From Physcomitrium patens (Eukaryota; Streptophyta; Bryopsida; Funariales; Funariaceae): a stretch of 64,000 nt of DNA. How positions within the stretch are numbered: the stretch's first letter is position 1; each line of letters opens with the position of its first letter. The notes beneath the pieces were generated by a model, which saw nothing but the letters and a program-made list of their open reading frames with translations, had not been told where the DNA came from and did not search any database. The stretch lies in the NCBI RefSeq assembly GCF_000002425.4, contig NC_037254.1, forward strand, positions 4,991,084 to 5,055,083. Direction: 5' to 3'. Positions 1 to 64,000 of the stretch are shown piece after piece. The position numbers and the translations under genes were made by a program.

Positions 1-2985
1 GAGGTGAGGCCCTGGGCTGTTCAGTATAAAATATTCTATTTTCATAACATATAAGTCGTCTTTAAAAATTTGAAGCTTCATAATATTATAATTGTGGACT
101 TAGAAGATGAGATAATTAAAAAAAACAAAAAATAAAAATAAAAATAAACAAACAAACAAAAAAAAAACAAACTAATGGTATGTATATAAAACTAATTTAT
201 TTTAGCATATGTTAAGCTAAAGTGCATGCATATAGAATTCTAAAAAGTTAAATTTAAAAGATTAATTGATTATATAGCTATGTTGAATTAATTTCTTCCT
301 TCTAATTTGGTTTAGATAAGTCTTCTATAGGTTTAAATAAAGAGATGTAGAATGCAAAATATGAAAGTTAATATAAATAGAAGCATTTATCAATCAATTT
401 AGTCGAAAAAGATGTTTTAACAACTTTAGGCTTACAACCAATATCAATTAGAATTAGCTGTAACTTAAGAAATTTATTTTTTTGTAACTAAAAATGTATC
501 TAATTATTGATCTATATTAAACTTTAATCGATTGGTACAAAAAACTAGAATCAATTATATAGAAATGTAATGAACTTCAATAAATTATTTATAGTATTTT
601 TAAATAATTACTTAATCTAATTGAAATAATATTTATGTTCAATTTCAATACACAATTGATACTATTCAAAAAGTGTTGTTCTTCTAATGGTTTGTAATAA
701 ATTTATAAATTCATATCTAATAGGAATATTTAATACTTATTAATTAATTTAATTTAATAGTATAATTTATTATTTATATATATGTATATTTATTTATTTA
801 TAAATATAGTAATCTTAAGATGTTATAATATATCAATTAGAATTAACTTAATTATTAATTCAAAACAAGAAATTTTAATCTTTAATAGTTTAGACCATAT
901 ATATCAACTCTAATTGATTAACTTAATTTTAGCACAACTTCAATTAGATAATTAATCATTCTCAACTTAGCAATATTATTTCTTACAATTTTTAATCTCT
1001 TTCACAACAAAATCCTTTTTGAACAAATATTGCTTTATCAATATATCTTACAAACGTACATAAATACTCAAATATATAGAATTAATATATATATATATAT
1101 ATATATTCAACCTTTTACTTCTTTATGTTTGAAAACATCTCCTTGACTGAAGCATATTTTTTCTATTGGGATTCTATTAACTTTACAAGATGTTTGGTTA
1201 CAATTACTAATAAAATTCTAATAACTTATTTGATTATCTAGATTGATTTAACAACATATTAATAAGCTATCTAAAAACCAAGTATTTAATTTGAAAATAA
1301 AAATAAAAATTTTAAATTTTTATTTTTTATCTAACAATTAAATGAAAAGATATTTACATTGCCTTACTTCTATGTGTTTGCATCCTTATAAATATTACTT
1401 TTTATTGTTAAGTGTTGATAAATGACCTAAATAATACTACTTATTGGCCTTCACTTTAGTTAATTGCCTTGAGTTTTTTTAACTCAATTTCATAAAAAAC
1501 CATTCTTTAAAATGTCCACCTTTGATTGAAGATATATTAGTTGTCAATGAAATTAGTCATTGACCTCTTTTTGATGTTAGGATTCAAAGATTCAATATAA
1601 ATCAAATGAGGGTCTTGTAAAAATTGGATGATGCACATTACCTCCAATAGTTAGTCTTTTTGCAAGAACATGTAGTGCAACTTATTGAAAATAGCTACAT
1701 CCTAGCTATACTTGACTTATGCAAAACTTCTTATCAATGCTAAAAGAGAATGTTGCCAATTGGTGTTATGTTCTTTATAAGAATCTAAAACTTAAGATAG
1801 AAGTAGATTTTTTTAGTAAGATCTGATATTATCAAATTATTTTTTAAAATAGGAATAGATAGTAAAAATTTATATATATATATATATTTATTCAAGTATC
1901 AAATATTACAAATTTTTTTTGAAAAGTCAACACAATTTGAACTATTGTCATATAAATTTTTATCAAAGGTGAATGGATTTAATTTTTAAAAGAGAGTCAA
2001 AACTAGAACCAAATTATAAAGAGAAACTATTAATTGGAAGAAATCTATAGAGATAATGGGCAGTTTTATATAAGATGTGCAACTTCTTTAAAGAAATTTA
2101 ACTTAAATATCACTTGAATAGTGTAACAAAACAATGAAATATAATTGGAAACTAGGAATTTTATACATTTCATCAAATCTCCTAAAATAAAATAGATATA
2201 AGATGATATATTATACTTGAGTAAAAAATAAACAAAACAAGGATAATAGAGACTCATGTTTTGCTAAGACAATTAAATGAAAGACTAAGTTTGTAGCAGT
2301 AGAAAAAAAAAAAAAAACCATAATAAATTATATTAGCAATGAATTAGAAAACCAAGATAGAAAGATGAGAGAATCAATGAAGAAGGTTGTGAGACCTTTG
2401 ATGCTCGTAAGATTGAAAAAAATCAATCTTATAAATCCTCTTAACAATGCAAGAAGGATAGCATTGCAAAAAGAAATGATTGCTTTGAAGTGTGGCCATC
2501 TCTATATTCTATCATAGTAGTTCAGAGATGAATATATGGTGAGTATGAGGATAGAATTTATTCTTCAATCTAAATTTCAAGATGGTCTTTGTTAAAAATT
2601 TCTTGTAATTGGTAGTATAAATTAGAAGAAAATAAAAATAAAAATACAAATAAAATAAAATAACTAAAAGAATTTCAATTAAATAATTATATATGATAAA
2701 AATATTTATATTATAATTATTAAATTTTATCTAATAAAAATTTTGAAATAAAAAATAAAAAAATAATTTTAGATAGATAATTTTTTATCTTTTAAATAAA
2801 AAAAGAAGTATATAAATCTATATTATTATGAATAAGTTATGAAAGATTTAAAAGATACTTGAATCTTTGTAATGGCCTTGATCAGTAATTTTTCTCACAC
2901 CTTATTGACATGCTTTAAGTTATCTAAGTAGAAGATAGGAATTAAAAACTCAAACACCATCTTAAGTTAAACCTCTATCACTTTG
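1..2985. other. AT-rich gene-free DNA
   Basis: Very AT-rich DNA with A-rich tracts (about 121-172) and short TA runs (about 1089-1106 and 1870-1890). The open frames are short and carry no recognisable domain. About 2600-2800 looks like a decayed direct copy of the outer part of the palindrome arm that starts near 2990. Nothing else is supported here. Confidence 0.6.
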
Positions 2986-2989
2986 TTGA

Positions 2990-5650
2990 TTCAATACTTT
3001 TTTTTTGTATCAAAATTCACTTCTTATCCCAAATTACAAAATGATTTCAATTTAAAAAAACACTTAATTGATGGTGTAAATTAAAAGAAGGAATAAGTAA
3101 AATGAAATAAAATAATGCAATACAAAACAAGTGAAATAAAAGCAATCAACCAACTGCACACTCCAAAACTTAATTAGAGTCATTTTATTAGATATTTATC
3201 TAATAAATAGTTAAATAAAAAATCAAAAAGTTATATTTTAAAATAGATAGCAATTTTATATTTTTAATAATATAAAAAATATAAATATAATTTAATATGA
3301 GTAATTTATAAAATTTTAAAGACATGAAATAAATAATTAAAAAACTAACTGAAAATATTTTACATCAAGGATAACTTGCTTATAGATCAAGATTTTAAGC
3401 CTCATCAAGATTCACATATAGTGTACATGTGTCTTAAAGACATCTTAAGGCTTTTGTCTTATCTTCCTACCTACATACAAGATGCTACAATCTATATAGA
3501 ACTTATGTACTTCTTTTTGTAAAAAGACTAGATTAGATTAATCCTCATATTTTTTATTATTAGATTTAATATTTTTAAGATTTTGAATTTTTATGATATT
3601 TTAAAATATTTTACTAGTTTAAGAATCTTATAAAGCCGTCAAATTTTATTCCATTTATTCATAATGATTCCAAAGTGGTAAAACTTATTTTTACTAATGA
3701 CTTAAAAATTACTTTAAAAATTCTTAAAACATTCTAAATAAATTCTTAAAATTCTTTTAATTTTTTATAATACTAATATCTATTTAAGGCTATATTTTTA
3801 TTCTTGTGATTTTTTATAATAATATTATTATTTTAAATTAATTTAAAAATATATTTTCTATATAAATAATAAAAAAATATGAGATATTTTAAGCTTTTTT
3901 AATTAACGACTAATATTTATGGCTTTTTTATAAATAATATATATAGATAAAAGAAAAATATAGATAATAGTATTAATAATTAAAATTTAATATTTAATAT
4001 TAAATAAAAATACTAAACTAATTAAAATAATTGCCTCAAAGACTTACTATGACTCCGTTTTAATGAATTTTTTTCTAATAAGATTCTTGTATTCTATAAA
4101 TAATTTTGAATTATAATAAATATTTAAATAATAAAAAAAACTCTAATGGTAATATTTTTGTAGTTAAATAAATTAAAATTATATTTTTAATAGTTCTACC
4201 AATTAAGATTCATTGGTAGAACTTACTTTTTAGATTATAAGAGTTGATAGAAGATGGCGTTATCTCTACTATTATTTTCTTGCTTTGCATTGGAAGTTGC
4301 TCCTAATGTTCTTTAAATCATATAAGTTCATCACTAGAAAAAATATTCTATAAATTTTGATATTTTTAGATCAAATTCTTCATCTTTGTTGGTACCTTGA
4401 TTAAAATAAATTTTATTACTATGATTCCTATTAATATATTTTAATTTGTAAAATTAATATAATATTAAATTATTTATATTTAAAAATATTAAGATTAAAA
4501 AACATATCTTATCATTTTTATATTTTTTAGAAATTTTTAAAATTAATAAGTGAAAAGAATTTACTTAAATGAAAGATCATTAAATTAAAGTCTTAATTAG
4601 TCTTGAAAGGAATTATCTTAGCTTGTTTAGTTTTTTTCTTATTTTTTTAATAAATAAATATTTATTAAAAATAATATCTATATTGGCCTTATATCTACAT
4701 ATATTAATTATAAAAAACCTATAAATATTAATTATAAGATAAAAGAAGTATAAAAAAACTTACATCTTTTTACTTCTTTATGAAAAAAATATAATTTATT
4801 TTGTTGATTTAAATTGATTCCAATATTATAAAAAATCAAAGATTTATTAGAAAAAAATCTTAAATTAATATTAATATTATAAAAATATTATAGAATTTTT
4901 TTAGAATCTATTTAAAACCTATTTAAAAAAATTAGGAGTTTTTAGAATAATTTTCAAAGACTTTGATCAATATGACTTTTTATCACTTTGGAATGCTAAT
5001 ATGAAGTAATGAAGTAATGTAGTAATTTTTGAATGCCTTACAAGGTTCTTAAGTTAATTTGTTGTTTTTAAAGACTATGGTGAAGTAAAAAAATATAAAA
5101 AGAATAATCTTATTATTACAAAATAGGAAGACTAGTAGCTAGTAAAGTCCTTGTGAGAAAAGAGGTGCACAAGTTCTATATGGGTTGTAATACCTTAAAT
5201 ATAGGTTAGAAGATAAGACTAAGGCATATTTTTTCTTTCTAGTACACCCATATATACCACTTATAAGCCTTGGTGAGATTCAAATCTTTAATCTCTTAAG
5301 TAAGTTATTATTAAGATAAAATCAATTTACTTAATTTTTTTATTATTTACTTTGTATCTTTAAATTTTTTATTTTTTTATAATAAATTAGATTTATAAAA
5401 AAAATTATTATTTAAAATATCAAAAAATAAATATCTAAATGTATATTTTTACTTTTTATTTGATAAAAATTTAGTGGATTATAACCAATTTTGTAAAGTG
5501 CAATTGCTTAATTACACATATTTCACTTATTTTGTATTTTACTTCTTTTTTTCTTATTAATGTCTTCTTTTAATTTATATTATCAATTAAAAAAATTATT
5601 AAGTATTACGATCTTATAATTTGGATTGAAAAATAAATTTTACTTTCACA
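2990..5650. repeat. Old imperfect palindrome, arms about 1.3 kb
   Basis: Read against its reverse complement, the left half (about 2990-4310) matches the right half (about 4340-5650). Paired positions sum to about 8640-8675 along the whole length. Examples: 3045-3280 against 5380-5600; 3395-3530 against 5140-5290; 3640-3680 against 4985-5010; 3900-3990 against 4660-4745. The arms are clearly diverged, with many substitutions and small indels, so this is an old structure. No transposase is visible. It could be a foldback element, a long-inverted-repeat element, or two copies of one repeat in inverted orientation. The right arm has another diverged copy at about 40600-41410. Boundaries are by eye, within about 50 bp. 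Confidence 0.55.
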
Positions 5651-7976
5651 TAAATATAAGAAATGCACCACAAGATGCTCCTACTTTCTTAATCAAGGCT
5701 AAAAAGAGCTCATTAGCCTTAGTTAAAACTAAGAAAATTTAATAATTATCTAATGTTATTAACCTTATATCTAATAGATTTTATGAGTATAAAAAATGTT
5801 ATCATAAGCATGCAAAATAAAGTCAATTTGGTACAAATCTATAGAAATTAATACACAAAAGAGCCTTAGGCTGCAACGTCTACAAAGATTAAAGAACCAA
5901 AGAATTCGTGAATATATTATCTAGACTTTAAAATATTTTTTTAACTATCATCAAATATAGTCATATTCTCAAAGATATATCCAAGTGGAATACTTTGATT
6001 TGTAAAAAACTAGTCCATTATCATGATGTAGGCTATTTAATGGTTAAAACTTAAATAATTATGTATGCTTATTATTAATTTAAATTTATAATTAAATTAA
6101 TATTAGTATAATTTGCATGAAGTTATTGTTATTATTATTATTGATTGAGAATTAATCCAAATGGATATTAGATTAGTAGTTGAAATGATTTGATTAATTG
6201 AATTAAGATAAAGGTTACATTAAGATTAGGTTTGAAAGTAGAGGCATAAAGATAGAGGCTTGATGTTAGACCAACTAAGGAGGAGTCTTTTTTTGAATAA
6301 GTGTAGAATAACCATTGAACTAAATATAGAAAAGTCCTTATTCAATCAAATATGGAGCAATAATTAGACCAAACAAAGAAGGATTTTTTTCAACAATGTG
6401 ATAGCTTTTCATTATACTAACCTTGTGGAGACTTCTTATGGTAGCCAAATACATAGCCAAATTTATTAGAGGATTCTTGTACTTGGAAGTAATTAAATAG
6501 TGTTGGAGTTTGGAATTGAGATAATTTGTATTGATAAGGAATTGAATATTGGAAGGTATTTTTTAAATACATGTAAGTGCTTAAAAGATTTGAGAGTATT
6601 GATGTTACTAAGAGGAATAAGGAGATGCAGTAAGTGCAATAATCATATCTTTTACAATATGTTTACAAGGAAGGTAAAATTTTACAACTTGATTCTTAAG
6701 TTATATTATTTGATTAGAATTTTTTCTTAAGTAGATTTTTAGATTTTCTTTTGAAGAAAATATAAGCTACTTTTGTATGGTAGTTTTAAGTATAGATCTG
6801 ACCAAAGCAAGGAGTTAATAAGTATTGAAGTAAAGGAGATCCAAAAAATTTATACATTTAGAGCAGCAACTTTAAAGGCTTTTTTTACTTAATATTAGAG
6901 GTATTAAGGCAAGATATGAAAGATGAATTTTTGATTTATTTTTTTTACATTGTGGCAAAATTTTAAATTCATAACATTCATAAATTAGAAGATATGATAA
7001 TAAATGTAACAGCAGATTGAAAAAAGTGTTAAAATAGTGAAATTTAGTTGAGAAAAATAAGCACTATTACTTGTAAGAAGTTCTATTGACTATAAGATCT
7101 TTGTTTCTAAGTATTTTTTAAAGTCTTTATTATATATACAAAGTTTCATAAATAGAAAATAAAGAGAAAGTGAATTGCATGACATCAAAGTCAACTAAGT
7201 CAGTATATATGAAAAGAAAGTAGTATATAGAGATGGTAATAAGTTAAGGCAAATCTACAAAGGCATTTATAACTACCATAATAAGAAGTCCTATACTTAT
7301 TAGATATACAAAAAAAATTATGATGATGTAAGTTGCATTAAAATCATAAATGAATTAGATTGAAGATCATCAAAATCTCAACATGCTCTAGCATGTGAAT
7401 GACCTTGGTTAGGCCATACACCAATGAGTAGATCAATGGAGCTTAATCTCTTCAAATTCTTATTAATAATAAAAGTGATAATTTGAAGGAATTGGTTAAA
7501 ATAATCATAAATGATAAAAAAATATAGTTACTTTAAGTATAGAATAAACAATCTTTAGAAGTAATATTTACCTACTCAATTAAATATAACTCTAATATCT
7601 ACATAAAGGTATTGTTAACCTTAAGCCCAACCTCCATAATTGCCAACAAATTGGTACTATTGCCTACATAGATGTCCACAAGGTAACTTTGATACTATTA
7701 TGTTGCAACCAAATAGATTCTTTGTCAACATAATCATAGCAATTGTTGCAAATGTTGTAGGAGTAAATTCTTTCTTTCCATCACCAATAGATTACTATTA
7801 TTTAATCCATGCTATTTTAATCTAATTATCTCAAAAAATATATTATAATCAATTCAATTAAGCTCAAGCACAATAATAGGTTGATTTTAAAACGCAAATC
7901 AATAAAAATAAAAAAATAAAAAAATAAAAAATAAATATTTTAATAAATATTTTAGAAATATATTGAATTTTTAATA

Positions 7977-8037
<61 letters not shown>

Positions 8038-10030
8038 AAGAAAGAGAAAGAAAAAAAAAGTATATAAGACTTAATCACATTGTAATTCAATAATCTTGTA
8101 AAGGTTCTTAAGATAGAACACGAACATTTTTTTTCCTGTCTTCTTTGGCAAGGAAATAAAATAAACTCTATTTGATAAATACCAAAGATGTTTTTTAGAA
8201 GGTTTTTAAGGATTTTAGAATTTTAACCCTTGACTTAATAGAATTTTAATTAATCATATATATAGGTTCAAATAGTAATAAAACAATTATATATTATATT
8301 TATTTATTTATTTTGTAGGTGTCGACACTTATGTATTTATGAATTTAAAAAAATACGTATGTTTATTTAGAAATTAGAGTATATAAAATATTAAAAATAG
8401 AAACAAAGTTTAATTTTTAAAATATTAATTTATTATAGAAGATCTTATACATACCACCAAACTTTGAAGATTTTTGTAATACTCACATAATTTACAATCT
8501 TCTTGCCATAAATTTATTTGTTTCAAAGAGGGAATAAAATGACACTTAAATATTTTTTGTAATTAAAAATTAATAAATTTATATATAAATTTATTTTATA
8601 TTATAATACATGTATATGAACCAAATTTGTAACATGGTAAGCACTTATTCTATTTTGAACTTCTTTAATTTAAAAAAGAAAAAATCAATAACATCAATAG
8701 ATTTTATTGTAGGTCTTTTAGATATTACAATTATTTACTAAAATGGGTAATTTTTATATATTTTTTAGAAAAAAAAAATATGAATAAAAATCTTTCCACA
8801 TTTGTTGCCTATTCAAGAGTGTTGAATTTAATGAAAGCTTATGATTTGTATCAAAAATTTACAAAAAAGTTCCACAAATACAAAAACATTAAGATAAAAA
8901 TATTTTATAGCAAATCAATTACAAACATGGTGAAGTAATAGATAATTAATATATTTGAAATAAAATTTCGTGTAAAATAATGAATCAATAAAATCATATA
9001 ATATCTTTTTTTACTGTTGGTCATGATTTATATAAAGATGTTATTCAAATATGAAAGAAAATAATTTATCCATTTTACACATCATAATTATCTTATCTTG
9101 TAATTTTTACTAATTTAAGAAGTATTTATATAATTCTAACATCAAAATATTTGATTATCTATCTTAATATCATCTATAAGGAGATCAAACTTAAAATTCA
9201 AAGATTAAGGACTCAATACAGAATATATAGAAAACATTATCAAAATTTATAACAGAAATTTGGAATAATAAATAAAATAAGTCTTCTTTAGCAAGAATTA
9301 CAGGAAAATGAAAACCAAATAAAAGAGACCACCATAGTTTGAATCCATTTATGATAATATGCCAAATAAATGATGTTTGACTCTTTATTTTAAATTTCTT
9401 TATTAATGCATGTGTTGTCTGGTTTAGTGTTTTAAATATCAAACTATAATATAAGTCATTCTTTGAGAACGAAATCTTTCACCAATATCTTATATGATTA
9501 TTAATACAAAATATCATGAATCTGATAAATATATCATATAAGTTTAGATATACATCTCCAGGAAATTTAAAACATTTAATATATATATATATATGTATTT
9601 TTATAAATATGATATTACAAATGAATGTGGAAGCAGTCATCATATCTAAACAATTTACTAAAACATGCTTGTAAATGACCAAAAACATTTTAAAAAACTA
9701 AAAACAACACATTCACTAAATATTAACAATTGTGTTTTATAAACAGCAATTGTAAAGTAATCCCAAATAAAAATTCATGACTATAATATACATCAAATAT
9801 CACTAAAAATAACATCAATACAATATTGATGATAAATGTTGGTTGTTTGGTTTCTTCCTCCTACAAGATAGAAACAACATAAACCACAAATTGAAATACC
9901 ACCTATTCACAAAAAAAAATCAAATAAAACATGAGTAAAAACATGATCTATTTCACAAAAATGTGTGTGTGTAAATACAAGCAATAGAGATTCATCATGA
10001 AACGGAAAACCTGAAAATTAGTAAACGAAG
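5651..10030. other. AT-rich gene-free DNA
   Basis: No gene, RNA or element is recognised. The open frames (for example 6500-6730 and 7640-7825) are short, have AT-driven composition and no domain motifs. One long AT microsatellite lies at 7981-8034, and a shorter TA run at about 9576-9594. Confidence 0.6.
7981..8034. repeat. (AT)27 microsatellite
   Basis: An uninterrupted run of 27 AT dinucleotides. Confidence 0.95.
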
Positions 10031-10275
10031 GAAGATTCAACAGAACGAAAAAAATCCATATGCACTTAATTGTATTCCAAGATTCGAATTTCGAACCAAC
10101 AAAGCTTCAATAAACTAAAACCCATCAACTTCCACGTCAGCACAGGAAAGTTGACTCCACACGGGGGTCCACAACATTACCGACGCTGCAACGAAGATCC
10201 CACCTCGGTCAGGTTCCACCAGAGGCACCGGGCACCCATTGAAGAGAAGGAGGGTTGGGCGGCAGTTTGGCCGAT
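10031..10275. other. Left outer flank of the gene palindrome
   Basis: Composition shifts here from AT-rich to GC-rich. Its last part (about 10215-10275) has recognisable but diverged inverse similarity to about 17120-17185 on the other side, sharing TCGGCCAAA and GTGCCCG-GTGCCTCTG-type strings. Homology between the two sides therefore extends beyond the near-identical arms. Confidence 0.5.
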
Positions 10276-10440
10276 GGAGGCAGTGAGAGGGAGGAAATGA
10301 GAGGAAATGCAGGAAAAGGAGGGTGCTCCCCTCTCTTGCTCACTAACTGACGAGCCGACGCAGGAACGGACGAACGACCAGACGGACGGACGTCCAAGGG
10401 CCTCCCTCCCGCCCTCGCCTTCCCTCGCCTTCCCTCCCTC

Positions 10441-11259
10441 CCTCCCCTGGAAGGTTTTCCCGCGCACTTCTCCCCCTCACACTCTCTCTCACTCTCTCAC
10501 TCCAGCAATGGCCAGCCGGCCATAGCCCACTCCCTCATTCACTCACTCCCCCTCCCCTCCCGCTCCCGCCCTTCGCCCCCCCTCGCGCAACCGCTTTCTC
10601 CCTTCCCCTTCCTTCCTTTTCCTCCGAGCTCGCTGCCAGGGACCGTTCTCGTGCCGCGCTGTGGTTGCCAGGTCGGATTTCGAGGCGCCCGTGAACAGCG
10701 AGAGCCTGCGCGCGTTTTTGAGCCATTCGTGGGAGGGAAGTCTTCCGCACCGTTGTGGCTTCCTCTGGAGCGCGCGTCGGAGTTGCTGCTCGGACATTGG
10801 AGCTTCGGAGCTGGCGCAGCCGGGGAGTTGTTGCGTTTTCTGGGTCGGGAGGTCGGGGTGCCAGGGCGGGAGTTGACGTGTAGTTTTGGGGATACGAGGC
10901 TGGGGTGGTAGTGGGGGGTTCTTGCGGGGGATTTTGAGAAGTTTTGATGGGTATTTGCGGTGATGAGGTTTGGGGGCTTGCCGTGGTGGAATGAGGGGTA
11001 CGTTGAAGGAGAGAGAGGTCTGTCGGGGAAATTCGAGTGCAAGCGGGAGTGTGATGGAGCGAGTTTGTGGTAGAGGGAGGCCGATGGTTGCAGTGGTGAG
11101 CTCGGTGGGATCGGTGGATTCGATTGGGACATGTTGGTAGGCAGAGACTAGGGTTAGGGCGTGGGCAGTGACCGTTGGGTGCCATTAGTTTGGTTGAGTG
11201 TGGGAAGCGGCCGTGGACCCTGGAGCTTGCGTTTCTGAATTTTCGAGGGGCTTGTTGCC
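10441..11259 (+). promoter_or_regulatory. GC-rich promoter / 5' leader of left BAH-PHD gene
   Basis: GC-rich sequence directly upstream of the ATG. It begins with pyrimidine-rich tracts, including a CTCTCT-type run at about 10478-10503, which often marks TATA-less plant transcription starts. No convincing TATA box is visible. A telo-box-like motif lies at 11149-11159, about 100 bp before the ATG. The 49-bp block that differs between the arms (10632-10680) falls in this region, so the two gene copies differ here and not in their exons. Confidence 0.5.
11149..11159 (+). promoter_or_regulatory. Telo-box-like motif
   Basis: TAGGGTTAGGG, the reverse complement of CCCTAACCCTA, close to the plant telo-box AAACCCTA. 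It sits just upstream of the coding start. A weaker GGGTTAGG lies in intron 2 (about 12073-12080). Confidence 0.5.
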
Positions 11260-12847
11260 ATGGCGAAGCCGAAGAACGGGAAGAAGACTCTCGACTCGTG
11301 CGTCATTAAAGGCACTCGGAAAATTGTCAAAGGTATGGTCACTTCCGAAGAAGCATTAGGCTCTCGCTTGATCCTCAGTCTGCCTTCGGATTTCGAAAGC
11401 TTCGAGCGGGTCAAACTGGCTGCTTGCAAGTAGCCAAACCGGCTGTTTTTTTCTTTTTTATTTTTTCTTCCCATTTCAAGTCTGTCAGCGATGTGTTTGG
11501 TTGTGAACAATCGTCCAGTGTGATCAGTCATTAGACGTGGCATGGGATTCGTGAGAGGATATGTCCTTGCGATTGAAGCGATTTTGTGGCGGATAATTGG
11601 GTTTGTGGCAGTTGGAGATACAGTTCTGATGCGCAGCGAGGATGCGGATAAACCTCCCTATATTGCAAAGGTAGAGAAGATCGAGGGTGATAGTCGAGGC
11701 AACGTGAAAGTCCGGGTCCGGTGGTACTACCGGCCGGAAGAATCCATGAGCGGGCGCAAGCAGTTCCATGGACAGAAGGAGGTTTTTCTGTCGGACCACT
11801 ATGACGTGCAGAGCGCGGACACAATAGAAGGCAAGTGCATTGTTCACTCTTTCAAGAACTACACGAAGTTGGAGACTGTGAGTGCTGAGGACTATTTCTG
11901 TCGATTCGAGTATAAGGCAACCACTGGCGGTTTCACCCCTGATCGCGTCGCTGTGTAAGGCTCCGCATTGCATGAATGAGTCGTTTAAGATGGGCATAAC
12001 CTATGAAGTTTGCGTGTGGTAATGCGCAGCGCATGTTAGGCGTTGGGTCTTCTGTGAGGTGCAGTGAGTCAGGGTTAGGTTTGTGCAGTTAACGACTTTG
12101 TCGATTTCGTTGATAACTTGGAATGGGGTGTTTCAGGTATTGCAAGTGTGAGATGCCATACAACCCTGACCACGTGATGCTGGAATGCAACAGTTGCAAA
12201 GACTGGTGAGGTTGCTGTGCTCTAATATTGCTCATCAGTGAAGTGCTTGCTCAGTCAGTCAGTAAAGACTCGTGCCTCGACCTAAGTCTCGTGCGCTTGA
12301 AGCTTGGTGTTTCGTTTGGTTCGGTCGAGGCATGGTCACGTGTTCACGCAGATGCAGTGGCTACTACAGATACGCGGATGCTTAGCTGAACGACAATCTT
12401 GCTGAATGGGTGGGTGCAGGTTTCACAGACATTGCGTGGGCTTGAGCGAAGAGCAGGTGAAACATGTGGATAGATACATTTGCCCTACTTGTGCCCCTGA
12501 AACTGTGAAGAAAAGCAATGGATCGTCACATAAGACACCAGACGCGAAGGTAACCTCCGTTGAATTTGCACTAGCTGCCTTTTCTTCAATTGCGTTGGTT
12601 TTTCATTACACATAGGGTCCCACGATCTTATGGTCGTTTCACCATGGATTCGTGAAAAGTTTGGCTTTTGCAAGGCCGCACTTCTTCTCGCTTTTAGACT
12701 TGTGTCGGTGAGAGCTTATGCATGTTCTTCATGCCGGATCAATTATTTTTTATGGTCGCATGACCTGTCCGAACTGGATAGTTTTTTTTCTTAATAGCCG
12801 TGGTGTACTATTGTGTGCAGCCGGATCTGAAACGTCAGAGGAGGTGA
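11260..12847 (+). CDS. EBS/SHL: BAH-PHD histone reader, EBS/SHL family (left copy)
   Basis: Five exons give a 213-residue protein: 11260-11332, 11612-11954, 12137-12205, 12420-12549, 12821-12847. All introns are GT-AG and phases join cleanly. The start ATG opens a short lysine-rich N-terminus followed by [13 protein letters not shown]. The BAH domain spans about residues 20-138, with [27 protein letters not shown]-like [12 protein letters not shown] and CRFEYKA. The PHD finger (about 140-190) has the full Cys4-His-Cys3 set (CKC, CNSC, HRHC, CPTC) and the cage Trp in CKDW. The C-terminus is short and basic (PDLKRQRR). Arabidopsis EBS and SHL are about 230 residues and read H3K27me3 through BAH and H3K4me3 through PHD in the nucleus, repressing flowering and other genes; this role is inferred from the family. 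The gene converges on its mirror copy, with 1.65 kb between the stop codons. Confidence 0.92.
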
Positions 12848-13345
12848 CCTCAAGTCAAGCTTGGCGCATTGCTCAAGTGGTTCTTGCAGTATGTTTCAGA
12901 TGTCAGAGATATGAGAAGTTGGTGTAGATATGAGGATTCAGATGCAAAATGTAAGATAGTGAGTTGACTACCTTGGTGGGTTCTACATTTCAGCGACCTT
13001 TTCTAGAATCCGAAGCTGTGTATTATGATCCACTCAAAGTGTTTATTGGAATACACGAGTTGGGGCTGTGCCAATTACGCAGTCCGAGGTCTCTTCCTCT
13101 GCTGTCTCAGGGTAACGAGCGCATAATTGCTTGATGAGAATTCACTCTACCTGTGAGCATTAATCCTCTTAGATGAACCTGCGGCCCATTTGCCTGTCTC
13201 GGTCAGCAAGACATTTTGTCCAGTTGGGCACAAGTTGCAATAGAAAGCTAGGTCGCTGGCATATAAAGCTGGATCCAGCATTGACGTGTACCTCATCTCT
13301 AATATCTACTGTGTTGCAAAATCAACTACTTCGCGAACTTTAGTC

Positions 13346-13995
13346 TACTGTCCTTTCTTGTTGCGTTTGTTTGGTGTTGGAGTTTTCTTGTGACGTATGG
13401 GCGACAATAGGTTTTGGTCGTCTTTTTCATGTAGTACTTCATTAGATTGTCGTCCTGCTCGTATTTTTCGTAATTGGTGAGCCCCTTCATTGTTTTGTTG
13501 AGTGGAGTATTTGAGAGATACTCGGTGAACTAATTTTATCGAATTTGAGACCCATATCTATAGTGACTGCGTCCGTCGAGGACCGTGATAAAAGCACACT
13601 TGACTTAATTGTCCGTCGTCTTGAAGAAGGAAGGTGTAAGCTGCATTAAGTACAGAAATTGCACATGCTTGGAATTATTGTCCATTGTTCAGTAGCATTA
13701 TGTACCTCTAATGCTTCTTTCGTTACAGTTTTTTGTTCACCCTAGTCGGATATTCAACAAAATTGAAAGTTTCCTTCGAGTTGCGAAACCTGGTTACTAA
13801 AGCACTGTCATATCCAACAGGAAACTGCAACTACTGTTTTCTCCATGACACAGTCTCAACATACTGCTGAATAGTTTCTTTATATATACATTGAAAGTGT
13901 TTGCAATCGAAATTGTTTGCTTAATACAATACAGTGTAACGTACATTCAACACTCTCAACAAAGAGGTACGAAACTCAATAAAAAACGGGTAAAC
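13346..13995. other. Spacer (650 bp) between the palindrome arms
   Basis: Unique sequence between the two arms, of ordinary composition. No open frame or domain is recognised. It lies downstream of both converging genes and may hold 3'-end signals; an AATAAA lies at about 13978-13983 on the + strand. Confidence 0.7.
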
Positions 13996-14493
13996 GACTA
14001 AAGTTCGCGAAGTAGTTGATTTTGCAACACAGTAGATATTAGAGATGAGGTACACGTCAATGCTGGATCCAGCTTTATATGCCAGCGACCTAGCTTTCTA
14101 TTGCAACTTGTGCCCAACTGGACAAAATGTCTTGCTGACCGAGACAGGCAAATGGGCCGCAGGTTCATCTAAGAGGATTAATGCTCACAGGTAGAGTGAA
14201 TTCTCATCAAGCAATTATGCGCTCGTTACCCTGAGACAGCAGAGGAAGAGACCTCGGACTGCGTAATTGGCACAGCCCCAACTCGTGTATTCCAATAAAC
14301 ACTTTGAGTGGATCATAATACACAGCTTCGGATTCTAGAAAAGGTCGCTGAAATGTAGAACCCACCAAGGTAGTCAACTCACTATCTTACATTTTGCATC
14401 TGAATCCTCATATCTACACCAACTTCTCATATCTCTGACATCTGAAACATACTGCAAGAACCACTTGAGCAATGCGCCAAGCTTGACTTGAGG

Positions 14494-16081
14494 TCACCTC
14501 CTCTGACGTTTCAGATCCGGCTGCACACAATAGTACACCACGGCTATTAAGAAAAAAAACTATCCAGTTCGGACAGGTCATGCGACCATAAAAAATAATT
14601 GATCCGGCATGAAGAACATGCATAAGCTCTCACCGACACAAGTCTAAAAGCGAGAAGAAGTGCGGCCTTGCAAAAGCCAAACTTTTCACGAATCCATGGT
14701 GAAACGACCATAAGATCGTGGGACCCTATGTGTAATGAAAAACCAACGCAATTGAAGAAAAGGCAGCTAGTGCAAATTCAACGGAGGTTACCTTCGCGTC
14801 TGGTGTCTTATGTGACGATCCATTGCTTTTCTTCACAGTTTCAGGGGCACAAGTAGGGCAAATGTATCTATCCACATGTTTCACCTGCTCTTCGCTCAAG
14901 CCCACGCAATGTCTGTGAAACCTGCACCCACCCATTCAGCAAGATTGTCGTTCAGCTAAGCATCCGCGTATCTGTAGTAGCCACTGCATCTGCGTGAACA
15001 CGTGACCATGCCTCGACCGAACCAAACGAAACACCAAGCTTCAAGCGCACGAGACTTAGGTCGAGGCACGAGTCTTTACTGACTGACTGAGCAAGCACTT
15101 CACTGATGAGCAATATTAGAGCACAGCAACCTCACCAGTCTTTGCAACTGTTGCATTCCAGCATCACGTGGTCAGGGTTGTATGGCATCTCACACTTGCA
15201 ATACCTGAAACACCCCATTCCAAGTTATCAACGAAATCGACAAAGTCGTTAACTGCACAAACCTAACCCTGACTCACTGCACCTCACAGAAGACCCAACG
15301 CCTAACATGCGCTGCGCATTACCACACGCAAACTTCATAGGTTATGCCCATCTTAAACGACTCATTCATGCAATGCGGAGCCTTACACAGCGACGCGATC
15401 AGGGGTGAAACCGCCAGTGGTTGCCTTATACTCGAATCGACAGAAATAGTCCTCAGCACTCACAGTCTCCAACTTCGTGTAGTTCTTGAAAGAGTGAACA
15501 ATGCACTTGCCTTCTATTGTGTCCGCGCTCTGCACGTCATAGTGGTCCGACAGAAAAACCTCCTTCTGTCCATGGAACTGCTTGCGCCCGCTCATGGATT
15601 CTTCCGGCCGGTAGTACCACCGGACCCGGACTTTCACGTTGCCTCGACTATCACCCTCGATCTTCTCTACCTTTGCAATATAGGGAGGTTTATCCGCATC
15701 CTCGCTGCGCATCAGAACTGTATCTCCAACTGCCACAAACCCAATTATCCGCCACAAAATCGCTTCAATCGCAAGGACATATCCTCTCACGAATCCCATG
15801 CCACGTCTAATGACTGATCACACTGGACGATTGTTCACAACCAAACACATCGCTGACAGACTTGAAATGGGAAGAAAAAATAAAAAAGAAAAAAACAGCC
15901 GGTTTGGCTACTTGCAAGCAGCCAGTTTGACCCGCTCGAAGCTTTCGAAATCCGAAGGCAGACTGAGGATCAAGCGAGAGCCTAATGCTTCTTCGGAAGT
16001 GACCATACCTTTGACAATTTTCCGAGTGCCTTTAATGACGCACGAGTCGAGAGTCTTCTTCCCGTTCTTCGGCTTCGCCAT
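14494..16081 (-). CDS. EBS/SHL: BAH-PHD histone reader, EBS/SHL family (right copy)
   Basis: Mirror-image copy on the minus strand. In transcription order the exons are 16081-16009, 15729-15387, 15204-15136, 14921-14792, 14520-14494. The encoded 213-residue protein appears identical to the left copy, with all exons, splice sites, BAH motifs and PHD zinc ligands intact, so neither copy looks like a pseudogene. The genes are tail to tail, so read-through of either would make RNA complementary to the other. The identity implies a very recent duplication, ongoing gene conversion, or a fold-back artefact of sequencing or assembly. Confidence 0.88.
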
Positions 16082-16900
16082 GGCAACAAGCCCCTCGAAA
16101 ATTCAGAAACGCAAGCTCCAGGGTCCACGGCCGCTTCCCACACTCAACCAAACTAATGGCACCCAACGGTCACTGCCCACGCCCTAACCCTAGTCTCTGC
16201 CTACCAACATGTCCCAATCGAATCCACCGATCCCACCGAGCTCACCACTGCAACCATCGGCCTCCCTCTACCACAAACTCGCTCCATCACACTCCCGCTT
16301 GCACTCGAATTTCCCCGACAGACCTCTCTCTCCTTCAACGTACCCCTCATTCCACCACGGCAAGCCCCCAAACCTCATCACCGCAAATACCCATCAAAAC
16401 TTCTCAAAATCCCCCGCAAGAACCCCCCACTACCACCCCAGCCTCGTATCCCCAAAACTACACGTCAACTCCCGCCCTGGCACCCCGACCTCCCGACCCA
16501 GAAAACGCAACAACTCCCCGGCTGCGCCAGCTCCGAAGCTCCAATGTCCGAGCAGCAACTCCGACGCGCGCTCCAGAGGAAGCCACAACGGTGCGGAAGA
16601 CTTCCCTCCCACGAATGGCTCAAAAACGCGCGCAGGCTCTCGCTGTTCACAGGCGCCTCGATCCAGCCCTGGTACCAGGCTCAGTATCCACCCCACCTTT
16701 TCCCTTTTTGAGCTCGGAGGAAAAGGAAGGAAGGGGAAGGGAGAAAGCGGTTGCCCGAGGGGGGGCGAAGGGCGGGAGCGGGAGGGGAGGGGGAGTGAGT
16801 GAATGAGGGAGTGGGCTATGGCCGGCTGGCCATTGCTGGAGTGAGAGAGTGAGAGAGAGTGTGAGGGGGAGAAGTGCGCGGGAAAACCTTCCAGGGGAGG
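16082..16900 (-). promoter_or_regulatory. GC-rich promoter / 5' leader of right BAH-PHD gene
   Basis: Mirror of the left upstream region, including the pyrimidine tracts. It differs in the 49-bp block (16661-16709) and at single positions 16651 and 16755. Confidence 0.5.
16182..16192 (-). promoter_or_regulatory. Telo-box-like motif (right copy)
   Basis: CCCTAACCCTA on the + strand, the mirror of the motif at 11149-11159, again just upstream of the coding start. Confidence 0.5.
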
Positions 16901-17065
16901 GAGGGAGGGAAGGCGAGGGAAGGCGAGGGCGGGAGGGAGGCCCTTGGACGTCCGTCCGTCTGGTCGTTCGTCCGTTCCTGCGTCGGCTCGTCAGTTAGTG
17001 AGCAAGAGAGGGGAGCACCCTCCTTTTCCTGCATTTCCTCTCATTTCCTCCCTCTCACTGCCTCC

Positions 17066-17345
17066 CTCGGATCCCCCTCTGTATGTTTGCCCCCTCTGTA
17101 TGTTTGCCCCCTCTGCGACAGTTCTCGGCCAAATTCTCCCCCCCCCCCCCCTCCCCCCTTCTACCGTATGCGTGCCCGCTGCCTCTGTTGTTTGCAGGCG
17201 TGGTGTGGTTCCAATCGTTTAAAAGTTGGATTTGGCGATTATCTCACCAATTCTTTTATGGATGCTTTGTCCCTGTCGTGGTTCTGCTAACAGTGGGCGA
17301 TCTCCTTGACTTGCCAGCCGCGAATGTGTGAGTTTGTTTCCTAAG
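17066..17345. repeat. Right outer flank: 17-bp tandem repeat and poly-C tract
   Basis: Just outside the right arm there are about 2.5 copies of a unit like CCCCCTCTGTATGTTTG (about 17073-17117) and a C homopolymer at about 17138-17151. After the tandem repeat, diverged homology to the left outer flank resumes (TCGGCCAAA at about 17127). The repeat thus looks like an insertion or expansion into an older inverted duplication. GC content then falls to the AT-rich background by about 17345. Confidence 0.6.
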
Positions 17346-18166
17346 TTGTTGTTTTGCCTTTAATTTGCAGAGATTTTTGTGTTAACCGATTATTTTAGTA
17401 TTATTTTTCTTATCAGTTTGATGACAAGTCGACCAGTCTGTTGTTGTGATCAGTCATGATTTCAGTAATCTTGGGTGTAGTTAATAGTCGTTGTTTAGGT
17501 TTTTCTTGTTTATTTTGGAGGTGCACAACGTTACTGTATCTTATAATGTTGTTTGTTCTTGATAATTTGTATGATTTTTTTATAATGATTAGATTTTGTA
17601 TCAATCTAATTTTTTACATGCTCACTGTTAATTTTGGAAATGTATCGTACAACAGCTTGTTTGGATAAATAACTTTTTGTGTTGTTTCTAGAAAAATGAA
17701 TTGCACTATGTTTGATTATGGGAAAACTTACAGAAATGGGTGATTTAGGTCAAGTCCCAATTTGATTGAGTCAATTGGGTCAACTCTATTGGTGTGTTGT
17801 AATTGATAGTTGGCAGTATAGGGTATGAACGATTGGATAGGTCGTAACATAAAAATGTCAGTATATTATGAAAATGTTAGAAATTAAATAGAAAATGGAC
17901 ACTGAAAGGAAAATATTGAGGTAAAACATGAATGGAAATTAGTAGCAAAACAACTAGAACTGAGTTGGGGTATAATTCTAAGAGTTTATTTGGGGAGATT
18001 ACATCAATCGTTATGAGTCAAAATCTTGTGCAAAGCTCTTTAAAAAGAAGTGTTGCATTTTGTATTCATAAAGTGAAACAATTTGGTTTTTTTTATACAA
18101 TATCACTTAAGTTTGATACTAATTAGGCAAGTATTAGAACCTTCCTTTGAATGTGAATTGAACAAG

Positions 18167-18199
<33 letters not shown>

Positions 18200-19194
18200 A
18201 TAGAGAGAGATAATTAATAGAAAAATATTTCTTTTTTTAAAATTTAATATATATTTGCGAATTAAATATAGAATTGAATTCTAAACTTAAGGAAATTTAG
18301 TAATATAGTGGATTGATGTATGCATTAGTTGTAGAATAATATTATTGCTATAATCAAAAAAATATTAATACAAGAAGAGACAAAGAAAAAAGGTAGTTGA
18401 ATTGATGAAAGTAATATTTAACTATATTAGACAAAGTAAGAATTGATTGTAAAAAAAAGAAATATGCCTAATTTTTGTCTAATTAATTTTTGATTATAAA
18501 TTAAGGTGGTAATCTTTTATAAATGTTGTTAAAAGTATAATATATTAAAGTCTTTATTCTTTGCAAAACTTATTAATATACAAAGTCTTGTTTATAAATT
18601 TAAAGAAGAATTTATAATTTATAAATTTAATACATATTTTACACAAGTCTTAATTATATCTATGTGTATTTCATATAAATATAGCTTAATAGAATATTTA
18701 TTTTTGAAGGTATATATATCAACTATTTACATGATTTTACTTTCATGTAATAAAAATAATTCCATTATATTATTTTCATCTACAAAATTTGTTAAAACAT
18801 TCTATTTCTAATTAATTGCTATCAATTTGTTTTTATTAATATTAAAAAATATAGTATTTACTAATTGATATCAGATATTAATATTTAAATAATTTAAAGA
18901 ATTAAAAGATAATTCTTATATTAGAGTTGTTTTTCTAAAAATCTTTTTAATTTTATATAATCTTTTGTTTAATATTTAGTACTAAATATTTCTATATCCT
19001 ATTCAATTATTCTAAATTTAAATTTTATATAATTGTATTATAAAAATAAGATGTATTATGAAAAGATGTTTCTACTACATACCATTTACATGTGAAAAAG
19101 ATATAGTTTTAAATTTCTAAATATGTTTCAACTTCCCTTCTTAGGCTAGATATTTTTTTAACTCTACTATTGCAAATACAACACCTCTTAGGCT
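17346..19194. other. AT-rich gene-free DNA
   Basis: No gene recognised; open frames are short and featureless. A TA microsatellite lies at about 18168-18197. Element F sequence probably begins somewhere in the last few hundred bases, but I cannot place its edge. Confidence 0.55.
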
Positions 19195-19297
19195 AGATAG
19201 CTACTTTGCAAGAGCAAATAGAAGCTTCTAGGATAAGGGAGTCAACATCTACTAGACTAAAATTGAGTAAGCCTAGTACATACTCCAAGACTTCAAG
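19195..19297 (+). pseudogene. Element F, gag fragment left of the A insertion
   Basis: An open stretch starting LQEQIEAS and ending KTSRQ reads directly into 25572 onward once element A and one copy of its GCAAG target duplication are removed. This shows A inserted into an older element's gag-like frame. Only the part next to A is certain. Confidence 0.6.
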
Positions 19298-19341
19298 GCA
19301 AGTTTTAGGGACATATTCTTTAGAACTTTCTAGAGAGAAGT

Positions 19342-19563
19342 TTCTAGAAACTTCTAGAAAACAAGCCTCTAGAACCTTCTAGAAGAGAAGCCTCTGGAAC
19401 CTTTTAGAGAGAAGTTTCTAGAAGCTTCTAGAAAAGAAGTCTCTGGAACCTTCTAGAAAGGAATCCCCTGGAACTTTCTAGAAGCTTCCTAGTTAATAGA
19501 AGTAGCTCGAGAAGTTTCTAGAACCTTCTAGAAAGGAAGCCTCTGGAACCTTCTAGAAGCTTC
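19342..19563 (+). promoter_or_regulatory. Heat-shock-element array in element A U3
   Basis: Perfect heat-shock elements (alternating GAA and TTC pentamers with 2-bp gaps) of four pentamers each occur at 19342-19359, 19416-19433, 19471-19488, 19516-19533 and 19546-19563. Three-pentamer sites lie at 19372-19384 and 19446-19458. All lie within 265 bp upstream of the TATA box. In plants such arrays bind heat-shock factors and drive heat-activated retrotransposons such as ONSEN; heat response of this element is inferred. Confidence 0.8.
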
Positions 19564-19604
19564 CTAGTTAATAGAAGTAGCTCGAGAAGCTTCTTAAGTA
19601 GGAG

Positions 19605-19612
19605 TATATATA
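19605..19612 (+). promoter_or_regulatory. TATA box of element A 5' LTR
   Basis: TATATATA, 32 bp before the start of the 11-nt tract that matches the primer-binding site. Confidence 0.75.
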
Positions 19613-19617
19613 GGGAT

Positions 19618-19643
19618 CGAGGCTGAAGAGTTCTTCAGTCTCG
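19618..19643 (+). promoter_or_regulatory. U3/R palindrome at the transcription start
   Basis: Two 12-nt arms (19618-19629 and 19632-19643) pair fully with one G-U. The right arm contains most of the putative self-primer (19637-19647). The matching palindrome in D is a perfect 12-bp stem of different sequence (41773-41800), and B's 3' LTR keeps all 12 pairs with three wobbles (62328-62353). Confidence 0.75.
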
Positions 19644-19774
19644 ACAACACATCTCTTGGAGTTCTAGTTCACCTTTCTGGTGTTGTTCTTGTACTCATCT
19701 GTTTAATCTAGTTCTGCCACTTCTTCTTGAACTTCTTGTTAGATTTCAAGTCTGTATTTTGTGTCCGTGACAGT

Positions 19775-19785
19775 TTGTCGAGACT
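19775..19785 (+). promoter_or_regulatory. Putative self-priming primer-binding site, element A
   Basis: TTGTCGAGACT starts 2 nt after the LTR end and is the exact reverse complement of AGTCTCGACAA at 19637-19647, which lies at the predicted RNA 5' end. Complementarity is exactly 11 nt. Yeast Tf1 primes reverse transcription with the first 11 nt of its own mRNA annealed to a site just after the LTR. Element D has the same arrangement with a different sequence. Confidence 0.72.
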
Positions 19786-19799
19786 ACACTAACTTGAGA

Positions 19800-19808
19800 T
19801 ATCAGAGC
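19800..19808 (+). other. Vestigial initiator-Met tRNA primer site
   Basis: TATCAGAGC matches the common plant retrotransposon site TGGTATCAGAGC but lacks the TGG that pairs with the tRNA CCA end. It also lies 27 nt from the LTR, not next to it. The same truncated motif is at 42002-42010 in D. Confidence 0.5.
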
Positions 19809-19820
19809 TAGTTCTTTCTT

Positions 19821-20009
19821 AGTAGAGTGTGGATTATCCCTCTACTTAAAGGTATACTAGCATTTTTTAGAGGTTGCGGATTACCCTCATCTAAACTGAT
19901 ACTTCTTCTGTTACAATATTGGAGTCTTATTCTTCTTGGAGAGAGTGGATTACCCCTCTTCTTGAAATTCTTAAGGCGTTTTATAGGTTGTGGATTACCC
20001 TCCTATAAA
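19821..20009 (+). promoter_or_regulatory. Leader hairpin array with GTGGATTAYCC-type loops
   Basis: Four hairpins present nearly the same loop on different stems. H1: 19821-19827 with 19840-19846, 7 bp. H2: 19866-19871 with 19890-19895, 6 bp plus a bulged extension. H3: 19941-19945 with 19956-19960, 5 bp with one G-U. H4: 19980-19987 with 20002-20009, 8 bp. Every loop contains GGATTAYCC preceded by GTG, GCG or TG. The same design occurs in D (42028-42096) and E (34806-34932). Candidate roles are RNA packaging, dimerisation or translation control. Confidence 0.75.
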
Positions 20010-20052
20010 CCAATATTGCCTCTTATAGGGTCATTTTTGTCCTTCTTTTAGA

Positions 20053-21078
20053 ATGGCCGGAGGTCAAGACATTAGTATGACAGAAAGTTCGGAGTCTAAG
20101 TTAGATGCTATTATGAATGCCCTCGCTACGTTATCACAAAGAACTGCAGAGATTGAAGGAGTGGTGGTAAGGCTTCATAATGATGGAGTATCTGGGATAG
20201 CACAATCTAAACTACACCAACCTCAAATTTTGGCACTTGGAGAAACAATTTTACCTCAGGTTCCACAAGAACCACTAGTTCTACAACATAAGGAGCCTCG
20301 AGTTAGCCTTCTAGATAAGTTTGATGGAACACGTTCCAAGTTTCGAGGATTCGTCAATCAAATCAAGTTGATAACAGTTTTACAGCCCGAACGATATTCA
20401 ACGGAGGAGTCACGTGTTGGGCTTGTTGGAACCTTACTTACGGGACAAGCTCTATCATGGTTTGCTCCTTTGTTTGAGAAACGATCATCCATATTAAACA
20501 ACTTCGAAACCTTTTTGGAAGCATTTGCGGAAGCATTTGGTGAACATGATAAGGTTCGATGGGCTACAACAAAGATCCGGTCGCTACGACAAGGGATGCG
20601 TTCTACATCAGTCTATGCTTCGGATTTCACGTAATTAGTATGCGACATGAATTGGGATGAAGAAGCGTTGATGAGTCAATTCTATTGGGATTTAAGAGAT
20701 GATGTGAAGGATTTGCTGTTAACTCTTCCTGATCCACGAACGCTCAATGAAGCCATTAGCTAAGCTGTGAAGTGCGATAATCGCCTATTCCAACGTCGCC
20801 AAGACCAACGCTCAAGACAACATACAATTCGCCATGCTCCAACTATGTCGGCAAGCGATGTGAATTCGCATTCAGAGGTGGAAGACATGCAAATTGATGC
20901 GGTACGTATCAAATCTCTTACTATAGAAGAAAAAAAGCGACGTATGGAGGAAAATTTATGCTTGTATTGCGGTGGAGAAGGCCACAAAGTCGGAAACTGC
21001 CCCAAAAAGCAAAATCGAGGCACAGTCAAGACTAGGGGAGTATTTGTTCAGGAAAACGAGGATGCCCAGCCACAGTAA
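20053..21078 (+). pseudogene. gag: Element A gag (two in-frame stops)
   Basis: Capsid/nucleocapsid frame of about 341 codons. The ATG at 20053 follows the hairpin leader. A predicted coiled N-terminus is followed by the capsid region (FDGTRSKFRGFVNQI, then FLEAFAEAFGEHD) and a CCHC zinc knuckle, CLYCGGEGHKVGNC, near 20959. TAA stops at 20632-20634 and 20761-20763 interrupt it; both fit CAA-to-TAA changes. The protein would form the virus-like particle and bind the RNA. It ends at TAA 21076-21078, overlapping the pol frame. Confidence 0.85.
21036..21078 (+). other. gag-pol overlap, possible -1 frameshift zone
   Basis: Pol is open from 21036 in the frame -1 relative to gag, and gag stops at 21078, leaving a 43-nt overlap. 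CAG GAA AAC GAG in the gag frame is kept in B (43244 onward), and D has a similar GAAAAT. The site is not a textbook X XXY YYZ heptamer, so the shift mechanism is uncertain. Confidence 0.4.
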
Positions 21079-24000
21079 GAACCGTGCGGCTGGACAATGA
21101 AATATCCCAACAACAATCGGGTTCCTTTCTTTCTGCCCAACCTGCACTTTGTTTTACAATCCCTCTGTTTATCGGCCCTCAAAAACTAAGAACCTTAGCA
21201 CTACTAGACTCAGGAGCATCTGCTTGTTTTTTAGACGAAGAATTTGCAAAGCGTCATAAGATTCCTTTAGTACAAAAATCAAAACCTGTTCATGTTGAGG
21301 TCATAGATGGACGACCTTTATTGTCTAGTAGCATCACCCATGAATCAAAACCTATAGAAGTAACATTTAAAGACCATAGTAGTCATATTATTTTTAATAT
21401 TATTAGAATCCCATCAAATCCTATTATTCTTGGTCTTTCTTGGTTGGAAAAACATAATCCATTGATAGATTGGAGGTTGCGGAAGATGACTTTTCCCACA
21501 AAACCACCCAAGAAAAAACCTAGTAAAAAACCTCGAAAAAAGAAATCCTTATTCATTGGAGCAAGAGCGTTTATAAGATCCTCTAAGGAAGGCACTCCAT
21601 TTGTCATTTATGCGGCTCCAACTACCGAGGAGAAGATTTCAACAGCAAGTATACCGGAGCAATATAAAGATTTTGAAGACGTGTTTCAAAAGAAGAACGC
21701 TGACATACTACCGGAACACCGACCATATGATTGTGCCATAGACTTGCAAGAAGGAGCACAACCACCTTTTGGCCCAATCTACAATCTATCGCAAATGGAG
21801 TTGGCAGAGTTACGAAAGTACATCGACGAGAATCTAGCCAAGAACTTCATTCGTCATTCAAAATCATCAGCTGGAGCACCCATCTTATTTGTGAAGAAGA
21901 AAGATGGATCATTACGGATGTGTGTGGACTATCGAGGCCTCAACAAGGTAATAAAGAAAAATCGTTATCCATTACCCTTGATTTCTAGTCTCTTAGAACA
22001 ACTTGGACGTGCGAAGATCTTTACAAAAATTGATCTAAGGGGAGCTTATAATCTTGTACGAATCAAGGAAGGAGATGAGTGGAAGACAGCATTCCGTACA
22101 AGGTATGGTCATTTCAAATATAATGTCATGCCTTTTGGTCTTACTAATGCTCCAGCGGTTTTCCAACATATGATGAATGACATCTTTCGAGAACACCTCG
22201 ACGATTTTGTTGTCATCTACTTGGACGATATTCTAATATTCTCTAAAAATGAGGAAGAGCATGAGGAGCATGTTCGTTTGGTCTTGGAAAAACTACGCAA
22301 GTGAGGACTATATGCCAAATTAGAAAAGTGTTTATTTCACTAGACGGAGATGGAATTTTTGGGGTTCATTGCGACTACAGAAGGTTTGAAGATGGACCCC
22401 AAGAAAGTAGAAGCAATCATGTCTTGAGAGGTTCCGAAGACGGTTAGAGACGTACAATGCTTTCTTGGTGTTGCTAACTTCTATCGGATCTTCATCAAGA
22501 ATTATTCTCAAGTTGCTGCTCCTCTCACTTGATTAACATGCAAGGATAAGTTGGAATGGGGACCTTTGGCGGAGAAGGCATTTCAAGATTTGAAGACAGT
22601 TTTTACTACAGCTCCAATTTTGGTACATCCAGACTTTACAAAGTCCTTCTATTTAGAAATTGATGCTTCAAATTTTGCTTTGGGAGCTGTGCTTTCACAA
22701 ATGAGTGAAGATAAGAAGCTCCATCCAGTTGCATTCTATTCTCGGAAGTTCTCTGCTGCTGAAATCAATTATGAGATCCACGATAAGGAACTTCTTGCTA
22801 TAGTGGATTCTTTCGAAGAATGGCGTCACTTTCTTGAAAGAGCTGCACATCCAGTAACCATATATGCGGATCACAAGAATTTGGAGTATTTCATGACGGC
22901 TCGAGTTTTAAATCGACGTCAAGCTCGGTGGAATATGTCGCTATCTAGATTCGATTTTGTTATCACTTATCGACCTGGAAGGCAGCAAGGACTATCCGAT
23001 GCTTTATCAAGGAGATCGTATCTTGCACCAAAGGCTGGAGAAGCAGCGTTTGATCAACAATGTACAACGTTATTGAAGCCAGAGAGATTTCAGCTTTGTG
23101 CTACTATTGTATCATTTGATGCTGACTTCCTAAACCAGGTACGTGCTATGACCATTAAAGATTCAGTAGCCATTGATATCAAGCAACGTACCAATGACGA
23201 CAAGTTCAAGGTGGAGGGAGATCTTTTATACTTTGAAGAGCGATTGTACATTCCAAAAGGACTAGCACGACTCCGAGTTCTTCAATCTCGCCATGATTTT
23301 CCAGCTGCGAGACATTTTGGATTCAACAAGACCTTGGAGCTTATTTCCCGAGATTTTTGGTGGTCCCAAATGTGGAAGGATGTGAAAGATTTTGTCCTCT
23401 CTTGTGACATCTATTTAAGATCTAAGAATCCTCGGCATCGCCCTTATGGACTTCTACAGCCATTGCCAATTCCACGTCGACCATGGTCTTCAATTTCTAT
23501 GGACTTCATCACGGACTTGCCATCATCAAACTCATTTGACAGCATCTTTGTCGTGGTAGATCGGCTTACGAAGATGGCACACTTTGTTCCTTGTAAGAAG
23601 ACATCGTCCAGTGAAGTCACTGCAAGACTCTTTTTCGATAATGTGTATCGATATCATGGACTACCAGATGATATCATATCAGATCGAGGTACCGAGTTCT
23701 TGTCAAAGTTTTGGAGATCTCTCTTTGGGATATTGAAGGTGGATATCAAGCTTTCTTCAGCTTTTCATCCTCAAACTGATGGCCAAACGGAATGAGTGAA
23801 TCAAGTCTTGGAGCAGTACTTACGATGCAGCATCAACTATCAGCAAGACGATTGGACTGCATATCTACCACTAGCCGAGTTTGCATATAACAACACCCTC
23901 CATGCGTCGACTCAACAAACACCATTCTTTTCCAACTATGGGTATCATCCGAAGCTTGATTTATTGAGTCCGTCAACAAATAACAATCCAGCAGCTGAAG

Positions 24001-24554
24001 GATTTGCGAAGCAACTATCAGAGCTTCAAACTATGTTGAAGCTTTAATTACAATCCGCTCAAGAATCCTATAAGACGTCTGCAGATAGATTTCAGAATCC
24101 AGCACCTACTTTCAAAGTTGGAGACAAAGCCTGGCTTCTTCGACGAAATATCAAGATCAAGCGACTATGTGATAAGTTGGACTATCGAAGATTGGGACCA
24201 TTTATCATCCAGAAGCAAATTAATCCAGTGACATACCGGTTGGAGTTATCGGCTTCTATGAAGGTACATCCAGTCTTTCATGTTTCTCTGTTGGAACCTT
24301 ATCGAGAGTCATCTTTTCCCGGAAGAGTGCAATGTCCGCCACCTAGTATTGAAATCAAGAACCACAAAGAATACGAGGTTGAAAAGGTATTGGATTCACG
24401 GCGAAGGTGGAGAAAGTTAGAATATCTTGTTCATTGGTGCGGCTATGACATTAATGAGCGAACGTGGGAGCCACTTGAAAATCTTGCGAATGCGCCACAA
24501 AAGGTATAGGAGTTTCATCAACAACATCCCGATAAACCTAAATCAATTCGATGA
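21036..24554 (+). pseudogene. pol: Element A pol: protease, RT, RNase H, integrase, chromodomain
   Basis: One continuous frame with several stops. Order: aspartic protease ([10 protein letters not shown], about 21220); reverse transcriptase ([17 protein letters not shown], catalytic YLDDILIFS about 22219); RNase H (EIDASNFALGAVLSQ, about 22655); integrase with HHCC zinc site, whose third ligand is present but fourth is Tyr (SCDIYLRSK), then the D-D-E core (MDFITDLP, ISDRGTEF, HPQTDGQTE); GPF module; and chromodomain (YLVHWCGYDINERTWEPLENL region, about 24378-24490), which would target insertion to heterochromatin marks. Stops include 22302, about 22338, about 22425, about 22530, 23793, 24045 and 24507. 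Where element B can be compared it usually keeps a sense codon (CGA, CAA or CGG). The natural end is TGA 24552-24554. Confidence 0.9.
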
Positions 24555-24670
24555 TAGCTTCTTTCTGAAGCTTGTTCTCTCAACAATATAAGAAAAGAGG
24601 AGAGCACCAGCAAAATTCATAGTTGATGTAGTTATTTTCTCCAAGATAGATCGTAGTTTGGTCTTTTGAT

Positions 24671-25024
24671 ATGGATAGCCAAGAGATAGATACTATGCCA
24701 GTCAGAGTATCGCAACTGAGTAGCTCACGAAGGCAACCCCGAGATGAAGAACTACATGTACCGTGATGACGACGGAGGATACCGAGTAACCGATCACTGG
24801 TGATTGTATTTGAGATCGAGCCTGCTTACGATGGTCAACCAGAAGGCGTGTTTGCAGGACAATTTCACAATGAGGACACGGAAGTTCATGCTTGGTCAGA
24901 AGTCGAAGGCGTGGGCCACTACCGTTGGCTTCAAGGGTCGATGAACCACTTGCCTCATGAACAATAGTTGGAGTCCATAGCAGAAGTTATGCGATAGATC
25001 TTCATTTTCTTGCGTTGGTACTGA
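24671..25024 (+). pseudogene. Extra frame (ORF3) between pol and 3' LTR, element A
   Basis: Starting at ATG 24671 and ending at TGA 25022, this 118-codon frame is matched codon for codon, without any indel, by 61683-62036 in element B, with the same start and stop. Copy A has four internal stops (two adjacent TGA, two TAG) and B has two others. At every one the other copy has a sense codon, and five of the six fit C-to-T or G-to-A decay. The predicted product has an acidic/polar N-terminus, an Arg-rich cluster and a short hydrophobic C-terminal end. I recognise no family. Most plant chromoviruses lack a third gene. Confidence 0.6.
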
Positions 25025-25057
25025 TCAACAATATTGCTTCTCAGAGACCTCGAAGCT

Positions 25058-25071
25058 AAAGGAGGGGGTGA
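25058..25071 (+). other. Polypurine tract of element A
   Basis: AAAGGAGGGGGTGA directly before the 3' LTR, the expected primer for plus-strand synthesis. B keeps it at about 62073-62086. Confidence 0.85.
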
Positions 25072-25566
25072 TGTTAAGGACATATTTCTTAGAACTTTCT
25101 AGAGAGAAGTTTCTAGAACCTTCTAGAAAATAAGCCTCTGGAATCTTCTAGAAGAGAAGCCTCTGGAACCTTTTAGAGAGAAGTTTCTAGAAGCTTCTAG
25201 AAAGGAAGTCTCTGGAACCTTCTAGAAAAGAAGTTTCTAGAAGCTTCTACAAAGGAATCCCCTGGAACTTTCTAGAAGCTTCCTAGTTAATAGAAGTAGC
25301 TCGAGAAGTTTCTAGAACCTTCTAGAAAGGAAGCCTCTGGAACCTTCTAGAAGCTTCCTAGTTAATAGAAGTAGCTCGAGAAGCTTCCTAAGTAGGAGTA
25401 TATATAGGGATCGAGGCTGAAGAGTTCTTCAGTCTCGACAACACATCTCTTGGAGTTCTAACTCACCTTTCTGGTATTATTCTTGTATTCATCTGTTTAA
25501 TCTAGTTCTGCCACTTCTTCTTGAACTTCTTGTTAGATTTCAAGTCTGTATTTTGTGTCCGTGACA
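25072..25566 (+). repeat. Element A 3' LTR
   Basis: 495 bp, TGTTAAGG to CGTGACA. It carries the same decamer heat-shock array (for example 25111-25128), TATA box, U3/R palindrome (25412-25437) and putative primer tract (25431-25441). It is followed by the GCAAG target duplication. Confidence 0.93.
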
Positions 25567-25571
25567 GCAAG

Positions 25572-26230
25572 AAGATATATATCAATGACCTTTCAATATG
25601 CGACAATACCTTCAACTATCTGTAGCAAATACCACTAAAGGAATTATCTATGTAGCCAGCTATTTGAAAGATGTGATAGTCATTTGGTAGTGATACCGAG
25701 TTCAAAGCTATAGAGTTTAAGGTGGATTTTGTAATTGAAAAGAGTTTGAGACAAAGTTTAGAAATCAATTTTGGTCCATCAATGGGAGAAGATAGTACGC
25801 AATTAGTTGACAAATCTTATACAATCTAGATTGATATAAGATTATGTCTCCCAATTTAAGTTCATATATTTCTAAATTGACAATATTTCAGAGGCAAAGA
25901 TAATAAATCCATTTCTACAAGATTTGAAATTTGGGATCCAAGAAGAGGTAGAAGTAACCGATCCACAAATATTTAAAGAAGAAATTACGATTGCAAAGAA
26001 GATTGATGCTTTAGATTTCAAAAATTATGAAGCACAACCTATAGTACAAAATTATATGCCACTATCTAATGTTATGTCACAACAACCAATGTCAATGGAG
26101 ATTGATGCCCTATAAGAATCATTGATACAACAAAGATGACAAATATTAATGCAAAAGAGATTTTGTTTGTATTGTTGAGAGCCTAGTCATCAAATTAAAG
26201 GTTGTCCAAAACATCAAAATTTAAGTACCA
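25572..26230 (+). pseudogene. gag: Element F gag, right part
   Basis: Continues the frame cut by element A (EDIYINDLS after the junction). It reaches a CCHC-type zinc knuckle at about 26167-26208 (C-X2-C-X4-H-X4-C, with one stop inside). Multiple stops and small indels show strong decay. Confidence 0.65.
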
Positions 26231-28010
26231 ATAAAACAAGGTGGATTTACAATCTTGAGACTCACCAAGTCAATAATGAGATAAAATAGGGAAACAAGAC
26301 TCCTCAGTAAAGGCATCAAGGACTAGTATTAGGAACAACTACTATCTCTCAAAGTTAAATGGCATGGCTTCAAGCAACTATAAAAAAAATCGACTAGTGT
26401 ATCTAATGAGACTATTAAAATGACAATCATATTGAGTGCTTGTAGATTGTAGCTCTACGGAAAATTGCATCTTGATTAAAATTGCCAATCGATTTGGAAT
26501 TAAAACTAAGGTAATCAAGAGAGTCAATATATACCTTGCAGATGATTGAAAGAATGTATTGAGTGAGACATGTGAAGAAGAAACCTTGAGATTGACTGAC
26601 ACCTATGTCTTAAGAGAGAAGTTCAAGGTAATAAAGCTAAGATATGATGTTATGCTTAGTATGCCATGGCTAGTGGTGGAAAATAAGCAAGTTGATTGAG
26701 TAGCAAAGTTAATCTCTTTCAAAGGGGGTGGATATAAGTTGATCCTTTGTACCTCCACATTGAATGAAGAGAAAAAACAAACTGCAACTAAAGACTTATT
26801 CATAGGAATGACCTTTATAAAGAAAAAAATATAAATTAAGCAATCAATATATATGATGTTTTTAAATCTTACATCAGTGGTGGAAAAGATAGCTAAAGTA
26901 GTAGAATAGGCAAAACAAATCATAAAAAAATATCGAGATGTCTTCTCAACTGATCTATCTAATGGCGAGCCTCTTGATCAAGGTGCTTGCTTTCAAATAG
27001 AACTATTGTCTAGAGCCAAACCAACAAATTGGCCAATTTATTACCTAACACCAAATGAACTTGAAGAGCAGCAAAAGACATTGGACAAACTCTTGAAGAA
27101 GGGCCTCATTCAAGAAAGCACATTACTATAGGAAGCACATGTAGTCTTTGCATGCAAGAAAGATGGTGGACTTCAATTTTGTATGGACTATCAAGGCCTC
27201 AATAAGAAAATTGTTAAGAATGCATATCCACTTTTATGCATAGATGATCTTCTTGATTAACTTTGAGGTACAATTACCTTTAGTAAATTAGATTTTTGGA
27301 GTAGCTATTGACAGATACCTATTACAAGAGAGAATATAGAAAAGACAATATTTTGTACACACTATGGATATTTTAAATGTCTTGTTTTATCTTTTAGCCT
27401 CACCAACGCTCTAGCCTCTTTCATGGATTACATGAATAGATTGTTTTGGAACTTTTTAGAGTAGTATGTAGTTGTTTCATTGATGATATTTTTGCATATA
27501 ATAAAATCTTTAAGGAATTTGAGCAACTCCTATGAGAAGTATTGCATCGGCTATAAGATAGTTGCTTTTATTACAAGCAATCAAAATATGAACTTTGGAA
27601 GTGGGAAGTCACGTTTTTGGAGCATGTAGTATCCTTGGAAGGTGTACGCATGAAGCAAGATAAGATGAAAGTAGTGGAGAATTGACCAACTTCTAAAGAT
27701 GCTTTTGAAGTTTGCTCATTTTCAGGCCTTGCTGGATATTATCGTCATTTTATTTGATAATTTGCACAAATTACTGCCTCATTGACAAACTTATTGGAGA
27801 AAGGTATCTCATTTGAATGGAAACTAGAACACCAAATTGCTTTTGATAGGTTGAAGGAGGCACTTATTTTTGCTCCAATATTCCAATTATATGATCTTAA
27901 CTTTCTTTGTATACTTGACATTGATGCTTTCGACTTTGCTTTTCAAGCGATCCTTTAATAAGACTTTTGTAGAGGCCTTCAACCTATGGCATATAAATCA
28001 TGCAAGCTCA
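26231..28010 (+). pseudogene. pol: Element F pol: protease remnant, RT and RNase H
   Basis: Recognisable [21 protein letters not shown] near 27150, then LVLSFSLTNALASF near 27385. This is followed by RNase H (GLAGYYRHFI at about 27727, LDIDAFDFAFQAIL about 27915). Stops are frequent and the catalytic DD region is degraded. This is a Ty3/gypsy element older than element A. It stops being recognisable near 28010, and an integrase-like stretch resumes about 2.4 kb later. Confidence 0.75.
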
Positions 28011-30400
28011 AAAGGGCAAAGCACAATATAAGCCCAAATTTCACCACTCAATGAAATTGATACCATACAACAAATTCAAGAAGTGGAATAGAAGAATTGA
28101 CAATCGTGTAATTTCTAAGTTAATTTAAATCTTAGTATTAATAATTCAATTAATTTTAACTCTTTCAAGCAATGATTACCAATATAAATAAAAATTAATT
28201 AAATTATTATGGTCTTTAAGGCTATTTATATGATTTCTACTTAAATCTCAATGGATTTTTTAAGATCATTTATATAGTTATTAATTTTTATGTGATTACA
28301 AAAATATTATTAATTATAATAAATAAATAATTAATTAGTTGAAATTTAAAAATTATTATTTCTTAAATAATTAATGGTGAAAGTACTAGATCAAATTATT
28401 ACCATTAATACATAATGAAAGTAAAAAAACTTAAAATATTGATTTAAAAGTAAAGATTAAAAGTTAAAAGTAAAAGTTAAAAGTAAAAAATCAAAAAGTA
28501 AAATTTAAAAGTAAAAAAAGAAGAAGATTAAAGATTAAAAGTTAAAAATTAAAATCTAAAAGTTAAAATATGAAAGTTACAAATTATTATAAAAATAAAA
28601 GTAAAAGTAGGACTAAAGAGAGATAAAAGCGAAGGTATCTTGATAATGTCTAAGAATTGAGAGCAGCAACTTCTTTTTATTCCAAAATTTTCTAAATTTT
28701 GTGATTAACTTTAAATTCAATAATTTTTAGTTTTTTTGCAAATTTAATTGAAAGGCGCTCTTGCATCAAAAAATTTAAATTCAATATAATACTTAAGCTG
28801 CAAATAATGCTCCTTCAAAGTTGAGTGACTAAAACTGCCATGGCAGGCAATCTCCCTCTACTTGAAAATTAACCAAAAATTCAATTTGCCTAAAACTTTA
28901 GTAAAATTTATGCCATTAGAAGCTCAGCTTAGAGATGTACTTATTTCCAAAATTTCATAATATTCCAATTAGGATGCACTGAAAAATGTCTTTTCAAATA
29001 TGGGAGATCTAAACTGCCAACGTAGCCAACCCCTTCACACTCAAAATTCCACCAAAATTTTGTTCTTATTCCAAATCAAGCGATATTAATCTTGTTGGAA
29101 AACTAAAATTAAAAGCTAAAATCTTAAAAAAATTTATATCAAAACTCCAAAAATTAAATGATAGATTGAGGGAGATCAAAGACTCTCAAACAATTAGGAT
29201 ATTTGGGAGGCCGAGGGAGCTATCTACAACAACGACCTATGTCTTAAAACCTAATGACCATCATTTACTACTCAAAATCCAGGCTTACACAACCACAAGT
29301 TCAAAATGAGATTAAAAACAAAAAAATTAAGATTAGGATTTAAGGCCAAAATTTGGCATGGCTTCGCTCTTCATCAAAAGAGGAGAGAAAAAAGGCTTGG
29401 CAACTAAGCTACTCTTATATAGTTACGTAGTGGATTGAAGAAAGGTGGCCACATCTCCACCCTTGATCTCTAAGATCCCTAATATAGATCTATGGCCTTC
29501 ATTCATCTAAGAGCCAATTTTATTATGAAGGCTGATGGCTCTTGTAAGTAGTCAAGAAAGCACTTTTTGGTAAATCTAATTTAATCATTGTATTCAAAAT
29601 ATCTTTTAATGCTAAAATCAACTACTCACATGCCTCAATCCATGCTCAAATGAAATTTTTATGAAAGTATTTACATACAAGGATCTTGGCAATTCTTATA
29701 AAATCCTTCAAAATGAAAATTTCATTGCTCTGCTTGTATTTTGAAGGAGAGGATGCTAATCTTGTATTCTTCACTCTACGAGGTGAATTCAGTGCCACCA
29801 TTGTATTAAAAAGGCTTCTATTAATTAGAAGAACTACTATGCTACTTCAAATTATTGAATTTGGAAGAAATTTCAAAACTCCCATTTCTAAACTTCACTA
29901 AATCTTTTAAAAAATTATAATTCTAATTCATTCTAAATCATGTGAAATGATTATAGGTGAATTCATAGGCTATTAGTCAATCTTCATAGTAGTGACTAAC
30001 AACCTCTAAATTATTAAAATTAACTAAGTTGCTATTCTAATTTTTTAACTCTTATTACTTTGATCCTAATTAACCTAGCTCAAGGAATTAGGCTATAATT
30101 TATACTGTCTAAGGTTTCAATCCTAAAAATTCTATAAAACTAAATTTTACTTATATAAATCTTAATCTAATATGCTCAATTATTATAAAATAGAAAAATA
30201 ATAAAAAATTAAATTTTAGAGTATAATTGAGAATTCACATGCAATTATTCTATACATAATTGAGAATAATTAGTGATTGTACATATGACGAACATATGGC
30301 AATACTATTTGTTGAAAAAATCAATAGTTTTTTGGACTAACCATCAATCCTTATCACATAATTTGCATCTAAAAAATATGAATTCATAACATCATTATTG
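28011..30400. other. Non-coding block inside element F
   Basis: Separates the RNase H and integrase remnants of F, so it is probably a later insertion. It contains a low-complexity stretch of AAAAGTTAAAAGTAAAAG-like units (about 28440-28610) and a TATA-like TTATATAG near 29427 preceded by a GAGGAGAG tract, reminiscent of an LTR or short non-autonomous element. I could not find its termini or a target duplication. The frame at 29686-29901 has no recognisable domain. Confidence 0.45.
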
Positions 30401-30669
30401 AAAAAGAATAGTTATAGCTCTTTGATGTTCAATTTGAGTATAAGGAAGGATGACAACATACTGTGCCATATAGCTTATCATAGAGACCAAACTTGAAGGT
30501 CAAATGAAGAAACAAGGCAAAAGTTGCTACCATTAGTAGTGTCATTTCAAATCTAACCAAAAAGATAGAATGGAAGGAAGCTATGCATTGAGATGCTTAT
30601 TTTAAGATGGTTAGTGATTGGCTAAAGTTGGGCAATATACAGTATCAAAATTATAGTTTTAGTGATGGC

Positions 30670-31560
30670 TTACTTTATTTCAAAAAGTGGATGTATATAC
30701 ATGATAATACTACATTGGAAATGTATATAATTTAAGAGAGACATGACATTCTCATTACTTATTTGCCATAGATGCCTTATAATCACATCGTGGTTGTCAT
30801 ATTTGTAGATCAACTCTTGAAGTAAATTTACTTGCCCCGATACACTTGGATATTGATGCTGTAGCACTTATATGGATTTTTTTCAATATTATCTTTCATC
30901 ACCATGGATTATCTTGTGTGATTATTTTAGATTAAAATCCATGCTTCATGGGAAATTTTTGGCAAGCCTTATTCAAGCTACTAAGCACATGACTTATCAT
31001 TTTTATGGCCTTCTATCTCTAAATAGATAGATAAATAAAGTGTGCTAATCAGACCTTGGAAGATATGCTACAGGCATTTGAGATAGTCCATTATAATAAT
31101 TAAAATGAATATTTGATGCTTTTAGAATTTGCTTACACTGATAATATTCAAGCAAGTATTAGTCATTCATTATTTTTTCTTAACACTTGTTAGCATCTGA
31201 TTATGCCAATAACTCTCTATCATCTCATTGACACCAACAATCCAACATCAGAGGAGTTCATATAATGACTTGCAACAACCTTACAAGAGGCACTACACTG
31301 CCTCATTATCCTACAAAATTAATAGAAGCAGTATGCAGATAACTACTAGCAATTTAAGACCTTATGAGGAGGTGATTAGGTATTACTTTCCTACACCAAC
31401 TTGCCACTTGCTACATCAATCCAAATCCATAAATTGATACCTTGGTTGCTTGGACCTTTCCACATTTTTACAGTGATTTTTGATCTTGCATACTGCCTTG
31501 AGCTTTCGTTACACATTTGGATCTATCCAATCTTCCATGTTTTGTAATTGAAGGAATTTC
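30670..31560 (+). pseudogene. Element F integrase remnant
   Basis: Degraded integrase core: HHHGLSCVIILD near 30895, FWQALFKLL near 30957, NQTLEDMLQAFE near 31047 and LLEFAYTDN near 31118. These correspond to the usual HGLP..IISDRD, NQTLEDMLR and LPLAEFAYN blocks. It has many stops and no intact D-D-E set. Confidence 0.65.
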
Positions 31561-31939
31561 ATACTGAACCAAAGCAGTTTCTAAATTGACATCAACTATC
31601 ACTATGACTAGTTGTAGTTGATGACTAACAAAAATATAAAATAAACAATATTTTGAAGTATTGCTACTTTTTTTTGTAGTACTAGATGTCTACAAATTTA
31701 ATTCAAAGCTCCTTAGAAAGGTTATTTCATCTACAATGTATCGCAAAAACTTACACAAAACCTCACCCGTTATCAAGAGATAATTTGAAAATACCATTAG
31801 GAGTGAAACAAAGATGTTCTACATTAGTGGAGGGAAATTAATTGTAAGAGGATATAGATAAGATATTTCTATTGTTGACACATAGGAATAGATAGTTAGA
31901 ATTATATTTATAAAAGTTGTGAATTTTTTTTAGAATTGG
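31561..31939. other. Unassigned stretch between F and E
   Basis: Possibly the decayed 3' end of F. No domain, LTR or target duplication is clear. Confidence 0.4.
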
Positions 31940-31941
31940 GG

Positions 31942-33620
31942 CTAGGTTAGAAGACTATGTAGGATCCATCGTAGAATATTTTGGAAAGAGCTTAGAGGAT
32001 TCAAAACACGTGTCAACCTGAAATTCTTGAGGTTCTTGTATATTGTGACTAGACTTGAAGCGCCTTCTAGATATTGATGCCATTCTTCAAATAAATCCAC
32101 AATTGCAAGAAGTTCTTTGTTGTAGATCTCATAATTAATCTTGGTTGTTAAAAATTTCTTAGAATAAAAAGCTACTAGATGGAATTTTTCATCTATTCCT
32201 ATTTGTGATAATACTACACCTAAGGCAAAGTTTGATGCATCTATTTCTATAAAGAATGCCCTAGAAAAGTCGACATAATACAAAGTTGGTATAGAAATAA
32301 ATTCCTTATTATTCTTAGAATTTTTTAATCTATGATAGTTTGGATCTTCTTTGGATCTATCATAAGGCCTTTGTTGAAAATGATATTTTCCAAAAAGTCA
32401 ACTTAAGCAGTATAGAATACACACTTTTTCATCTTTGCATATAATCTTGTATCTCTTAGTTTTTGTAACATATGACAAATATAAACTTCATCCTCTTTTG
32501 TGTTTTTAGAATAGATTAAAATATCGTCCAAATAATAGAAAATAAAATCATTAAGAAACTCATGCAAAATATCATTTATTAGATGTTGAAAAGCACCTTG
32601 TATACTTGTGAATCCAAAAGACATGATATTATACTCAAAAGATCTATACCTAGTTTGGAAAGTAGTCTTCTGTTCATCTCGTTTTTTGATATGGACCAAG
32701 TTATATGCTCTTCATAGATCTATTTTTATATAGATTTTTAGTTATTTTAGTTGATTAAGAAGTCTTGAAATCAAAGGTAGAGGATACATATTTTTTATGG
32801 TAAACTTGTTAAGTCGTCAATAATGTACAAACATTCACAAAGATCCGTCTTTTTTCTTTACAAATAAGTTAGGAGCCTTGGTTGGAGATTTAGAATGGCA
32901 TATAAAGTTCTTGGCTAAATTTTCATCAATATACTCTTTGAATGCAGCCAACTCATTTTGTAATAGGCTATAGATTGGTCCAAATGGTGGTTGAGTTCTA
33001 TCTTGAAGATTGATGGAACAATCATAAGAACGATGCTCTAAAAGAATATTTGCATTCTTTTTTTTAAATATTTCTTGTAAAAATCTTAATATTAGCTAGG
33101 AATATCACTTGATATCTTCTCTCCATTAGCAATGGGCATGGTATAGATAGAAAAAGATAGCCTTTTATTTGCAACATGCATGAAAGCTTTTACACTTATC
33201 AATAAGATTTTGGATGTACTAGACTTATAGATTTCTACTTGTCTAATAGGATCTTGGACTAAATTATGGAAAAAATCAAGATTGTGAGAAATCCAATCTA
33301 TTCAAGAGTTATAACTTTCTAACCATGATAATCCTAAAATAATTAGATTAGAAGAAGATTTAATCATATTAAATATTACTAAACTATTGTGACTACTAGT
33401 TGCTACTTCTACAAGAATAATCTCATGTGTAACATCTCCAGAAGACAATGAACATCCATCTATTACTTCTACATGCATAGGTTTGATTTTCTTAATTAAA
33501 GATATATCTTATTTTATGACAAAGTCTTCAATTATAAAACAAGCTGAGGCTTTTGAATCCAATAAGGTTAAGATTTTGTGATTTTTTAATCCTAAATAGA
33601 CTTCTATTATAAAATGAGGT
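31942..33620 (-). pseudogene. pol: Element E pol: protease, RT, RNase H (truncated)
   Basis: Minus-strand frames. Protease-like LLDSKASACF (about 33545-33575) has Lys where the active site needs Gly. RT contains FEYNIMSFGFT and catalytic YYLDDILIYS (about 32500-32550). RNase H has EIDASNFALGVVLSQ and YEIYNKELLAIVDLFEEW (about 32080-32260). Frames are split by stops, and the copy ends inside RNase H. Confidence 0.75.
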
Positions 33621-34089
33621 GAAGGATTGGAAGAAGGAATAGAATCTTTATTAGATGTTGTACATGATTCTAGCTACACAATCGTCATTATAGTTGGAAT
33701 AACTTGTTTTCTCACACATTGTCTTATTTGGCAATTGTGATTCTCATTTAATAATTATATTATTTCTTTGGATAATATTGAGTAATATATTTAGCTTTTT
33801 TATAATATAAGCATAATCCTTCTTAACATTGTTGACTCTTTTCGTACTCTGTAAGGAATTTAAAATGTATTGTATCAATTTTTATTAATTTTAGCCTTGA
33901 TAAATAAGTTTCTGTAAACTTAAGAATTGAAGTTATTATTTGATTTATTCTTCTTCAGCCAAATTCTTGTTCTTGACGTCTTTCAAATAATCAATTTTCA
34001 CATGACATGGCTTAAGTAATAAATTTTTTGAAAGATTTTATCTTTGACATTGTCCATAATAAATCTTTGCCATTATCCTTTAATTCATA

Positions 34090-34310
34090 TCAAAATTGAT
34101 TGATAAAGGCTTTGTCATTCCAGTCCACATCGCAAGTGAGATTTTGGAATTCAGCAGGATATATGATAGCTGACCATGATCCTTGCTGTAAAGATAAGAA
34201 CTTAATCTTTGCTACTCTTTCTTGATGACTTTCTCCAAATATGGTTATAAACACTTTTAGGAATGAATTCAAATCATAAAGGAGTTGTAAATCTTTTTCT
34301 ATTAAAAGTA
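34090..34310 (-). pseudogene. gag: Element E gag fragment
   Basis: The minus-strand frame FLKVFITIFGESHQE...KIKFLSLQQGS parallels element A's FLEAFAEAFGEHDK...KIRSLRQGM. The surrounding gag is broken by stops. Confidence 0.6.
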
Positions 34311-34805
34311 TAAATCAAAAGAGATCACTTCTTGATAGAAGTGCGCTTATGAATTCGACTTGAGTAAATCCATAGAGATATCAAAAAAGATACAATCTTA
34401 GATTGAACTTGACTTATTGTAAAAATCTTCAAAATTTTGATTTTATTCCATCAAACTTCTCAAGTATACTAATCTTTATCCCTGTTATATTTTTAGAAGA
34501 AAAACTCCATAGATTTGGTTGTGAGGTCAATCTACTTGCTTCCTTCAACTGCATAACTTCTTGTCATTGACTATGAACTTCTTTTCTAGGCATAGACATA
34601 CTACCTCTATGATTTATGTTGGAAATATGTGAGATTTTCACTCTTAGATTGTTGACAAGTTCATGGAGATCTACAATAATTACAAAGCTATTCTTACTTC
34701 TGCCGAGACTAACATCTATAACTTTTTCTTCCAAAGAAAATTCAAAAAAAATTCAAAAAGTTAAATTAAATAAAGATAATCTGTAACCTCTAAAAATATT
34801 TCTAC

Positions 34806-34932
34806 AAAGAGGGATAATCCACTCTCTTTAAGAAAAAGATTGATGTTAGAAAATAAGATTTTTTGTTTAAAGGTGAGTAGTCTACAACCTTCAAAATATA
34901 ACAATAGAAGTGGAATAATCCACTTACTTCTA
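34806..34932 (-). promoter_or_regulatory. Leader hairpin array of element E
   Basis: Stems 34806-34811 with 34824-34829 (6 bp), 34866-34873 with 34888-34895 (8 bp with one G-U in RNA), and 34905-34911 with 34926-34932 (7 bp). On the minus strand the first and last show GTGGATTATCC or GTGGATTATTCC loops. Stem sequences differ from A and D but stay paired. Confidence 0.65.
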
Positions 34933-35540
34933 AAATAAGATAAAAATAGTAAGTTATTATTCTTATCAAACAATCAATGATATGAATCTCAAAAAAAAAA
35001 AATCCTTAATATACTCATGTATCATTGAAAGGAACTAGAAAGTCTTTCAAACATGATATAATATTGAACTAGAATGGCTATTGCCAAAAACAAGAAGACT
35101 AAAAAGACTTGGAACAAGAGTAGGGATTAGAAAGGCATTGAAAAGAGTGAAGATGTCTTTACTCTTGCTTCTATAAATATTCTCTAACTAGAAGTTATGT
35201 CGTGATATTCTATAGAACCTCCAATATGTGTTGATTTTGCTAGCCATATGTCTTAATTTGTAAAGCAAGTAATCTATATATGTGACACATAATTAGCTTG
35301 TTTCAAAAGCTATTACACGGAATTAACTTGTTCCACAAGTTACCAACACGTGATTAATTTTTGGACAAGTTTTTAACCTATAAATACATCTAAAGTCAAA
35401 ACCACATTTGTAAAGCTTTTAAGAAGCTTTTCTAAAAGACTTTATGAAATTAATCTATATTTACCTACTTCTACTTAATCATATAAGTAACTATTGAAAG
35501 AAATGTATATATTTATTGCTGTGTTGTAGTTCAGCTACCA

Positions 35541-37259
35541 TGTGAAAATAATATATTCATATATTTAACACACGATATACTAGACAAGATAGTGAAAGCC
35601 ATATTAGATGATTTTTGTTGGTTATAGGATGTCGATAGATTACTACCATAAAAAGAAATAGTTTAAAAGGACTTCTATTAGAATTTTATAACTTTATTTT
35701 CTTTTGACACTGAGTTTGAAGTTGATCTTATTAGTAATAACCTTTAAATATTTAGAGTCACCTTTGTTAGATATTGGTGATCCTTAAAGTCTTATTTTAT
35801 TTTTTTATATGGTGTTTAGGGCATATATTGTGTAAATCTTGTAAAGAAAAGAGTTGGAGAAGAATTTCGGTAGAAAAAAAGGTAGTTAGGACACCCATAT
35901 GAATGAATAGAGATTGATGATATAAATCTCCATTCCTATAGGTCAAAAATCATAACCAATAGAGTTCAAGGAGGCTGCTTGAGGCCATATTAGGAATTAG
36001 GATTAATCTTTTCAGGAGATTTGAATATCAGAGGCTAGGACCGATTTTTGATTATGGTTTTGGTGAAAATTTTGAATCATTTAGAGTTTTTATAAAGGAG
36101 ATATAGGTGCTCAAAGTCAAGGTGTTGATTTTGTACATGCTATAACTCTTTTGGATATAATACATGTGTATGAAAAGCAACAGAGGATTGACAATTAAGA
36201 TTGAAGAGAATATTTTTTTGGCTATATTTTACATATACTGCTTGATGAATTCTAAGCCGAAACAAAGGAGATATTAGAAGTTAAAGTCAATGCTTGGAAT
36301 CTAAGGAGTGATAAATGACTCGAATTGCTAATGGTTGTGTTTTGAACTATATCTTGTGCGATTTGATAACATTTTGGCTAAAAATTTCTAAAAATGTGTA
36401 TATTTATCTTACCAAACTTTATATATAAGTTTTGTGGCATTTGAATTTTGGATTAGTGAGATATGGTGAAATCAATATATAGATGTCTGTAAAGGTGATA
36501 TGTACAAAACCTACTATTGAACAAAAAATATCTGGAGTTTAGTAATGAATTTACAATTGATTTTTTGTGTGGTAGAAGTTAAGAATGTTATCTTGCTCCT
36601 CAAAAATTTTGAGCTCAATCTAATAATTGGATTGAAAAAAATCTAAGAGCTGAAGTTCTATAATTTTGAAGGAATTACTATTACTAGTTATTGGTTATTG
36701 TTATTGGTTATTGATTACTGTTACTACTATTGGTTACTATTACTACTACTAGTAATTATTACTAAAACCAATTACTATTATTGTTGATAATTACTACTAC
36801 TACTGTTGATTATTGTTACTACTATAATTATTATATTCATGGGATTTTGATAATTTATGACTATTTTAAATAAAATTCAAGTTGGATGATATTAATTTTA
36901 GTTACCAATTAAAAGATAGTTTGATAAATTCAAAAAGTTGAAGGTATAGTTAAGAATATAAAGACTTTTTTTGGATTATATACACAAAATTTACGTTCAA
37001 TAGGTTATGATATATAAAAGCTTTGTTTGGTTAATTTATGTAAATTTCTTTTTTTAGTTCTTTAGTTTGATCGTGCATTGAAGATAAACTGGTTGTTGAG
37101 TAAGAAGCCATTAAATCAAAAATAAGCTCTCTACATCCAGATATCCAATGTATTCCTAGATAGAAAAATACGTATTACGATACCAAGAAATTGAGTGGTT
37201 AAAAACTTGGTAATGAATTTATACTAAGTAAAAGTATTTGATACAATAAATAGATTCTC
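35541..37259. other. AT-rich stretch without recognised genes
   Basis: No open frame or domain. A low-complexity tract built of TTACTA, TTATTG and GTTACT units spans about 36675-36835. Sequence around 35800-36600 has the look of an LTR or spacer, but no matching partner was found. Confidence 0.45.
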
Positions 37260-38500
37260 ATCAATTAATATGTCATCAATTGAAGCCACATCAACTTTTT
37301 TTGACAATCTTAATAAATAATCAATATATATATATATAAATTTATATTTTATTATTTAATTAAATTATTTCAATAAAAGTATCCACCTTACAAGTCTATC
37401 ATTCAAATCTTTTTTATTAACAAGATATTTGATTGCCATGTAGTTAATAAAAAATATTACTAAATTTTGAATAAGGTAATATCTAAATTTCTTAACTAAA
37501 AAAACCATAGCTAAATAGTGTTGTTTGGAAGTGGTATAATTTCTTTTAATTAGATTTAATTATCTACCAGCAAAGGTTATAGGATAATCCTTGTCATTTT
37601 TTTCTCTTGATTGGCACAATGTACTTCTTATTGCTACAAAGAAAGTATCATAAAGTACATAGAAAGACAATGATCAATTAGATGGCTTTAAAATAAAATA
37701 GGTACTTAACTTCTCTTTGAGTATAATAAAAGCCTCTTACTATTCTTTATTCTATTTTAACTTCACATCTTTTTGTCAAAATATAATAATAGGCATAGAA
37801 ATGATTGCATAATCATGTATCACTTCTTCATATCAATTGATGTGGCCTAAAGTCTTTTGCACTTCTTTTATACTTCAAAGTAGAGTTAATTCAACAATCA
37901 CCTTTATTTTTTTTAGATCTAATTTTCTATTCTTTCTTGATACCATATATTCAAATAAGATTCTTTTTTTAACTATTAAAAATATTTTATAAAGATTGAA
38001 GATAATTTTAGCTTTTTTACAATATTGGAGACTTTTCTTTATATAGTTATGGTATGTTGTCATAGAAGACTAGGTACTAAAATTATTAATGAATACAATC
38101 ATTGATTTGTATATTAAATTCAAAAATATATGTTATGGCCCTTTAAAATGTTATTGAAGCATTATAAAGTCCAAAAGGCATGACAACATAAATAAATATA
38201 CTCCAAGAGATGGTGAAGGTAGTCTTATGGTGATCTTTAAGTTCTATAGAGATTTGATTATAGCTTGAATATCCATCTACAAAGATATATAATTCATGCC
38301 CTGTTATTTCTTTTAAAATAATATTGATAAAAGAAGAGGAAAAATAATCTTTCTAAATGTACTTATTAAGTTTTTTACAGCCAATGTATACTTAAAGATT
38401 ATTTTTTTATTTTATTTTTTATACCAATACCATAGATAAAATCCAATTTGTGTTCTCTTTTGATTAAATGAATCTTGTTTATAAGAATTTTTCAAGTTTT
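37260..38500 (-). pseudogene. pol: Element G: degraded gypsy RT/RNase H remnant
   Basis: On the minus strand, readable fragments include FVDGYSSYNQI (about 38250-38285), KTTFTISW and YVVMPFGLYNASITF (about 38140-38190). The block 37875-38063 matches the LQKCF..F.LNP.K..F.V..G..LGH..S spacing after the YXDD motif. The DGFSGYNQI/HKTTFTT style is that of Tat/Ogre-type Ty3/gypsy elements, unlike A-E. Very decayed, with no ends found. Confidence 0.55.
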
Positions 38501-40599
38501 GCCTTAATTATTAGTTGCAAGTTGAGATTCATCCTCTTTTCTTTTTGTCTAATTAGAATAAAACTTGAAAATAATAGAATTTGATGTTGGAATATTTTAA
38601 GAGATATTTCCTTCAAGTCTTTATAAAATCAAGCAAATAAATTTCAATACTCTATTATTTAATTGATAATGCCATATAATTTTATATTGATATTTCTAAC
38701 AAGAATTCAAAGCCATATAATTTGATAATTTATTTTTTATTAATTAAATTATTATTTTATTTAATTTTAATTCTTCATATTTAAAAGATACATTTATGAA
38801 TTTGAATCCATTTTTTAAACATGAAATTATTTAGTAGGTCTTTTATACCAATTTTTTGATATTTGTGGATAAATTACAACTTCACTTCTATCTATAAGTT
38901 CACTAGATATTTGTTTGAAGTGAAAACGTGGATTAATGTCATTTTTTTCTATTATATCCTTTAAGTCTTGAATTTGAGTGCCATCAATGTTTACCTCTTA
39001 AACATCTTTGTAATTGATGTCTTCTACTAAAGTTGCCAAATCTACCTATAATTCATCATGTTGTTAAGTGGAAAAACCTTCTATAAAATTAATGGTTATA
39101 ACTTTATTAGTATTTGAATTAGAATGATCCTTTAATCATTTGATGAACTTTCTATTATCTTTTTAATTATATAATTCAAGATACATATATCCTAATAGCA
39201 TTAAATTAATAAAAATTAAGTATACTACATCTTTATTTTCCAAATTGACAAATCTCACCTTCTTTTTTAATTCTTTTTTCAATTATAGGCTTAGATGCTC
39301 AATTTTTAAAGAGTGAGATGAAGTTTGGCTTGAAGTCAATTTTTATGATTGAATATCGATCTTAATCATGTTTTCTGGTAGCCAATAGATGATATGGGGT
39401 TTATCACGACTTCAATTAATTTTTGCATTAGCTACAGTCAATTAATATCAATTTAAGAGCAAAGAATAGGAATTCTTGCTAGGATACATGTGAATAACAT
39501 GAAAGATGAAGGAATATACTTTGCCATCAATTATCATTCAATAACCTCTAATTTATTTTAAAGAAGTTTTTTGACTTTGATTAGCTATATTAATTACATA
39601 AAAAAAGGTTTAATAATATTTAATCCTAATTTTTTTATAGTATTTATTAGCATGATATTCAAGTTACTATCCTTATTTAAAATAGTATAAAATATGATTT
39701 TATCAACTATAAAGACATCTTATTCAATTACCTTAACTTCTTATGTCTCTTAAATGATTTTCATATAAGCTCTTATTTTGGCTTTAGATATTTAAAATCC
39801 TTCAATAGAGATTCAAATCTTAAGGATTTTTCTTTATATTGGAGAAACTTTCAATAATTGAATAATTATAATATATGTCTTAATTTTCTTTAAATCATTC
39901 TATAGATTATAAAACAATGTTTTATCTTCGTGCTTAGATTGTAATAAAGAATTTGATCTAAGTTTTGGAATTCTAAATTCTTCCTACTTTTTTTAGAAGA
40001 AAATTCTTTTGTTTAGATATCTTTTTTTATATTTTTTAGCAATCTATTTGGTAAGGATTTTGGATCTTGAGGTAACACCTTAGTAGTTGTAATATTTTTT
40101 ATAACCTCTTCAGTAATAAGAGGTTGAAAAATAGAGAGACTCTTTAAAAGTGCTCTTATTCTCAATTGAGGTATGAAAAGAAAGGCTTTTGTATCTAAGC
40201 CTTGTTATAACTGCCAAGGTTGGCATGTGAGGATTTTTTTTTTTGTAAAAAGCCTTTTTATAAAAAATGTAATCAGTATAGAAAGAAGAAGATTGATTCT
40301 TTATAAGCTATAGATTTGTTTTCACTTAGATATTTTTAAATACCTCACATCTTGTAAACTTTGGCTATTATTTTATTTATAATATTGATTTTGTTCCAAA
40401 TTTAAAGGAATAAATCTCCTCTTAGTATTTAAATCCAATAGAAGATGTTGGTTTTGAAAATTATTATTGTAATCATAAAAAATGTTAGGATATTTCAAAG
40501 TGTTATTAAAACTAGGATTCTTTTTTTCTTCGGTATTTTCTTAGACTTATTGTTAAGAATTCTTTTATAGAAAATTTGACAAAACTACTATGAATTCTA
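38501..40599. other. AT-rich stretch, possible retroelement remnants
   Basis: Probably further decayed parts of G or another element. A + strand CYNCQGWHV string at about 40205-40232 resembles half a zinc knuckle but is unsupported by its surroundings. No gene can be claimed. Confidence 0.35.
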
Positions 40600-41410
40600 T
40601 CAATGTATCTTATTTAGAAGATTGATTAAAAATATAAATTTTAATTATTTATTTATAAAAATATTAATATTACAAAATTATTTTGATCATTTAATTATTT
40701 ACTAGAATTTGGAAGTATTTATAAATTACAAAAGTCTTATTAGAAAAAAATTCATAAGAATAGAGCCTTAATAAATCTTAAAGGTAATTAACTTAGTTGG
40801 TTTAGTAATTTTTCTTATTATTAAATATTAATGTTTAATTATTGGAATCAATGTCTCTATTGAAATTTTCTTTGAATATGTTACTTATAAAAAAAACTTA
40901 CAAGTATTAGTTAGTAGTTAGAAGGAGCATAAATAAGAATCTCATGTCTTTTTAACTATGTATATATAAAAAAATGATTTTTAATTGATAAAATTTATTT
41001 TATTATTATAAAACTTAAAAAAATAGAAAAATATAATTTTAAATTAATAATAATATTATAAAAAAATATTATAAGAATCTTCAAATTTTATGAAAAATTT
41101 AATTAGAATTATTTAGAAATGTTTAGAAAATAATTTCAAGATTTTGGTAAAATTAAATTTTACTACATTAGAAGCTATTATAAAAAAAATAGAGAAGTAT
41201 TTGAAGACCACAAAAAACTTCTACAATAATTGAATCTTTTTGAATACTATGATAAAGTAAAAAATATAAAAGAAATAAATTTACTAAAAGAAGATAAGAA
41301 GATCAATAACTAATATGGCCATAATAGGAAGGAAAGTGGATTAATTTCACATGGATTGTAGTACCTTGGATGTAGGGAAGAGGATTAGAATATGACCACA
41401 AGACATATCT
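40600..41410 (+). repeat. Diverged copy of the right arm of the 2990-5650 palindrome
   Basis: Aligns by eye, in direct orientation, with about 4540-5240. Examples: 40780-40920 with 4605-4760; 41190-41290 with 5020-5105; 41340-41400 with 5160-5220 (GGATTGTAGTACCTTGGATGTAGG against GGGTTGTAATACCTTAAATATAGG). It ends where the D LTR begins. Confidence 0.5.
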
Positions 41411-41417
41411 AAGACAC

Positions 41418-41978
41418 TGTCATGGACATATTCATGTAAGCCAGTAATTACATATATAAATAGGTAGAAGTAAATAAAAGTAGATAAAAGTAAGTTAATT
41501 CTATAGTATTTGGTATGAAAGCTTTCTAGAAGCTTTATAGACGTTGCTTTGACTTTATAGATGTCTTTAATTGACTTTTTGGATTAGAAACGTGGTGAAC
41601 AAGTTGGCCATGTGCCACACATGTTGTTAGCTTGAAGACCAAGCTAACAATGTGGCCCACACGTAGAAAAACTTGCCTTGTAAGTCAAAGCATGTATCCT
41701 ACAAAGTCAACACTTATTGGAGGTCCTATAGAATGTCGCCACATAGCCCTTAGTTAGATAGTATATATAGAGACAAGAGTGAAGCCTTCTTCACTCTTGT
41801 CAACTCCTTTCTTGCTTCTAGTCTAGTTTCAAGGGTCTCTAGTTTTCTTGTCTTTTGGCAATAGCCATTCTAGTTTTTCTTTCAATATATATACTTGTTT
41901 ATTTATATTTTGTTATCTTTTTTTGAATGAAGGCTCACTTGTCTGAATTACTTTTTCATGGAGTTCTTATCCTTGACA
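41418..41978 (+). repeat. Element D 5' LTR
   Basis: 561 bp, TGTCATGG to CCTTGACA with inverted ends. It has a TATA box at 41762-41769, a U3/R palindrome at 41773-41800 and a putative self-primer tract at 41793-41803. It is related to the A LTR in layout and to the E LTR in sequence, but has only isolated heat-shock pentamers (TTTCTAGAAGCTTT near 41525). No matching 3' LTR is present; the composite ends in an A/B-type LTR. Confidence 0.75.
41773..41800 (+). promoter_or_regulatory. Perfect 12-bp U3/R palindrome, element D
   Basis: ACAAGAGTGAAG, CCTT, CTTCACTCTTGT. Compared with A, at least three base pairs are changed on both sides with pairing kept. Confidence 0.8.
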
Positions 41979-41980
41979 GA

Positions 41981-41991
41981 TTGACAAGAGT
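41981..41991 (+). promoter_or_regulatory. Putative self-priming primer-binding site, element D
   Basis: TTGACAAGAGT starts 2 nt after the LTR end and is the exact reverse complement of ACTCTTGTCAA at 41793-41803, which begins 31 nt after the TATA box. It has the same geometry as element A with a different sequence. A truncated iMet-like TATCAGAGC follows at 42002-42010. Confidence 0.72.
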
Positions 41992-42027
41992 ACACCTACA
42001 ATATCAGAGCTTTGTCTAATCTTGATT

Positions 42028-42096
42028 AAGAGTGGATTATTCTTTTTTCTTGATAAGACATAAGTATATTAGAAGTTGCGGATTATCTTCTTCTAA
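42028..42096 (+). promoter_or_regulatory. Leader hairpins of element D
   Basis: Stem 42028-42032 with 42042-42046 (5 bp, one G-U) has loop TGGATTATT. Stem 42069-42075 with 42090-42096 (7 bp perfect) has loop TTGCGGATTATCTT. These correspond to H1/H3 and H2/H4 of element A. Confidence 0.65.
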
Positions 42097-42190
42097 ACTG
42101 ATATTATCCTTCGTATTTTATTTGTTCTCAAGTCCACTCTTCTATTTGTCTTGAGCGATATTAAACATCTTTTCTTTTCTAAGTGTTATC

Positions 42191-43215
42191 ATGACAAAAC
42201 TTCCTGAAATGAAGAGTGCAATGGCAGAAATGCAAGAGAAATTGAGGGAGTTAATACTTGCGATGCATCAACTCAATTTACCACCACAAAGAGCAACAAG
42301 ATTGGCAGAAAGTGAAGATATAGAAATGGTTGGAGCTGCTTCAACATCTGCACAAAATCATGTCCTTTCTCCTATAGTAGAATGTCCTTCCAGTGTAAGA
42401 GAACCAAGAATTTTCCTACTTAAGAAGTTTGATGGCACGAGATCCAAGTTTCAAGGATTTATCAATCAAGTACAACTTGTGATTGAACTTCAATCCCAAA
42501 GCTATCCAACTCCAGGATCGCAAGTTAGAATCATTAGTATGCTTCTTTCAGATTCAATTTTATCGTAGTTTTCATCTTTTTTTAAACAATGAGATTCAAT
42601 ATTAGATAATCTAGAGACTTTTTTGGCGGAGTTTTGATCCATGTATGGAAAACATGATGCAATTCGTGTTACGACCAATAAGATCCGTATTTTATAATAA
42701 GGCAATCGATCAGTAACATTGTATGCTTCACAATTTTGACAACTTGCAACTGATATCAAGTGGGATAATATTGCATTTATTAGCCAATTTCTATACGGAT
42801 TACAATATGAAGTAAAAAAATTAATGCTCAACTTATCTGATCCTCAATCATTGAGTCAAGTAATTAACTTTGTTGTGAAGTGTGACAATCATCTTTTTGA
42901 ATTTTGATCTGAGAACCATACAAGTGGACCTCAACGTTACTATAATTCAATGGCAACACCAACACCTCTTCAATACATACATTCAAAAGTAGAAGATATA
43001 CAAATTAATGCAGTATGTTTCAAATCTCTTATTGAGCAAGAAAAGACTCGTCGTCGTCAAGAAGGATTATGTTTATATTATGGAGAACCAAAACATACTG
43101 CTCAATATTGTCCAAAGAAATGACGCAACCACAAAATGAGGAGTATGGCTATCAAAGAAGACAATATGTTAGAAAATGAGTTTGTCCAGCTACAATAGGG
43201 ACTGTGCGGCTAGAA
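42191..43215 (+). pseudogene. gag: Element D gag
   Basis: Starts MTKLPEMKSAM and runs through a capsid block (LLKKFDGTRSKFQGFINQV) closely parallel to element A's gag. A stop follows at 42566-42568 (TCG to TAG), with several more beyond. The zinc knuckle near 43070 has lost its second Cys (CLYYGEPKHTAQYC). It ends in sequence matching the end of A's gag, then jumps back to an A/B-type copy of the same region at about 43216. Confidence 0.75.
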
Positions 43216-43337
43216 TCGACGTATTGTCAAGACTAGGGGTGCGTTTGTTCAGGAAAACGAGGATGCCTAGCCACAATAGGAACCGTGCGACTGGACAGTG
43301 AAATATCACAACAACAACCAGGTTCTTTTCTTTCCGC
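43216..43337 (+). pseudogene. Element B, gag end left of the C insertion
   Basis: TCAAGACTAGGGG...GAAAACGAGGATGCC matches A at about 21024-21140 and continues at 58131 after the nested C array. The last four bases, CCGC (43334-43337), are repeated at 58131-58134 as the target duplication. Confidence 0.8.
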
Positions 43338-44622
43338 TGTCGTGTTGTAACACAAGTATATCGTGAAAATATAAAGAAAAGGGACTTTTATTAATATTCA
43401 GTTACCTCGAATATTAGGAGCAACGAACAACTCCAGTGCAAATACTGAGTGGTCAGGTTCAGTCACCCCGTTACAGTGAGCTGGGGCATACTGAAATGCT
43501 CCATTTGATTCCAATAACGGGAGTCGGCAGGAAGGAAAAGGATCAATTAACGCGACGGGTGAGCCTGGTTCGAAGAGCCAATTGGATCTAATTTCGAGAA
43601 TCCAATCCGGGTCCTCTTATCCAATATGAGACCTGAATTGGTCGGGCAACCCAATGCGATCCAATTTCGAGAATCCAATCTGGGTCCTCTTATCCAATAT
43701 GAGACCTGAATTGGTCGGGCGACCCAATGCAGTCTAATTACGGAAAAATCCAAGTCTTACTTCGGGCATCTTACCTAATATGAGAACTGCATTGGTCAGG
43801 CAATCCAATGCAGTCTGTTTACGGGAACATCCAGGTTACTACGGGTCCTCTTACCCAATATGAGACCTGAATTGGTCGAGCGACTCAATGTGGACCCAAG
43901 TACGGGATTTCGATTTTGTTTCAGGCTGTCCTATTCTCTGTGCCGTTTTGAAAGCTCTGACGGCGGGAGCCAATTTCGGATCTAAGCTCTGACGATGGGA
44001 GCCATGTCCGGATCTAAGACGGAAGATTGAAGAAATTCAGAGGATAAGGTTAGGGGAAGAATGAGATCGAGGGGATTGAAGAGGAGCTTCATGCTTTGGG
44101 TCGGGAAAGAAAAGACGGAGAATTGGATTTTTCTTCTTCATAGAGTTTTGGGAAGACTGAGGCAATCGTTGCTGAAGTCAGTGTTGTAATGGTGAATCGG
44201 GATTTTTTTTAATGAAGTAGGTTTGACTACTCTTGACTATTTTGTGAAATCGAATTACGTCTGTGATTGAAGAATTAAAAGGGTGTCTATAGGATTGAGT
44301 ATGCGAAGTGAATGAAATTTATTGAGTTAATCTAACAAGACAGTCAGTGGATACAAGATCGTAAGTACAAAGCAGTATCGGAGATTAACAGATTGGATTA
44401 TTCGGGGTTCTCTGTAACGTCTAGAGACCTACCGGCTGAGGCAAAAAGGACTTCGACAAGCAGTCGAAGGGCATCCGTATAGATTTACGATGTATTCTTA
44501 CAGTCGTTTATATTCCAGCAGTCAAAAACTGATAGACTGCTTGACTATTGGCGAATCTCCATACTACCTTCTACAGCCAAACGCTCGGCGCATTTTGGAG
44601 CAGGAAAGCACGTAATACGACA
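43338..44622 (+). repeat. C array LTR1 (1285 bp)
   Basis: TGTCGTGTTGTAAC to TAATACGACA. It contains four units of a 73-81-bp repeat (CCAATATGAG-like starts at 43621, 43694, about 43775 and about 43855), each with CCAAT and inverted ATTGG. The primer site follows at 44628 (TGGTGAACCCGACGTGAA), beginning TGG as for tRNA priming; I cannot assign the tRNA. Confidence 0.88.
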
Positions 44623-44693
44623 AAAAGTGGTGAACCCGACGTGAAAGCTTGAGGTGGAAGGTATTGGATTTCGGTTGATTTTATCTTTATTTT

Positions 44694-47066
44694 ATGGAAA
44701 ACGAAAATAAAAAATTTGAAGGATTTTTGGAAGGAGTTTCTGGTGGGGATTCTTCTAAAGGACAACGTATGCACATGGATCCGTCTATTGCTAGTATGTT
44801 TCAAGCCTTCTCATTATCAATGCAGCAACAACAAAGCAATGATCGAAAGGAAGCTTTGGCAACTAAAGCATTGCAAGCAGTGGTCAATAAAATTGATCAA
44901 TTTGATGGGAGGAATATTTCAAGGTATTTAAGATGTTATAATCGTGAAATGGAATTAGATCGGATTTTTGAGAAGGAAATGGTTGCACTACTTGGACTTG
45001 CCACGATATCGGAGATAAGGGACCACATTACATTGATTACAGATCGTTATGGGAATTCATGGGAGGATTTTTCACATGCATTGAAAGACGAATATTTCTT
45101 GAAAGATGCCGATCGCGTTACTAAAAAGCTGTTTCTGGGATGGATTGAACGGCCCAATAAGAATTTGCAAGCAACAGAGCTACTAAGGGAATTTGAGAGG
45201 CAGTACTCTCAATTATCGAAGGTAGAAAAATTGACATTGGAGCCGAACAAAGTTGATCTATTTCTTCAAGCTGCTGATGGAGAATTGCAAGAGAAATTAG
45301 AACCCCTTCTTGAAGACAAAGAAGAAGATGAAGGATTGACAATGAAGTGGAAGAACGTTGAAGATGCGATGGGGTTGCTTACAAAAAAAGAAAGGAGGAA
45401 GGATAGGAGCAATATTCCAAAAACAGTACAAGCACCCAAAGCTCCAGTACGTACAACACCACCAATAATGCCTACAGTTCAACCTTCGACATCCTTGTCA
45501 AAGAAAGCAGATGTGGGTATGGAAGAAATTATACGAGGAATGCGAGATCTTCAAATCAAATTGGCAAGACTTGAAGAGAATACTTCTATAAATAATTCGA
45601 AGAATGTTTCAAAACAAGGATATGTACAAAGATGCATTTGGTGTGATGATGCTTCACACACTAGAAAAGATTGCAATGAATTTAATAATATGATACGGCA
45701 GGGAATTATTTGCTAGAAAGATGAGAAGATAGCATTGAAAGATAGAGAGGATCTTCTTTAAACCAATTTTGGCAAGGGAGGAATGAGAGCATTGGTTCAA
45801 GATTACCTAAAAGAGCATGAAACAGGAGCACGAGAAAGTGCAAGTTATGGTGCTAGAGTAGATGATGAAATTGGTCGAAGTACGGAAACTAGTGAGTTTT
45901 GGGCTTCTGCCGTTTCTACAATGCAAGAAGGGAAATTACCTCGAGAAGCGCTATTGAGAACTGCAGCTACAATACGAGGAAGAACAGGTTGGGAGGATCC
46001 TGTTGAGTCTCTTTCAGTTCATGCATATATTGCTAAGAGCCAACATGAAGCTTTGATGGAAGAAAAGAGACGAGAAAATTTTGATGATACTAGAGAAGGA
46101 AATTCTTTTAAGATATAAACTCGAGGAGACAAGGCTCAGGAGGCAGCTTCACAAGAATTGCCTGTAAAGGATATCTCAGCATCATTGAGAGAAAAAACAA
46201 AGGAGACAAAAGATAAGGGCAAATCAATTGCTTATAAGCTACTTTCTGACATTGAAGTGGCAACAAATTTGAAAGGGGTGTTGGAAGAACGTATATTAAA
46301 CGCTAAGGTGGAATTCACATTGAAAGAAGTCTTGGGAATTGCAAAGAAGGAGTTTCATGATGTTATCATTGACAACATTAAGCGAAAGAGGCAATTAATG
46401 AGCGAAACTGGAATGAGTCATGCTATTGATGCAAGAATATATAAAGATGAAGAAGAGGTTGATATTGGTTACAAGCAACTAACAAATGAAAAGAATGGGT
46501 ATAATCAAGGAAAACGTTTCGAAGATTCTAGTGACAAAGAAATGGAAACTTTGAGCCATTATATTCAAAAGCATTGGACAAGGGCAACTACTAAGGTATT
46601 GGTGAAGGTAGGAGATATAGAATAACCAATAGTTACCTTGGTGGACCATGGTTTTGAAATAAATCTCATGTCTAAAGATCTTTATAAGAAGCAAAAATGG
46701 CCAATTGATATGGAACATGGATGGGCAATTCGAGCAGCTAATAACATACGAGGCGAATTATATGGAGCTTGTCCAGATGTCCAAATTCGGATTGGGGATG
46801 TTGCGACGGAGCAACATTTCTTCGTTCAAGATACAACGTCTTATCCGTTGATTTTAGGACAACCTTATATCACGGCAATACGGATGGAAACAAAGGTACT
46901 TGACGATGGTTCTGCTTATGCAAGGATATGGAGCGAAGATGGGAGGAAAGCTGTACAATTTCTAACAGTACCTCCTAACCATGAACGGAATCGAGATAGG
47001 TTGAGGGAGAAACCATTGCCAAAGATTGTTGAAGGATTTAAGGATTTTGGGGAGGTACTACTGTAA
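44694..47066 (+). pseudogene. gag: C1 gag-protease frame
   Basis: A single frame. Gag (MENENKKFEGF...) has a Gln-rich segment, a capsid region and a zinc knuckle CIWCDDASHTRKDC near 45630, followed by a linker. The protease region (46638-47066) contains VDHGFEINLMS and YPLILGQPYI. The protease active site reads Asp-His-Gly, not the usual Asp-Ser/Thr-Gly, in both C copies. Stops at 45714, 45759, 46116 and 46623 are all also present in C2. RT lies in a different frame, -1 relative to this one. Confidence 0.85.
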
Positions 47067-47068
47067 AG

Positions 47069-50000
47069 CGAGATTATGGAGGTACAAAAGAAGAGGTACT
47101 CTCATGAGATGAAGGTGCCTTTGATGCGAGTTTTATTGGTATATCGGAGAATGAAAATATAATGTATAAGAAAGTTGATGATTTTAAAAGAAAAGAAAGA
47201 AAAAGATTATATGATATTGAAAGACAATTATGCAAGTTAGGTACATTGGCAGATGATGAGAGGATTTTAGGTATTTATGAAAAAAATGAACTGGAAGATT
47301 CATTGGAATTGATTACATCTATTGGGTTAGGGGATAATGATAAGATTGTTGAGATTCATTCAAGAGAGGTTTATACTATGCTTGAATCTTTTCAAGCACC
47401 AGAAGTCACTGTAGAGACGAGATATAAAATGGCAGATAAGAAGGTAAAGCCTGTTGCCGGACCATTACTGGAAGATTCTAAAGAACAAATGGGAGAAGCA
47501 TCAAAAGAAGCAAGTTTAAGAGATCCAATGAGTATTGGACATCAGTTTACTGAAGAGACTTTTGAAGAATTGAAGATTGGTTTTGATGGTTCTTTATTAT
47601 CGAAGGAAATTACTTGCTTCAAAAAAATGTTGGCTAAACAAGGTAGATCGTTTGCCTTCGAATCTCATGAAATTGGGTGTGTGGATCCAAATATTATAAT
47701 ACCTATGGTTATCTTCACTGTACCACATGTACCTTAGAATCTAAGACCGATTCCAGTACCGAGGGCACATTTACCTAAATTGGTTGAACTATTAAAAGAA
47801 AAGATAAAGATGAAAATATTAAAACCTTCATTTGCGCCGTATTCTAGTCAATGGTTTACGGTACCTAAGAAGAATGGATCACTACGGTTTATTGAAGATA
47901 TGCAACCGGTGAATGCTGTAACTGTCAAGAATGCAGGAATTGGACCTATTGTGGATGAATTTGCTTAGGCGTTTGCTGGAAGGGCGATCTATTCAATGGG
48001 TGACTTCTATTCAGGTTATGATCAATTTCAACTTGCCGAAGGAAGTAAAGATATGACAACAATGAGGACACCGCTTGGATTGGTTAGAATGTGCACTCTT
48101 CCTCAAGGCGCGATCAACTCAGTTGCGCATATGATGAACGGGATGAATAAGGTGTTGAGAGATTTTATTCCAGGAAAGACTATGCCTTTTCTGGATGATG
48201 TTCCTATAAAAGGGTGCAAAGAAGGAGACAAGGATGAAACTTTAGATACGAGGGAGTGTCGCAAATATGTTGTTGATCATATACAAGATTGTGAAAAGAT
48301 TTTAACTCGGCTTGGAGAAGTTCATCTTACATTATCGGATATGAAGTCCGTATTTGGAGTACGAGAGGTTGTAATTGTTGGACATTTATGCGGATCTTAC
48401 GGAAAAAAACCAGATCCGACTAAAGTTGATGCAATCGGAAGGATGAAAGAGGATTGGGATTCTTTAACAGAGGTTCGCAGGTTTTTGGGTGCATGTATAT
48501 TTTATCGAATCTGGATCCCTCATTTTGCTCACATAGCAGATCCATTATATAAACTGTTACGCAAGGGTTACCGATTTAAATGAGAAGAAAGGCATATTCA
48601 GGCAATGCAAAGATTGAAGAAATTATTGATGTCACCTCCAATATTGAGGAAGGTTGATTATAAGTGCAATAGACCAGTGATTCTTACTGTGGACGCTAGT
48701 CCAATTCCCATTGGATGGGCTGTGGGTCAAGATGATTCAAATGGGAGTAGATTTGCAGTTCGATTTGGGGCTAAAGTTTTAAGTATTCGTGAGCGTGCAT
48801 ATTTGTTAGTCAAAAGAGAACTTTGGAGAGTCGTTTCGGCTATGAAAGCTGAAAAGGATTATTTGATTGGGATAGCAGTAGTAATTGAAACAGATTGCTT
48901 ACCATTGCTTGGAATGATTATTAACTGTTCAACGCCAGATATTGCAATGTTGAGATGGATTGCTTATATTAAGTCATTAAATCCAAAATTTAAGCATGTT
49001 ACTGGGAAGGACAATTTAGTAGCAGACATGCTATCTCGAGCAAGATACGAGAGGGAGGACGAAATGGTTGAAGACATTTATGACGTCAGATTGAAATTCT
49101 ATTCAATATCAAATCTCAACAGAGAAGACAAGCTATTTCTTCAAGAATCTTAAGAAGGAGAATTATTGGATATTGTTCATTACTTGAATACCATGACTAA
49201 GCAGGGAAATTGGTCTACAGAAAAATTCAAACAAATAAGAAAAAAAGCATATGGATTTTTACTTCGAGATGAATTCTTATGGAAGAGACCGAAGAAAGGA
49301 ATTGGGATGCCACAACGAATGATAGGCAAAAAGGAAGAAAAACTAAAATTATTAAAGGAGTTCCATGATAGTTTATGGGCAGGGCATAGAGGAATCTGGG
49401 CTACTTTTGCTAAACTCAACGAACGATATTGGTTGAAAAATGTGTATTGAGATGTGCTCTCATTTGTAGAGTCATGTGAAATCTGTCAATCGTATTCTAA
49501 TATCCGACATCGAGATGGTCTTCATCCTACGTATCCTCTGGCTATTCATTTTAAATGGGTTGTTGATTTGGTTATCATAGCGGTGGGTTATGGCAGATGA
49601 GATATTTGATTTTAGCTCGTGAAGATTTATCAAATCAAGTAGAAAAAAGAGCATTGAGGACAAAATCTACAAAGGCGATTTGTAGATTTTTGCTTCAAGA
49701 TGTCATTTGCCGCTACGGATGCGTAGGAAAAATCACTGCAGATCGTGGAGAATTAAATGCACAAGAAGCTCATAAGTTCTTTGAAAGATGTAGAGTTTAA
49801 CTATCACTGACTACTGCTTATAATCCAGAAGAGAATGCAAAAAGCGAACACGGTCACCCACCTATTGTGAAAGCATTAGTTAAAGCTTGTAATGAGAAAG
49901 TTAAAGAGTGGCCACGGCTTTTGTCATTTGCATTATGGGCTGATCGAACAACACATAGTTCGGTGACAGGATATATACCAGTAGAACTTATGACAGGTCA

Positions 50001-50541
50001 AAAATCAATTATGCCGATTGAAGAAAAGGTACTTACTTGGAGTATGCTACCATAGGAAGATGGATTGACAAGAGAAGAACTTCTGGCTATTAGGATTCGA
50101 CAATTGGAGCAAAGAACGGAAGATGTCCAGATAGCATTGGGAAGGTTAAAAAGAGCAAGGTTACAAAACAAGGCACGATTCGATAAGCAACATCGATTGA
50201 GACCAAAAGCAATCGAGGAAGGTGACTGGGTACTTGTTTATGATAATAGTCTAGATAATCAACATAGTACTTAACGGAAATTTTCAAAACGTTGGTTTGG
50301 ACCATATGTGGTAACAACTGTTCATGATAATGCGACTTACTCGTTACGGGAGTTAGATGGTATAAAATTAAAAATACCAATTGCAGGGAAGCGAGTAAAA
50401 ATATTTAAACGAAGACACGTAGAGATGAATATGGAAGATCTTAATGAAGGTATAGAAATTCAGTAGCAAGAAGATGAAAGTGATTTGGATAATGAAGGTG
50501 ACGAAGACGAACAAGACAAAGACGTAGAGGATATATTCTGA
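47069..50541 (+). pseudogene. pol: C1 pol: RT, RNase H, integrase with GPY and acidic tail
   Basis: RT includes WFTVPKKNGSLRF (about 47850) and catalytic MPFLDDVPIKG (about 48183), with FLDD in place of YXDD. RNase H follows (ILTVDASPIPIGWAVGQD, about 48680), then integrase with zinc-site CEICQSYS, VVDLV, ITADRGE and NPEENAKSEH (D-D-E) at about 49480-49850. A GPY module RWFGPYVV lies near 50295, and a strongly acidic C-terminal segment near 50475-50538. Stops: 47105, 47735, 47966, 48581, 49151, 49448, 49798, 50053, 50272 and one near 50464; a 1-bp indel near 49590 shifts frame. Confidence 0.85.
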
Positions 50542-50590
50542 ATCAAACAGTAATTGAGTAAATTGGTGCATACCCGAGGATGCACAAGTT

Positions 50591-50603
50591 CAGAGGGGGT
50601 GGA
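50591..50603 (+). other. Polypurine tract before C array LTR2
   Basis: CAGAGGGGGTGGA directly precedes the TGTCGTG start of LTR2. Confidence 0.8.
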
Positions 50604-51927
50604 TGTCGTGTTGTAATACGAGTATACCGTGAAAATATAAAGAAAAGGGACTTTTATTAATATTCAGTAACCTCGAATATTGGAAGCAACGACCAACTCC
50701 AGTGCAAATACTGAGTGGTCAGGTTCAGTCACCCCGTTATAGTGAGCTGAGGCATACTGAAATGCTCCATTCGATTCCAATAACGGGAGTCAGCAAGAAG
50801 AGAAGGACCAATTCACACAACGGGTTCGAGGAGCCAATTGGATCCAATTTTGATAATCCAATCTGGGTCCTCTTATCCAATATGAGACCTGAATTGGCCG
50901 GTCAACCCAATGCAGTCTAATTACGAGAAATCCAAGTCTTACTACGGGTCTTAGCCAATCTGACGGGAGGACCAATTTGACCCAATTACGGGAACATCCA
51001 GGTTACTACGGGCATCGTTTCCAATATAGGACCTGAATTGGTCGGGCGACTCAATGTGGTCCGAATTACGGAGTTCGATTCTGTTTCAGGCTGTCCTGTT
51101 CTCTGTGCCGTTTCAGGGAACGTTGTTTTCGGTAAATGGATTTCTTAAAGGTAAAAACGGAGGAGAAAGCTTGACGGCGAGAGCCAATTTCGGATCCAAG
51201 CTTGAGGTGGGAGCCAATTTCGGATCTAAGACAGAAGATTGAAGAAATTCAGAGGATAAGGTTAGGAGGGAATCGGCAGAGGGGGAGGGGGGGGGGCGAG
51301 TTTTTTCAAGCTTTTGCAAGGTTACCAGTTCGGTTTTTTCATTAGGGGTTTTTTTGAAGATCAAGGAAATTAGAGAGACGGCTTCATGCTTCGGGTCGGG
51401 GGAAGGAAAGACATAGAATTTGGATTTTTCTTCTTCGTAGAGTTTTGGGAAGACTGAGGCAATCGCTGCTGAAGTCAGTGTTGTAATGGTGAATCGGGAT
51501 TTTTAAATGAAGTGGGTTTGAATACTCTTGACTGTTTTATGAAATCGAGTTACGTCTGTCATTGAAGGATTAAAGGGGTGTCTATAGGATCGAATATGCG
51601 GAGTGAATGAAATTTATTGGGTTAATCTAACAAGACAGTCAGTGGATACAAGATCGTAAGTACAAAGGAGTATTGAAGAATAACAGTTTGGGTTGTTCGA
51701 AGTTCTCTATAACGTCTAGAGACCTATCGGCTGGGGCAAAAAAAAAAAAAAAAGACTTCGACAAGCAGTTGAAGAGCAACCGTATAGATTTACGGTACAT
51801 TGTTGCAGTCGTTTATATTCCAGCAGTCAAAAACTGATAGACTGCTTGACTATCGGTGAATCTCCATACTACCTTCTACAGCCAGACGCCCGACGCGTTC
51901 TCAAGCAAGAAAGCACGTAATACGACA
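50604..51927 (+). repeat. C array LTR2 (1324 bp), shared between C1 and C2
   Basis: Differs from LTR1: fewer clear CCAAT repeat units (about 50877, 50953 degenerate, 51031), a unique G-rich segment at about 51280-51300, and an A17-like tract near 51739. The primer site repeats at 51932. Confidence 0.85.
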
Positions 51928-51998
51928 TAAGTGGTGAACCCGACGTGAAAGCTTGAGGTGGAAGGTATTGGATTTTGGTTAATTTTTTCTTTATTTTT

Positions 51999-54371
51999 AT
52001 GGAAAACGAATATAAAAATTTTGAAGGATTTTTGGGAGAAGTTTCTGGTGGGGAGTCTTCTAAAGGACAAGGTATGCACATGGATCCGTCTATTACTAGT
52101 TTGTTTCAAGCCTTCTCATTGTCAATGCTGCAACAACAAAGCAATGATCGAAAGGAAGCTTTGGCAACCAAAGCATTGCAAGCAGTGGTCAATAAAATTG
52201 ATCAATTTGATGGGAGGAATATTTCAAGGTATTTAAGATGTTATGTTCGTGAAATGGAATTAAATCGGGTTTCTGAGAAGAAAATGGTTGCACTATTTGA
52301 ACTTGCCACGATACCGGAGATAAGAGACCACATTACATCGATTACGGATTGTTGTGGGAATTCATGGGAAGATTTCTCACATGCATTGAAAGACGAATAT
52401 TTCTTGAAAGATGCCGATCGCGTTACTAAAAAGCTGTTTCTGGGATGGATTGAACGGCCCAATAAGAATTTGCAAGCAACAGAGCTACTAAGGGAATTTG
52501 AGAGGCAGTACTCTCAATTATCGAAGGTAGAAAAATTGACATTGGAGCCGAACAAAGTTGATCTATTTCTTCAAGCTGCTGATGGAGAATTGCAAGAGAA
52601 ATTAGAACCCCTTCTTGAAGACAAAGAAGAAGATGAAGGATTGACAATGAAGTGGAAGAACGTTGAAGATGCGATGGGGTTGCTTACAAAAAAAGAAAGG
52701 AGGAAGGATAGGAGCAATATTCCAAAAACAGTACAAGCACCCAAAGCTCCAGTACGTACAACACCACCAATAATGCCTACAGTTCAACCTTCGACATCCT
52801 TGTCAAAGAAAGCAGATGTGGGTATGGAAGAAATTATACGAGGAATGCGAGATCTTCAAATCAAATTGGCAAGACTTGAAGAGAATACTTCTATAAATAA
52901 TTCGAAGAATGTTTCAAAACAAGGATATGTACAAAGATGCATTTGGTGTGATGATGCTTCACACACTAGAAAAGATTGCAATGAATTTAATAATATGATA
53001 CGGCAGGGAATTATTTGCTAGAAAGATGAGAAGATAGCATTGAAAGATAGAGAGGATCTTCTTTAAACCAATTTTGGCAAGGGAGGAATGAGAGCATTGG
53101 TTCAAGATTACCTAAAAGAGCATGAAACAGGAGCACGAGAAAGTGCAAGTTATGGTGCTAGAGTAGATGATGAAATTGGTCGAAGTACGGAAACTAGTGA
53201 GTTTTGGGCTTCTGCCGTTTCTACAATGCAAGAAGGGAAATTACCTCGAGAAGCGCTATTGAGAACTGCAGCTACAATACGAGGAAGAACAGGTTGGGAG
53301 GATCCTGTTGAGTCTCTTTCAGTTCATGCATATATTGCTAAGAGCCAACATGAAGCTTTGATGGAAGAAAAGAGACGAGAAAATTTTGATGATACTAGAG
53401 AAGGAAATTCTTTTAAGATATAAACTCGAGGAGACAAGGCTCAGGAGGCAGCTTCACAAGAATTTCCTGTAAACGATACCTCAGCATCATTGGGAGAAAA
53501 AACAACGGAGACAAAAGATAAGGACAAATCAATTGCTTATAAGCTGCTTTCTGACATTGAAACGGCAACAAATTTGAAAGGGGTGTTGGAAGAACGTATA
53601 TTAAACGCTAAGGTGGAATTCACATTGAAAGAAGTCTTGGGAATTGCAAAGAAGGAGTTTCATGATGTTATCATTGACAACATTAAGCAAAAGAGGTAAT
53701 TAATGAGCGAAACTGGAATGAGTCATGGTATTGATGCAAGAATATGTAGAGTTGAAGAAGAGGTTGATATTGGTTACAAGCAAACAACAAATGAAAAGAA
53801 TGGATATAATCAGCGAGTACATTTCGAAGATTCTAGTGACAAGGAAATGGAAACTTTGAACCATTATACTCAAAAGCATTGGACAAAGGCAACTACTGAG
53901 GTATTGGTGAAGGTAGGAGATATAGAATAACCAATAGTTACCTTGGTGGACCATGGTTCTGAAATAAATCTCATGTCTAAAGATCTTTATAAGAAGCAAA
54001 AATGGCCAATTGATATGGAACATGGATGGGCAATACGAGCAGCTAATAACATACGAGGCGAATTATATGGAGCTTGTCCAGATGTCCAAATTCGGATTGG
54101 GGATGTTGCGACGGAGCAACATTTCTTCGTTCAAGATACAACGTCTTATCCGTTGATTTTAGGACAACCTTATATCACGGCAATACGGATGGAAACAAAG
54201 GTACTTGACGATGGTTCTGCTTATGCAAGGATATGGAGCGAAGATGGGAGGAAAGCTGTACAATTTCTAACAGTACCTCCTAACCATGAACGGAATCGAG
54301 ATAGGTTGAGGGAGAAACCATTGCCAAAGATTGTTGAAGGATTTAAGGATTTTGGGGAGGTACCACTGTAA
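51999..54371 (+). pseudogene. gag: C2 gag-protease frame
   Basis: Counterpart of C1 at +7305. From about 52378 to 53450 it is identical to C1 as far as I can see, then diverged, then nearly identical again at about 54036-54362. It shares stops at 53019, 53064, 53421 and 53928 with C1, and has its own TAA at 53697 where C1 has CAA. The protease has VDHGSEINLMS. Confidence 0.85.
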
Positions 54372-54373
54372 AG

Positions 54374-56798
54374 CAAGATTATGGAGGTACAAAAGAGGAG
54401 GTACTCTCGCGAGATGAAGGTGCCTTTGATGCGAGTTTTATTGGTATATTGGAGAATGGAAATATTATGTATAAGAAAGTTGATGATTTTAAAAGAAAAG
54501 AAAGAAAAAGATTATATGATATTGAAGGAAAATTACGCAAGTTAGGTACATTACCAGATGATGAGAGGATTATAGGTATTTATGAAGAAAATGAACTGGA
54601 AGATTCATTGGAATTGATTACATCTATTGGGTTAGGGGATAATGATAAGATTGTTGCGATTCATTCGAGAGAGGTTTATACCATGCTTGAATCTTTTCAA
54701 GCACCAGAAGTCACTGTAGAAACGAGATATAAAATGGCAGATAAGAAGGTAAAGCCTGTTGCTAGACCATTACCCGAGGATTCTAAAGAACAAATAGGAG
54801 AAGCATCAAAAGAAGCAAGTTTAAGAGATCCAATGAGTATTGGACATCAATTTACTGAAGAGACTTTTGAAGAATTGAAGATTGGTTCTGATGGTTCTTT
54901 ATTGCCGGAGGAAATTACTTGCTTCAAAAAGATGTTGGCTAAACAAGGTAGATCGTTTGCCTTCGAATCTCATGAAATTGGGTGTGTGGATCCAAATATT
55001 ATAACACCTATGGTTATCTTCACTACACCGCATGTACCTTGGAATCTAAGACCGATTCCAGTACCGAGGGCACATTTACCTAAATTGGTGGAACTATTGA
55101 AAGAAAAGATAAAGATGAAAATATTGGAACCTTCATTTGTGCCGTATTTTAGTCGATGGTTTACGGTACCTAAGAAGAATGGGTCACTGCGGTTTATTCA
55201 AGATATGCAACCGGTGAATGCTGTAACTATCAAGAATGCACGAATTGGACCTATTGTGGATGAATTTGCTTAGGCGTTTGCTGGAAGGGCGATCTATTCA
55301 ATGGGTGATTTGTATTCAGGTTATGATCAATTTCAACTTGCCGAAGGAAGTAGAGATATGACAACAATGAGAACACCGCTTGGATTGGTTAGAATGTGCA
55401 CTCTTCCTCAAGGCGCGACCAACTCAGTTGCGCATATGATGAATGGGATGAATAAGGTATTGAGAGATTTTATTCCGGAAAAGACTATGCCTTTTCTGGA
55501 TGATGTTCCAATAAAAGGGTGCAAAGAAGGAGACAAGGATGAAACTTTAGATACGAGGGAGTGTCGCAGATATGTTGTTGATCATATACAAGATTGTGAA
55601 AAGATTTTAACTCGGCTTGGAGAAGTTCATCTTACATTATCGGGTATGAAGTCCGTATTTGGAGTGCGAGAGGTTGTAATTGTTGGACATTTATGCGGAT
55701 CTTACGGAAAAAAACCAGATCCGACTAAAGTTGATGCAATCGGAAGGATGAAAGAGGATTGGGATTCTTTAACAAAGGTTCGCAGGTTTTTGGGTGCATG
55801 TGTATTTTATCGAATCTGGATCCCTCATTTTGCTCACATAGCAGATCCATTATATAAACTGTTACGCAAGGATTACCGATTTGAATGGAAAAAAAGGCAT
55901 ATTTAGGCAATGCAAAGATTGAAGAAATTATTGATGTCACCTCCAATATTGAGGAAGGTTGATTATAAGTGCAATAGACCAGTGATTCTTACTGTAGACA
56001 CTAGTCCAATTGCCGTTGGATGGGCGGTGGATCAAGATGATTCGAATGGGAGTAGATTTGTAGTTCGATTTGGAGCTAAAGTTTTAAGTATTTGTCAATG
56101 TGCATATTCGCAAGTCAAAAGAGAACTTTGGGGAGTCGTTTCGGCTATGAAAGCTGAAAAAGACTATTTGATTGGGGCAGTAGTAGTAATTGAAATAGAT
56201 TGCTTGCCATTGCTTGGAATGATTATTAACTGTTCAACGCCAGATATTGCAATGTTGAGATGGATTGCTTATATTAAGTCACTCAATCCAGAATTTAAGC
56301 ATATCACTGGAAAGGACAATTTAGTAGCAGATATGCTATCTCGAGCAAGATACGAGAGGGAGGACGAAATGGTTGAAGACATTTATGACGTCAGATTGAA
56401 ATTCTATTCTATATCAAATCTCAATAGAGAAGACAAGCTATTTCTTCAAGAATCTTATGAAGGAGAATTATTGGATATTGGTCATTATTTGAATACCTTG
56501 TCTAAGCAGGGGAATTGGTCTACAGAAAAATTCAAACAAATAAGAAAAAAAGCATATGAATTTTTACTTCGAGATGGATTCTTATGGAAGAGACCGAAGA
56601 AAGGAATTGGGATGCCACAACGAGTGATAGGCAAAAGGGAAGAAAAACTAAAATTATTAAAGGAGTTCCATGATAGTTTATGGGCAGGGCATAGAGGAAT
56701 CTGGGCTACTTTTGCTAAACTCAAGGAACGATATTGGTGGAAAAATATGTATCGAGATGTGCTCTCATTTATAGAGTCATGTGAAATCTGTCAATCGT

Positions 56799-56805
<7 letters not shown>
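54374..56805 (+). pseudogene. pol: C2 pol, truncated inside integrase
   Basis: Better preserved than C1: RT and RNase H carry stops only at 55271 (shared with C1) and 55904 (CAG to TAG; sense in C1). RT MPFLDDVPIKG lies near 55488. Integrase runs to the zinc-site CEICQSYS at about 56785-56805 and then enters an A-rich tract, so the D-D-E core, the C-terminus and the start of the 3' LTR are missing. Confidence 0.85.
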
Positions 56806-56829
<24 letters not shown>

Positions 56830-56907
56830 CAAACAAAAAAAAAAAAAAACAAAAAAAAAAAAACAAAAAAAAAAAACAAAAAAAAACAAAAAAAAAAAAA
56901 AAAAAAA
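56806..56907 (+). repeat. A-rich (A)nC tract at a deletion junction
   Basis: About 100 bp of A runs broken by single Cs. It joins C2 integrase directly to the part of the C LTR that follows the A tract in LTR2 (about 51755). The deletion therefore ended in an A-tract, which then expanded or was misassembled. Confidence 0.8.
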
Positions 56908-57080
56908 GACTTCGACAAGCAGTTGAAGAGCATCCGTATAGATTTACGGTACATTGTTGCAGTCATTTATATTCCAGTAGTCAAAAATTGATAGACTGCT
57001 TGACTATCGGTGAATCTCCATACTACCTTCTACAGCCAGACGCCCGACGCGTTCTCGAGTAGGAAAGCACGTAATACGAA
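56908..57080 (+). repeat. LTR2-like 3' LTR tail of C2
   Basis: Matches 51756-51925 of LTR2 more closely than LTR1 or LTR3 (for example CAGTTGAAGAGCA against CAGTCGAAGGGCA), ending GTAATACGA. Confidence 0.75.
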
Positions 57081-58130
57081 ACCGTTCGATTCCAATAACG
57101 AGAGTCAGCAGGAAGGGAAAGGACCAATTAATGCGACGGGTGAGCCTGGTTCGAAGAGCCAATTGGATCCAATTTCGAAAATCCAATCCGGGTCCTCTTA
57201 TCCAATAAGAGACCTGAATTGGTCGGGCGACCCAATGCAGTCTAATTACGGAAAAATCCAAGTCTTACTTCGGGCATCTTACCTAATATGAGACCTGCAT
57301 TGGTCGGGCAACCCAATGCAGTCTGATTACGGGAACATCCAGGTTACTACGGGTCCTCTTACCCAATATGAGACCTGAATTGGTCGGACGACTCAATGTG
57401 GACCCGAGTACAGGGTTTCGATTCTGTTTCAGGCTGTCCTATTCTCTGTGCCGTTTTGAAAGCTCTGATGGTGGGAGCCAATTTTGGATCTAAGCTCTGA
57501 CGATGGGAGCCAATTCCGGATCTAAGACAGAAGATTGAAGAAATTCAGAGGATAAGGTTAGGGAAAGAATGAGATCGAGGGGATTGGAGAGGAGCTTCAT
57601 GCTTCGGGTCGGGGAAGAAAAGATGGAGAATTGGATTTTTCTTCTTCATAGAGTTTTGGGAAGACTGAGGCAATCATTGCTGAAGTCAGTGTTGTAATGG
57701 TGAATCGGGATTTTTTTTAATGAAGTGGGTTTGACTATTCTTGACTGTTTTGTGAAATCGAGTTACGTCTGTGATTGAAGAATTAAAAGGATATCTATAG
57801 GATTGAGTATGCAAAGTGAATGAAATTTATTGGGTTAATCTAACAAGACAGTCAGTGGATACAAGATCATAAGTACAAAGCGGTATCGGAGATTAACAGA
57901 TTGGATTGTTCGGGGTTCTCTGTAACGTCTAGAGACCTACCGGCTGAGGCAAAAAGGACTTTGACAAGCAGTCGAAGGGCATCCGTATAGATTTACAATG
58001 TATTCTTGCAGTCGTTTATATTCCAGCAGTCAAAAACTGATAGACTGCTTGATTATTGGCGAATCTCCATACTACCTTCTACATCCAGACGCCCGGCGCA
58101 TTCTCGAGCAGGAAAGCACATAATACGACA
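57081..58130 (+). repeat. 5'-truncated C LTR3
   Basis: Lacks about the first 165 bp of the LTR (it begins at the point equal to about 50769 in LTR2). It has three CCAAT repeat units (about 57201, 57281 and 57363), resembles LTR1 more than LTR2, and ends TAATACGACA before the CCGC target duplication. Confidence 0.8.
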
Positions 58131-61100
58131 CCGCTCAACCTATCCTTTGTTTTACAATCCCTTTGTTTATTGGCCCTCAAAAATTGAGAACCTTAGCATT
58201 ATTAGATTCAGGAGCATCTGCTTGTTTCTTAGACAAAGAATTTGTGAAGCATCATAAGATCCCTTTCGTACAAAAATCCAAACCTGTTCATGTTGAGGTC
58301 ATAGATGGACGACCTTTATTGTTTGGTAGTGTCACCCATGAATCAGAACCTATAGAAGTGACGTTTAAGGGCCATAGTAGCCATATTATTTTCAATATTA
58401 TTAGAATCCCATCAAATCCTATTATTCTTGGTCTTTCCTGGTAGGAAAAGCATAACCCATCCATAGATTGGAGGTTGCGGAAGATGAGCTTTCTCACAAA
58501 ATCATCCAAGAGCAAGCCTAGTAGAAAACCTCGAATAGAAAAATTCTTATTCATTGGAGCAAGAGTATTTGTAAGATCCTCCAAGGAAGGCACACCATTT
58601 GTCATTTATGCAGCTCCAACTACCGAAGAGAAGATCTCGACAGCAAGTATACCAGAGCAATATAAGGATTTTAAAGACGTGTTTCAAAAGAAGAATGCCG
58701 ACATGCTACCGGAACATCGACCATATGATTGTACCATAGATTTGTAGGAAAGAGCACAACCGCCTTTTGGCCCAATCTATAATCTATTGTAAATGGAGTT
58801 GGTGGAGTTGCGAAAGTACTTTGACAAGAATTTAGCCAAGAACTTCATCTGTCATTCAAAATCATCAACTGGGGCACCCATCTTATTTGTGAAGAAGAAA
58901 GATGGCTCATTACGGATGTGCATGGACTATCAAGGCCTCAACAAGGTAACAAAGAAGAATCGTTACCTATTACCCTTGATTTTTGGTCTCTTAGAACAAC
59001 TTGGATGTGCAAGGATCTTTACAAAAATTGATCTAAGGGGAGCTTACAACCTCGTATGAATCAAGGAAGAAGATGAGTCAAAGACAGCGTTCCATACAAG
59101 GTATGGCGATTTTGAGTATAATGTCATGTCCATTGGTCTTACCAATGCTCCAACGGTCTTTCAACATATGATGAATGATATTTTTTTAGAGTACCTTGAC
59201 GATTTTGTCATCTATTTGGATGATATTATGATATTTTCCAAAAAGGAGGAAGAGCATAAAAAGTACATTCGTTTGGTCTTAGAGAAACTATGCGAGCGAG
59301 GACTATATGCCAAGTTGGAAAAGTATTTATTTCACCAAATAGAGATGGAGTTTTTGAGGTTCATTGCGACTACGGAAGGCTTAAAGATGGACCTCAAGAA
59401 GGTGGAAGCAATCATGTCCTAGGAGGTTCCGAAGACAGTGAGAGACATACAATGCTTGCTTGACTTTGCTAACTTCTATCGAATCTTCATCAAGAATTAC
59501 TTTCAAGTTGCTGCTCCTCTCATTCGATTGACATGCAAGGATAAGCTGGAATGGGGACCTCTAGCGGAGAAGGCGTTTCAAGACCTGAAGACGGCATTTA
59601 TTATGGCTCCAATCTTGGTACACTTAGACTTTACAAAGGCCTTTTATTTAGAAACTGATGCTTCAGATTTTGCTTTGGGAGCTATACTTTTACAAATGAG
59701 AAAAGACAAGAAGCTCCATCCGGTTGCATTCTATTCTCGAAAGTTCTCCATTGCTGAAATCAATTATGAGATCTACAATAAGGAACTTCTTGCTATAGTG
59801 GATTCTTTCCAATAATGGCATCATTTTCTTGAAGGAGCTACACATCTAGTGACCGCATACACAGATCACAAGAATTTGGAGTATTTCATGTTGGCTCGAG
59901 TTCTAAATCGACGTCAAGCTCGGTGGAATATGTTGCTATCTAGGTTTGATTTTGTTATCACTTATCGATCTGGAAAGCAGCAAGGACTATCTGATGTCTT
60001 ATCGAGGAGATCGTATCTTGTACCAAAGGTTGGAGAAGCAACGTTTGATCAACAATGTACGACGTTGTTGAAGCCAGAGTAATTTCGACTTTGTGCTACT
60101 ATTATTTCAATTGATGTTAACTTCTTGAATTAGGTACAAGCCGCAACCATTAAAGATTCAATAGCCATTGATACCAAGCAACATGCCAATGACGACAAAT
60201 TCAAGGTAGAAGGAGATCTTTTGTACTTTGAGAAGCAGTTGTATATCCCAAAAGGACCAGCACGACTCCAAGTTCTTCAATCTCGCCACGATTTTCTAGC
60301 TGCGAGACATTTTGGATTCAACAAGACCTTGGAGCTTATTTCTCAAGATATTTGGGGGCTCCAAATGTGGAAGGATGTGAAAGATTTTGTCCTCTCTTAC
60401 GATATTTGTTCAAGATCCAAGAATCCTCGACATCGCCCTTATGAACTTCTACAACCATTGCCGATTCCACGTCGACCATGGTCATCAGTTTCCATGGACT
60501 TCATCACGGACTTTCCATCATCGAACTCATTTGACAGCATCTTTGTCGTGGTAGATCGAGTTACAAAGATGGCACACTTTGTTCGTTGCAAGAAGACATC
60601 GTCCAGTGAAGTCACAACAAGGCTCTTTCTTGATAATGTGTATCGATATCATGGACTATTAGATGATATCGTATCAGATCAAAGAACCCTATTTGTATCA
60701 AAGTTTTGGAGATCTCTCTTTGAGATACTGAAGGTGGATATCAAGCTTTCTTTAGCTTTTCATTCTCAAACTGACGGCCAAATGGAACGGGTGAACTAGG
60801 TCTTGGAACAATACTTATGATGCAGCATCAACTATCTGCAAGATGATTGGACCACATATCTCCCGCTAGCCGAGTTTGCATATAACAACACCCTCCATGT
60901 GTCGACTCAATATACACCATTCTTTGCTAACTATGGGTATCATCTGAAGCTTGATTTATTGAGTCCATCAACAAATAACAATCCAACAGCTGAAAGATTT
61001 GCGAAATAACAATTAGAGCTTCAAACTACGTTGAAGCTTCAATTACAATCCACTCAAGAATACTACAAGTCGTCTACAGATAGATTTCGGAATCAAGCAC

Positions 61101-61520
61101 CTACTTTCAAAATTGGAGATAAAGCATGGCTTCTTCGACGGAATATCAAGACCAAGCGACCATGTGATAAGGTGGACTATCGAAGATTGGGACCATTTAT
61201 CATCCAAAAGCAAATCAATCCAGTGGCGTACCATCTGGAATTACCGGCTTCTATGAAGGTACATCTAGTCTTTCATGTTTCTTTGTTGGAGCCTTATCGA
61301 GAGTCATCTTTTCCTGGAAGAGTGCAATGTCGGCCACCTAGTATTGAGATCGAGAACCACGATGAATACGAGGTTGAAAAGGTGCTAGATTCTCAGGAAA
61401 GGTGGAACAAGTTGGAGTATCTTGTTCATTGGTGCGGCTACAACATTAATGAGCGAACGTGAGAGCCAGCTGAAAATCTCACCAATGCGCCGAAAAGGTA
61501 CAATAGTTTCATCAACAACA
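58131..61520 (+). pseudogene. pol: Element B pol (after C insertion)
   Basis: Parallels element A from about 21140. Protease [30 protein letters not shown] and YLDDIMIFS (about 59210); RNase H ETDASDFALGAILLQ. The integrase zinc site's first Cys is lost (SYDICSRSK), and its core has MDFITDFP, VSDQRT (degraded) and an HSQTDGQ segment. A chromodomain up to about 61500 has Trp of ERTWEP changed to a stop. Stops include 58442, about 58746, about 58790, about 59056, about 59420, about 59813, 60080 and 61460, mostly C-to-T or G-to-A relative to A. A small indel lies near 61495. Confidence 0.85.
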
Positions 61521-61682
61521 TCCTCATAAACCTAAGCCAGTTCGACAATAGCTTCTTTCTGAAGCTTGCTCATCCAAGAATATAAGAAAGGGAGAGAGCA
61601 CCACCAAAATTCGTAGTTGATGTAGTTATTTTTTCCAAGATAAAATAGAATTTTTTCAGTAGCCATAGTTTGGTCTTTTGAT

Positions 61683-62036
61683 ATGGATAGCCAAGAGATA
61701 GATACTATGCCAGTCAGATTATCTCAACCAACTAGTTCACGAAGGCGACCCCGAGATGAAGAACCACCTGCACCACGACGACGACGGAGGATACCAAGTA
61801 ACCGATCACTAGTGATTGTATTTGAGTCCGAGCCTGCTTAAGATGGTCAACCAGAAGGCATATTTGTAGGACAATTTCACAATGAAGACACAAAAGTTCA
61901 TGCTTAGTCAGAAGTTGAAGGAGTGGGCCACTACCGTTGGCTTCAAGGGCCGATGAACCACATACCTCGTGAACAACAGTTGGAGTTCATAGCAGACGTT
62001 ATGCGACAAATCTTCATTTTCTTGCGTTGGTACTGA
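61683..62036 (+). pseudogene. Extra frame (ORF3), element B
   Basis: Same 118 codons, start and TGA as 24671-25024 in A, with no indels. It keeps the long run of Arg codons (CGA repeats near 61776-61790) that is broken by two TGA in A. Its own two stops (a TAA against TAC and a TAG against TGG) are sense codons in A. Function unknown. Confidence 0.6.
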
Positions 62037-62086
62037 TTGACAACAACATTGCTTCTGAGAGACCTCGAAGCTAAAGGAGGGGGTAA

Positions 62087-62484
62087 TGTTAGGAACATAG
62101 TCCTTAGAATCTTCTAGAGACAAGTTTCTAGAACCTTCTAGAAGCAAGTCTCTGAAACCTTCTAGAAGCTTCTTAGTTGGTAGAAGATATTAGAGACATA
62201 GTCCTTAGAACCTTTTAGAGATAAGTTTCTAAAACCTTCTAGAAGCAAGTCTCTGGAACCTTTTAGAAGCTTCCTAGTTGGTAGAAGTTGCTTGGGAAGC
62301 TTCCTAAATAGAAGTATATATTGGAATCGAGGTTGAAGAGTTCTTTAGTCTCGACAATACATCTCTTGGAGCTCTAGCTCATCTCTCTGGTGTTGTTCTT
62401 GTATTCATCTGATTAATCTAGTTCTTGCCAGTTCTTCTTGAACGTCTTATTAGATCTCGAGTCTGTATTTCTATGTCCATGACA
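62087..62484 (+). repeat. Element B 3' LTR
   Basis: 398 bp, TGTTAGGAACATAG to CATGACA, preceded by polypurine AAAGGAGGGGGTAA. It has heat-shock elements (for example 62126-62143), a TATA-like box near 62314, the U3/R palindrome 62328-62353 and primer tract AGTCTCGACAA at about 62347-62357, identical to A's. No matching 5' LTR or target duplication exists; the left end of the composite is the D LTR. Confidence 0.85.
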
Positions 62485-64000
62485 GCCCATGGATTGCAAA
62501 TGGTTGCTAATCAATCCATGCAAGTGTTTTTGGAGGCTTTTTATATTTTGAGCATAGATGGATATAAAACTAAGAATTCTATGGTCTTTCTTCTTCCACA
62601 ATTTTTCTTGTTGTTTGTTAATTCTATCAATCATTATTGCTATCTTTTTAATATTTTTAAGGTTTTTTAATCATTACTTTAAGTTTTTCTTATTAATACT
62701 TTTATAATTGAATCTTTAGATAAAGAAATGGATATGGATGTTGTTTGTGATTAAGATTCTTATAAATTTAGTAACTACTACTTTAAATTGCCTAATATAT
62801 GTGATAATATCTTTTTCTTTGTCTTATCTCTAGAAAAAAAGGATTATAAAGACATTATTTTTTTCTATCTCTAGTCTAAATGTTTCTAAAAGTACTCTCA
62901 TTAATATGTCTCAATTCTTAAAGGTTTAAGAGAGGTGGTTTCTATACCATTTATAGGCTCTATCCTTCAAGATACTTAAAAGCCACATCAAATAGTACTA
63001 AAGATTTGTGAATTAACATATAATGAAAAGTTTTATAAACCTCTTTAAATATACTAATAAATCATCATTTCTATTGCCTTTAAAAATAAATAGATTGTAA
63101 GGCATAGAGATTGCTTATAATCCCTCTAGAATTACAATAGATAAATTCTTCGATTGAACCATGGAATTTATAGATATGAAATTAAAAGGAAGCTTTTTTT
63201 ACATTCCATTGAAGGTAAATTGGTTTATTTTTACAAAAGAGTAAGGAAATTTTGGATTCTCTTCTTCTTATCATATTACTTGGTTTGAATCTAAATCGAT
63301 TGAGTTGATTACAAAAAGATCTTGATTTGAAGGTAGGTTTTGGTTGTCCAAATATCAAAGCTTAATTCTATTATAGTTGGGAATAAATTTCCAAATAATA
63401 TTTTCAAGATTTTTTTATAGGTAAGACTAATATATGTTTTTGGATTAAGTAGAGTAGTGCATTTAGTAAAACTAAGAATATATCGTCCTACTTAGACACA
63501 TTACTTTAAAAGATCAATCACCTAAGTTTAATTTAACTTAATAACTTGACTCGGCCATTTATAACCCATTTAAAGTATCACCTAACAGGAAAAAAAAACA
63601 AAACAAAAATAATTAAAAAAAAAAGAATTCTTACTTGAGTGTTACCTCAAGTAAAGTATTTCTTCTCTTAACTATTATACGGAAGAACCTTAAGAGAGTG
63701 TGATCCTAATCAATACTATTATGAAGCAAATTTTGCAACTACAATAGCAAGGAGTTTAATTTTTTTTTTTATTTAGTATTATTAGGAAAAACTCACTATA
63801 ATAGTTAACAATAAAATATTATGGTACAAAAGTGATTCTTTGCAAACAACTTACTATGATGTAGAAAATTCATCTAATTATGTCACAAGCCAATATGTAA
63901 AGTATCAATGAATACTTCTAAATCTCTCTAATCATTCTTGAGGTAAGGCTTAAGATAAGAATGGAGGTCAAATAAGGATTCTAATTTAATTCTCTACACC
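62485..64000. other. AT-rich stretch without recognised genes
   Basis: Short open frames without domains (for example 62425-62670, which overlaps the LTR end). No RNA gene or element terminus is identified. It is probably older repeat DNA. Confidence 0.5.

Follow-up and report, generated by a model that had tools for sequence, protein, structure and literature searches.

Element A, a retroelement in the 64-kb window (the whole stretch of DNA that was analysed), very probably started its own reverse transcription from the first 11 nt of its RNA, in the manner of the yeast element Tf1. Such a reading had been put forward in an earlier note on this DNA, and it is supported here by the exact complementarity of two 11-nt tracts, by their position relative to the TATA box and the LTR end, and by the co-change of the two tracts across related families. 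In the proposed mechanism, the RNA of element A would begin at A19637, and its first 11 nt would reach across the leader to form a duplex with the site located 2 nt behind the LTR. Cleavage by the element's RNase H between nt 11 and 12, just after CAA, would then release an 11-mer as primer of minus-strand DNA. Plus-strand synthesis would copy a new binding site off the primer itself, such that a change in the LTR tract would pass to the site in the next copy.

Paired tracts and coding capacity of element A

The tracts AGTCTCGACAA and TTGTCGAGACT (Table 1) are exact reverse complements, as had been claimed, and the accompanying statements of the earlier note hold as well: the complementarity goes no further than 11 nt in either direction, the second tract lies 2 nt behind the 5′ LTR (end at 19772, borders set by eye), and the first tract follows at 32 nt a TATA box, TATATATA, that starts at 19605. 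Bare 11-nt complementarity was dropped as evidence, since AT-rich DNA has too much of it. At a spacing of 80-320 nt, each strand of the window has 55 exact complementary pairs of 11 nt, against 33.5 in shuffles, and this abundance of unplaced pairs is what a chance origin of the match would draw on. On adding a TATA box 27-36 nt upstream, 10 pairs are left on the plus strand and seven on the minus strand (shuffles, 3.9), and on further adding CA plus 2 nt before the second tract, only 19637/19775 and 41793/41981 are left on the plus strand, against 0.075 in shuffles, with none left on the minus strand of the window as read from the individual rows. The match in element A is unusual by its position (TATA spacing and LTR end) and not by complementarity alone. 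Given this placement, and given that pairing is kept by five tract versions that co-change across families (see below), chance complementarity in AT-rich DNA has next to no probability as an explanation.

A target-site duplication flanks element A. From 19305 on, the alignment of its two LTRs shows 14 substitutions, including 13 transitions, over 468 aligned columns, besides 25 gap columns. The reading frames are broken by stops, and the domain matches were found in the pieces between them (Table 1). Domain order is PR-RT-RH-IN with a chromodomain at the end, as in Ty3/gypsy chromoviruses, and in an alignment the chromodomain places three aromatic residues at the positions of the HP1 aromatic cage. 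The best explanation of these sequence features is a decayed, chromodomain-bearing Ty3/gypsy element, probably of the Tf1/Sushi-like kind (Tcn1 in plants). To the right of element A lies the remnant of another reverse transcriptase (26925-27482), which is ∼40% identical to that of element A.

The U3 of element A (19305-19636; 25074-25430) is an array of perfect matches to the heat-shock-element consensus. Three-unit overlapping matches and matches to CTnGAAnnTTCnAG number 15 and 7, respectively, in the 5′ LTR, 17 and 7 in the 3′ LTR, and 3 and 1 in a further A-family 3′ LTR of the window (B3), with none in B5; in 1000 shuffles of the 5′ U3 the means are 0.003 and 0.001. Judged from this array, element A may be heat-induced. 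Elsewhere in the window, a large inverted repeat (10271-17070) has 2666-nt arms (10680-13345 and 13996-16661) that are 100% complementary and 650 nt apart, and is extended by outer arms of 361 nt at 99%. No Pfam match was obtained for the open frames of 254-255 aa tested within it, and the repeat is either a recent palindrome or an assembly artefact.

Table 1. Features of element A and of related copies in the 64-kb window
Feature	Position	Strand	Details
Target-site duplication GCAAG, element A	left 19298..19302, right 25567-25571	+	Read from sequence
5′ LTR, element A	19303..19772	+	LTR alignments; borders by eye
TATA box TATATATA	19605..19612	+	32 nt before element A tract
Predicted hairpin across putative U3/R border, element A	19617..19644	+	12 bp, 4-nt loop; z -5.1 sense, -4.1 antisense
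Candidate self-primer tract AGTCTCGACAA, putative RNA 5′ end, element A	19637..19647	+	11 nt; complementarity, TATA spacing, C|A context
Putative primer-binding site TTGTCGAGACT, element A	19775..19785	+	Exact reverse complement of 19637-19647
gag piece, element A	20029..20634	+	201 aa, ends at in-frame stop; Pfam DUF4939, Retrotrans_gag
Protease and reverse transcriptase piece, element A	21036..22304	+	422 aa; Pfam RVP_2, RVT_1
RNase H and integrase piece, element A	22533..23795	+	420 aa; Pfam RT_RNaseH, Integrase_H2C2, rve
Integrase tail with chromodomain, element A	24048..24509	+	153 aa piece; PDB chromodomain matches, best E 1.2e-8
Polypurine tract ahead of 3′ LTR, element A	25058..25068	+	By eye
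3′ LTR, element A	25072..25566	+	Tract at 25431-25441, hairpin at 25411-25438; borders by eye
Decayed B-like copy C	34959..35148	-	Tract 35148-35138, binding site 34969-34959, 9/11 paired
Candidate self-primer tract ACTCTTGTCAA, family B	41793..41803	+	31 nt after family B TATA; hairpin 41772-41801
Putative primer-binding site TTGACAAGAGT, family B	41981..41991	+	Exact 11-nt complement of own tract
Tract AGTCTCGACAA in further A-family 3′ LTR (B3)	62347..62357	+	Hairpin 62327-62354, three G-U pairs

Co-change of tract and binding site in related copies

Related copies were taken both from the window (Table 1) and from outside it. Element B (about 41430-43213 joined to 43214-62486) appears chimaeric, its 5′ part being of the B family and its 3′ part of the A family, with the two joined out of register. 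Another insertion apparently interrupted it afterwards (about 43338-58132). Within this nested insertion are an RVT_1 piece (47969-48580), tandem repeats of 73-81 bp, an A-rich run (56804-56907) and several repeated stretches that are related to one another. One scan of genome contigs returned 15 loci (L001-L015) as relatives outside the window, and two scans of viral contigs returned no relatives. The contigs bearing the 15 loci look like eukaryote contaminants in bacterial bins, and for those from a Trichormus bin (run ERR2144891) the Azolla fern or its associates are probably the source. The gag and pol frames of L001 are open as far as the contig reaches. L003 (1-5200) and L009 (1-5265) have identical 55-nt contig ends and are likely assembly circles, each a whole element with one LTR. 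Most of these copies lack a second LTR, and in B and the contigs the end of the LTR was therefore set by the ...CA context.

The exact-match pair scan covered 14 of the 15 loci, L002 having too little upstream sequence, and found well-placed tract/site pairs in seven (L001, L003, L004, L005, L007, L009 and L013). An eighth, L006, was added by eye with 7/11 paired, the scan there giving misplaced 10-nt pairs only. L008, L010, L011 and L014 were without any exact-match pair, and L012 and L015 had misplaced pairs only; L008 and L015 appear to begin inside gag. Pairs out of TATA/LTR-end context were dropped, namely a 12-nt and a 10-nt pair in L012, the 10-nt pairs in L006 and L015, and second (10-nt) pairs in L004, L007 and L013.

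The resulting set of 11 recognisable 5′ ends (A, B, C, L001, L003, L004, L005, L006, L007, L009 and L013) carries five tract sequences. Pairing between a tract and its own site is perfect in nine of them (A, B, L001, L003, L004, L005, L007, L009 and L013) and incomplete in C (9/11) and L006 (7/11), both of which look decayed. The exact match extends to 12 nt in L009, where 12 pairs are also seen by eye in the fold, and in L001, where an extra C precedes the putative start. When tracts are set against the sites of other families, 3-10 of 11 positions pair, the value of 10 belonging to two near-identical versions. The earlier note had asked whether the two tracts vary independently in other copies; they co-change across families instead. 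Diverged families would still match because a binding site templated by the primer carries the tract changes over. That tract and site have changed together over five sequence versions argues, on comparative grounds, for actual use of the pairing, the plants concerned probably being seed-free.

The context of the tract is likewise regular. The TATA-to-tract distance, for TATA spellings that were accepted only after the sequences had been seen, is 32 nt in seven of the 11 5′ ends, 31 nt in two, 33 nt in one and 28 nt in the decayed L006, and the bases at -1/+1 are C|A in 11 of 12 copies (copy C stands outside this count). The 31-33 nt spacing in 10 of the 11, along with the C|A start, favours the RNA start at 19637 that the earlier note had supposed. 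All copies except B3 and C, hence 11 of 13, have CAA|C around the presumed cut, L009 in its 12-nt register. Such elements may be searched for by the rule TATA, about 32 nt, C|A, 11 nt, CAA|C.

Priming of element A by a tRNA was considered at TATCAGAGC, which resembles the initiator-methionine (tRNA-iMet) primer-binding site of other plant elements and lies past the LTR in A (19800-19808) as well as in B (42002-42010). A primer should fix the LTR end within a few nt, but TATCAGAGC is situated 27 nt (A) and 23 nt (B) from that end, and it is found on the plus strand in none of the 14 scanned loci, L001 included; what is conserved instead is the self-tract. Moreover, a tRNA-primed site complements the CCA end of the tRNA and hence begins with TGG, whereas the binding site starts with TTG in all 11 5′ ends, unlike that of a tRNA-primed plant chromovirus. 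Scans of the 64-kb window for tRNA and Rfam families gave no matches. On LTR distance and absence from the scanned loci tRNA priming at TATCAGAGC was rejected as very improbable, and the motif in A and B is perhaps a relic.

Predicted leader folds are largely in agreement with pairing of the tract and site. The lowest-energy folds pair the two fully in eight of the 11 5′ ends (A, B, L001, L003, L004, L005, L013 and, as judged by eye, L009); that of L007 is without the pairing, which costs 1.1 kcal/mol when forced, and the predicted folds of C and L006 are also without it. Further duplexes of the Tf1 (pretzel) type, in which sequences adjoining the binding site would pair with LTR sequence beyond the primer, were evaluated in nine copies with 500 shuffles each, as 18 tests taken singly, the value being the fraction of shuffles as good. 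The duplex resembling the Tf1 U5 stem, formed by the LTR end and the sequence just after the primer, is above shuffles in B (0.034), L003 (0.02), L004 (0.0), L005 (0.03) and L009 (0.048) and near to this in L013 (0.092), and among the nine copies is not above shuffles in L007 (0.482), A (0.876) and L001 (0.97). For the other duplex the fractions are 0.01 in L005, 0.036 in A, 0.05 in L004, 0.062 in B, 0.142 in L009 and L013, 0.56 in L003, 0.596 in L001 and 0.786 in L007. The leader of element A also has four stem-loop-like units around GGATTA(C/T)CC (19829-20000), two of which recur in B (42032-42090), with variants in C (four, about 34930-34770, minus strand) and L001 (two); they are possibly a packaging or translation signal.

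A predicted hairpin across the putative U3/R border

The hairpin predicted for element A (Table 1) spans the putative U3/R border, and nt 1-8 of the primer tract lie in its 3′ arm. Ten of the 13 LTR copies (A 5′ and 3′, B3, B5, L001, L003, L004, L005, L007 and L013) have a predicted hairpin with a 4-nt loop over the putative start. Its length is 12-13 bp in nine of these, with one mismatch in L004; sense z values are -2.6 to -8.1, and the 3′ arm takes in 8-9 nt from the beginning of the primer tract. The hairpin is disrupted in C and L006 and missing from L009, and is thus not required by all elements. Upstream of the putative start, the U3 arm follows the changes of the primer in four tract versions out of five; L009 has no such arm. 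G-U pairs in the sense hairpin, which might point to a role in RNA, amount to only about four independent changes as counted by eye, and the antisense strand folds nearly as well, with z values of -1.4 to -7.1 over the same ten copies. As the antisense folding of such a palindrome is nearly as good, the hairpin alone cannot tell a role in RNA from one in DNA, and it is possible that the palindrome acts in DNA.

The predicted pairing of the tract within the hairpin, in 10 of the 13 LTR copies, would also suit transcription that begins upstream of the hairpin, in which case the 5′ end of the RNA would be closed and the tract copy in the 3′ R, or another RNA molecule, would act as primer. Where the hairpin has 12-13 bp (nine copies), however, the 5′ arm begins about 10-13 nt past the TATA start, which is too close for usual initiation by polymerase II, and both the 31-33 nt TATA spacing and the C|A start point to the tract itself. 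An upstream start is accordingly improbable, if slightly less so than priming by a tRNA. Should the RNA start at the tract, as self-priming from the RNA 5′ end supposes, the complete hairpin is to be expected in the 3′ LTR copy of the RNA only, given that its 5′ arm belongs to U3. The hairpin poses the question of how a self-primed element distinguishes the 5′ primer copy from the identical 3′ copy, and a tentative answer, which we hold to be rather unlikely, would be a three-way match in which the primer pairs with either the binding site or the U3 arm, the 3′ copy is hidden from both site and cut, and only the 5′ copy primes. In a literature search over titles and opening lines of abstracts, a U3/R hairpin that matches a self-primer was not encountered, and the feature is possibly new.

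Relatives and comparison with known self-priming systems

Among solved structures, the best relative of the element A reverse transcriptase is that of Ty3. In the best 120 of 7,960 matches of a search with this domain, most entries are unnamed; the named organisms are frogs, the fern Ceratopteris and the fungus Trametes, and a seed plant is absent from the named organisms among these 120, full-length polyproteins lying outside the length limit of the search. The L001 reverse transcriptase is 95% identical to that of element A over 217 residues. In a midpoint-rooted tree of 40 chosen rows, composed without Tcn1, Tf1, Sushi or seed-plant references, A and L001 join the Ceratopteris protein in a nine-row group (100/98) apart from the frogs and Trametes; an earlier tree of 54 rows had left out the short Ceratopteris row. 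Judged from these relatives, the host of element A is probably a moss or another seed-free plant.

In the portions of Neumann et al. 2019 (PMC6317226) drawn on here, self-priming is predicted for most chromoviruses of the plant Tcn1 clade (mosses, club-mosses), which are relatives of Tf1/Sushi, and for no other plant chromovirus clade; it is predicted also for TAR Ty1/copia elements. The same portions report an aromatic-cage chromodomain in 95% of Tcn1 and in part of Chlamyvir and Galadriel. The view of the earlier note that there is no well-described plant case stands in so far as the cited portions of the literature describe no experimental demonstration in a plant, and plant self-priming rests there on sequence prediction; it does not stand against the prediction for the plant Tcn1 clade. 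Element A is not the first plant case of self-priming, and the earlier prediction lowers the novelty and not the mechanism. In the cited parts of two further reports, the club-moss element SM-Tcn1 is without a self-primer or tRNA site (PMC2864245) and the dictyostelid Skipper chromoviruses are without such complementarity (PMC5006619), which would count against self-priming of element A. Hairpin priming is used by some chromoviruses, as stated in the cited part of PMC3601003.

For TAR elements self-priming is predicted or proposed (PMC6317226, in the portions cited), although they belong to Ty1/copia, another superfamily than the Ty3/gypsy element A. Tj1, Tosmo and Tcry of other fission yeasts have, according to the relevant parts of PMC4600332 and PMC10085805, a site that complements the 5′ end of their own mRNA, with a pretzel possible; these elements are fungal, and are likened to element A by description only. 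For Tf1 of Schizosaccharomyces pombe, priming with the first 11 nt of its own mRNA, as stated in the earlier note, agrees with PMC7175516 and PMC10085805 as far as cited: in Tf1, and putatively in element A, the 11 nt at the RNA start complement the binding site and the cut falls between nt 11 and 12, and both elements have a chromodomain. Again by description only, the two differ in that the U5 duplex that Tf1 requires according to those parts shows up in neither A nor L001, and a U3/R hairpin like that of element A is not mentioned for Tf1 in the same parts of these papers. With the plant Tcn1 clade, as described in the cited portions of PMC6317226, element A shares its chromovirus nature, an apparent aromatic-cage chromodomain and probable self-priming. 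Novikova 2010 (PMC2864245) places Tcn1-like elements, in the part cited, in mosses and Selaginella, with no clones obtained from the ferns sampled, whereas element A has probable relatives in ferns, represented by the Ceratopteris protein and perhaps by the Trichormus-bin contigs.
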